Positions 1 to 40,943 of a stretch of 40,943 nt of DNA are shown piece after piece. This DNA is from Syntrophomonadaceae bacterium (GTDB lineage: Bacteria; Bacillota; Syntrophomonadia; Syntrophomonadales; Syntrophomonadaceae). The position numbers and the translations under genes were made by a program. The stretch spans positions 1 through 40,943 of the forward strand of contig JAAYCK010000015.1 of NCBI GenBank assembly GCA_012729835.1, read 5' to 3'. The notes under the pieces are model-generated. The model was not told the DNA's origin and ran no database searches. It saw nothing but the letters and a program-made list of their open reading frames with translations. Positions within the stretch are counted from its first letter, which is position 1. Each line of letters opens with the position of its first letter.

Positions 1-870
1 CTGATACGGCTATTTATGACCGAAGGCCAACCCAATGGTCTTCGTACTGTTGAAATTTCTAACATGACCATACTAGCAACGTTTTTTCCCCGTACTAAAT
101 TAGACAAGTTTACTGCTCGTGAGGCCGCCCAAAAACCCGGTGTATATCTTCTGCTGGGATACGATTATAATGAACCGGATCAATTAGTATTGTATGTCGG
201 TGAGGGGGATCCGGTTCTACCACGATTGAAAAGCCATTCCGTTAATAAAGATTTTTGGACAGAAGCCATTGTCTTTTCATCTAAGGATGATTATTTAACA
301 AAGACCCAGATAAAATATCTTGAAGCTGAATTATATCGGTTAGCCAAAGAGGCATTCCAAGTCAAACTTGATAATTCACAGGTTCCTACTAAGCCGAAAA
401 TATCAGAGGTTGATAATGCTGAGGTTGATCAATTCTTGGATGGAATTAGATTAATACTGTTGTCTTTGGGCATTCAAATCCTGGAACCCGGAATAATTCC
501 TAATTCAATTGAGGATACGCAGAAAATCTTTGAATTAAAAGTTAAGAATGCAATAGGTAAAATGGTTATTAAAGACAATGATTATGTTGTACTGAAGGGG
601 TCAACTGCTGTTGCCGATAACCGTCCATCATGTCCTGATGCCATTAAGAAGATGCGTAAAAAATTAAAAGATACCGGTATCATAACAGACGGTGGAGAGG
701 GACTTTACACCTTTAACGAAAACATTAAATTTAGCAGTCCAAGTTATGCCGCTTCAGCAATAGTGGGGGGAGCCGCAAACGGCAGAAAACTTTGGAAGCA
801 TGGGGACAAAACATTAAAACAACTGGAGCAGGAGTCAAACCACGAAGAAGAGGACTTATTAAATGAGTGA
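1..870 (+). CDS. GIY-YIG nuclease family protein with C-terminal DUF4357-like domain (5' partial)
   Basis: The frame is open from base 1, and the codons before the first ATG (16) read on smoothly, so the true start is probably left of the window. Counting from that ATG, a GIY-YIG core is visible: GVY near residue 42, YVGEG near 60, a candidate catalytic Arg in VLPRLKSH and a candidate Glu in LEAELYRLA. The last 80 residues (KGSTAV, then KLKDTGII, then FSSPSYAASAIVGG) resemble the DUF4357 domain often found C-terminal to such nucleases. The expected activity is metal-dependent DNA cleavage; the target is unknown. It overlaps the next GIY-YIG gene by 8 bp and lies in the same direction as two dynamin-like GTPases, which suggests one operon. 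Confidence 0.8.
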   Translation: MIRLFMTEGQPNGLRTVEISNMTILATFFPRTKLDKFTAREAAQKPGVYLLLGYDYNEPDQLVLYVGEGDPVLPRLKSHSVNKDFWTEAIVFSSKDDYLTKTQIKYLEAELYRLAKEAFQVKLDNSQVPTKPKISEVDNAEVDQFLDGIRLILLSLGIQILEPGIIPNSIEDTQKIFELKVKNAIGKMVIKDNDYVVLKGSTAVADNRPSCPDAIKKMRKKLKDTGIITDGGEGLYTFNENIKFSSPSYAASAIVGGAANGRKLWKHGDKTLKQLEQESNHEEEDLLNE

Positions 871-1324
871 GCAATTTAATAATTTTGTAGAGCAATTAAC
901 CGGATTGTTTGAAAGACTGATCTCCTCTCCGCTCTTATCCCGTGATAAATTAGATAACTTGCCGGCTAAAGGGATTTATGTCTTTTACGAAAATGGTGTG
1001 CCCGTTTATGTCGGTAGGACCGATAATCTAAAAAGAAGGCTCCTACAGCATTCCAGACCCAGCTCAGGTCATACTAGTGCTACCTTTGCATTTAACCTGG
1101 CTAAACTAGATGCCCAACAAAAAGGCCTGGATACTAGTAGAAATAGAACAGTATTAGAAACAGATAATGATTTTAACTTGCTGTTCCTTGCCGCAAAAGA
1201 ACGGGTTGCCAATATGTCGATCAGAGTAATTGAGATTGAAGATCCAATTATTCAAACCCTGTTTGAAGTCTATGCAGCAGTAGGTTTAAATACGTTAGAT
1301 TTCAATAGTTTTGAAAACCATTAG
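863..1324 (+). CDS. GIY-YIG nuclease family protein
   Basis: This 153-residue single-domain protein has GIY near residue 38, YVGRT near 51, the Arg-rich helix NLKRRLLQH, and a C-terminal stretch LFEVYAAVGLNT ending in FNSFENH. That layout is typical of a stand-alone GIY-YIG family with a late catalytic Glu. The start ATG overlaps the end of the upstream nuclease gene, and a GAGGA ribosome binding site lies inside that gene, so translation is likely coupled. A second, different GIY-YIG protein directly after the first suggests they work together. The two GTPase genes follow after 71 bp. The substrate is unknown. Confidence 0.8.
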   Translation: MSEQFNNFVEQLTGLFERLISSPLLSRDKLDNLPAKGIYVFYENGVPVYVGRTDNLKRRLLQHSRPSSGHTSATFAFNLAKLDAQQKGLDTSRNRTVLETDNDFNLLFLAAKERVANMSIRVIEIEDPIIQTLFEVYAAVGLNTLDFNSFENH

Positions 1325-1395
1325 GTCGGATGAAGTTGGCTGATGTCCTCGAGATAATCATTAGTATAAATATTTATAGAGGAATTTAAGCGATT

Positions 1396-3513
1396 ATGAG
1401 TGCCCATCATACTCAATCTATTCCAATAGAAGAGCCTTCGAATAAGCTAGAATATGCACTTGAGCAATGCCAAAAAGCGGCAAGACATGGGTATGAAATT
1501 GCCGAAGCTCATCTTATGGAATCAGCTATGGCAATAAGTGTTATGTCTAATTCCTTGTTAGATTGTCTTAATGCCATAGAATTAAACCCTATTAGAACAC
1601 CGGGTATCGTTGATCAACTGAAGAATCAACTTACTGGCGTAATATACGAATTAGAGCAACTGCAGCGCAATACTGAACTAGATTTAGAAGAAAGAATTCG
1701 TCGGTTAGATCGTTTTTCCATAACGTTGTTTGGTCGTACAATGGCTGGCAAATCTACATTAATGGAAATCCTAACTCGAGGCGATGGATCATCTATTGGG
1801 AAAGGTGCTCAGCGTACAACTCGAGATGTTCGATCTTATGATTGGAAGGGCATGGAAATTACAGATGTCCCAGGCATTGCAGCGTTTGAAGGAAATGACG
1901 ATGAAGAATTGGCTTATAAATCTGCTTCACAGGCAGATTTAATATTATTTCTTATTACTGACGATGCCCCTCAACCAGTTGAGGCAGAGTGTTTAGCCAA
2001 TATACTGAGAATTGGCAAACCCGTTCTAGGTATATGTAATATTAAGGCAGCCGTAGATGTGTCCGATGACTTAGATATATTTCTTCGGAATCCTAACCGT
2101 TATTTTGACCCGATCAGAATCAAACAATTAATAAATCAGTTTAATATATTTACACATGAATACATACCCGGAAATCGGATTCCTTTTGTTGCTGCTCACC
2201 TGAGATCACGTTTTCTCGCTAATCAGACTCAAGATCCTGGTTTAAAAGAAAAGCTAGAAAAGGCCAGCAGGTTCTCTGATATTGAAGACTACATAATAAG
2301 GGATATTATCGGAAGAGGAACATTTCTTCGCACAAAGAGTTTCATAGATGGGGCTTTGCTTCCAGTATTAAATCTTACTGATATGCTCCTTGATTTCAGC
2401 TCCCAAAATTCAGCCAGTGGCCGTGTTTTAGTTGGCAAACGTCGCCAATTCTATACTTGGGCAAACGAATTTAAAATTGACGGTGAACAACGAATATACA
2501 CGCTTGTTTCTAAAATATGTAATAATCTTAGAGATGATATCCCCGTATTTGCTGAAGATCATTTCGGTGATAAAAAAGCCGGAGAAAAGTGGACTAGTCA
2601 TATAAAATCTTCTGGCATTAATGATAAAATTAACAACTTACAAAAAGCCCTTATAGAAGACTGTAGAATAGCTCTAATTGAAATAACACGTGAATTAAAG
2701 ACTGAGTTGTCTCTTGTCAGTGAATTCACGGATGCTCGAAATATTAAGACAGATAGCATTTTTGATACTAAACGCGCCTGGAACTGGAGTGTTAACTTTG
2801 TTACAGGCGGACTCACTTTAGCGGCTATAATTCTTGGGAGCGGTCCTCTTGGTTGGGCCGCTGCAGGGGTCGGTATTCTAGGGTGGGCCGTTTCATTATT
2901 ATTTGATAGTCGAGAAGCAAAAACTCAGCGAGCACGACATAAGCTTATAGATCAATTAAAGGCCAGTGTTGATCGAATTGAAATAGATTTACGGACTCGG
3001 CTCATTGATTGGTTTCACAAAGAATTATTCAATAAACTAATATATATATTCCTCAACGACCTAAAAACAGTTACTTCAGGATTATTTGAATTAGCGGATG
3101 CCCAAAGAGTGTTATCATGGACCTTAACTCGTAGACAAAAAGATCTTAATAGAATTTTAATCAAGGAAGCATTCATTAATTTGGGAGCTATCGACGAACT
3201 CAACTATATTCAGGATGTTGCGCGTATTCCGGGTATTGCTACAATGCTTATGATAAAACCTGATGTAAGATTTCCCGGCCCTATCCGTGTTGAGATTGAA
3301 CGACTACTGGGAGAACCACTATGGTTTGTTATTAATAATGAAAATGAAAAATCTATTCTTTCACAGGCTATCGGGCGGGGATGTTCAAAAGAAAAAATCA
3401 ATATTGAATGGGATTTGCGGGTTGTACATGTTCCCATGGATGAATTTGATCTATTAACAAAATCAAGGATAAAATTAGCACAACAACTTACAGAACTACA
3501 CATAGTAAAATGA
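1396..3513 (+). CDS. Dynamin-like GTPase, first of a pair, with central membrane hairpin
   Basis: The 705-residue protein has a G1 P-loop GRTMAGKST at residues 113-121, a TT pair in the G2 position, and G3 DVPG at 157-160. The G4 position (CNIKA near 214) lacks the usual NKxD pattern. Residues about 466-505 are strongly hydrophobic (GGLTLAAIILGSGPLGWAA and on), consistent with a membrane-inserting hairpin, and helical regions flank it. Bacterial dynamin-like proteins use GTP to remodel or seal membranes, and some protect against phage. The ribosome binding site (AGAGGA, about 12 bases before ATG) is spaced rather far. The partner GTPase starts 13 bp after the stop, so the two are probably co-translated. 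A generic GTPase of the same superfamily is the main alternative. Confidence 0.75.
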   Translation: MSAHHTQSIPIEEPSNKLEYALEQCQKAARHGYEIAEAHLMESAMAISVMSNSLLDCLNAIELNPIRTPGIVDQLKNQLTGVIYELEQLQRNTELDLEERIRRLDRFSITLFGRTMAGKSTLMEILTRGDGSSIGKGAQRTTRDVRSYDWKGMEITDVPGIAAFEGNDDEELAYKSASQADLILFLITDDAPQPVEAECLANILRIGKPVLGICNIKAAVDVSDDLDIFLRNPNRYFDPIRIKQLINQFNIFTHEYIPGNRIPFVAAHLRSRFLANQTQDPGLKEKLEKASRFSDIEDYIIRDIIGRGTFLRTKSFIDGALLPVLNLTDMLLDFSSQNSASGRVLVGKRRQFYTWANEFKIDGEQRIYTLVSKICNNLRDDIPVFAEDHFGDKKAGEKWTSHIKSSGINDKINNLQKALIEDCRIALIEITRELKTELSLVSEFTDARNIKTDSIFDTKRAWNWSVNFVTGGLTLAAIILGSGPLGWAAAGVGILGWAVSLLFDSREAKTQRARHKLIDQLKASVDRIEIDLRTRLIDWFHKELFNKLIYIFLNDLKTVTSGLFELADAQRVLSWTLTRRQKDLNRILIKEAFINLGAIDELNYIQDVARIPGIATMLMIKPDVRFPGPIRVEIERLLGEPLWFVINNENEKSILSQAIGRGCSKEKINIEWDLRVVHVPMDEFDLLTKSRIKLAQQLTELHIVK

Positions 3514-3526
3514 AAGGATGATAACC

Positions 3527-5248
3527 ATGGAAATACCTGAGTTTAATATTCTTAATTGGGCAACGGTTGGAAATGCCTTATTAGATAAAGCGAGAAATAT
3601 CCTCATTAATGCTCACAGCGATCAACTCCGTCTTTTAACTGGTAGAATTCCTTCATCCATTGTGCCTCCTGACGAGGCTATAGAAGTGGTTTTTGCAGGT
3701 CAATACGGTGCAGGAAAATCAACCATCCTAAAACAATTGACTGGAAGAGATGATATATCAGTGGGAGCCGGTATTAGTACACAACTTGCTCATAGATACG
3801 ATTGGAATGGAATTAAAGTTACCGATACTCCTGGTATTCACACTAAAATCCGCCCTGACCATGACGAAGTTTCATATCGTGCTATAGCAGAAGCAGACTT
3901 ACTTGTTTTTGTTATTACTAACGAACTTTTTGATTCAGAATTGGCTCAGCATTTTCGAAAACTTGCTATTGAGCGAGACAAGGCGCATGAGATGATGCTA
4001 GTGGTTAACAAGATGCGCCGTTGCTCTAATGGTAATAGTCCAGAAGCCCAAGAAACCATTAGAGAAGACCTCAGAAGGGTCCTTCTTCCGTTTTCTCCAG
4101 AAGATCTACGTACATCTTTTATTGATGCAGAGGCAGCAATCGATAGTATGTCCGAAAGTGATGAGCATATTAGGGTGGCCCTATGGAAAAAAAGCGGTTT
4201 TGAATACTTTGTAGAAAATTTAAATGACTTTGTTCGTTCCAAAGGCTTAACTGGCCGTTACACAACAGCACTTTATTCTCTTGAGCAAGTTCTCCAGGAA
4301 GCACTTGCACAAGAATCAACCGGCGATGCTGATATTGATTCACTTGAAGAGTTATTACTTCAACGACGCAGAGCTATTCTTGAAACCCAGGAGCGAATTC
4401 CAAGGGCTGCAGCGAATGAAATTCAAAAAATTAGTTCGAAAATACGCGAAGAGGGGCGAAGAGCTTCTGAACTTATTCATGGTTCTGCTGACCAAGAGGC
4501 CGTGAATAGAGAAATACAGGCAGCTCAAAACCGTGTCCAACAATACTCAGAAGAACTTAGCAAATCGGTTCAAAATGTCATTGGAACCCAAATTGCGAAT
4601 CTTGATGAACGTCTGGGAGAAATATTAGACAGTGAATTAGCCAAAGAATTAATTCCTCGATTAATTCATCGTATTGAAGACCAAGATATTTCTCTAGAAG
4701 CCATTTCAAATATGAAAACAATATCCAACATTGCTAGTCAGCTAGGGACCTTTCTTATTAAGAACTCTTTCAAAGCAGAATCCGGCACTTTGGCGGGATT
4801 ATCGAAACTCAGTGAATATTCAGGAACCCCAATACATAAAGCTGTTCTTGAAGTAGGTCATTTCTTCGGTAAGTCCTTTAAACCCTGGGAAGCCGTTAAA
4901 TGGACTCGTGGGATAGCCCATGCTGGACGTGTTTTAGCTGTAGCTGGAACGGTATTAACATTCGTTTTGCAAATAAAAGACGATTGCGATGCTACTCAGT
5001 TGGAAAATGATCTTCGTGAAAATAGGTCTACAATAAGAAATGGATTTAATGATGCAGCACATGTTATCGAAATGCATTATGAAGAGGCAACGAAGGCATA
5101 TGTAGCAAGTATTTTGACTACTGACCTCGAACTTATAGATCAACAACTTGAAGAAATTAGGAACATGCAACAACAAAGAAGCAATACATATAACAATCTG
5201 ATTTCCTTGCTGAAAGAAACTAGGGAACTCATATCAATGTTACATTAA
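3527..5248 (+). CDS. Dynamin-like GTPase, second of a pair
   Basis: This 573-residue GTPase has G1 GQYGAGKST at residues 58-66, ST in the G2 position, G3 DTPG at 100-103, and G4 NKMR at 161-164 (the usual Asp replaced). A long helical, probably coiled-coil region follows (about 260-370). A short hydrophobic stretch lies near residue 470 (GRVLAVAGTVLTFVLQI). The ATG at 3527 is preferred over the in-frame ATG at 3518, because AAAGGATG sits 6 bases before 3527 but touches 3518. It lies 13 bp behind the first GTPase. Paired dynamin-like proteins often form hetero-oligomers on membranes, which is a reasonable inference here. Confidence 0.75.
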   Translation: MEIPEFNILNWATVGNALLDKARNILINAHSDQLRLLTGRIPSSIVPPDEAIEVVFAGQYGAGKSTILKQLTGRDDISVGAGISTQLAHRYDWNGIKVTDTPGIHTKIRPDHDEVSYRAIAEADLLVFVITNELFDSELAQHFRKLAIERDKAHEMMLVVNKMRRCSNGNSPEAQETIREDLRRVLLPFSPEDLRTSFIDAEAAIDSMSESDEHIRVALWKKSGFEYFVENLNDFVRSKGLTGRYTTALYSLEQVLQEALAQESTGDADIDSLEELLLQRRRAILETQERIPRAAANEIQKISSKIREEGRRASELIHGSADQEAVNREIQAAQNRVQQYSEELSKSVQNVIGTQIANLDERLGEILDSELAKELIPRLIHRIEDQDISLEAISNMKTISNIASQLGTFLIKNSFKAESGTLAGLSKLSEYSGTPIHKAVLEVGHFFGKSFKPWEAVKWTRGIAHAGRVLAVAGTVLTFVLQIKDDCDATQLENDLRENRSTIRNGFNDAAHVIEMHYEEATKAYVASILTTDLELIDQQLEEIRNMQQQRSNTYNNLISLLKETRELISMLH

Positions 5249-5275
5249 ACATGATCTATCATTAACCGTACCCCA

Positions 5276-6112
5276 AAGCCCGCTCCATGCACAGGCTCCG
5301 GGCTTCCCTAGCGGCGCTCACCCGCGTGCGCTGCGCGATTACATACGCGGATGTTCGCGGCCCTGCGCCTGAGCCTTCCGCTCGGTGGCCGAGGGATACC
5401 CTGTCCGTCCTTGAAGAACTGAAGGGCCGTACAGCGTATCCCCGCACCTATCTGGTCGTATGGTCTGGCAGACAACCCGCCGCCCGGCTCTCTCCGGGGC
5501 AGCCGCCCCTCCAGGCCGGTTTACATTGCGCTGCGCGCCCAGCCTTCCGGGATAACATGCGCCTGTCCTTCCGTTCGCCCGGCTGATCTGGGTGGTTTCC
5601 CCGCAGGCCTGGCTCAATCGCCGCCCGTCCTCCCGCTGGTCGGACCGGCTGGCTGGGTGACCTGATCAATCCTTCATCCCTAAAAGAATCCTTACTCTCC
5701 CGCTTCGCGCCGGGGTTATTACAGTCCTCGCCGGACAAGCATTCCAGTCTTGCCAGACAGTCTATTCTTTGCTCGCCGCACGGCATCCCTGCTCCCGGTT
5801 CCTCCTCCGTCGTCACCCGGCTACTGGATATCATTACAGTGACCGGCTCCCTGCCGGTCGCCCGTCACGGCGGGCAGCTGATGAAGTGAAGTCTCGGCCC
5901 TGGCTCCGCTGCGCTGCGGCTTGGACAGGTCCTGTCACGGGGGTTGGCCTTATCCCTTGGCGATGGCATACCGGGGATGAACAGTAGTTTCTCTCCGCCA
6001 TCGCTTAACCATGATACCACCCCCGCGCCACCCGTCCAGGCTGGCCTCCCCTTCCCTGTTCATGCCCGCTTTGGGGGTTTGGGGGTATCCGGCTCCGGTT
6101 CCCAGGGATAGG
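5276..6112 (-). ncRNA. Long GC-rich structured non-coding element, copy A
   Basis: No convincing protein is encoded here on either strand. Read leftward from 6112, the sequence aligns in order with copy B (7625 onward): a nested stem beginning ATCCCTGGG, then GGTGGC and CCCCGGTA blocks, CCTGTCC, GCCGGGTGACGA, GAGGAACCGGG, GTCTGGCAAGAC, CCGGCGAGGACTGTAAT, and later GGGCGAACGGAAGGACAGGC. A stem of 8 perfect pairs joins 5997-6004 to 5960-5967. Two small hairpins lie at 5747-5758 and 5724-5736. A closing stem AAGCCCG/CGGGCTT (5299-5305 with 5276-5282) marks the far end. The base changes relative to copy B keep the pairing. The leftward strand is purine-rich with repeated GGAGCG. I infer a large structured RNA of unknown family. 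Confidence 0.5.
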
Positions 6113-6185
6113 TTTTCCATTTGAGCGCGAATGAATGGCGGTCACGTTATTGGCCGCCGATATTGAAATTATGTGGTTGGACGCA

Positions 6186-6205
6186 GGGCAGCCGGTCGGC
6201 TGCCC
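6186..6205. terminator. Strong hairpin after the three-gene cassette
   Basis: GGGCAGCC and GGCTGCCC form an 8-bp perfect stem with a 4-base loop, 12 bases beyond the stop codon of the leftward gene at 6217. There is no T-tract, so it may be a weak or Rho-assisted terminator, or a boundary or processing hairpin between the cassette and element A. Confidence 0.4.
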
Positions 6206-6216
6206 CGATACTGTAA

Positions 6217-6498
6217 TCAGTCCTCCATACCCAGAGCCAGGTAGCTCTCATAAGACAGGTCGTTATAGAATACGGTCATATTTCTACCGATATTAAACCA
6301 GTGGTAGCCATTACGACTGACCGGTACCACCGGCTGATTCACCGCTTCGCCCAGGATACGGGCCGCTTGCAGTGCAGCCGGGGTAAATTCCAGGTAAGGG
6401 TTCCGGCTGGTATGAAAATTAATATCGATAGTAGGGATCAGGCCTAACTCGTTCTCCAGGGTCTCTCTTAACTGGTTCAGGGCTTCGTTAATGCTCAT
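6217..6498 (-). CDS. Hypothetical protein, last gene of the GC-rich cassette
   Basis: The protein has 93 residues and I do not recognise a family. It is soluble and mildly acidic, with an N-terminal helix (NEALNQLRETLENELG) followed by alternating short strands (TIDINFHTS, VVPVSRNGYHWFNIG). The composition looks like a genuine small alpha/beta protein. A GGAGAGGAAAGT ribosome binding site precedes the ATG. It is the third gene transcribed from the promoter at 7451-7479, 47 bp after the 122-residue gene. Its codons are GC-rich like its neighbours and unlike the AT-rich genes either side of the island. Confidence 0.65.
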   Translation of the reverse strand: MSINEALNQLRETLENELGLIPTIDINFHTSRNPYLEFTPAALQAARILGEAVNQPVVPVSRNGYHWFNIGRNMTVFYNDLSYESYLALGMED

Positions 6499-6545
6499 AC
6501 TTTCCTCTCCTCTCTAACTGTGGGGTAAGACAACCGGCAGTTCAA

Positions 6546-6914
6546 TTACAACAGGCCTTCATCCCGGCGGCGATGGTACTCCATATCGGCAGCATCGTCA
6601 TCGTACATCCAGGCTGGACCACTGCGCTTCGCCCTCCGGGCCTCCGGTTCTGGATCCCAGTCGTAAAACTCGCCGATCAGTTCGTCCGGATCCATGCAGT
6701 AGTCCAGAAGTTCCTCCAGCAGATCCGTAAGGTAATCCAGCAGGTAGTCCCTCACCTGGCCGCGCAGTCCGGTTATGGCCCCCTGGTCAGCTTCCCATCG
6801 GCAGCAGCACCGGTTATAGCTGGCCAGTTCAATATAGCCTCCAGCCAGGGTGTCCTCTAACCGGCTGCGTACCGCCTTCTGCAGTTCAGAGCGGTTAAGG
6901 ATATGGTGTACCAT
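6546..6914 (-). CDS. Hypothetical acidic protein, middle gene of the cassette
   Basis: The protein has 122 residues and no family is recognised. It is strongly acidic, with a central helical run (RDYLLDYLTDLLEELLDYC) and a charged tail (WDPEPEARRAKRSG, then MYDDDAADMEYHRRRDEG). Three consecutive cysteines (NRCCCRW near residue 36) are unusual. GGGGAGGAATAG precedes the ATG at good spacing. It lies 36 bp after the HIRAN-like gene and is almost certainly in the same transcript. Acidic small proteins of this kind are common on phages and plasmids, but nothing in the sequence fixes its role. Confidence 0.6.
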   Translation of the reverse strand: MVHHILNRSELQKAVRSRLEDTLAGGYIELASYNRCCCRWEADQGAITGLRGQVRDYLLDYLTDLLEELLDYCMDPDELIGEFYDWDPEPEARRAKRSGPAWMYDDDAADMEYHRRRDEGLL

Positions 6915-6950
6915 TACTATTCCTCCCCTCTATGGTCCAGGGCGGGCGGC

Positions 6951-7403
6951 TTACGCCACCCCGGCCACCTGGTAGGCAAAATTCACGCCGTAATTACGGA
7001 AATGCTCTCCTCCCGGTCCCCCGGTGATCTCCACGTCCAGCACGTCTACCCTGATCCCGGCATCCATTAGCGGGGCTACCCGGTCGGCCCGGTCGCGGGA
7101 GAGATACCCGACATGGCAGGTATGACCGGAAGCCGGGTGGACCAGCACCACTGCTACCGCCAGGGGATCGGCCTGGTTCCCCGGCTCCCGCTCCAGTCGG
7201 GCAGTAATTCCATTAAGCCCTCTACGGGCCAGCTTCTTCAGGATCTCCTGCCGACCGTCGAAGCTGACTCCCCGGGCCTTGGTGTACTCCGGGTCCTGTG
7301 ACCGGACCAGGTTCCAGGCTACAGTCAGGGCTGCCGACCGGGAGAGTTCTGCCTGGTAGTACAGCCGGTTAGCCATCTGAAACAACATCTGCCGGTTAAA
7401 CAA
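6951..7403 (-). CDS. HIRAN-like domain protein, first gene of the cassette
   Basis: The start is taken as TTG at 7403, because AAGGAGG lies about 10 bases upstream; the next in-frame ATG would lack a site. The C-terminal two thirds match the pattern of a HIRAN domain: GITARLEREPGNQADPLAVAV, then HVGYLSRDRADRVAPLMDAG, then a closing strand. HIRAN domains bind DNA ends or single-stranded DNA and occur in helicases such as HLTF and in stand-alone phage or plasmid proteins. The N-terminal helical part (RSAALTVAWNLVRSQ) precedes a conserved-looking GVSFDGRQEILKKL segment. It is first in the leftward cassette, directly behind a well-formed promoter. The HIRAN call is by pattern and is fairly likely. 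Confidence 0.6.
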   Translation of the reverse strand: MFNRQMLFQMANRLYYQAELSRSAALTVAWNLVRSQDPEYTKARGVSFDGRQEILKKLARRGLNGITARLEREPGNQADPLAVAVVLVHPASGHTCHVGYLSRDRADRVAPLMDAGIRVDVLDVEITGGPGGEHFRNYGVNFAYQVAGVA

Positions 7404-7423
7404 TCAAACCGCCTCCTTGTCGT

Positions 7424-7479
7424 GTTGCTTGTTGCAACCTTATATAATATATTATAGTTGCTTTATGCAACAACGGCAA
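7424..7479 (-). promoter_or_regulatory. Sigma-A promoter with two inverted-repeat operators for the cassette
   Basis: On the minus strand, TTGCCG (7474-7479) and TATAAT (7451-7456) are separated by exactly 17 bases. The spacer holds an inverted repeat GTTGC-N5-GCAAC (7457-7471). A second copy of the same GTTGC-N5-GCAAC repeat lies downstream of the -10 at 7424-7438. Their centres are 33 bp apart, close to three helical turns. This is the expected layout for a repressor binding two operators. No regulator gene is adjacent, so one of the cassette proteins or a distant protein would have to bind. Confidence 0.7.
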
Positions 7480-7624
7480 CCTTTCAAAGCCCACTATACC
7501 CGTTATTTATGACGTTTTTGCCTCAATTCACGCACGTAATCCTGCAGTTTAAACCCAGTTTTTGTATGGCATTAGCAGTGAATAAAGCCCAATGTTCCGG
7601 ACTTCCTGCCTCCGAAACACGCTC

Positions 7625-8410
7625 CTCATCCCTGGGTACCAGAGCCGGGTAGCCCCAAAAGGCGCATGATAAGGCACGGGGCCGGCCGCCTGGATAGGTG
7701 GCAGCGGGGTGGTACAATCGGAAGGGCGGCGGGAGACCAATAAACCCTATCCCCGGTACACCGTCGCCACAGGCCGGGGACAGCCCCGCTGACGGAACCT
7801 GTCCAGGCCGGAGGGAGCGAGGTACGAGCAACCGGAGCCAAGCCGGACCCATGCCTACCTCAGCTGCGCACGTGCCGCGGCAGCGGCACTGTGATCCAGG
7901 GGCAGTGTGCTGACGGAGGAGGCACTCTGTCACTGGCGTTCTCCTATTCCTGCCGGGTGACGAAGTATGAGGAACCGGGCAGGAATGCCTGTCCGGCGAG
8001 GACTATAATATGCCCGTCTGGCAAGACTGTAATGCCGGCCGGCGAGGACTGTAATCAGGCTGGCTGACCGGAGGGAAACCTGCCTGTCCTCTGGTCGGGT
8101 AACGGGTCGCCCGGGATATAAAACGACCGGTTACCTGACGTTTACCGGGGTCTGCCGGAGAGGGTACCGAATCTATAATTACCACTATATAGCCGGCCTG
8201 ACCGGAGGAAAGGCGGGCGGGGTTAAGGGGGCTGCTCCTTTTGGCGGATCCAGCATCTTAGCCGGGTGAACGCAAGGCCAGGCACTCGTAATCCCGGAGG
8301 ACCGGCTGCGTCAGCGCTTGTAATCCGGTCCGCAGGGGTGCCTGGGCCGGAGTGAACCGGGCGGCGGATTTCCACCTGGATAGCCGGTCTGAGTGTGCGA
8401 AGACGGGCGG
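7625..8410 (+). ncRNA. Long GC-rich structured non-coding element, copy B
   Basis: This is the inverted counterpart of copy A, read rightward. It starts with a nested stem (7628-7631 with 7647-7650, enclosing CTGG/CCAG at 7632-7635 and 7639-7642). The stem at 7725-7732/7761-7768 corresponds to the 8-bp stem of copy A with one full pair swap. Three tandem hairpin units end in TATAAT or TGTAAT (7991-8003, 8016-8027, 8037-8049), where copy A has two. Homology resumes near 8194 (AGCCGGCCTGACCGGAGG) and continues past GTGAACGCAAGGCCAGGC to about 8400. Short open frames on both strands are arginine- and proline-rich and are not conserved between the copies. The extent and boundaries are approximate. 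Confidence 0.5.
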
Positions 8411-8779
8411 CGGGACATGTTGCCGGGAGCGGAGCCGGCCGGGCGTAGTTTCTGGAGTGGAATGGAGCGGACCGTAGCGATAGCGAAGGTTTAGAGGAAT
8501 GCAACGGAAGAACGGAGGCCGGCCGGCGGAGCGGCCTGAGCCCCTTCCTGCCCCCCTATAACCGGGGCGAGGCCGACGGGGTGCGAGGGGGGCGGGAAGC
8601 CCCCTCCGGGGACAACGATGCGCTCTAGCGAGCGCCATTTGGGTCGGGGTTTGGGGATGGGCAGGGGGGTGAAGCAGGGGAGGGGGAGGCTGTGGCGGAC
8701 CAGGCAGGAAAAGGTAATGCTATGACGAATAAATGGTTTAAATGCTAATGCCTGTATGGCGGCAATAGGGGTGAAACCA
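8411..8779 (+). other. GC-rich, gene-free tail of element B
   Basis: No protein is credible here. The rightward strand stays purine-rich (GGAGCGGAGCCGG, GGAATGGAGCGGACC). Two obvious hairpins are present: a GC stem near 8585-8607 built on GGGGGGC and GCCCCCT, and GCGCTC-TAGC-GAGCGC at about 8620-8635. A run GGGTCGGGGTTTGGGG near 8641 has a partner, TTTGGGGGTTTGGGGG, near 6070 at the edge of element A. It leads into the ribosome binding site of the gene at 8780. Confidence 0.45.
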
Positions 8780-9349
8780 ATGGATAGTTTTATAAGCCTG
8801 AAAACCTGGGGCGGGCAGAGTTCTTTTTCTTATTCCAAGTCGGATTTATTGGGCATCACTATTAAGTTTGGCGATGGGTTTACAGCGAAAATTACGATGG
8901 AGGAGTATGTGGCTTTGATTCAGCATTTTCAAGGTCAGACTGTAAATATCGGTACATCTCGTACTGACCGGCCCCCGGGCAGTGTTGGTGAGTGGTTGCA
9001 TATTTATGTTTCCCGCGCGGCTATAGCTTCTTACCTGGGGGCTATCCTGGTTTACGAGGGCCATGCCGAAAAACTGGCCAGGGGTTTAATTAAATTCAGG
9101 CAAATACCCTATGCCGGGATTTGGAGCCAGTATCTGGGTAGGGCTAAGGATTATATGGAATATGATCAATGGATTAGGTTCCGTAGTGAGCTGATTGACA
9201 ACGGTGCTTTTAATAACTGGGGAACGCTGGACAATGTGCCGGAAAAATGGCGAGAGCTTCTCCTCCATTTATGGTACCAGTTGAAAAAATCCGAGTATTG
9301 GCTGGAAGGCAGGTTTGAGTTTCTGGCACCGGGCGGACCGGAGCGGTAG
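8780..9349 (+). CDS. Hypothetical protein downstream of element B
   Basis: The 189-residue protein has no family I recognise. The ATG at 8780 is chosen over the in-frame ATG at 8756 because AGGGGTG ends 6 bases before it. The first 95 residues look beta-rich (SFISLKTWGGQSSFSYSKSD, then ITIKFGDGFTAKITMEEYVAL). The second half is helical and rich in Trp and Tyr (WSQYLGRAKDYMEYDQW, WRELLLHLWYQLKKSEYW). There are no membrane segments. It is the only gene read in the direction of element B and may be expressed from it. The GC content is intermediate between the island and its surroundings. Confidence 0.65.
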   Translation: MDSFISLKTWGGQSSFSYSKSDLLGITIKFGDGFTAKITMEEYVALIQHFQGQTVNIGTSRTDRPPGSVGEWLHIYVSRAAIASYLGAILVYEGHAEKLARGLIKFRQIPYAGIWSQYLGRAKDYMEYDQWIRFRSELIDNGAFNNWGTLDNVPEKWRELLLHLWYQLKKSEYWLEGRFEFLAPGGPER

Positions 9350-9576
9350 CGGAGATCCGGCTGGTAATCTCCTGCTCAGTCCACTAGCCTATGTCGGGGA
9401 GCTTTCCTGACCGAAGGGAGCGAGTAACGTCGAGCGGCAGAAGCGCAGCGAATAAAGCGAGACGAATGGAGCGACCGGAGCCAGGAGGGCGGGCGGCCAC
9501 CGAGCCGGAGGCGGGCTTTGGTGAATTTAATGGCTAATATTATCTTTTTCGCATAAAGCTAGTCAAATAAACATCT
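9350..9576 (+). other. Gene-free stretch with a degraded fragment related to the island elements
   Basis: A hairpin GGAGAT/ATCTCC lies just after the stop of the previous gene. From about 9408 to 9527 the rightward strand carries motifs also seen in elements A and B: CCTGACCGAAGGGAGCGAG, CGACCGGAGCCAGGAGGGC, and an end CGGGCTTTGG that matches the end of copy A. After about 9535 the sequence turns abruptly AT-rich. I read this as a third, partial or decayed element copy marking the right edge of the GC-rich island. Confidence 0.35.
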
Positions 9577-9606
9577 ATTGTATCCAACAATAATATAATT
9601 TATACT
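9577..9606 (+). promoter_or_regulatory. Candidate promoter for the HEPN gene with overlapping inverted repeat
   Basis: TTGTAT (9578-9583), a 17-base spacer and TATACT (9601-9606) form a reasonable sigma-A promoter. The -35 is overlapped by an inverted repeat ATTGT-ATCCA-ACAAT (9577-9591), which could be an operator. It lies 158 bp before the HEPN start, in AT-rich DNA where chance matches are common. Confidence 0.4.
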
Positions 9607-9634
9607 AAAAATGAAAAAGAGGTTTGTTCTTTTC

Positions 9635-9742
9635 ATGCGGACTTACGTCTCGTCATTAAAGAATCTACCTCTTAATAGCAATATTATTATTGGCTTGTTA
9701 CAGCTTTATTATAAGCATATGAAATTTATTCGTCAATTGTGA
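9635..9742 (+). CDS. Possible 35-residue leader peptide upstream of the HEPN gene
   Basis: A short frame starts ATG at 9635 and ends TGA 22 bases before the HEPN start. AAAGAGG lies about 13 bases before the ATG, which is far. The peptide begins MRTYVSSLKNLPLNSN and contains a hydrophobic patch IIIGLLQLYY. It lies between the candidate promoter and the HEPN gene, so it could be a leader or a small partner. It may equally be a chance frame in AT-rich DNA. Confidence 0.2.
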   Translation: MRTYVSSLKNLPLNSNIIIGLLQLYYKHMKFIRQL

Positions 9743-9764
9743 TTTTATAAAAGGATTATTGCAA

Positions 9765-11585
9765 ATGCTAATTAATAGTAATAATAGCACCTTAGAACTT
9801 AGAAAAGTCAATACTGAGTTAATATTTTTTTACCAAAGGTGGCAAGAACTCCTGGGGGCTCGCACTCTCGATATGTACCAGTATAACATACTTAATGCTT
9901 GTTTAGCTTGTTTGGAATTGCAGGAAGTAATCGACAAAACTCTATCAGGGCTCCTCACTTCTCGTCATAATGTAGATGATATAAAAGCTGAAGCTCGTCA
10001 AATAATCCTTAATGATGACATTTTACCCAAATACGACAAGCCATTATGGATAACTCTAAAAAGAATTTTGGATATTAAGCTTGGAAAAAAGAAATCCGAT
10101 GATGAATCTACAGATAATGATAATTTCAGGATAAGTCTTCAACGGTTAAAGTATCAGTTAACTAATCCATGTAATCTTTTGAAAAGGAATTATAAGAGCT
10201 ATCTAATACAAGAATTAAGAGAAGATATAGCACAACAAAACTGCTCCAAAATGGAAATACATATGTCTGCTTTGATAAGCCAATGCCTATATGAAGGCTG
10301 GTCAACCACCGGCCTCTTTAATCTTTCTAATTATCTTCATGGAGATGGAACGGCGGATGATAAGATAAATGTGTTATTTGAGAGGATTCTATCAACTGAT
10401 ACTATTGATTTTATAGTCTACCACAGCATTAATATTGAAACACGACGTGGATTGAACTCAGAAGCAGTTCGGCAGACAATTATAAGTTTGGGTATTGATT
10501 TAAAAAAAGGTTCAGAAATAATTGAAGCTGAATCTATAGAAGATGCCGTCCGCAACTTACTATATTCAGAAAAACATTATGCAATTATTTCAGTGAATGC
10601 ATATGATCTGCATTCAGCAGTTTTATATGCAATAAATACTATACAGAGAAAGTTAAGCATAGCAACTTTCTATAATATAATTAGCCCTTTTATCGCTAAT
10701 ACACCAACTATTGTCGCTTTTGATACATCAACCAATACAGCAATACCTCTAAAGCTAACAGACGTTTTTAGAACCTACGATCATGTAGATAGTTCAAACA
10801 ACGTATTCGAAGATACCAAGAATTTATTTAACAATAGTGATAATAACCTGAGCACAATAGTTCGCCTAAGTGCGGCTTTTTCATATACTAATTTAAGTAG
10901 AACTTCCTATTTCCAAGAAACAAAGTTTATATCACTATGGATTGCACTTGAATCTATTATGAGAACCGGCCAATACTCAGATATTATATCTCACATAAAA
11001 CAACCCCTACCTCCGGCTCTATGTGTTCGGTATTTCTATAAAATAATCAGGAATTTTGCAGAGGACTGTATTAGGTGCCGAGTCAAATACTTAACAGCAC
11101 CGATAGAACTTGATCTACAGGACGAGAACAAAAAACAAGTTGTAACCCGACTTATTTCTATTTTTAGAGATTCAGCAGAATATCAGTTGTTATTGCAGCG
11201 TTGTGAAGTAAACAATTTACTTCATTATCGTTGTGAGCAAATCCATGATATTATCACAGATTCTACTGAAATGAAGAATAAGCTTGAACATTATAAAACT
11301 AAGATTGAATGGCATATTCAAAGACTATATAGAATTCGAAATGAAATAACCCATTCGGCTTTTAAGAACGATCGGTCGCTGGTTATCTACATTGAACATT
11401 TGTATTTTTATTTATCTCAACTCATTTCTGAGATCGTATTCTATTTTGAACATAAAGAGGCTACGTCAATAGAAGATGTTTATGCTACTTTAGAAAACAA
11501 CTACTTAACTCTTATTGAATTATTAGGTAATAACACAATGGCAATAACGGATATACTTCCTGATGGTGTTATTAACGTGATTTAG
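9765..11585 (+). CDS. HEPN-domain protein (Apea-like), probable RNase-type defence effector
   Basis: The protein has 606 residues. The ATG at 9765 is preferred over a TTG two codons earlier because AAAAGG then has better spacing. The C-terminal third looks like an Apea-type HEPN domain: FISLWIALESIMRTG near residue 388, and RNEITH at 525-530, which fits the RNxxxH (Rx4H) catalytic motif of HEPN ribonucleases. The N-terminal 380 residues are helical and unrecognised. HEPN proteins commonly cleave RNA in toxin and anti-phage systems; that role is inferred from the motif and the neighbourhood. It stands alone, convergent with the NurA/HerA operon, between the GC-rich island and the large restriction locus. 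Confidence 0.65.
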   Translation: MLINSNNSTLELRKVNTELIFFYQRWQELLGARTLDMYQYNILNACLACLELQEVIDKTLSGLLTSRHNVDDIKAEARQIILNDDILPKYDKPLWITLKRILDIKLGKKKSDDESTDNDNFRISLQRLKYQLTNPCNLLKRNYKSYLIQELREDIAQQNCSKMEIHMSALISQCLYEGWSTTGLFNLSNYLHGDGTADDKINVLFERILSTDTIDFIVYHSINIETRRGLNSEAVRQTIISLGIDLKKGSEIIEAESIEDAVRNLLYSEKHYAIISVNAYDLHSAVLYAINTIQRKLSIATFYNIISPFIANTPTIVAFDTSTNTAIPLKLTDVFRTYDHVDSSNNVFEDTKNLFNNSDNNLSTIVRLSAAFSYTNLSRTSYFQETKFISLWIALESIMRTGQYSDIISHIKQPLPPALCVRYFYKIIRNFAEDCIRCRVKYLTAPIELDLQDENKKQVVTRLISIFRDSAEYQLLLQRCEVNNLLHYRCEQIHDIITDSTEMKNKLEHYKTKIEWHIQRLYRIRNEITHSAFKNDRSLVIYIEHLYFYLSQLISEIVFYFEHKEATSIEDVYATLENNYLTLIELLGNNTMAITDILPDGVINVI

Positions 11586-11680
11586 ATTATGTTTAACAAG
11601 AGACTGTGTATCAAACCTAAAACGGTTATGTAAGGTCTATCCCTTCAAAATTCAAAATCCTACCTCCTCAATTACTTCAT

Positions 11681-13021
11681 CTACCCCATCTGCTTCTTTG
11701 CAAACTGCTCTAATAGCACCATACTAGGATGCTGTGAGAGAGACACCAGTTTATTAACCAAAGCTACGGGGATTAATGCATCATCATACATATCACACTT
11801 CAGCCTGGCCACATTGGCCAGGATAGTATCAAAGTTGGGAAAGTCAGCCCAGGAGGGGCTGCCAGTAAGCCGCGTTGTCGGCAGGGTCAATACATAGAGC
11901 TTGTCTTCCCCCGTGCGATATATGACCTTATTTCCATAGTAAGTAGTACGGCCATAAGGACTACCCGGATCAGCCGTACCCGGAATAATATATTTATAGA
12001 TATAGTCATTATCCAGAATGAGCGTTTGGCCTGGCCCCAGCTTACTTTTTACATCGTGGGCATGGTCAACAAAGGCTCCTGATTTCTCGATTCCTACCAT
12101 ATTTATGTATGGAGTTTCTCCTCCTTTTTGGGCCAGGAATGCTACCAATTCACGCATAGGCTTATGAATATTGGCAGTTTGGCCAAAGAAGGCGAGCGGC
12201 CCATCTTTGATAAAAAGAATGGACTTCAGTAGTTCAGGCTTCATATCCCAGATAGTCTTGATAAGGTGCACCATAAGGATTTGCTCCAAGAGTCCCATGG
12301 TATAGCCTACCACCCCACCGGCACCTTGTTCATCATCAATAACCTCATGGAGACGAAAGATATCAGTTAAATAGATGCGTTTTCCGCAATCGGGACAGTT
12401 AAACTGATCACCCATGCTATCTTTTATCTCTATATTACGGGCCTCACAGGAAGGACAACTGGCTAGATTCCAGGTGGTTTTTAGTTTCCCGCCCTTGTAT
12501 TGCTGGAAAATAAGCCATCGCAGGGCCTCTATAAAAGGCTTTTCCCCGTCTTGGCTCTGACTGAAGAATTCAAATAATGCTAAACGAACAGAATTAGTAA
12601 GCGTATTTCCGCCCAGGGAGATATTCTTGATAGGTAGGACAAAGGGAAAACGTTGGATATTCTTAAGTCGAGCAATATCTGTAGGATCAATGAAGGGAAC
12701 TGTTTTTAAATTTTCCAAGTCAGAAACACGAAACATCAAGGCACCAACATTAAAAAAGGTGATGGTACTGGAGGGGAATTCCTTTTGTACCACAGCTTCT
12801 CCATAACCACCATCGATAGCAATAATTATCTCAATAGGATTCTTCTCCGGGATCTGCACATCTACCAGGTTGACCGGGAGCATCTCTACTTCTCCACAAC
12901 GGGGGGGCAAACTACAACGTTCCAGGAAGGTATTAATTGCTGGTTGATTAATGATTGTAATATGTCCACCCTTACTGGCATATTCAGCCGGACGGCGATT
13001 ATTACGACTCATGTAGCCCAT
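11681..13021 (-). CDS. NurA-like nuclease with zinc ribbon
   Basis: This 446-residue protein has the NurA layout: AIDGGYGE near residue 68 (Asp70 as metal ligand), a central insertion, and FIKDGPLAFFGQ near 270 (second acidic metal site), followed by a KSG segment. An inserted CPSC/CPDC pair (residues 189-192 and 209-212) forms a likely zinc ribbon, which plain archaeal NurA lacks. NurA nucleases work with HerA hexamers to resect DNA ends. Here the HerA-like gene ends 5 bp upstream, and a CAGGAGGG site precedes the start. It is the last gene of the leftward cluster. No clear terminator is visible in the 95 bp to the convergent HEPN gene. Confidence 0.75.
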   Translation of the reverse strand: MGYMSRNNRRPAEYASKGGHITIINQPAINTFLERCSLPPRCGEVEMLPVNLVDVQIPEKNPIEIIIAIDGGYGEAVVQKEFPSSTITFFNVGALMFRVSDLENLKTVPFIDPTDIARLKNIQRFPFVLPIKNISLGGNTLTNSVRLALFEFFSQSQDGEKPFIEALRWLIFQQYKGGKLKTTWNLASCPSCEARNIEIKDSMGDQFNCPDCGKRIYLTDIFRLHEVIDDEQGAGGVVGYTMGLLEQILMVHLIKTIWDMKPELLKSILFIKDGPLAFFGQTANIHKPMRELVAFLAQKGGETPYINMVGIEKSGAFVDHAHDVKSKLGPGQTLILDNDYIYKYIIPGTADPGSPYGRTTYYGNKVIYRTGEDKLYVLTLPTTRLTGSPSWADFPNFDTILANVARLKCDMYDDALIPVALVNKLVSLSQHPSMVLLEQFAKKQMG

Positions 13022-13026
13022 ACTAA

Positions 13027-15051
13027 TTAACCCTCCTGATTACCCGGCTGACTCACAGCAAAACGATCAATCTGGACCGGCACCACATAGGGGTTGGAAT
13101 AGGTCTTCATGCGCACAAAACCTTTATCAGAATCGGCACTGAAACGTGTAAGCCCGTCCGTAAAATCCCGGAAGTCATAGTATTTTTTTAGCTCCCGCAG
13201 TTCATCGTCATTATTTAAGTGAGCCACGAACCAGTTCTGAGTATTCTTCAGAATATTGCTGCTGATAGAACTTACTTCCTGGGTAGCATATATAAGTCCC
13301 AGATTAAGCTTGGCTCCTTCCTTGGCTATACGGTTATAAACCTGAGAGAGGTCTTTATCATCTTTCTTAGGGAATAGGTTGTGGGCTTCCTCGAAGTAGA
13401 ACTGAATGAAGTTATTGGGACTAGTATTGATAAATCGGTTCATGCTATCCTGAAAAATACGCTTACAGATACGTTCTGAATATAGTCGTTGCACTTCAGG
13501 ATCACCCTGCGACAAGTCTACTATTATAATCTTTCCGTCTCGAAGCATCTCTACTATTTCTTCTGCAAAGGGCTTGTCTACAGTACTAGTGTGGAGACTA
13601 ATCAATGGACGTAGCTTACGATATCCACTAATAGTAGCTGCACGATTCTGACCCGAGCGGCTCTTGCGGGTAAGAAAGACCAGTATATTCTTAAGATCTT
13701 CATCCGCCCATTCCCTGTTCTTTTTCTTGCGGTAATCTTCAAAGATCTTATGATCATCGTAGTTCTCCCAAACCCAGGTGAACCAGGCGATGGCATCCTC
13801 GAATTTAATGCCTTTGGTAGGATTAATAGGATTGTCTGGGTTTACAGCTGAGTTTATTTCCGCTTGACCGGTAAATTTAATCGTCTTTTGCTGCGTATCA
13901 AAGCTGGCTGCATAGAGGCAGCACTGGTAGGCAGCTACTCGGCGTTCATAACGGACTCGGGCCGAATCATCGGTAGGGTCCTCTGGCGGGGTCAAATCAA
14001 TAGCACAGAAGCTCTTTACATAATCACTGGTATCATTAGCCTCCAAGTGGGAGCGGATGAGATCAAAACCCGCCAACACATCTTGATAGAAATTTACTTT
14101 CATTACCTTGAATCCGGGTTTTTCAATAACACTGTAACGAGTAACATCTTTAGCATACATCTCAAAAATAGCAGTACCAGCATCCTGGAGGTTGGCATTG
14201 GCATATTCACCGTTTATATCGAATATTATCTGACCTACCGGGAACTTGGGTCCTCCCCCTTCGGTAAATGGATCGAGATATTCCTCCACTCCCGTTTTGG
14301 CAGTGAGAGCAGCCGGAGCAGTGGCACTAAGATCAGCGGTAGCCTGAATTACTTTTTTAACCGTATTGGATTTTCCCGTACGAGTCATACCAAAAAGGGC
14401 AGTCCGCTTTCCTAAGAAATCAACGGAAGAAACGTATACCGGGACCTCATCCTTCTCTTTCTCCTGGAAACGGCGGCTGGAGCTGTAGCGTACACGACCG
14501 ATTTTAATATCGGTCTTTTGTCCAGTCATACGGTTACCATCACGGAAGTTGGCAATTTTCTCTAATACCCGGCCACTAGCTTTATAAACACTATAATTAT
14601 GGGAACTGTAGAAGTTCTCAACGTCAGCTCCGAAGCGAGTTTTAGTATCTATGTCTCTATAAAAAGTACCCAGGATGCGGCATTCTAACCCTGAGAAACC
14701 GAACTCATAGCGGGTGAAGTCGTCCAGTTGGGTCTGTGCCCCTGCGGTCTTGAGATCATCCTTATAATATTCAATCATGGCTCGGACTACGTCGTCATCG
14801 GTGGGGAGCTTGGCAGGACAGAGGGCTCGTAGGAGCAGGGCTTCTTCCACTTCCTCCTCGTTTTCATAGAATGCCAGGAGAAAAGCGCCTTGAGGTATAC
14901 CTCCTACCCGGTTCTTCCAGGAGTCGGCCACTAAAAGATATGCCTTTTCATAATCCAGGTAGAAGGGACGCCCTATAAAAAGCTCCTGCTTCTTACCTTC
15001 ACCAAAAACATCAACATCCACCAGGCTGATAAGGTGATCGGTCAGGGTCAT
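13027..15051 (-). CDS. HerA-like ATPase (DUF87 family)
   Basis: The 674-residue protein has Walker A GMTRTGKSN at 221-229, Walker B FYFEEAHNLFP near 570, and the sensor segment GLIYATQEVSSIS typical of HerA/FtsK-type translocases. The N-terminal 200 residues would form the HAS-barrel region. It is somewhat longer than archaeal HerA (about 500), with an insertion after Walker A. It starts inside the last codons of the methyltransferase gene (4-bp overlap, GGGAGGT site) and is followed by NurA after 5 bp. A HerA-NurA complex would pump and degrade DNA. Beside a methyltransferase it may be the cleavage arm of a restriction system. Confidence 0.8.
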   Translation of the reverse strand: MTLTDHLISLVDVDVFGEGKKQELFIGRPFYLDYEKAYLLVADSWKNRVGGIPQGAFLLAFYENEEEVEEALLLRALCPAKLPTDDDVVRAMIEYYKDDLKTAGAQTQLDDFTRYEFGFSGLECRILGTFYRDIDTKTRFGADVENFYSSHNYSVYKASGRVLEKIANFRDGNRMTGQKTDIKIGRVRYSSSRRFQEKEKDEVPVYVSSVDFLGKRTALFGMTRTGKSNTVKKVIQATADLSATAPAALTAKTGVEEYLDPFTEGGGPKFPVGQIIFDINGEYANANLQDAGTAIFEMYAKDVTRYSVIEKPGFKVMKVNFYQDVLAGFDLIRSHLEANDTSDYVKSFCAIDLTPPEDPTDDSARVRYERRVAAYQCCLYAASFDTQQKTIKFTGQAEINSAVNPDNPINPTKGIKFEDAIAWFTWVWENYDDHKIFEDYRKKKNREWADEDLKNILVFLTRKSRSGQNRAATISGYRKLRPLISLHTSTVDKPFAEEIVEMLRDGKIIIVDLSQGDPEVQRLYSERICKRIFQDSMNRFINTSPNNFIQFYFEEAHNLFPKKDDKDLSQVYNRIAKEGAKLNLGLIYATQEVSSISSNILKNTQNWFVAHLNNDDELRELKKYYDFRDFTDGLTRFSADSDKGFVRMKTYSNPYVVPVQIDRFAVSQPGNQEG

Positions 15052-16067
15052 TCTTTTTTACCTCCCTTAATACGTTTACGTTTATCTGTATGAAGGTCCA
15101 GGTCAGTAAACCTGAGCCTTGATTGTTTAACGTAATCTTCCCGAGCTTCAATACTGACCCATTGCCGTCCGTTTAGCTCTGCACAATATCCTGTAGTATT
15201 AGATCCTGCAAACGGATCCAACACAAGATCTCCAGGATCAGTAAGAAAATTAATAAAAAAGCTCGCCAGTTCCGGTGCCATGCGAGCCGGATGTGGTAAT
15301 ATATCTTGTTCCCGACAGGCGCGGTGATAATGGTCAGCTGAATTTGTATTAGAAATGCTGAATGCGTTGCTAGGTAAGCGCGGATCCTTGGTGGGATCTA
15401 TTGATTCGATCTCCAGAGCATTAGGCATTATACTTCCACCATGGTTAATCAAAAACGATGATTCACTTATATTATGACCGGATGGCCGTTTACCCGCATT
15501 ATACTGTTGTGTATCATGAAGATGCTCCATACTCTTACTATATGGTCTTAACACCTTGCGATTATCGGCTTTGGGTCGATCGCTCTTGGCCATCCACCAA
15601 ATATGAGTATAACTGTCGGTAACCCGGCAACGCTCGATGTTGACCCACTGAGCTGGTGAAGGCAAGCGAGCTGGATTATGGCAGATGAATTCCTGACACA
15701 GCTTAAGGCCTGCCTCCTGGTTTTCCACAAACGCCAACAAAGTCTTCATCGGCAGCAATGATTGTACCGGGCTACCTTTCTCCCAGGCGTTGCCCAGTTC
15801 CATAACTATAGAACCATCCGGGGTGAGCAAGCGGGCAAATAGCGGGGCAAAGCCAGCTAACCATTCTATGTATTCCTGCCCCTGAAGATTCCCGTATTGT
15901 TTCTTTTGATTAAGCGGAAATGGGGGCGAGGTCAGTATTAACTGAACCTGACCACTATACTTTCTCTTTAGAGTAGTGCTAAGAACATCCTCAGCATTAG
16001 CATTATAGCAACACCCTAAACGGGTATAATACTTGGGATAATTCCGTTTTCGTCTCTCCTCAATCAA
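15048..16067 (-). CDS. Beta-class DNA methyltransferase, probably N4-cytosine type
   Basis: The 339-residue protein has TSPPF near residue 47 (motif IV) and DPFAGSNTTG near 290 (motif I), so the motif order is IV, then target region, then I, which defines the beta class. Ser-Pro-Pro rather than Asp-Pro-Pro favours N4-cytosine over N6-adenine. The start is TTG at 16067, with AGGAGA 7 bases upstream. It overlaps HerA by 4 bp, so it heads a methyltransferase-HerA-NurA unit, after a 213-bp gap from the DUF262 genes. It probably marks host DNA so that HerA-NurA spares it. Confidence 0.8.
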   Translation of the reverse strand: MIEERRKRNYPKYYTRLGCCYNANAEDVLSTTLKRKYSGQVQLILTSPPFPLNQKKQYGNLQGQEYIEWLAGFAPLFARLLTPDGSIVMELGNAWEKGSPVQSLLPMKTLLAFVENQEAGLKLCQEFICHNPARLPSPAQWVNIERCRVTDSYTHIWWMAKSDRPKADNRKVLRPYSKSMEHLHDTQQYNAGKRPSGHNISESSFLINHGGSIMPNALEIESIDPTKDPRLPSNAFSISNTNSADHYHRACREQDILPHPARMAPELASFFINFLTDPGDLVLDPFAGSNTTGYCAELNGRQWVSIEAREDYVKQSRLRFTDLDLHTDKRKRIKGGKKE

Positions 16068-16280
16068 AACTATTCTCCTATCTGAGACTATGCTTTATTA
16101 AATTGAATATCATCCAATGTTATGAATGATTTAAACTAGGTCGATTGTTTAAAACTATCAGCCAAATAATATTGATCCGTAACAAGAATTAAAATTCCCA
16201 AAACAGTATCGACAAAAGCTTTCGATTTAAGCAACTATTCGCTCTCAATTCCAATCTATCCTGGAATCAATAGTGACAAG

Positions 16281-18311
16281 TCAGGCTATCGATTGGAGAT
16301 ATGCTGCCGTTTCAGCTATCGGGTCATCTGTTTTCGTCTCCAACACTACAATACCCGTTGCATCCTTGATTATGAACTTCCCTTTTTTGAACTGCACTTT
16401 GCATCCTTTGGTGAATAAATAGCGTTCTGCCCATGTACCCATGTCTCCAAGAAGACTCGCTTCAATACCCAACTGTGTTATCACAACGTGCAGCGTTGTA
16501 CAAAATACCTCGTAATTGTATCCGCTAGAGGATTTGTTAGGAATAATGAGCATTTCGTCGTCATTACGCAACCGTAAATGCGAGGCACTCATCCATGTGA
16601 ATAAGTTAGGGTACTTTATAAAACAATTTCGCCAGTCGTTTTTGGGAACGGTTGACTTGTTGATGATGCCTTCTAATTGGCTTCCAATGTTATCACTTAA
16701 ATTTAGTTCATCAAGAAGCTGCTTAACGATGGGACCGTGGTTTGCAAACAACCGTTTCAAACTCGGTGTGCTTGCCGCTTCGTTCGGGTCGTCAACGCAC
16801 AATGTTTTGTACGCTGCTACCCGCAGAGTATAGTCCCCGAATGTCAGCAATGCCCTTCGAAGTAGATGTCCGTGTTTAGGTTTTGCATCTTCAAATAGCG
16901 CGGATATTTTATCCCAGTACTGTTCAAAGGCTTTCAGGTCATAATTCCCGGTACTGTCCTTGGAATAGTATAGTGCAGAGCGTATTTGCCCGCTAAAATA
17001 GTGATGTTGCTCAGCATTGTAAATTGCCTTGGCAAAGTCATTACTCTGCAGAATTAATCGGGCCTTATTTTGTTCTTCCTCTATTTGTTCAGGAGAGAAC
17101 CCTGTCACGCTGCCATTTCCGGAGAAATATCCGAGCAAACTATCCCAATTATCCGCAAGTTTATTTATCCCATCAATGGCACGGCGATACAAATCCGATG
17201 TATCAATCTCAGAATTGAGGGCTAGATTTCGGATAATCCGAACCCATTGTGTTAATGAGCCATTATCAATGCCTTTCGCCAGATACATATAGGTGGTTAC
17301 AGCATGGAACAATACCCTATCTTGATATGTACGCCTTTCTATTAATGAGTTGAAGACAAGCTGAAATACCGCCTTGCAGTTTGGATTTTTGCTCAGGAAC
17401 TTCAGCGTATAAAACGCCGTTTCAAATACTTCAGCTTCAATCTTCTCATAATCAAGAGTGTTCGACCAATTAGTATCAGTCGAGCATATTTTCTTGTTCA
17501 TAAGGAGAACTCCGAAAAAGGTCAAGTAGGTCAGGTCAAAACTATCTTTACAATTTAACCAAAAAAGGTCAGTCCATTCACGATCAAAGTTTTGCTCAAA
17601 TTCATTTGTAAAAGGCAATTGAAGTTTTTGAAGTCTGCCTATCAGGCGCGCCTTGAAGTTTTCAAAGGGCGTGAGAGGCTTCCCTCTCGCATTGAGTTTA
17701 ATATATAAACTATCCTCCATCCCGAGGTCTTTCATTTTCAGGAATTTAAAAAAGATGGGCTCAAATTCCTCATCGGATAGACACTGAGCCAGGTTATCCA
17801 CATCGTCGAAGACAACCCTAATGTCATCAAGCATGGTAAGAGCGGATTGTATTGTCGGGTCATATTTCCAACCCGAAACGAACCACTCGGAGTCCTCAAT
17901 TTCTTTGGAAGGCTCCAGCGTAGACGTGAAAATAGCACCACGGTTCTCAGTCAGTTTTTCTAAAAAGTCGCGTGAACTCGTGCGCGTCTCATACGTGAAT
18001 CTATGCAGTAGCCTAGTTTTGGAGTCATCGTCGTAAAAAGCATACAGGTGCAGGAGAAAAAGTGTAGTCAGCCGTTGCTGCCCATCTATGGGTATAAATT
18101 TGTCGCCTTCTGCTTTGCCATACACGAAGTTTAGGTCAAGTGGCGGCGTTTTACGCAAGATAGCTGACCTCATGTCTTCCAAAAGGTTGGAGCGGACCAT
18201 TTTCGTATGGTCGTCCAGCCGGCCATGAGCATAGTCGCGCTGAACGATCGGTACTTCAACCATATAAGCATCAAGCAGTTCGAACAATGTATCAAGGGTA
18301 TTTTCGTTCAT
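16281..18311 (-). CDS. DUF262 domain protein (GmrS-like), no HNH domain seen
   Basis: This 676-residue protein begins with a DUF262/ParB-like fold: VPIVQRDYAHGR near residue 18 and FIPIDGQQRLTT near 75, the DGQQR motif being diagnostic. The rest is long and helical with no recognised HNH motif, unlike its partner. DUF262 proteins act as nucleotide-dependent subunits of GmrSD-type (type IV) modification-dependent restriction. It overlaps the DUF262/DUF1524 gene by 4 bp (ATGA) and has a GGGGAGG site, so the two are co-translated. Base composition appears lower in GC than the Res and Mod genes. Confidence 0.75.
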   Translation of the reverse strand: MNENTLDTLFELLDAYMVEVPIVQRDYAHGRLDDHTKMVRSNLLEDMRSAILRKTPPLDLNFVYGKAEGDKFIPIDGQQRLTTLFLLHLYAFYDDDSKTRLLHRFTYETRTSSRDFLEKLTENRGAIFTSTLEPSKEIEDSEWFVSGWKYDPTIQSALTMLDDIRVVFDDVDNLAQCLSDEEFEPIFFKFLKMKDLGMEDSLYIKLNARGKPLTPFENFKARLIGRLQKLQLPFTNEFEQNFDREWTDLFWLNCKDSFDLTYLTFFGVLLMNKKICSTDTNWSNTLDYEKIEAEVFETAFYTLKFLSKNPNCKAVFQLVFNSLIERRTYQDRVLFHAVTTYMYLAKGIDNGSLTQWVRIIRNLALNSEIDTSDLYRRAIDGINKLADNWDSLLGYFSGNGSVTGFSPEQIEEEQNKARLILQSNDFAKAIYNAEQHHYFSGQIRSALYYSKDSTGNYDLKAFEQYWDKISALFEDAKPKHGHLLRRALLTFGDYTLRVAAYKTLCVDDPNEAASTPSLKRLFANHGPIVKQLLDELNLSDNIGSQLEGIINKSTVPKNDWRNCFIKYPNLFTWMSASHLRLRNDDEMLIIPNKSSSGYNYEVFCTTLHVVITQLGIEASLLGDMGTWAERYLFTKGCKVQFKKGKFIIKDATGIVVLETKTDDPIAETAAYLQSIA

Positions 18312-19840
18312 TTCCCAAACCTCCCCTCAAAGAAAGCTTCTATCGTCCTATCCACTGCGGCTTTGTAGTCTTCCTTGTCTTCTTTTCCCCAAATATCCAT
18401 ATTACTTAGATTCCCGGAATACACCTTTAGGAAAATGTTTTTTGTGCATAATGGAACGAACAGTCCCCTTGACTCACGCTCGATGATAATCGAGCGCTTC
18501 TCCACAAAAGGTGCGTCCTGATAGCTGCGATTTGTTTGCGCATCAAGTAATGTTAGATTGCCAAAGCTGTCATCTGCTTCATCGGTCTCGTCCGCCGTTG
18601 CATGGATATGCTCGATGTCCCACTTTATTCTTTCTCCTGTTTCACCCTTATAAATGTCAAATGGGAAACGGTATTGTTTTTCGCTTTTGCATACCAGAGT
18701 GGCGATGTTAAACAGCAGCAGCAGTTTGCGTATTCTCACACGATCGTTGGCATTATCGTATGTGATTGTTGAAAGATCGTATTTACCCGTTACCCTTTTT
18801 GTCTTTTCAAGCAGTGCATTCATAACATCGCTTTTACGTTTGCCCCTCGTAAGTGCAAATATCTCAGCAATCTTTACTCCCGACGATATTAGATAACCTA
18901 TTATGTGGTACTTATTTAAATCAGCATACCAGTCCCGGAATTCGGCATATAACTTTTCTACATCACCCCATAACCCCTTCACAAAGTCCTCTTTATCAGG
19001 TGTGGAATTCAACGCAGCCGAAAAAACTAAAAATGGGAAGTAATTTTGATTGGTGGGTATAGGAGAGGACAACTTGGCGTTGTGCTCATTTGCCAATAAC
19101 TCGAACAGCATATCGATGCGTGTGCCGCTTTGTTCCTTCTCGTTAAGGAAATACCAGAAGGAATCATCTCGCAGTCCTTGCTCAATTCTGTCCCACGCTA
19201 TGGAGATTTCGGTTTGGCGCTTATTTATGTCGGTGTTAAAATTGTCTTTGTTCAGCAACAAGGCTTTTATGAGTTCCGCGTTTGTCAGCGGTATTTTCCC
19301 TAAGTTTACCTTGGTAAACATAGCTATAGGGTCGCTGTCGGATGGTATCTCGTACCAGATAAAAAAAACAGATTCTATGAGCCTCTTAAAAAGATCGTTA
19401 ATTGCTATATATCTTATTTTCTGGCCATCAAGCCAGCGATTAATAGTATCCCTCGCAGTTGTGATGTGGAAGTAATCAATATTGTCGTTATCGATTTTGC
19501 CTTTCGGAGAAAGCCCGGATAAAAACATTTGGCTGTTTTCTCTGGTTTCAAACTCCAGCTGGAACGGCAGATACTCTGTTTTTTCCTCCGCTATTTTCAT
19601 AAAGATATAAATTGTGGTGAGACGTTGCTGTCCGTCAACCACCTCAAATGCCCCATCAGGACGGCGTTTTACTATGAGTGGCTGAATACAGTAACGCTTA
19701 CCACCTTCAGTCGAAAATTCACATATGTCATCAAGCAGGGTGGCTACTTCATATTCTGTCCAGCGGTATCCGCGCTGATATGAAGGCACAAAAAAACGAT
19801 GATCTTTAAGGTCACCAATGGTTATTGGATCGATAGACAT
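18308..19840 (-). CDS. DUF262-DUF1524 protein (GmrSD-like, HNH nuclease)
   Basis: The start is ATG at 19840, with GGGGAGG 6 bases upstream, giving 510 residues; a TTG five codons earlier overlaps that site and is rejected. The N-terminus has PSYQRGYRW and VVDGQQRLTT (DUF262). The C-terminus has DIEHIHA, then FGNLTLLDAQTNRSY and a KR pair, the pattern of the DUF1524 HNH nuclease. In GmrSD and BrxU such proteins cut DNA carrying modified bases. With its DUF262 partner it could form a complete type IV unit on its own, inserted in the larger locus. Confidence 0.8.
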   Translation of the reverse strand: MSIDPITIGDLKDHRFFVPSYQRGYRWTEYEVATLLDDICEFSTEGGKRYCIQPLIVKRRPDGAFEVVDGQQRLTTIYIFMKIAEEKTEYLPFQLEFETRENSQMFLSGLSPKGKIDNDNIDYFHITTARDTINRWLDGQKIRYIAINDLFKRLIESVFFIWYEIPSDSDPIAMFTKVNLGKIPLTNAELIKALLLNKDNFNTDINKRQTEISIAWDRIEQGLRDDSFWYFLNEKEQSGTRIDMLFELLANEHNAKLSSPIPTNQNYFPFLVFSAALNSTPDKEDFVKGLWGDVEKLYAEFRDWYADLNKYHIIGYLISSGVKIAEIFALTRGKRKSDVMNALLEKTKRVTGKYDLSTITYDNANDRVRIRKLLLLFNIATLVCKSEKQYRFPFDIYKGETGERIKWDIEHIHATADETDEADDSFGNLTLLDAQTNRSYQDAPFVEKRSIIIERESRGLFVPLCTKNIFLKVYSGNLSNMDIWGKEDKEDYKAAVDRTIEAFFEGRFGK

Positions 19841-19921
19841 ATACTCCCTCCCCAACAGCTGATGCTTGTGGTTGATTTTTAACTCTCAAGTACACTTATC
19901 TATATATCAATCAACAAAGCA

Positions 19922-19984
19922 CTACTTCTTTTTCAACTCCACTCCCAGATTCGTATCACTGTCCCTCCTCTGCAATGTAAACAT
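19922..19984 (-). pseudogene. Possible remnant or micro-ORF between Res and the DUF262 genes
   Basis: A 20-residue frame reads MFTLQRRDSDTNLGVELKKK and stops. It has no good ribosome binding site. It looks more like the C-terminal tail of a protein than random sequence, and it sits exactly at the junction between the Res gene and the DUF262 pair. It may mark where a gene was lost when the pair was inserted. Confidence is low. Confidence 0.2.
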
Positions 19985-20004
19985 ATAACCAATATAGCTT
20001 TAAT

Positions 20005-22638
20005 TTAGGCCAATAATACCCGATATCTGTGCCCCATAGCCTCACTGGCTTTAATTATTTGGTAGCTCATGGCGTTGGCCATGGCGAGTTGTTCAGCATA
20101 GTGTTTCTTGGCCTGGACCACTGGATCATCAATACGATCGTCCCCCTTAACCTCCACCATGACCCAGGAACCGTCCTTCTTCTGGAACAGGAAATCTGGA
20201 TAGTAGGTCCTAACCGCGAGTGAATCGGGGTCAATATAGTGGACATAAAAATCAGTCTGCCCGTGGGTCAGCATCCCGGTGAAGTAAACCTTATCGATAC
20301 GGCCCTCGTGGAGCAAATCCCAGAAAAGAGTCTTTTCAGCCTGAGAATCAAAACAATAGTTGTCCAGGTGGAAGCTCTTGTCTGCCCAAGGGGCAGCCTC
20401 TTTATCTGTAGCCCTAACATGCAAATCTTGCTTAGCTGTAAAAGCAAAATGGTCTTTGGGTGGTTCCGGGTCCTTTACTAACTCAATCTCCTGTACTTCC
20501 TCCTGTTCGGTGGTGGTTATAGTGTATAGTGCATGAAACAAGCGGGGAATGATCCAATCATAGAGCAACTCATTGAATTCATTTACTGCCCGCAATATTT
20601 CCAGGATCCCTTGCTTTGATTCCTGCAGAATATCTTCCACTTCCAGGCAAGACCGGTTTAGGTAACGGGCGATTTCCGCCACCAAGGTTAGTTCGCTAAA
20701 CTTGCGGCGCTGCCGCAAATGAGTAAGATCTTCGACACTTACATATTTGCTTTTTAGGGCCTCGGGTACGCTGAGTCCCTCCTGGATAGTCCTTAGGAGG
20801 CGGTACTTCTCCGTGTCCGCCTGGTCCAGTTCCAGATCTATGCCTGGCCCTGGTTTATTCTCCGTCAATTGATGCAATTTGCGCAGGCGCTTCAGGGTTA
20901 ACTTGACGCGAGGCGGGCGTGGTCTAACTTCGATCGATTCGCCACCGCCACCAGCACCCTGGAACTCACCAAGGCTCATGCGGAAATTCTGCTGTAGTTC
21001 ATCATCAAGAATCTCCTTATTATCCTCTGACAAATAAACGCTGGCAGTTTCATGAATATCCCCAATGGCACGCAGACAGCGCATGGTGGCCTGGAGCACG
21101 AACACTTTAGAAGAGGGCGTCCGATATAGTGCCACCCCAAACAGCGATCGGCAATTCCACCCTTCACGTCCCTTATTAACCAATAGTACAAACTGCTTCT
21201 CCGAGTCCGAGCTATCCAAGTGGTTGAACTCGCGGATCTCATCATTGGTGGTTAGTTTGGAATCCCCAACGTTGACCAGGATGCTGTCCAAGGGGATGCC
21301 CATTTCCACTAGAACATTCTCCACTGCGGGACGCAGCTCAGTCGACAACTCATCGATACTCGAAGCAAAAAGGGCTAACTTAGGCAACATGTCTTCCCGG
21401 CGCTCCGTGTTGTACTTCTTCCAGAAATCCGCTATAACGGCCTTAACAAATTCCTGATTTTTCGGATGAGTGTAGCTACTTACGGTTACCTTCTTCAGGT
21501 ACTGATTGTCTATGGCGTCGCGCAGACCATAGGCATAGACTACCTCCGGCAGGACCTCGCGTCCTACATAAGGCGTACCCGTGTAGTTATAACAGGCTAC
21601 TACCCGGCTGCCGGCCCGATTTAATTCATTGGCCAGTTTATCTATGGTGGTGCGCAAACTGGTTTTGCTATGTTCCAAAAGATCTTTTTTTAGCTTGGTT
21701 CCAAACAGGTGGTGCGCCTCATCCACATATATGCCAAGCTGCTCTAAGCGGGCTAACTTAAGGAAGCGCTGGTTCAATAATAGGGATGCATCATCCTCCG
21801 GTTCGTCACTCAGGTATAGATCAGCATTCTCAGCTACTACCGGGTTGCGGGAGAGCGTGTTCTTCTCTGCTTTGAACAGGAGCTCGGCTGGACTGGGTTC
21901 CTTATGCTGCGCCTTGAGAATGATCTTCTGGGTATTGGAAATGATGATATTGAATTTCGAACCATCCATGGTATTCAGCGTTATCCCGGCCTCATCCAGG
22001 AAATGAAACTGCAGATGCGTGTTCAGGAAGTTTACATATTCCGGCGGCACTACCTGGCTTTTATCAAAGGTCTGAATCTCCAGCAAAGATTGCAGTACCG
22101 TCTTATCCGGGGCAAACACCAGGGCATTATGGCAGAACCGCTTGTCATCGGGGAAGCGGCTGGCCAGAATAAACTCATAGAATATACAGGTGGCCATGAG
22201 AATGGTCTTGCCGGTCCCCATAGTTAGGGCAAAGATATAGTTGGCATAGCTCTGGTCACCAGCCGTCTTTTTCATCTGGTCAAAGGCCACCTTATATTGC
22301 TCCTTGCTGATATCCCCAAAGAGCTGGCCTTGTTTGCCTGGTAAGGCACTGGAGGAACGCCCCGCAAAGCGGCCTTTACGTTCATACCAGTCCTCGAAGA
22401 TACGATAAACTGGCTCGTTACCCAGGTACTCCTTCAGGAAAACATAGATCTCGAGGGCCTCAAACTGGGGCCGGCGGAGGAAGGCTATTCCATTGTCCGG
22501 ATCATTGAAGTCCAGGAACTTTTTTGAGGGTAGTTTGTAATAGCTGCGTATTCTACCGCGATTCTCGCGGTAGAACTGCTGCAAATAGAGGAAGAAAGAC
22601 CAATCCAGATCTACCGCTGAGCTTTTTGCCCGGGCCAT
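20005..22638 (-). CDS. Type III-like restriction subunit (Res): SF2 helicase plus PD-(D/E)XK nuclease
   Basis: The protein has 877 residues. Helicase motifs are clear: MGTGKT at 140-145, VDEAHHLF near 305, NKGREGWNCRSLFG and QATMRCLRAIG in the second RecA domain. The C-terminus has a nuclease core with PDF near 814 and VEVKGDD near 829. This is the layout of type III Res proteins, slightly shorter than usual. The start lies 2 bp after the Mod stop, and the GGAGGTG site is inside the end of mod, so the subunits are translationally coupled. Together they would cut unmodified DNA after ATP-driven communication between sites. Confidence 0.85.
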   Translation of the reverse strand: MARAKSSAVDLDWSFFLYLQQFYRENRGRIRSYYKLPSKKFLDFNDPDNGIAFLRRPQFEALEIYVFLKEYLGNEPVYRIFEDWYERKGRFAGRSSSALPGKQGQLFGDISKEQYKVAFDQMKKTAGDQSYANYIFALTMGTGKTILMATCIFYEFILASRFPDDKRFCHNALVFAPDKTVLQSLLEIQTFDKSQVVPPEYVNFLNTHLQFHFLDEAGITLNTMDGSKFNIIISNTQKIILKAQHKEPSPAELLFKAEKNTLSRNPVVAENADLYLSDEPEDDASLLLNQRFLKLARLEQLGIYVDEAHHLFGTKLKKDLLEHSKTSLRTTIDKLANELNRAGSRVVACYNYTGTPYVGREVLPEVVYAYGLRDAIDNQYLKKVTVSSYTHPKNQEFVKAVIADFWKKYNTERREDMLPKLALFASSIDELSTELRPAVENVLVEMGIPLDSILVNVGDSKLTTNDEIREFNHLDSSDSEKQFVLLVNKGREGWNCRSLFGVALYRTPSSKVFVLQATMRCLRAIGDIHETASVYLSEDNKEILDDELQQNFRMSLGEFQGAGGGGESIEVRPRPPRVKLTLKRLRKLHQLTENKPGPGIDLELDQADTEKYRLLRTIQEGLSVPEALKSKYVSVEDLTHLRQRRKFSELTLVAEIARYLNRSCLEVEDILQESKQGILEILRAVNEFNELLYDWIIPRLFHALYTITTTEQEEVQEIELVKDPEPPKDHFAFTAKQDLHVRATDKEAAPWADKSFHLDNYCFDSQAEKTLFWDLLHEGRIDKVYFTGMLTHGQTDFYVHYIDPDSLAVRTYYPDFLFQKKDGSWVMVEVKGDDRIDDPVVQAKKHYAEQLAMANAMSYQIIKASEAMGHRYRVLLA

Positions 22639-22640
22639 GA

Positions 22641-24641
22641 TTACACCTCCACTTCCAGCGACTCAGATAGCAGGTCGATAATCTTGACCCGAATAATACC
22701 TATATCATCAGGGACAGGGTACTGCCCTTTCACTAGCTCATTTTTGCCGGGGATATCGACTTCACTAGGCTTGAAGGAGGCTCCATCATAGTCCCAATCT
22801 ATCATGACGGATTCCACCAGTTCGCGCCAGTCATCTACCTCTTCCTGAAGCAGGCCCAATTTTTGCAAGAGGTTGCTGGGATAGAAGCGCTCGATGATAA
22901 GCTTGCCTTTCTTGCGGGTAATGCGAGCTTCTGAGTCGCGTTTGAACTCCAGGTTTGTCTTATCCCTCAGGATATCTACGACCTCAACATCCAACTTGAA
23001 GCCGGTAGCCATCTCTAGCTGTGCCTTTAATTCCGGTTCATGGCCCATACAAACCAGGAGTATACTCTCTACAGGCTGGTTGGGATGCTCATCCCGCCGC
23101 TTTTCAAATTCCTTGTAGTTGAAGCCGGTTATTAGTTCGTTTAGATCAGCCCGGGTGGCGATGCGATCTACCGGCATAATCTTGACCAGACGGCCATCTT
23201 TCTCTCCATCGAAAAGGGAACCGGCGGGTAGCGGCTGAACCTCCAGGGCTTGCAGTAGTATATCTCGAGCCTCCAGAGGATTACGGAAGACGTCATAATG
23301 ATTTACGTTGTAAACCTCAAAGCCAGTATACCTATTGGTAATACTTTCACCATCAACTTCATATAAACCCGGTCCTTCGGCAGCTAGATCCAAGTTTAAG
23401 TTTAGCTGTACATTGGATGTTTCATTTTTATGTATTTGCTTAGCTATCTTCAGCAACCGATTGGTCGTTATTTGAATGGCTCCCAAATTAATATCAGCCC
23501 CAATGAAACGACGACCTAACTTTGTAGCTACTGCCTGGGTTGTCCCAGAACCCATGAAACAATCAAAAACGATATCACCAGGATTTGAAGAAATGCTTAT
23601 TATTCTTTCAAGTAGTTGTTCTGGTTTTTGGGTAGGGTAACCTGTTATCTCTGAGTTTTTTCCTTTCAATAAAGATATATCTGTCCAAAGTGTTGTTACT
23701 GGCTGCCCAAGATATTCATCCAGATATATCTTTTTATAAATCTGTTTAGATTTATCTGTAGGATAATACAAATAACCAAGCCGATCTAATTCATCCATCT
23801 TCTCCTTAGAATACCTCCACCCGTTTGGTGGCGTTTGATATCCTTTATAATCGAAAATGAGATTGGCCCTATATGTGGGACTACTTGCCACAGTAATCAT
23901 AAAACGTCTTCCATCATCTTCATATTTCGTAAACATATTATCCACATATTCTGGGTCCGGTTCCATATAGACAATGTTAAATATTGGACTAGAACTTTTA
24001 CTATATAAGAATATGGTATCTGTAGATGTCGACATTCTGGACATATTACTTAAGGCTGACCCGCCTTTTCTTCGCCATATTATTTCATTAATAAAATTAT
24101 CTCTTCCATAAATTTCATCCAGAATGCATCTAATGTATTGTCCCTTATGCCAATCACAATGAACATATATTGATCCGTCATCCGCCAATAGCTCACGCAT
24201 AAGCATCAATCTTTCATACATATACTGAAGGTACTCGTCATTGGTCCAAATGTCGGTATACTGCTTTTCCTCAAAAGCAGTATAATCATTGTCTACCTCG
24301 TGGCCCTTCAGTTTTATAGTTTTCTTATAATCCGCCTTGGAATCAAAGGGAGGATCTATATAGATAAGCTTCACCTTGCCCCGGAACTCTTTTAACAGGT
24401 GGCTCATCACCTGCAGGTTATCCCCCCAGTAGATGCGGTTGAACCAGCCCTCTACCGATTCCCCGTGGGTCTCTTTCAATTGAGCCGGATAGTATTCGGT
24501 GGACCTGAAGGGCCGTTTCCCTCGCCACTTTAGCTCGGGATATCCCTGTATGGGCTCATAATCAAATTCGTATTTTTCTACTGATTCGACCACTGGTCCC
24601 GCCAGGTCCAGTTCTCCGTTCTGCATCGTCTTCTTGGCCAT
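22641..24641 (-). CDS. Type III-like DNA methyltransferase (Mod), beta class, N6-adenine
   Basis: The 666-residue protein has IDPPF at 95-99 (motif IV, DPPF implying N6-adenine) and DCFMGSGTT near 367 (motif I), hence beta class as in type III Mod proteins. The long stretch between holds the target recognition region, beginning RRKGGSALSNM. The C-terminal 250 residues are an extension shared with larger Mod subunits. GGAGGT precedes the ATG, 27 bp after the UvrD-like gene. The middle part (about 23.4-24.3 kb) looks more AT-rich than the two ends, as often seen when recognition domains are exchanged. Confidence 0.85.
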   Translation of the reverse strand: MAKKTMQNGELDLAGPVVESVEKYEFDYEPIQGYPELKWRGKRPFRSTEYYPAQLKETHGESVEGWFNRIYWGDNLQVMSHLLKEFRGKVKLIYIDPPFDSKADYKKTIKLKGHEVDNDYTAFEEKQYTDIWTNDEYLQYMYERLMLMRELLADDGSIYVHCDWHKGQYIRCILDEIYGRDNFINEIIWRRKGGSALSNMSRMSTSTDTIFLYSKSSSPIFNIVYMEPDPEYVDNMFTKYEDDGRRFMITVASSPTYRANLIFDYKGYQTPPNGWRYSKEKMDELDRLGYLYYPTDKSKQIYKKIYLDEYLGQPVTTLWTDISLLKGKNSEITGYPTQKPEQLLERIISISSNPGDIVFDCFMGSGTTQAVATKLGRRFIGADINLGAIQITTNRLLKIAKQIHKNETSNVQLNLNLDLAAEGPGLYEVDGESITNRYTGFEVYNVNHYDVFRNPLEARDILLQALEVQPLPAGSLFDGEKDGRLVKIMPVDRIATRADLNELITGFNYKEFEKRRDEHPNQPVESILLVCMGHEPELKAQLEMATGFKLDVEVVDILRDKTNLEFKRDSEARITRKKGKLIIERFYPSNLLQKLGLLQEEVDDWRELVESVMIDWDYDGASFKPSEVDIPGKNELVKGQYPVPDDIGIIRVKIIDLLSESLEVEV

Positions 24642-24668
24642 CTAAATTACCTCCACAACGAATCTGAT

Positions 24669-27560
24669 TTATAGATTATCACAATGATGTCTTATATCAC
24701 AGTTGGCACAGGTTTTCCCCCCTGGTTGATGGGTTATCCGATAGTCCTTATTCTCAATACGGGCAACAATATTATCAATAGTCGTGATGGTACCATCGAT
24801 CGAAGTCTTATTCTTCTTAAAACTAATATAGGGACTGCCGTTTTCCTCAGCAGTATAATACAGGTGCATCCCGCTGACGGTCAGACCCATGCGCTCCTCA
24901 ACCACGTGGGCATAAACCTCTAACTGGCGGCGGTAGCGTTCAACGATATCCCGTTCTGATTTCAGGTCAGGCTTCTGCTCTGACTTGAAATCGATAATTT
25001 CCACCGTACCGCCTTGTCCCGCAATCAGGTCGATTTTGCCTTTGAGTATGTAAGCATCCTTTACCAGGGCCACTTCCACTTCGGCTTCCCGTAAACGTGA
25101 CCAATCACCCTTCTGGTTATCTACATACCTGACCACCTGCTCCAAGGCCACCCGCTGGGTCTGCGGGGCCAGATAGACCCGCTCTTTCTTACTCAGGTGG
25201 AGGTAGTTATCATTAAACCAGGTCTCAATCTGGCTCTGGTTGATCAAATGGGGCTCTCCCCGCAGGGCCGCCTTATGTATATCCTCGATGGTCTGGTGCA
25301 CCAGGGTACCAAAGAGTATCGGGGCTTGCCGTACCGGCACAAAGCCCAGCTCCCGAAAGAAGCGATACTGAAAAGCACAGGTCTCATAGGGAGTAATATC
25401 GGCAGTAAAGGAATACTCCCGTTTAATATTTATATCCTTGATCGTCTCTAATTTTAGGCGGTCCAGATGAAAAGAGGCATCCCCCCAGGGAATCGCCCGG
25501 TCATAGGGGTCCTCTAAGTATTTCGATGGCACCCTTTTATCACCCTTACCCTGGGGCATATGTTCACGGCAGCTTAGCACCAGTAGATTCTGGGCACGGG
25601 AGAAGGCAGTATAGTAGAGCCGCCAGAAGTCATAGTACTTGGTCTGATCCAGCGGCTCAAATGGCTTCTTATGATAGTAGCTATCCTGTAGGATCTCATC
25701 CAGATCTGTATACTGTTTGCGAGGTATTCCCTCCATGGAGCCTACGATAACCACCGGGAACTCCAGTCCCTTGGACTGATGTATGGTCAGGAACGATACG
25801 CACCCGCTGGGTGCATATTCTGTATCATCCTCATATTCATTCAACCCGCCGTCTTGCAGGTAACGCATATAGTTATTGAATAAATCCAGGAGATTCTTTT
25901 CCAGCCACTTGGGGGTCAGGACGGTTATGCGATGCAGGTATTCGAACTTACCCAGTAACTGGCTGAATACGCCCAGGTTACGGGCCGGGCGGCTATCTAT
26001 TACTCCGCCATCAGCCTGAAGCCCTAGAAATCGGGAAAACATCGGGAACTGCAGTAATTGATAAAAAAGGCCGGAGAAGCCATAGTCGCTATTCTTACTC
26101 AGGGCATTATGGGCAGCAGCGCGTTGTTGGCACCATTTCAGCAAATCCTTGTTCTTGGTTTGACGAAGCTGGGTAGCAAACTCACGGAAGCACTCATCAT
26201 AATAATCCCAGATGCCAAGCTCAATTTTGGGATCCCATTGGCGGTTGTTCATATACCAGGGAAATATGAAAAGAAAGGCCCCGATAATCAGGCGAATCTC
26301 CTCGCGCTGGAAAAACATATTGGAACGCGGAGAATAAACCGGAATTCCGTTCTGCTCCAAATAATTGGCCAGCTCTACAGCTCCGTTGGGGCCATCGCCC
26401 TTTACCGAGCGAAAAAGGAAGGCCACCTGATTCCAGTCGCTGAGCTTTCCTGAGTCACGCATGGTATGCAGAAAATCCAATACCTCCTGGTGCCAGGAAG
26501 CAGGGCTATCCTGTCCGGATACCTTCAAGACCGTGCTCGACTTAGGAAATTTGCCAGGCTGCGGTTCTATGGTCTTAGCGTATCGGAAGTTCTGGCCGCC
26601 ATGAGACCAGTTCAGATCAGTCATCCAGGCATTATAGAAACTGACTATCTCTGGATGGGAACGGTAGTTTACCGTCAAGGTCTTGACCTGGCATCTGCCA
26701 GCGGCAAACTGCTGGGGGAATTCCAGTATGTTACGAATAGTGGCCCCGCGGAAACGATACAAGCCCTGGTCATCATCACCTACTACGCATATATTGGCCT
26801 GATCTCCAGCTAGCTTCAGCATAATAAATTCCTGGATAGTATTGGTATCCTGGTATTCGTCAATCATCAGGTATTGAATCTTCTGCTGTAATGCCTGGAG
26901 TACCTCCGGTTGACTCTCTAATAGGCGCAGGGCCTCGAGCTGGATGGTAGATAAATCCAGGGCGTTAGCCTCAGCCAGCATTTGTTCATACAGCTGATAA
27001 CAATCGGCCAATACCCTAACTTCCGCCTCAGGAGCTGCCATCAATGCGGCTAGATCAAGGGCTTCCTCGCTTACCTTATTAAGCCACTGGACCAATTTTT
27101 CCGAGCGTTTCCACCGGGATTTTTCAGACGGTGGGTCGGTCAGCAGTTCTATCCCCGACATCTTATCGAATTCCTTCATTTTGTTATATATAAAATACTG
27201 CTGATCGAATTCGTCCATAAGGGTGTAGCTCCGTTTCAGGCGGGTGAATTCCCGGTATTCTTCGAGAAAACGCAGACACAGGGAATGGATGGTACCAATA
27301 TACATCTCGTTCAGGTTAAACTTAATCCCTGCTTCATGGAGCCTATTAGAGATGCGGGTGATTAGCTCCGCCGCTGCCTTCTCAGTAAAGGTGGCCACCA
27401 ATAGGTTCTCCGGGGCCACCTGACGGGTTTCTATTATATAGAAAACACGATCAACCAGAGTAGTAGTCTTACCTGACCCGGGACCAGCAATCACCAACAC
27501 AGGACCGTCGATAGTTTCAACCACTTCACGCTGTTTCGGATTAATAGCGATCTTTGCCAT
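24669..27560 (-). CDS. UvrD/PcrA-like helicase fused to a PD-(D/E)XK nuclease with Fe-S-type cysteines
   Basis: The start is ATG at 27560 (GGGGGAAGAG site); an upstream in-frame ATG at 27626 gives an unlikely extension. The protein has 963 residues. It has GPGSGKT near 27-33, IDEYQDTN near 235, GDDDQGLYRFRG, a VNYRSH motif and FLTIHQSKGLEFP in domain 2. The last 250 residues carry a RecB/AddB-like nuclease (EIIDFKSEQ, RRQLEVYAHV) with one early Cys (ETCAFQYRFF) and CANCDIRHHC at the end, the four-cysteine layout of Fe-S AddB or Cas4-like nucleases. It is first in the cluster and probably processes DNA ends after Res cleavage. Confidence 0.85.
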   Translation of the reverse strand: MAKIAINPKQREVVETIDGPVLVIAGPGSGKTTTLVDRVFYIIETRQVAPENLLVATFTEKAAAELITRISNRLHEAGIKFNLNEMYIGTIHSLCLRFLEEYREFTRLKRSYTLMDEFDQQYFIYNKMKEFDKMSGIELLTDPPSEKSRWKRSEKLVQWLNKVSEEALDLAALMAAPEAEVRVLADCYQLYEQMLAEANALDLSTIQLEALRLLESQPEVLQALQQKIQYLMIDEYQDTNTIQEFIMLKLAGDQANICVVGDDDQGLYRFRGATIRNILEFPQQFAAGRCQVKTLTVNYRSHPEIVSFYNAWMTDLNWSHGGQNFRYAKTIEPQPGKFPKSSTVLKVSGQDSPASWHQEVLDFLHTMRDSGKLSDWNQVAFLFRSVKGDGPNGAVELANYLEQNGIPVYSPRSNMFFQREEIRLIIGAFLFIFPWYMNNRQWDPKIELGIWDYYDECFREFATQLRQTKNKDLLKWCQQRAAAHNALSKNSDYGFSGLFYQLLQFPMFSRFLGLQADGGVIDSRPARNLGVFSQLLGKFEYLHRITVLTPKWLEKNLLDLFNNYMRYLQDGGLNEYEDDTEYAPSGCVSFLTIHQSKGLEFPVVIVGSMEGIPRKQYTDLDEILQDSYYHKKPFEPLDQTKYYDFWRLYYTAFSRAQNLLVLSCREHMPQGKGDKRVPSKYLEDPYDRAIPWGDASFHLDRLKLETIKDINIKREYSFTADITPYETCAFQYRFFRELGFVPVRQAPILFGTLVHQTIEDIHKAALRGEPHLINQSQIETWFNDNYLHLSKKERVYLAPQTQRVALEQVVRYVDNQKGDWSRLREAEVEVALVKDAYILKGKIDLIAGQGGTVEIIDFKSEQKPDLKSERDIVERYRRQLEVYAHVVEERMGLTVSGMHLYYTAEENGSPYISFKKNKTSIDGTITTIDNIVARIENKDYRITHQPGGKTCANCDIRHHCDNL

Positions 27561-27830
27561 TACTCTTCCCCCTTTGGCCCACCCTAAGATACTATGTTGG
27601 CCTGTCAGCAGGTCAGGATGCAGCATTTTCCGTGTTCTAATGAACTAAAAGGACTAAATATTTCTATTTTCAAGTTAATTCGGTTATTGGGTAATATTTT
27701 CCTTCCACTAAGTTAATTGTAAATTCGACAGGGTTCGATTGGTTGTTTGGACATGGTTTCCTATTTTCTAGGATAGAAATTATCTTACCAACTCATAGTG
27801 ACACTTACCTGTCATTAAGAGGTTGAAACA
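27561..27830 (-). promoter_or_regulatory. Upstream region of the restriction cluster with inverted repeat at 27765-27779
   Basis: This is the only long upstream region of the eight-gene cluster, so it should hold the main promoter. I see no strong sigma-A pair. A perfect inverted repeat TTTCTA-GGA-TAGAAA lies at 27765-27779 and could bind a regulator. The sequence is AT-rich, with no credible gene on either strand. Confidence 0.35.
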
Positions 27831-27872
27831 TAAGAAAAGACCCGGCTTGCACCAAAGGTCCCGTCAGGTCTT
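27831..27872 (-). terminator. Rho-independent terminator of the 94-residue membrane protein gene
   Basis: On the minus strand AAGACC pairs with GGTCTT, supported inside by CGG/CCG and ACC/GGT pairs, and is followed by TTTTCTT. It lies about 40 bases after the stop at 27914. Confidence 0.65.
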
Positions 27873-27913
27873 ATTATTATGTTTAAGCTCTCCCTTGACA
27901 ACGGCGCATCATT

Positions 27914-28198
27914 TTATCCATGAATAACCATAATATAGGTCATTATGGTGATAGCCAGAGTCAAAACAATCATTATGATAGACTGGAACGTAGTAGCTTT
28001 GGCTACTTTTTCATTTGATTTGATCAGTTCTTCAACAGATTGTTCAATTTGCTTAGAAAGAAAGATAAGGGCTACAGCACCATGGACCATTGTAGCCCGA
28101 TCGTTTAAGGTATAGGAGTTTGCTGTATCCTCAATAAAATTGTTTTCATGTTCGTTTATGTTGAACCTATTAAAAAGCTCCTTTGCATATTCAATCAT
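27914..28198 (-). CDS. Small protein with C-terminal membrane anchor
   Basis: The ATG at 28198 is chosen because GGAG lies 9 bases before it; an upstream TTG at 28222 overlaps that site. The 94-residue protein has a charged helical N-terminal part with NEHENNFIEDTANSY, a second helix (LIFLSKQIEQSVEELIKSNEKV), and one transmembrane helix at the end (IIMIVLTLAITIMTYIMVI). No family is recognised. It has its own terminator and lies just upstream of the restriction cluster, transcribed the same way. A tail-anchored cytoplasmic domain is the simplest reading. Confidence 0.7.
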   Translation of the reverse strand: MIEYAKELFNRFNINEHENNFIEDTANSYTLNDRATMVHGAVALIFLSKQIEQSVEELIKSNEKVAKATTFQSIIMIVLTLAITIMTYIMVIHG

Positions 28199-28285
28199 TT
28201 TATTACACTCCTTTAATGCCAATAATTATATATACTATACTACACCTTCCGTTTAATCCCTTCTTATGGAATTGGTGTCATGTGG

Positions 28286-28317
28286 CAAAAAGACCCGGCT
28301 TTCACTCAACCGGGTCT
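28286..28317 (-). terminator. Rho-independent terminator of the DUF1659-DUF2922-UviB-like operon
   Basis: An 8-bp perfect stem AGACCCGG/CCGGGTCT (28291-28298 and 28310-28317) is followed by a run of five T on the minus strand, directly after the stop at 28320. Confidence 0.85.
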
Positions 28318-28319
28318 CT

Positions 28320-28607
28320 TTAAGTCTTAATATTCTGTTTTAACTCGCCCTTGATCTCGTCGATATCCTCCCGGATATGCCCAACTTCTTCCGCCAGCAC
28401 CCGCTGGTTCTCCGCCACCTTCTCAATGCAAACCTCCAACCGCTGGATACACTGAGAATAACGTTCTTCCCTGTCTTTGCTGTCATTTAATAGCCGCTCC
28501 TCCCGCTTCTGGCTTTCCGTCATAATGCGGTTGTTGAATTGATCGAACCGCCATAAGACCCAGAAGAGGAAGGCCGCCCAGGGGCTGGCCTCCAGGAGAG
28601 TTTTCAT
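28320..28607 (-). CDS. UviB/BhlA-like small membrane protein (holin-like)
   Basis: The 95-residue protein has one N-terminal transmembrane segment (ASPWAAFLFWVLWRF), followed by a charged coiled coil (SQKREERLLNDSKDREERY and on to the end). This is the layout of the BhlA/UviB family, bacteriocin- or holin-associated proteins, here with a longer coiled coil than usual. No clear ribosome binding site lies close to the ATG; a GAGGTG occurs 22-27 bases before it. It follows DUF1659 and DUF2922 genes, a grouping common in Firmicutes chromosomes and prophages. Its true function is unproven. Confidence 0.65.
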   Translation of the reverse strand: MKTLLEASPWAAFLFWVLWRFDQFNNRIMTESQKREERLLNDSKDREERYSQCIQRLEVCIEKVAENQRVLAEEVGHIREDIDEIKGELKQNIKT

Positions 28608-28658
28608 AATCGTGGTCTCTATGTGCCATCACCTCACTTTTCTGACCCAGGCGAAGCC

Positions 28659-28880
28659 TTAGACCAGACTCAGATCAGCGCTGTCAGAGGTCACGATCCG
28701 GGCCGATACCTTGCTGGCGAGCGCACCGTTATCGGTGTTAAAGATGTTGCGGGCGATGATCTTATCCATAAGTGCAGCCGCCTCAGCGCCGGTATACGGA
28801 TTCTTCACATTGGGCACGCGCAGGGAGTGCTTCTGGTTCAGTTCGGTACCGAAGGTCATTTCCAGTACTCTGGTTGCCAT
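28659..28880 (-). CDS. DUF2922 family protein
   Basis: The 73-residue protein has the DUF2922 pattern: TRVLEMTFGTELNQKHSLRVPNVK as a beta-strand pair, then AAALMDKIIARNIFNT, and an end with SARIVTSDSADLSL. A strong AAAGGAGG site precedes the ATG. It pairs with the DUF1659 gene 53 bp upstream, the standard arrangement in Firmicutes. The function of the family is unknown. Confidence 0.85.
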   Translation of the reverse strand: MATRVLEMTFGTELNQKHSLRVPNVKNPYTGAEAAALMDKIIARNIFNTDNGALASKVSARIVTSDSADLSLV

Positions 28881-28933
28881 GAGCGGATTCCTCCTTTCAT
28901 CTAAACTTTAAGGTAAATTTCCTCGTGTCCCGA

Positions 28934-29164
28934 TTACTCGGGAGTCCCGTCCAGTTCCCCGTTCTTATTGCGGATTATGGACATCACTGCCAAGCTCATC
29001 GCACCGGCGATAGCATCCGCCACATCTTTCACCGCATTATCGGTAGCAGCAGAGCGCACATCGGGATACTTCACAGTCTTGGTCAGCTGCTGGCCGGTGC
29101 CGGAAACGCCGTTATCCAGCACGATATTCAGAGTATCGCCAATCGGAGTAGAAGTTACTGCCAT
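28934..29164 (-). CDS. DUF1659 family protein
   Basis: The 76-residue protein matches DUF1659: an N-terminal strand (LNIVLDNG), then QLTKTVKYPDVRSAATDNAVKDV and a helix. GAGGAGGTG gives a strong ribosome binding site, and a 12-bp hairpin lies immediately upstream of it. It is the first gene of the three-gene operon ending at the 28286-28317 terminator. Confidence 0.85.
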   Translation of the reverse strand: MAVTSTPIGDTLNIVLDNGVSGTGQQLTKTVKYPDVRSAATDNAVKDVADAIAGAMSLAVMSIIRNKNGELDGTPE

Positions 29165-29178
29165 GCTCGATTCACCTC

Positions 29179-29208
29179 CTCACTGAAGAATTTTGTTCTT
29201 ACAGTGAG
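29179..29208 (-). promoter_or_regulatory. Leader hairpin abutting the DUF1659 ribosome binding site
   Basis: CTCACTG-AAGAA pairs with TTCTT-CAGTGAG with a single bulged base and a 5-base loop. Its base touches the GAGGAGGTG ribosome binding site. It could stabilise the mRNA 5' end or modulate translation. Confidence 0.45.
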
Positions 29209-29355
29209 AAGGATAACATGGGGTAGGTTTGTTTCCTAAGATTACAGGTATTTAATGGTGTGCAACTTTCAGAGATAGTAATGCGGCAGCCTTCCGAGCA
29301 TGAAACCTCGTTCTAGTTGATTGATAGATGATCTATATATAAAATCTGTTTACCA

Positions 29356-29387
29356 CGAAAAAATAGCGGGCTTATCACCCGCTATTT
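29356..29387 (-). terminator. Rho-independent terminator, probably for tRNA-Pro
   Basis: A perfect 10-bp stem AAATAGCGGG/CCCGCTATTT with a 7-base loop runs into six T on the minus strand, about 170 bases beyond the tRNA. On the plus strand it lacks a good T-tract. Confidence 0.75.
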
Positions 29388-29409
29388 ATAGCCATTTGGT
29401 ATCACATTT

Positions 29410-29433
29410 TTTGTCTGACACTTTGTCTGACAC
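29410..29433. repeat. Perfect tandem 12-mer
   Basis: TTTGTCTGACAC occurs twice head to tail, between the terminator at 29356 and tRNA-Pro. It may be the remnant end of a mobile element; nothing else of one remains. The rest of 29209-29557 shows no gene. Confidence 0.6.
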
Positions 29434-29557
29434 CTTACAGATTCTTATTTTAACTTTCCCAATATATCGGGATACTTACGGAACTATACTGGCTATCAGT
29501 CATTTTTTGCAAAAGTTCCTCAATCGCCCAATACACCGGCTTTAGAAGATACTCAAA

Positions 29558-29634
29558 TGGTCGGGATGACAGGATTTGAACCTGCGACCTTCTGGTCCCG
29601 AACCAGACGCGCTACCAAGCTGCGCTACATCCCG
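29558..29634 (-). tRNA. tRNA-Pro (anticodon CGG), CCA encoded
   Basis: On the minus strand, a 77-base cloverleaf starts CGGGATG and ends CATCCCG-A-CCA. The D arm contains GCGCAGCTTGGTAGCGC, and the anticodon stem TCTGG/CCAGA encloses loop TTCGGGA, giving anticodon CGG. The T arm contains CAGGTTCAAATCCTG. The terminal CCA is in the DNA, as usual in Firmicutes. Confidence 0.95.
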
Positions 29635-29645
29635 ACGCAAATAAT

Positions 29646-29674
29646 ATTGTAGCATCGCCGGGATTTTAAAGCAA
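29646..29674 (-). promoter_or_regulatory. Promoter of tRNA-Pro
   Basis: On the minus strand, TTGCTT (29669-29674), a 17-base spacer and TACAAT (29646-29651) place the start a few bases before the mature tRNA 5' end. Confidence 0.75.
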
Positions 29675-29707
29675 GAGCAGGTTTCAAAGATGTTGTTGAT
29701 TGGGCTT

Positions 29708-30505
29708 CTACGTTTTCAGTTCGGACAAGGCCTGGCAGACCAGATCATGATTCTTGACCAGTTCGACAAATAGCTGTTCCTCCTCAGCATATTGCTCCTC
29801 AATAGCACCTTGCTCCATTTCTTTAAGTATAGCGACCATAGCCGCAGCCCCTACAAAGGCATTCACCGCCTTAAAGGCATGGGTGATTCTCCTGATCTCC
29901 CCGCTATCCCTGGCGGTTATCGCTCGTCGCACGGCTTCGATTCTTTCATGACTGTGCTTCAGATAATCGGATATGACATATTGTTTTACTTCTTCATCGT
30001 CACCCACATAAGATCTCAGTTGCTCCAGGTCGATCACAGAAGTAGGTGTCTTTTGCGGAGAATTCTCCTCACTGGCCTCAGCAATATCGATCACTGACTT
30101 TAAGCAGGGTACCCATTTGATGAGCATCCGGGCCAACGACTCCAAGCTGAAGGGTTTGGTCATATAGTCATCCATTCCGGCCAAGATACAATTATCTATG
30201 GAATCAGCTGACGAGGCAGCAGTCATGGCGATAATGGGGATATGTCCGCCGGCCTTTTCCTCCAGTGACCTGATGATACCGGTAGCTTCATATCCATCCA
30301 TGATGGGCATCTGACAATCCATCAGTATGACAGCATGTTTCCCGCTTTGAAACAATCTGACTGCTTCGAAGCCATTCTCCGCATAGTCCACTCCCAAGCC
30401 CAGCTTCTCCACTTGCGATTTGATTACCTGATATATGACCTGAGAATCTTCTACTACCATGACTCGATATTTACAGGAACTGTCTTGATGATTTTGTAGA
30501 GACAA
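29708..30505 (-). CDS. Response regulator with receiver and Hpt domains
   Basis: The start is TTG at 30505, with AAGGAG 7 bases upstream; an in-frame ATG at 30535 has no site. The 265-residue protein has a receiver domain (MVVEDSQ acidic pair, phospho-acceptor Asp in ILMDCQMPIMDG, MTA Thr, and Lys in TKPF), then an Hpt domain with RRITHAFKAVNAFVGAA, whose His replaces the usual HxLKG context. Such proteins relay phosphate within multi-step signalling systems. It is the last gene of a run starting at 34598 and lies 42 bp after the glycosyltransferase. No histidine kinase is encoded in the window. Confidence 0.85.
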   Translation of the reverse strand: MSLQNHQDSSCKYRVMVVEDSQVIYQVIKSQVEKLGLGVDYAENGFEAVRLFQSGKHAVILMDCQMPIMDGYEATGIIRSLEEKAGGHIPIIAMTAASSADSIDNCILAGMDDYMTKPFSLESLARMLIKWVPCLKSVIDIAEASEENSPQKTPTSVIDLEQLRSYVGDDEEVKQYVISDYLKHSHERIEAVRRAITARDSGEIRRITHAFKAVNAFVGAAAMVAILKEMEQGAIEEQYAEEEQLFVELVKNHDLVCQALSELKT

Positions 30506-30547
30506 TGTTTCACTCCTTAGATAAAACCGGCACAACTACTGCTGCGT

Positions 30548-31951
30548 TTACTTCTGCTGCCAGTCAGCAGTCCTGGTCATCTCTCCCCATTGGGCCTTGC
30601 CGCCCCGGAGCCAGTTCCAGATGCCCTCCATTCTCCAGAGGGTAACCAGTTGGCGATAGCCAAAGTTCTCAAACAAGCTGCACAAGAACAGCATAAATAT
30701 CTGTTTTGGTTTTGCGTAAATATGGAATGAAATAACCTCCAGAAGCAGGGCGGTTACCGAGATAAATACCCCAAACCCCACGGATAAGAGGAAAAACAAA
30801 ACGAATACGGTCGGCGTCACCACGCCCAGTATGAATCCAACAATACAGAAAATATAGCCCAGTATCTCAATAATCGGCCCCATGGCTTCGAACAGGATCA
30901 TGAAGGGGAAGGCCAGCCAGCCTACTGTCCCGCCCCGCCGGTTGAAACAAAGGCTGCGGTTTTTTACCAGGCTCTGCAACAAGCCGACCTGCCAGCGCAC
31001 CCTTTGTTTGCGCAGTACCTTCAATGATTCGGGTGCCTCAGTCCAGCAAATGGGATCCGGTACAAAGGTTATCCGGTAAGGTTCCTTTTTCATGCGCATA
31101 TATTTGTGGAGCCGTACGACCAGTTCCATGTCTTCGCCTATCGTGCCCACAGTGTACCCTCCGGCTTGTATCACCATTTCACGGCGAAAGACGCCAAATG
31201 CTCCGGATATTATGAGCATAGCATTGATGGGAGTCCACCCCAGCCGTCCGAAGAGGAACGCCCGGAGGTACTCGACTATCTGCAAACGGACCAGGAGTTT
31301 GCCCGGTAATCCAGCCAGCTCTAAAAACCCGTTTACTACCCGGCTGCCATTGACAATCCGCACCGTCCCACCAGCAGCTACAGTTATAGGATTCTCCAAG
31401 AAAGGGGCGACTACTCGTTTGAGGCTGTTTCTCTCCAGAATCGAGTCTGCATCTACTCCGCAAAACAGCGGGTAGCGCGAGGCATTGATACCAGCATTCA
31501 GTGCATCGGCCTTGCCGCCATTTTCTTTGTCGATGACCCTGAGATTGGGAAACATCGCTGATTTGTAGAATCCCCGGATGGGTTTTACCGGCAGACGGAC
31601 CTGATAAGCCTCGGGTATCTGGACCAGTTTGAATTTATCAAGCAGTATACTCATGGTCCGGTCGCTAGAACCGTCATTGATAACGATAACCTCGAATTCT
31701 GAATAGGAGAGTTGCATGAGCGAGCGCACGGTCGCTTCCACGGTTGTCTCTTCGTTAAAGGCTGGAACCAGGACACTGATAGGCGGTTCAAAATCCGAAA
31801 AGGACTGCAGGAATTCATCAAGGCGATGATCCCTGAGGTATCGACTTATGCTGATGAAAGATATTAAATTGAGCAGGAGGTAACACATGTTGAGGATCAA
31901 CATGTATAAGAGGAAGAACCACTGGATGATTGTCAATACCGTATGCAGCAT
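30548..31951 (-). CDS. Processive family 2 glycosyltransferase (PgaC/IcaA or hyaluronan-synthase type)
   Basis: The 467-residue protein has an N-terminal transmembrane helix and a GT-A domain with ISVLVPAFNEE, NDGSSDRT, GVDADS, GEDMEL and the processive motif QRVRW near 310, followed by three or so C-terminal membrane helices. This predicts synthesis and export of a beta-linked polysaccharide, such as poly-N-acetylglucosamine. The ATG overlaps the stop of the HEAT gene by 1 base; a GTG one codon upstream is also possible. Being flanked by two response regulators and a HEAT protein suggests signal-controlled exopolysaccharide production. Confidence 0.85.
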   Translation of the reverse strand: MLHTVLTIIQWFFLLYMLILNMCYLLLNLISFISISRYLRDHRLDEFLQSFSDFEPPISVLVPAFNEETTVEATVRSLMQLSYSEFEVIVINDGSSDRTMSILLDKFKLVQIPEAYQVRLPVKPIRGFYKSAMFPNLRVIDKENGGKADALNAGINASRYPLFCGVDADSILERNSLKRVVAPFLENPITVAAGGTVRIVNGSRVVNGFLELAGLPGKLLVRLQIVEYLRAFLFGRLGWTPINAMLIISGAFGVFRREMVIQAGGYTVGTIGEDMELVVRLHKYMRMKKEPYRITFVPDPICWTEAPESLKVLRKQRVRWQVGLLQSLVKNRSLCFNRRGGTVGWLAFPFMILFEAMGPIIEILGYIFCIVGFILGVVTPTVFVLFFLLSVGFGVFISVTALLLEVISFHIYAKPKQIFMLFLCSLFENFGYRQLVTLWRMEGIWNWLRGGKAQWGEMTRTADWQQK

Positions 31952-33018
31952 CACTTTACCGCCATCTGCTTTTCAGCCATTACTTGCGCCATGATATTAC
32001 GGGCATACCGGTCGGGATGATTGTCTCTCAGCTCTAAAAGCTGGTCTTGAGTAACAAATGGTGCATAGCATATAGCCTGAGCACTGCGATAGCGCACCCA
32101 CCAGTTAGAATCGGCCAGTTTGTCGGTGAGCAGGGGCAGATCCTCACTGCGTGCCAGGATGCCCATAGCGTTGACGGCCTGCACCCGGACGGTCCACGCC
32201 TCGTGATCCAGATATTTTTTGACCAGTTCGATATTTTGATAATCACCCACTGTCTTGATCCCGGCCAGACAGGCTGACAATACCTCCGGTTCCGTATGGC
32301 GAGCCAATATATCACCCAATACCTGCAAAGCGATGCCTCTCTCCATAAAGGGCAGCAAGCGCAGCAGTCTAGGCAATTGCTCGGTTTCCGCAGTAAAAAT
32401 TGCGGCAGCTATATGTATGCTTACGGCATTGGGCTCCATATCTTTCAGGATAAGAGCCACCCGGGATGCCGGCCATTCCTTACGTTGTATGAAAAGGGGC
32501 ACCAATATCGGGACTGATCCCACCGGATCGATGCGGGCCAGAGCACGTGCAGCCACCTGTCCCGAAATACCGATATGGTTTTCCGCCATGACCCGCAGCT
32601 TATCCCATTGAGATATTTCTCCCAGGTTGCCAAGGCTCATGGCTGCAACCGTACGTTCGAATTCTGAACGCCGGTCCAGGAGCTTGACCGCTAACTTGTC
32701 CATTCCGGTTTCCCGGGCCAGCATAATGAGTCCCTTTCTGGACTGACCGCGCAGAGAATCCATAAAAAGGTTCCATTGCATCAGGAAATTTAAATAATTA
32801 AACTTTAGAAGTGGCGGGCGATCAACCATTGAATCCTCAATACTGGCTGCCATGATTGGTCGCCAGACCTCCATGAAACGTCGGTTCTGATTGTCCCGTA
32901 CGGTTTGGACCACCCTGATAATGATTATTAACAGCAGCAGCAGCAAAGAAGTCACTATCATGGCCAGGAACGCCCATATAACCAGATTTATTACCGCTTC
33001 GGATCCGGGTTCTCCCAT
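31951..33018 (-). CDS. HEAT-repeat protein with N-terminal membrane anchor
   Basis: The 355-residue protein has one transmembrane helix at about 10-33 (VIWAFLAMIVTSLLLLLLIIII). The rest is alpha-alpha repeats, visible as units like MSLGNLGEISQWDKLRVMAE, ARALARIDPVGSVPILVPLF and VNAMGILARSEDLPLLTDKL. Such repeats make protein contacts. It is coupled to the glycosyltransferase by a 1-base overlap, so it is likely a scaffold or co-factor for polysaccharide synthesis. The specific partner is inferred, not shown. Confidence 0.8.
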   Translation of the reverse strand: MGEPGSEAVINLVIWAFLAMIVTSLLLLLLIIIIRVVQTVRDNQNRRFMEVWRPIMAASIEDSMVDRPPLLKFNYLNFLMQWNLFMDSLRGQSRKGLIMLARETGMDKLAVKLLDRRSEFERTVAAMSLGNLGEISQWDKLRVMAENHIGISGQVAARALARIDPVGSVPILVPLFIQRKEWPASRVALILKDMEPNAVSIHIAAAIFTAETEQLPRLLRLLPFMERGIALQVLGDILARHTEPEVLSACLAGIKTVGDYQNIELVKKYLDHEAWTVRVQAVNAMGILARSEDLPLLTDKLADSNWWVRYRSAQAICYAPFVTQDQLLELRDNHPDRYARNIMAQVMAEKQMAVK

Positions 33019-33058
33019 TTTACTTCACCAACCCCAGTTGTAAAAATTGAGCGGTGCA

Positions 33059-34144
33059 TTACTTGGCCGGAACTTCACTTAGCCGTTTGACCCTGGTAAT
33101 GAGTTCCCTGGTATTGAATGGTTTTATCACATAATCATCAGCCCCCGCTTCCAGCAGGGCTACCATTTCGTTTTCTGTCGAATTAGATGAAAGGATCAGG
33201 ATCGGTGTACTGGACCACTCAGCTTTAGTTCTGATCTGTTTGGTCAGCTGCAGACCGTCGGTATATGGAAGCATTAGGTCAAGGATAGCTATATCAGGCG
33301 GTTCTATTTCATCTATTAACCTGCTGGCTTCCCGACCGTCGGCAGCCTGAAGTACCTCAAATCCTTCGCGTTCCAGCATAACCTTGAGTATAGCGAGAAT
33401 GGTGGCATCATCGTCGGTAGTAAATGCTCTAAGCCTGGATCTCGATGTCTGTTCAGCAGCTGCCGTGATCTCAGCCTGCTCCATCGACTCGCCTACCGAT
33501 TCTGCCTCCGCTTCAGCTACCTGTACGATGGATGCCGGGACAGTGATCACTTCAGATATCTCCGGTTGTGGTGCCGTTAGATCTTTAGGCACCGCAGCTT
33601 CCGTCTCTCCTTCGGGCACCCATTGCATTTTTTCCACGTCAACCGGCATTTCCTGCCGCTCAATCGCCTGCGGCCCCCGGCTGACCAGCTTTTGATAATC
33701 CGCCAGCAGCACCTGACCTGCCTGGAATTCTTCGCCCAGGGAGGCTACCATGTCCTGCAGATGCTTCTCCACCGAGGCTAAAAAGGTTTCTAACCAGATT
33801 ATCTCTGCTTCCGCCTTTTCGCCCTGCTGCTTAATCTCCGCTTCTAATTGAGCAGCCGCTTCTCGAAAATACTTTATCTCTTGCCCATTGCGCTGCTCAC
33901 TGCGGCTGAAATACTGCTGCAGCGCTTCAGAAAAGGAATCAAAAACATTACTCCGGGTCCGGGCTTTTTGCATCATCAGGTTTAAAACGATCTGTTGTCT
34001 GGTTAGCTGTTGCTGATATGTAAAGAGTTCCTGGAGTTGGCTTTGTTTCTCGGCCAGTGCGGCTTCATAGGCTTTCGCTTCTTCCGCAAAAATGTCATCG
34101 GTCTGGCCTTGCTTATACCCGATAAGGGAATGCCTGAGTCTCAA
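33059..34144 (-). CDS. Response regulator with DivIVA-like N-terminus, coiled coil and C-terminal receiver
   Basis: The start is TTG at 34144, preceded by GGGGGAAGGG, giving 361 residues; upstream frame from 34243 lacks a site. The N-terminus RHSLIGYKQGQTDDIF matches the membrane-targeting DivIVA motif (GYxxxxVD type). It is followed by a long coiled coil (about 20-165), an acidic Pro/Ala linker, and a receiver at about 240-360 (TDDD, phospho-Asp in AILDLMLPYTDG, Lys in VIKPF). There is no output domain. It overlaps the preceding DivIVA-like gene by 32 bp. A polarly localised regulator acting through protein contacts is the natural inference. Confidence 0.75.
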   Translation of the reverse strand: MRLRHSLIGYKQGQTDDIFAEEAKAYEAALAEKQSQLQELFTYQQQLTRQQIVLNLMMQKARTRSNVFDSFSEALQQYFSRSEQRNGQEIKYFREAAAQLEAEIKQQGEKAEAEIIWLETFLASVEKHLQDMVASLGEEFQAGQVLLADYQKLVSRGPQAIERQEMPVDVEKMQWVPEGETEAAVPKDLTAPQPEISEVITVPASIVQVAEAEAESVGESMEQAEITAAAEQTSRSRLRAFTTDDDATILAILKVMLEREGFEVLQAADGREASRLIDEIEPPDIAILDLMLPYTDGLQLTKQIRTKAEWSSTPILILSSNSTENEMVALLEAGADDYVIKPFNTRELITRVKRLSEVPAK

Positions 34145-34598
34145 TTCCCTTCCCCCTTTCCGATGAGTGGTCAGCAGTCTGGTAAGGCTCCTGGGCGCCC
34201 GAGCCAAAACGTCCTGCCTGAGAGAGTTCGCCGGACAATCCATCTATCTTGGCGCGGATAGCATCTAACAATTGATAGAATTCATTAAGTCGCTCCAACT
34301 TATCACCGGTGAGGTTTAAGGCTTCCTGGATCTGTAATCCGGTTTGATGCCTGACCTCTTCGAGAGTTTTCACCTGTTCCCATACCCGGTTGGCAATAGA
34401 GCGGTCTTGACTGTTATATCCATCTAATTCCATGATCAATCTATCATTTTGCGACAGCAACCCATTTATTTGAGCACGGCATTCGGCAATCCGCTGGTCA
34501 ACATCGGCCAGTTGTTCTTTTCGCTCATGGGCAGTATTCTCCTGGTACTGGTCCACCGCCGCTCGTTTATATCCAAAAAGCTGTTTGCCGATAGGCAT
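34113..34598 (-). CDS. DivIVA-motif coiled-coil protein
   Basis: The ATG at 34598 follows AGGTGG at 8 bases, giving 161 residues. The sequence GKQLFGYKRAAVDQYQ near the start resembles the DivIVA N-terminal motif. The rest is coiled coil (ADVDQRIAECRAQINGLLSQ and on), with a polar tail. It is shorter than cell-division DivIVA. The same motif in the next protein suggests the two localise together. It is the first gene of the signalling and polysaccharide cluster. Confidence 0.65.
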   Translation of the reverse strand: MPIGKQLFGYKRAAVDQYQENTAHERKEQLADVDQRIAECRAQINGLLSQNDRLIMELDGYNSQDRSIANRVWEQVKTLEEVRHQTGLQIQEALNLTGDKLERLNEFYQLLDAIRAKIDGLSGELSQAGRFGSGAQEPYQTADHSSERGKGIETQAFPYRV

Positions 34599-34732
34599 GA
34601 CCAACACCACCTTTCGGTATTTTCAATAAATATCGTCAAAAATCGACTATTATATTTATATTTTATCATTTTCCCCGAACTAATGATACTCAGCAAAACC
34701 TAGGCTGAGCTGAATCATGTTGTTGTGAATAC

Positions 34733-35638
34733 TTATATCCCTAATCTTTTTCGGGCGTTATCTAAATTTTGCCGGTCGGAAAGCACCGGCTGGAAAACAT
34801 CGCCTATGCGCTTGAGGCGGGTTAGTATGGTTTTAATGGTGAAATCGGCAGGCGATACTTGACTCACTTCCTCCCAGTAAAGGGGTGCAGAAACTGGTGC
34901 TCCCGGGCGGGGCCGAACGCCATAGGGTGCACACAGCGTCTTGCCTATTACATTCTGCATATAATCCACATACACCTTTTTGCCTCTTCGCGCTACACTT
35001 CTTTCAATGGTCGCAATATCGGGCAACAGGGTGCAGATCAAGCCAGCTATACCCCCGCCCAGGTTCCTTATCTCCTCATAGCTGTACTCTCCCACTACCG
35101 GAACATAGATATGGAGCCCCTCTGCCCCGGAAGTCTTGGGATATCCCCTCAGCCCCAGCTCATCAAGGGTTTGCTTGAGTAGCAGGGCGATATCCACTAC
35201 GTTTTGCCAGGTGCTACCTTCGGAAGGATCGAGGTCAAATACCAGATGGTCCGGATGGTATATAGTGTTGGTGCGGGAGAGCCAGGCATGGATCTCCAGA
35301 CAGGCTTGATTGCCCAGCCAGGCCAAATCAGCCGGAGTTGCTGCAACGATGTGCTGGTTTTCTGAGCCGTCTTCGTTCTCCCAGGGAAAGGTCTTGATCC
35401 ATTCCGGCAGGTATTCAGGAGCATTCTTCTGGTAGAAATGCCGTCCGCTAATGCCGTTGGGATAACGGGTAAAGACCAGCGGCCGGTCACTAAGGTGCGG
35501 CAGCATGAATGGTGCTACCTGGATATAGTATTCGATCAAGTCTTTTTTCGTATATTTATCTTCTGGCCAGAGCAGCTTATCCAGGTTGGATAGCGTCAGC
35601 TCGGTGCCGGCAATTTTAAAGACTGCTGTATCACCCAT
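34733..35638 (-). CDS. ligD: LigD-type polymerase (primase-polymerase) for NHEJ
   Basis: The 301-residue protein matches the stand-alone LigD polymerase domain: LSNLDKLLWPED near 16-27, YPNGISGRHFYQKNAPEY near 59-76, and the metal-binding FDLDP at 134-138. It fills or extends DNA ends held by Ku before ligation. It follows the ligase gene by 19 bp, with a GGAAGGA site. In many bacteria this domain is fused to the ligase; here it is a separate gene. No phosphoesterase domain of LigD is present in the window. Confidence 0.9.
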   Translation of the reverse strand: MGDTAVFKIAGTELTLSNLDKLLWPEDKYTKKDLIEYYIQVAPFMLPHLSDRPLVFTRYPNGISGRHFYQKNAPEYLPEWIKTFPWENEDGSENQHIVAATPADLAWLGNQACLEIHAWLSRTNTIYHPDHLVFDLDPSEGSTWQNVVDIALLLKQTLDELGLRGYPKTSGAEGLHIYVPVVGEYSYEEIRNLGGGIAGLICTLLPDIATIERSVARRGKKVYVDYMQNVIGKTLCAPYGVRPRPGAPVSAPLYWEEVSQVSPADFTIKTILTRLKRIGDVFQPVLSDRQNLDNARKRLGI

Positions 35639-35657
35639 ACACTTAATATTCCTTCCA

Positions 35658-36575
35658 TCAGCTGATGAATGCTTTGATTACCGGGGCGCGCAGGTGCATT
35701 TCCTCGGTCCATTCGGCGAATTCTACTTCAACTCGAATTGACGGCTCCACAAAATGATAAGCAGCCGGAGGACGGATGAGATTAAAAAAGGGTGAGGTTG
35801 CCCTCTCCTGGCCCGGCAGGAAAGCGGATAAAGCCTCCTGCTGCTCACTATTCAACCCGCTGCCGGCCCTTCCTACAAAAAGCAAGCGCTCCCCCTGTTC
35901 CCATCCCAGCAGGAGTGAGTTTACCATCTTACCTCGTAAGGTATAGCCGCCGACCAGACAGCTCCCTTTTCGGCGGTGCTTTATCTTTAACCAATCTTGG
36001 TGCCGTTTGCCGGCGATGTAGCGGCCCGATCGCTGCTTGGCAATGATTCCTTCCATATCCATGCTACAAATTGATGCAAACAGCGCCATCCCCTCGGAAA
36101 AATCCTCCACCAGGTGAACCCCGCCGCCTGCCGATAAAATCTCGCGCAATATCCCTTGACGCTCCTCCAACGGTTGGTCTCTGAGGTCATCTCCCTCGAA
36201 ATACAGCAAGTCAAAAACCATATAGTCTATTGGCAAGAACCCCTGCGCCTGCTGGATACGCGAGGCATCCCGCAGGTTGTCCCGGCTCATTACGGCGGGA
36301 AAGCTGGGTTTACCGCCCTTCAACACTACGATCTCCCCATCCAGGACTGCACTGCGTCCTGCCAGCCGCTCGGGCAGTCCTTGGAGTTCAGAGTACTGGC
36401 GAGTCCGATCATGGTGGCGCTTGTTGATCAGGGTCACCCGGCCATCTTCGATAAAAGCCAGCATGCGAACTCCGTCCCATTTAACCTGATATAGATACTC
36501 GTCTGACTGAACAACTTGCCCGCGGCTGACCGGCTCCATGACCTGCAGGTCTTTATCAATCATATCCCCGTTCAT
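35658..36575 (-). CDS. ATP-dependent DNA ligase (LigD ligase domain)
   Basis: The 305-residue protein has the nucleotidyl motif VKWDGVR with Lys32 as the AMP-accepting residue, then LDGEIVVL, MEGIIAK and DWLKIKHRRKG, followed by an OB-fold (GYTLRGKMVNSLLLG). It seals breaks in Ku-dependent end joining. The start shares one base with the Ku stop (TAATG), so translation is coupled. The length fits the catalytic core only. Confidence 0.9.
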   Translation of the reverse strand: MNGDMIDKDLQVMEPVSRGQVVQSDEYLYQVKWDGVRMLAFIEDGRVTLINKRHHDRTRQYSELQGLPERLAGRSAVLDGEIVVLKGGKPSFPAVMSRDNLRDASRIQQAQGFLPIDYMVFDLLYFEGDDLRDQPLEERQGILREILSAGGGVHLVEDFSEGMALFASICSMDMEGIIAKQRSGRYIAGKRHQDWLKIKHRRKGSCLVGGYTLRGKMVNSLLLGWEQGERLLFVGRAGSGLNSEQQEALSAFLPGQERATSPFFNLIRPPAAYHFVEPSIRVEVEFAEWTEEMHLRAPVIKAFIS

Positions 36576-37417
36576 TAACTGCCGGTCTTAGCCTTCTTGC
36601 GGCCCTTAGATTGTGGTGCCGGCTTAGTTTCCGCGCCCTGACGATTTTCCTCCGCCAACTTAACACTGGCCTTAAGCGCTTCCATCAGGTCCAGGACATT
36701 ACCGCGATTTTCCGGAGCAGTTGGGGCCACTATCTCCTGCCCGGCAACCTTGGCTTCGATCATCTCCCAGAGAGCTTTCCGGTATTGGTCCTCGTAACGC
36801 CCGGGTTCAAAATCTACGGAAAGGTTTTCGATCAGGCTTACTGCCATCTTGATCTCATTGTCGTGCAGTTGCGAGGTGTCAAGACCGTGGTTGAGTGAAG
36901 CCGGCGAGCGGATCTCATCCGGATAGAATATGGTCTCCATCACCAGATATCCTTCCTTCACCCGCAAAGCTGCCAGGGTCTGCTTGGAACGGATAATGAC
37001 GCGAGCTATGGCTATCTTGCCCGTTTTTTGCATGGCCTCCACAATCAGTGTGTAGGCCTTCTCACCGCCAGTTGCTGGTTCCAGATAATAAGACTTATCG
37101 AAATAGATGGGATCTACCTGGGCCAGTTCTACAAAATCCAAGATATCGATGGTCTTGGTGTTGTTCAGCGGTATCCGAGCGAAATCCTCTTCGTTGATAA
37201 CCACATAAGTGCCTTTCTGGTACTCATATCCCCTGACCAATTCATCGCTGCCGATCTCCCGCTGGCATTTGGGACAAAACTTCTTATAGTTGATGGGACT
37301 CATACACTCTTTGTGTAGATAATTGAACTTAATATCCTTGTTCTCCGTGGCGACATACATAGCAACCGGTATATTGACCAGTCCGAAACTTACCGCACCC
37401 TTCCACAGCGTTTTCAT
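36575..37417 (-). CDS. ku: Ku protein, NHEJ end-binding
   Basis: The 280-residue protein is a typical bacterial Ku: MKTLWKGAVSFGLVNIPV at the start, the CPKC segment after NYKKFC, and a beta-barrel core through YFDKSYYLEP. A basic tail (KGRKKAKTG) fits the Ku extension that contacts DNA. It is the first gene of the Ku-ligase-polymerase operon; an AGAGGG site precedes the ATG. It encircles double-strand ends and recruits the ligase. Confidence 0.95.
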   Translation of the reverse strand: MKTLWKGAVSFGLVNIPVAMYVATENKDIKFNYLHKECMSPINYKKFCPKCQREIGSDELVRGYEYQKGTYVVINEEDFARIPLNNTKTIDILDFVELAQVDPIYFDKSYYLEPATGGEKAYTLIVEAMQKTGKIAIARVIIRSKQTLAALRVKEGYLVMETIFYPDEIRSPASLNHGLDTSQLHDNEIKMAVSLIENLSVDFEPGRYEDQYRKALWEMIEAKVAGQEIVAPTAPENRGNVLDLMEALKASVKLAEENRQGAETKPAPQSKGRKKAKTGS

Positions 37418-37497
37418 GGCATACCCTCTTTCCAGAAATAGAACAACAAGCTTTAGATTAGCTTTAATTGTTTATAAGAAAATTATTCTGTGGTGGG

Positions 37498-38082
37498 TTA
37501 AACACCTCGGGCCAGACAGCCGGTAAGATATGAAAAAACCACTAATGACCAGAACACCAGTATCGACCAGAGACAGGCCAGATAAGGCAGGACTATGATG
37601 AGAATCAATCCTAAACAGGTGCTTAATATCAGAAAGAGATAACCTGATAAATATAGCTCCAGATGACTGCTGATCTGATGGATAATATCAATCAGGCTGA
37701 AGGCATCAGATATATCACGGCGCATAGCAAAAGCCGCCAAGGCCATCGGTGTTAAAGCCCCGGTAAGAAAGATGAGGATCGCACCTAGAAGAATGCCGAT
37801 CAATGGGATATGGGATAAAATCACGGTAAGGGCCATGGGAATAATGAGATAGGCCAGCACGATAAGGCTGGCTGACACGGCGTCGCGGATGTAGTCCTGC
37901 CAGGCGTCCCAATCCGGCAGCCGGCGCCTTCCCCGCATTCCCAGTTCGATACAGGCAATGGCATAACCCAACAACAATAGATTAACCACCGGCACCAACA
38001 TGATCAGACTGCCGATTATAACCTTAAGGATCCATTTATCATCCGCCAGCGGATATCTGAGCAGTTCCTGCCAATCCCTCAA
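37498..38082 (-). CDS. DUF4013 family membrane protein
   Basis: The 194-residue protein starts at TTG 38082 (AGGGA 8-9 bases upstream). The N-terminus RDWQELLRYPLADDKW and several hydrophobic helices (IIGSLIMLVPVVNLLLLGYA, SLIVLAYLIIPMALTVIL, IGILLGAILIFLTGALTPMAL, and two more at the end) match the DUF4013 pattern. GMRGRRRLPDWDAWQDYI lies between the first helices. The function is unknown. Its ribosome binding site is inside a 12-bp hairpin (38089-38128). Confidence 0.8.
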   Translation of the reverse strand: MRDWQELLRYPLADDKWILKVIIGSLIMLVPVVNLLLLGYAIACIELGMRGRRRLPDWDAWQDYIRDAVSASLIVLAYLIIPMALTVILSHIPLIGILLGAILIFLTGALTPMALAAFAMRRDISDAFSLIDIIHQISSHLELYLSGYLFLILSTCLGLILIIVLPYLACLWSILVFWSLVVFSYLTGCLARGV

Positions 38083-38088
38083 AACAAT

Positions 38089-38128
38089 AATCCCTCCCCG
38101 TAAACTTTATGCTTTTCGGAGAGGGATT
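38089..38128 (-). promoter_or_regulatory. Hairpin that sequesters the DUF4013 ribosome binding site
   Basis: On the minus strand AATCCCTCTCCG pairs with CGGGGAGGGATT: 12 pairs, one of them G-T, with a 16-base loop. The second arm contains the ribosome binding site of the TTG start at 38082. The T-rich stretch after it (ATTGTTTTG) would also allow action as a terminator for the upstream gene. Confidence 0.5.
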
Positions 38129-38151
38129 AGGTTTAAATTTTGGTGTCAATT

Positions 38152-38418
38152 CTAGTCAGAATAATTGCCCTGATTGATATCCACACTATGTTTTCTCTGG
38201 ATATCGTTAATCTGCGGCGCCCAACCCTGGATACGCTCTCGTATGTTGTCGGCCTTAGCCTGGTCTACCACCAGGACATCGTTTTCACTCAATTGTACGC
38301 CGATATTATACAGGCCAGTGGATTGGTCGGCGCTGACCAGAAGCCCCTCATATTGTTCCTTGCTCCACAAGCCATCCCGCAGGAACTCTGTCTTGCTTAC
38401 TACCTTGCCTTTGATCAT
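38152..38418 (-). CDS. Hypothetical 88-residue protein
   Basis: The start is ATG at 38418, with AAGGAGG 9 bases upstream; the in-frame ATG at 38457 has no site. The protein begins MIKGKVVSKTEFLRDG and contains VSADQSTGLYNIGVQLSENDVLVVDQ, suggesting a small beta-rich fold with a helical end. No family is recognised, and no membrane or signal segments are seen. It lies upstream of DUF4013 in the same direction. Confidence 0.65.
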   Translation of the reverse strand: MIKGKVVSKTEFLRDGLWSKEQYEGLLVSADQSTGLYNIGVQLSENDVLVVDQAKADNIRERIQGWAPQINDIQRKHSVDINQGNYSD

Positions 38419-38481
38419 TAAGCCAGGCCTCCTTCTCGAAAAAAATTGTATTAGCATATTCTTGCCCCGAAGGAGTGCCCT

Positions 38482-38724
38482 TTATGTACTTCGGATCAGT
38501 GTTTCCTTTTCACTTCTGGTCAATTTTTTAATGGCAGCTTCTCGCCTCATCGCCTCGCTTTTGCTAAGCAATTTTTCATGATAAACCAGTGATACCGGCC
38601 GGCGTCCCCGGGTATATTTACAAGCCATGCCCTCCTGGTGCTGTTGCAGTCTTTTCTCCAAATCTACCGCATAGCCAGTATAATAGGTTCCGTCATTGCA
38701 TTGCAGGATATAAACGTAAGGCAA
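38482..38724 (-). CDS. GIY-YIG nuclease superfamily protein, UPF0213 (YhbQ/YazA type)
   Basis: The start is TTG at 38724: AAGGAGG lies 8 bases upstream, giving MPYVYILQC, the usual N-terminus of this family. The 80-residue protein has YVYILQC, TYYTGYAVDLEKRLQQHQ, then GRRPVSLVYHEKL and EAMRREAAIKKL. Members are small housekeeping proteins with a GIY-YIG fold and unclear activity. It is not close to the two GIY-YIG proteins at the left end of the window. Confidence 0.9.
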   Translation of the reverse strand: MPYVYILQCNDGTYYTGYAVDLEKRLQQHQEGMACKYTRGRRPVSLVYHEKLLSKSEAMRREAAIKKLTRSEKETLIRST

Positions 38725-38787
38725 GATCAAGGCCTCCTTCCCCAAGGCATGAATGAAACGCAGGTGGCAGGTAATGGCGACGAATTA

Positions 38788-39020
38788 GACGCAGATTTAC
38801 GCAGATTCTTATGATTTTCGCTAATTTTCATTAAGCAGATTATTATAGGCTTAATCCTCTTAACCAGGCATGTATCTTAAGATTATATTTGTTTGAATTT
38901 AATGGCATTCATCATATCTTCTTTTTCCATAAGTGAATGGGTAGATTAAATTCCTCATTTCCTGCCAGTAAAATTTTCTGCGTTAATCATATTGGTTCTG
39001 CGTCAATCTGCGTCAAAATC
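38788..39020. repeat. AT-rich segment bounded by inverted GACGCAGATT repeats
   Basis: The left end (38788-38807) and right end (38994-39020) carry inverted copies of a repeat built on GACGCAGATT-N-ACGCAGA. The 190 bases between them are AT-rich without a gene. The layout resembles a small non-autonomous element or a decayed intergenic repeat. The rest of 38725-39165 holds a terminator and a palindrome. Confidence 0.4.
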
Positions 39021-39040
39021 CGTTTCTGTTTATCCCCAAT

Positions 39041-39062
39041 AAAAAAGGGGGAATAATCCCCC
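39041..39062 (-). terminator. Rho-independent terminator of the PPDK regulatory protein gene
   Basis: On the minus strand GGGGG-ATTATT-CCCCC is followed by six T, about 100 bases beyond the stop at 39166. Confidence 0.8.
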
Positions 39063-39088
39063 TGTAATGATGCCAGGGCTATGATAAT

Positions 39089-39150
39089 GCAGGGGCGGAT
39101 TCCATATCCGCCCGTATGCCTGACACGGCGGATATGGAATCCGCCCCTGC
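39089..39150. repeat. Perfect 24-bp-arm palindromic repeat (short form)
   Basis: The two 24-base arms (39089-39112 and 39127-39150) are exact reverse complements around a 14-base loop. Each arm itself contains GGGGCGGAT and ATCCGCC, so it is also internally palindromic. The same outer motifs frame the element at 40444-40517. It lies just after the stop of the PPDK regulatory gene. Confidence 0.8.
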
Positions 39151-39165
39151 AATTATTAACCTGGA

Positions 39166-39993
39166 CTAAAAACGGTGGTGGGTAACACGCAAAGGCAGAT
39201 TAAACTTATGGGTTATAGTGTTGCCCACTTCTTCGATGTCGTCCAGGGTCACGTCGATAACCAGACACTTCAGGCGAGCATAGATGCGGTAAGCATTATC
39301 CAATTCTTCCGCTACCATTTCATCAATACTGTCAATCTCTTCAGGCAGTTCAAAGCTTCTCAGCCTCTCTTTACGCAGATCCAATAGGGTTTCCATATCG
39401 ATGGTCAGACCTACCATAGGCACCTTGTCCTTGAGGTCCAGGATCTGCTGAGGCAGATCGGTGTCAATATTGATGGGGTAATTGGCTACCTTGATTCCGA
39501 GATTGGCCAGGTGCATAGACAATGGCGTTTTGGAAGTGCGTGGCAGGCCAAGTACGATCAGGTCCGCTTCTCCTATGGTTTCCAGGTTTTGTCCGTTATC
39601 ATGCTCTATGGTGAACTCGATGGCTTTCATACGGTTGAAGTACTGATCATCCATCTTGTGCGTCAAACCGGTTATATTCTCAGGATTCAGACCGGTCTTC
39701 TTCTGTATAGCATCAAACAGCGGCTGCAAAACATTGATCGCCAATACTCCTTTTTCTGCCGCCTGCTTATCAACAAAATCCGAAAGTTCCGGCTTTACGA
39801 GGGTATAAATGACGATGGCATCCTCTTCGGCGGCCCTGTCCATGATCTTGACGACCTGATCTTCCTTATTGACCCGGGAAAATCTCGTGATGCTCCTTTC
39901 TACATTGAATTGCAGTACAGATGCAACCGCTATCTTTTCTGCGGTTTCACCTACCGAATCAGATACGGCAAAAATGTGCAGATTTGAGGCCAT
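39166..39993 (-). CDS. Pyruvate, phosphate dikinase regulatory protein (PPDK kinase/phosphorylase)
   Basis: The 275-residue protein begins LHIFAVSDSVGETAEKIA and contains the family P-loop GLPRTSKTPLS near 149-159, followed by LGIKVANYPI. The length is as expected for the DUF299/YqfL family. These enzymes inactivate PPDK by ADP-dependent phosphorylation of a threonine and reactivate it by phosphorolysis, which controls pyruvate/PEP flux. AAGGAGATGATATT gives a strong start. No ppdK gene is in the window. Confidence 0.9.
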   Translation of the reverse strand: MASNLHIFAVSDSVGETAEKIAVASVLQFNVERSITRFSRVNKEDQVVKIMDRAAEEDAIVIYTLVKPELSDFVDKQAAEKGVLAINVLQPLFDAIQKKTGLNPENITGLTHKMDDQYFNRMKAIEFTIEHDNGQNLETIGEADLIVLGLPRTSKTPLSMHLANLGIKVANYPINIDTDLPQQILDLKDKVPMVGLTIDMETLLDLRKERLRSFELPEEIDSIDEMVAEELDNAYRIYARLKCLVIDVTLDDIEEVGNTITHKFNLPLRVTHHRF

Positions 39994-40236
39994 AATATCA
40001 TCTCCTTTTCTACTTGCATGCCGAAGGTCCCGACAGACTGGCCTTATTATAAAAATATTCTACAGTCTCCTGATTATATCCTCCTTTTTAAATGGAAAAG
40101 ATATCGGCTCGATTCCTAATTCATGCCTGGGCAGAATAGCTGTATGTTCTATAATATAGAGCCTAAATAAAAATCTACTCTGAGCTTACATTTCGTGTTA
40201 ATATAGTTTAAGGGGGGTTATGCTAGAGGTGATATT

Positions 40237-40353
40237 ATGGATGCAGAATCGATTTTTGTATTGGTGTTGGTCCTTTGCCTTGGAGTAGGATTGATAGCCA
40301 CCGTGATTGGAGTATTTTTCTTTAACGGCTTCCACTGGTGGGATAAACTATAA
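40237..40353 (+). CDS. 38-residue single-pass membrane protein
   Basis: GAGGTGAT lies at ideal spacing before ATG 40237. The peptide MDAESIFVLVLVLCLG continues with a second hydrophobic stretch and ends FHWWDKL. It has one transmembrane helix, an acidic start, and Trp and Lys at the far end. A terminator follows 30 bases after the stop, so this is a complete small transcription unit, divergent from the PPDK regulatory gene. No family is recognised. Confidence 0.7.
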   Translation: MDAESIFVLVLVLCLGVGLIATVIGVFFFNGFHWWDKL

Positions 40354-40382
40354 TATAGAGAAAAAATATAATAGACTTGGCA

Positions 40383-40415
40383 AAAAAGCTATACCAGCTA
40401 AGGGTATAGCTTTTT
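40383..40415. terminator. Bidirectional Rho-independent terminator
   Basis: AAAAAGCTATACC pairs with GGTATAGCTTTTT around a 7-base loop, with A- and T-tracts on both sides. It can end the rightward 38-residue gene and the leftward radical SAM gene. Confidence 0.85.
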
Positions 40416-40443
40416 CTGATATTAGCATATTATCTTCCTATGC

Positions 40444-40517
40444 GGGCGGATATGGCCGCTCCTTGCCATCCTTGGCACCGCGGCACTAGTCCATCCCTGG
40501 ACGTCGGAATCCGCCCC
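40444..40517 (-). repeat. Palindromic repeat, long form with two GGA-loop hairpins
   Basis: Outer arms GGGCGGAT/ATCCGCCC (40444-40451 and 40509-40516) enclose two hairpins. On the minus strand these are GTCC-AGGGAT-GGAC (40489-40502) and TGCC-AAGGAT-GGCA (40464-40477), followed by AAGGAG. The GGA in each loop resembles CsrA-binding hairpins. It lies in the 3' region of the radical SAM gene. Confidence 0.6.
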
Positions 40518-40534
40518 TACAATATGAACCCGCT

Positions 40535-40943
40535 TTATAAGCCGCGCGAACTTTCACTGCGCAAATATCTTTTGTCCCGGGTTTCCAACACCTCATTAAC
40601 CATAGCCAGCATTTTGTCCCGGTCCTTCTGCAGAGTCCCGGTTATGGGCAGATAATTGGATGCGTGGCTGCCTACAAATTTTAGATTATCAATGGTGATA
40701 TTCTCAAACATCCATTTCATTTCTTCCAGGGTCTCAAAGGGATCCAGCAGTTCCAGTTCGCCACTGTTAATCCGGCGATAAAACCCGGTGCCAGGAACCG
40801 GCGTCACGGTCAAAGCAGCCAGGTATTGGGGCTTCATCTCGTTGATTATTCTCGCGGTAGCCAATGCATGCTCCTGTGAACGGGGACCTCGACCGGCCAA
40901 CCCTAATAAAACCATGGCTGACAGGTTGATCCCGGCATTGATC
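40535..40943 (-). CDS. Radical SAM protein, C-terminal part (partial)
   Basis: The frame is open through the right edge of the window; the residues before the first in-frame ATG (INAGINLSAM) fit the family, so the start lies outside. The visible 135 residues contain VLLGLAGRG, HALATARIINEMKPQYLAALTV, and PGTGFY, typical of the C-terminal half of the TIM barrel in radical SAM proteins annotated as B12-free oxidoreductases of the Elp3/MiaB/NifB group. The CxxxCxxC cluster motif would be upstream, outside the window. Confidence 0.75.
   Translation of the reverse strand, partial: INAGINLSAMVLLGLAGRGPRSQEHALATARIINEMKPQYLAALTVTPVPGTGFYRRINSGELELLDPFETLEEMKWMFENITIDNLKFVGSHASNYLPITGTLQKDRDKMLAMVNEVLETRDKRYLRSESSRGL

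Follow-up and report, generated by a model that had tools for sequence, protein, structure and literature searches.

Long GC-rich folded elements ahead of unrelated defence operons suggest a shared RNA control region for immunity in Syntrophomonadaceae

BrxR, the regulator of BREX, is a repressor protein, 6S RNA is a stand-alone molecule and not the 5′ part of a leader, and GOLLD and ROOL are often located in mobile DNA. Structures have been reported for the large ornate bacterial RNAs GOLLD, ROOL and OLE (PMC12286853), RptR is presented as a repressor protein that regulates a defence system (PMC12255303), and Frpo is a secondary-structure promoter situated before anti-defence genes of plasmids (PMC11541004). 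The control of costly defence operons, and the way in which operons of separate origin are brought under one control, are largely open questions. Structured leaders are already known; one common to unrelated defence systems would be new.

Here, we analysed a 40,943-nt stretch of Syntrophomonadaceae DNA (the window), in which two diverged copies (A and B) of one GC-rich element (0.64) stand out from surroundings of about 40% GC (Table 1). Like riboswitch- and attenuator-type 5′ leaders, such elements are conserved and folded non-coding RNA candidates, found on the same strand and directly upstream of operons, but they are far longer (0.2-2 kb), modular and placed before functionally unrelated defence operons, with no recognised terminator, ligand domain or Rfam family. 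With BrxR and RptR they have in common a control shared by defence systems, although those are repressor proteins and the shared part here is a folded nucleic acid element. They resemble GOLLD, ROOL and OLE in being bacterial non-coding RNA candidates of considerable length, high GC content and extensive structure, and differ from them by the lack of an Rfam match, by their position before defence operons and by a modular build with no fixed overall architecture. The helix-bubble-helix layout, which could mimic an open promoter, recalls 6S RNA, whereas the absence of an Rfam match, the inclusion in a long element and the presence of -35/-10 consensus bases do not. Finally, Frpo/ssi also carry -35 and -10 in a secondary structure upstream of genes of the host-defence contest (PMC11541004); in contrast, the elements precede defence rather than anti-defence genes, are much longer and have no conjugation genes in sight. 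Within the window, Rfam at gathering score returned no element match, and at permissive thresholds (E up to 5 and 2) it returned nothing relevant among GOLLD, ROOL, OLE, 6S, introns and HEARO; across these thresholds the hits were limited to a tRNA and chance matches. A literature search (with most subscription papers outside its reach) brought up no account of an element of this kind.

Table 1. Features of the window (positions in the whole stretch) and genes found downstream of element copies elsewhere (locus given in place of positions).
Feature	Position or locus	Strand	Basis or remark
LeoBC- and LeoA-like dynamin GTPase defence genes, left of A	1396..5248	+	E 3e-94 and 7e-114
Element A, GC-rich (0.64), modular, non-coding, read leftwards	5270..6113	-	inverted-repeat/homology matches, GC profile
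3′ module 2 of A, the family's most widespread module	5296..5383	-	module-2 model/searches
Central hairpin cluster of A (GTCC-GGCGA-GGAC-TRTAAT units)	5714..5821	-	homology, module comparison
Type-1 5′ domain of A (P1, P2, bubble, P3)	5917..6043	-	R1 match, 83.6 bits; MFE z -3.5
P3 of A, 3′ arm GCCATCGC	5960..5967	-	sequence and covariation
P3 of A, 5′ arm GCGATGGC	5997..6004	-	sequence and covariation
Sigma-A-like promoter in A domain, TGGACG-16-TATCAT, TG before -10	6011..6038	-	promoter scan
Element B, GC-rich, modular, non-coding, read rightwards	7625..8690	+	homology
Type-1 5′ domain of B	7686..7810	+	R1 model; MFE z -4.5
P1 of B, 5′ arm	7688..7699	+	partner 7797-7808; model and MFE fold
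Sigma-A-like promoter in B domain, TGGATA-16-TACAAT, TG before -10	7691..7718	+	promoter scan
P2 of B, 5′ arm	7702..7713	+	partner 7780-7791; model, covariation
P3 of B, 5′ arm GGCGGCGG	7725..7732	+	sequence and covariation
P3 of B, 3′ arm CCGTCGCC	7761..7768	+	sequence and covariation
Central hairpin cluster of B	7952..8059	+	homology, module comparison
197-aa gene, family unassigned, directly downstream of B	8756..9349	+	candidate defence gene by position
Further element fragment	9397..9513	+	about 250 nt upstream of ApeA-like gene; 84% to G045
ApeA-like gene	9759..11585	+	PADLOC E 3.5e-9, weak
BrxA (BrxA-B-C-PglX)	G018	same strand	PADLOC
BrxF (BrxF-C-PglX)	G002	same strand	PADLOC
DrmD plus type III R-M	G006	same strand	PADLOC
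HEC-01A (HEC-01A/B)	G031	same strand	PADLOC
HKD+Snf2	G031 and G053	same strand	PADLOC
Type II REase	G026	same strand	PADLOC
SIR2, then HerA	G041	same strand	PADLOC
PDC-M13A/B	G031:C67	same strand	PADLOC
Type II R-M operon	G034	same strand	PADLOC

The first-pass annotation of the window had reported a stem, shared by A and B, in which pairing is kept while the sequence changes. Reading the sequence directly, we recovered this stem (P3) exactly at the reported positions, on the minus strand of A, where GCGATGGC pairs with GCCATCGC (8 Watson-Crick pairs), and on the plus strand of B, where GGCGGCGG pairs with CCGTCGCC (8 pairs, including one G-T). The two exchanges described for it (from A to B, T-A becomes C-G and A-T becomes G-T) reappeared in a structure-based alignment. 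Between A and B alone the compensatory evidence amounts to a single double substitution that depends on the alignment register: the structural register requires a 1-nt gap before the stem and a 2-nt insertion after it in A, and plain MAFFT/RNAalifold sets A in a different register, with two broken pairs. We consider the register settled because of four homologues: G001 carries an A-like GCGATGG with a T-G intermediate, G041 shows A-T and T-G, G038 has a P3 identical to that of B, and G007 has an entirely different stem in which pairing is nevertheless kept. A nested stem noted at the element start is probably the outer helix (P1), in which a T-G pair of B corresponds to C-G in A. As for the claim of direct evidence for selection on RNA structure, selection on secondary structure is well supported (by way of six homologues), while the RNA part overreaches, as the covariation fits a folded single DNA strand equally. 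The base-pairing is genuine, and the elements that carry it are part of a family of folded non-coding elements.

P3 is the inner helix of a three-helix domain (type 1) of ~125 nt, in which a conserved GG joins P1 to P2 (11 pairs each) and a bubble that opens with an invariant T-A---T leads on to P3 (8 pairs), beyond which lies one more short helix. A covariance model of this domain (R1), trained on B, G038, G041 and G001 with A and G007 left out, recovers A at E 3.3e-14, together with G007 as a sixth copy. Across the six sequences 89.7% of the cells are paired, and the covariation test that the annotation had proposed gave changes on both sides in 15 of 33 domain pairs (5.0 +/- 1.7 in shuffled data, with 0 of 500 shuffles reaching 15), in an alignment that is fitted to the model and hence somewhat favours structure, A and G007 being absent from model building. 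P2 is the helix richest in double changes (8 of 11 pairs), and P3 has them in 5 of 8; slid registers give 1-5 such pairs, and the covariation score reaches 0.430 vs 0.174. When folded singly, B, A and G007 (z -5.7 for the last) adopt the same helices at minimum free energy, and G001 adopts the right fold with no energy excess (z 0.03).

The type-1 domain stands at the front of a GC-rich, modular and non-coding element of 0.2-2 kb, whose homologues were located by sequence or model alone (blind to genes) in a dozen or more Syntrophomonadaceae genomes, and which is present in about a quarter of those searched. A pattern search named several Syntrophomonadaceae, Syntrophomonas zehnderi OL-4 among them. 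No family member turned up in the nine further genomes from the same order, plasmid and phage collections had no match to the elements, and the hairpin-pair pattern had none in IMG/VR. Other copies begin with a type-2 5′ domain, made up of an outer GGGCGGG/CCCGCC helix, an inner helix and a long hairpin, with TATNAT unpaired after GCCGG. The type-2 model aligns 12 such domains, with double-sided changes in 11 of 28 pairs against 6.1 in shuffled data (a count that takes in two antisense rows), so that in both domain types the covariation of paired columns exceeds column composition. Behind the 5′ domains follows a cluster of small hairpins, each continued by TRTAAT (36 forward and 8 reverse over twelve elements, about 3 expected), along with module 2 and further shared modules, and modules are duplicated and shuffled among copies. 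For module 2, the RNAalifold structure overlooked a hairpin; a structure built by hand fits better, but its excess at the level of pairs is modest (4 vs 2.9 pairs; 15 vs 5.4 cells). Whole-element energies are modest and indecisive: B has a z of -3.6 on the forward strand (-1.9 on the reverse) and A of -0.9. Two other readings were set aside, namely that every TRTAAT hairpin unit is a promoter (the units examined had no -35 at proper spacing) and that the elements are coding (no shared reading frame is apparent, and copies differ by indels).

A general promoter scan lists the sites in A and B. The best sigma-A-like site of the domain lies at the same structural place in 10/12 type-2 and 4/6 type-1 domains, with a -35/-10 spacing of 15-18 nt. 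In type 2 the -35 sits in the 3′ arm of the hairpin and the -10 is unpaired; in type 1 a -35-like hexamer lies within P1, and a -10-like TAnnnT starts atop P2 and runs into the bubble. One of the remaining type-2 domains has TATAAC at that same place. Sigma-H-like sites (matched to the consensus given in PMC8510167) number 5 in all against 0.24 expected, and in four type-2 domains such a site precedes the domain start by 76-79 nt; both kinds of site are sequence matches and no proof of function. Should transcription begin from the sigma-A-like site, the 5′ arms of the outer helices would lie upstream of the start, and P1 and P2 could not form in the resulting RNA.

The next gene in reading direction, judged for 17 element copies, is on the same strand in 13 and convergent in four (A, G053:C181, the minus-strand copy of G053:C271, and G024); G001 also has no same-strand gene behind it. 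Ten of the 13 same-strand genes are PADLOC defence genes at E <= 1e-30, directly or through a close homologue, vs 0/10 for control genes of the same loci and genomes (ten only, hand-picked; the best, a helicase, at 9e-28). The two HKD+Snf2 loci are non-independent; the one in G053 is nearly identical to that of G031, whose scan stands for both. A search with the module-2 model turned up the G034 copy after the defence prediction was formed, and it serves as a blind check; the G024 copy, from the same search, is one of those with no same-strand gene. In the named isolate S. zehnderi OL-4, a type-2 copy stands before a BREX operon. No intrinsic terminator separates element and gene in 11 of 12 cases, among them B, which stops about 70 nt short of the next same-strand gene. 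This same-strand, directly upstream and terminator-free placement fits a cis-regulatory leader; element A, whose 3′ end abuts the end of the convergent leoA-like gene (5248), does not fit. In several cases an AT-rich spacer of 50-310 nt precedes the downstream gene and may hold a promoter for it. A HIRAN-domain protein encoded between A and B, when searched, mostly matched the inside of large proteins of other families and revealed no shared locus.

We reason that a modular leader of defence operons is the most economical reading of these data, and we put at roughly one half the probability that A and B are members of a modular structured leader-RNA family of Syntrophomonadaceae defence operons. 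A full copy would open with a folded 5′ domain (type 1 or 2) that carries the sigma-A-like promoter. Hairpin modules, reshuffled from copy to copy, would come next, and the defence operon would follow in the same orientation without an intervening terminator. We infer that transcription yields an RNA of the element which folds, and that this fold adjusts operon expression or makes it conditional, possibly by holding the operon low until a signal arrives (e.g., stationary phase or infection). Element A faces the end of leoA and on this reading would be a relic or orphan. The covariation in type-1 domains, type-2 domains and module 2 supports this leader reading, as do the same-strand placement before unrelated defence operons, the lack of a terminator in 11 of 12 cases, the conserved promoter-like position and the sigma-H-like sites. 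Action as RNA is likely: RNA is favoured over DNA because G-T exceed A-C mismatches (38 vs 16; 12 vs 7 and 26 vs 9), because G001 folds correctly as RNA and not as DNA, and because transcription from the sigma-H-like sites ahead of four type-2 domains would run through the entire domain. Counting against a leader are the copies with no same-strand gene, the G007 copy (a short repeat-like insertion in IS21 istB), the embedded promoter (taken as the start, it leaves P1 and P2 straddling that start), the AT-rich spacers before several downstream genes and the modest whole-element fold z of A.

The strongest rival, which we nonetheless hold to be unlikely, is that the elements are MITE- or REP-like DNA repeats multiplying or recombining in defence islands, their fold kept for transposition or recombination and their link with defence arising from hitch-hiking or island exchange. 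The duplicated and shuffled modules, the orphan copies, the inverted outward-pointing pairs at three loci (the window, G031:C73 and G053:C271), the nearby IS91 transposase and integrases, and the ~170-nt copy with inverted ends that interrupts istB in G007 all agree with a mobile repeat. Terminal inverted repeats were noticed in that one copy and not in others, most of which precede genes. Against this rival, no transposase family was seen to accompany the elements, and such a repeat would predict neither the placement beside the first gene of an operon (13 same-strand, 4 convergent), nor the conserved promoter position, nor a sigma-H-like site at fixed distance.

It is less probable still, and we consider it improbable on the whole, that the 5′ domain is a folded single-stranded DNA promoter of the Frpo/ssi or single-strand-origin kind, which would fold when the island arrives as a single strand and, by presenting the -35 as duplex and the -10 in a bubble, let RNA polymerase start at once. 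Secondary-structure promoters are known (Frpo; PMC11541004), and the folded strand does carry -35 and -10 at promoter spacing, positioned in type 1 from P1 to the bubble and in type 2 with the -35 in a hairpin arm and TATNAT unpaired between two helices. A DNA fold is predicted for B, A and G007, but not for G001, and the excess of G-T over A-C mismatches and the upstream sigma-H-like sites (which suggest ordinary transcription through the domain) also speak against it. Neither the flanking genes examined (defence, IS and integrase genes, with no relaxase or transfer gene among them) nor the plasmid collection pointed to the leading region of a conjugative element, and phages gave no match either.

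A 6S-like role for the 5′ domain, as an RNA that binds RNA polymerase holoenzyme, appears very unlikely. With a closing and an apical helix on either side of a large internal bubble, in which -10-like bases lie, the domain looks like the open-promoter mimic formed by 6S, but Rfam gave no 6S match even at permissive thresholds, and 6S is not the 5′ portion of a leader. Chance similarity, that is, accidental compensatory change in GC-rich spacers that pair easily, would suit the thin and register-dependent evidence of two sequences, and is rendered negligible by the six-sequence covariation, the homologue E-values and the slid-register control.

Extending the leader reading to the whole lineage, it is possible, if doubtful, that one modular RNA family gives unrelated immune systems a common switch, which might read RNA polymerase state or growth phase (through the sigma-A- and sigma-H-like sites). 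In that case an exchangeable module of RNA would define a regulon of defence operons. A structured element standing before BREX, DrmD/type III R-M, SIR2-HerA, HEC-01, R-M and TA-like operons would amount to a regulatory module that does not depend on the system. The copy before the BREX operon of the isolate S. zehnderi OL-4 makes the leader idea testable. New defence genes could be found downstream of the element, the present candidates being the 197-aa gene of the window (8756-9349), a 409-aa GTPase (G050) and a 461-aa protein (G045). In the window, B is followed in turn by this 197-aa gene, the element fragment at 9397-9513 and the ApeA-like gene.

Throughout the elements, this GC-rich, modular non-coding family carries the motif TRTAAT after small hairpins whose loops read GGCGA or GGCA, with a spacing of about 23 nt. 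Its strand bias is strong, with 36 occurrences versus 8 over the twelve elements counted. The family often stands in front of defence operons. We regard the genes without a known defence family found directly behind elements at three places (see table) as candidates for new defence genes.

Where elements are closely spaced they form inverted pairs pointing outward, as seen for the window copies A and B, on contig C73 of genome G031 and on contig C271 of genome G053 (loci L038, the window and L117). In G031 a CD-NTase and a 4TM effector (CBASS-like) lie between the paired elements; in G053 an IetA-like gene does. Between A and B lie three small genes, behind a predicted palindromic promoter region near 7440-7480, and the window contains an additional defence-like island.

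Features in the window and at related loci
Feature	Location	Strand	Remark
Three small genes	window 6217-7403	-	between A and B
HIRAN-domain protein, 150 aa	within 6217-7403	-	one of the three
Two small genes, family unknown	within 6217-7403	-	the other two of the three
NurA-like, HerA-like, DNA methylases, Orf5/SspE-like protein, UvrD-PDDEXK protein	window 11681-27626	-	defence-like island
Gene without known defence family	L116:827-2056		behind element
Gene without known defence family	L036:9172-10557		behind element
Gene without known defence family	window 8756-9349		behind element
Type-1 (folded 5') domain copy, G007	L097:1501-1632		interrupts IS21-like istB gene

An inverted repeat (GCGAAAAATTTGCCTG ... 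CAGGCAAAATTTTCGC) flanks the G007 copy on its two sides, and in this, as in its interruption of istB, the copy resembles a non-autonomous mobile element of small size.

Several elements (L039, L042, L112, L144) have an argininosuccinate lyase-like (argH) gene, labelled from the gene sequence itself, no more than a few kb away; this gene is a possible marker of a hotspot at which defence genes insert. In the Syntrophomonas zehnderi genome, two contigs (L042 and L043) have 14,549 bp in common at 100% identity, which is a large duplication or assembly redundancy.
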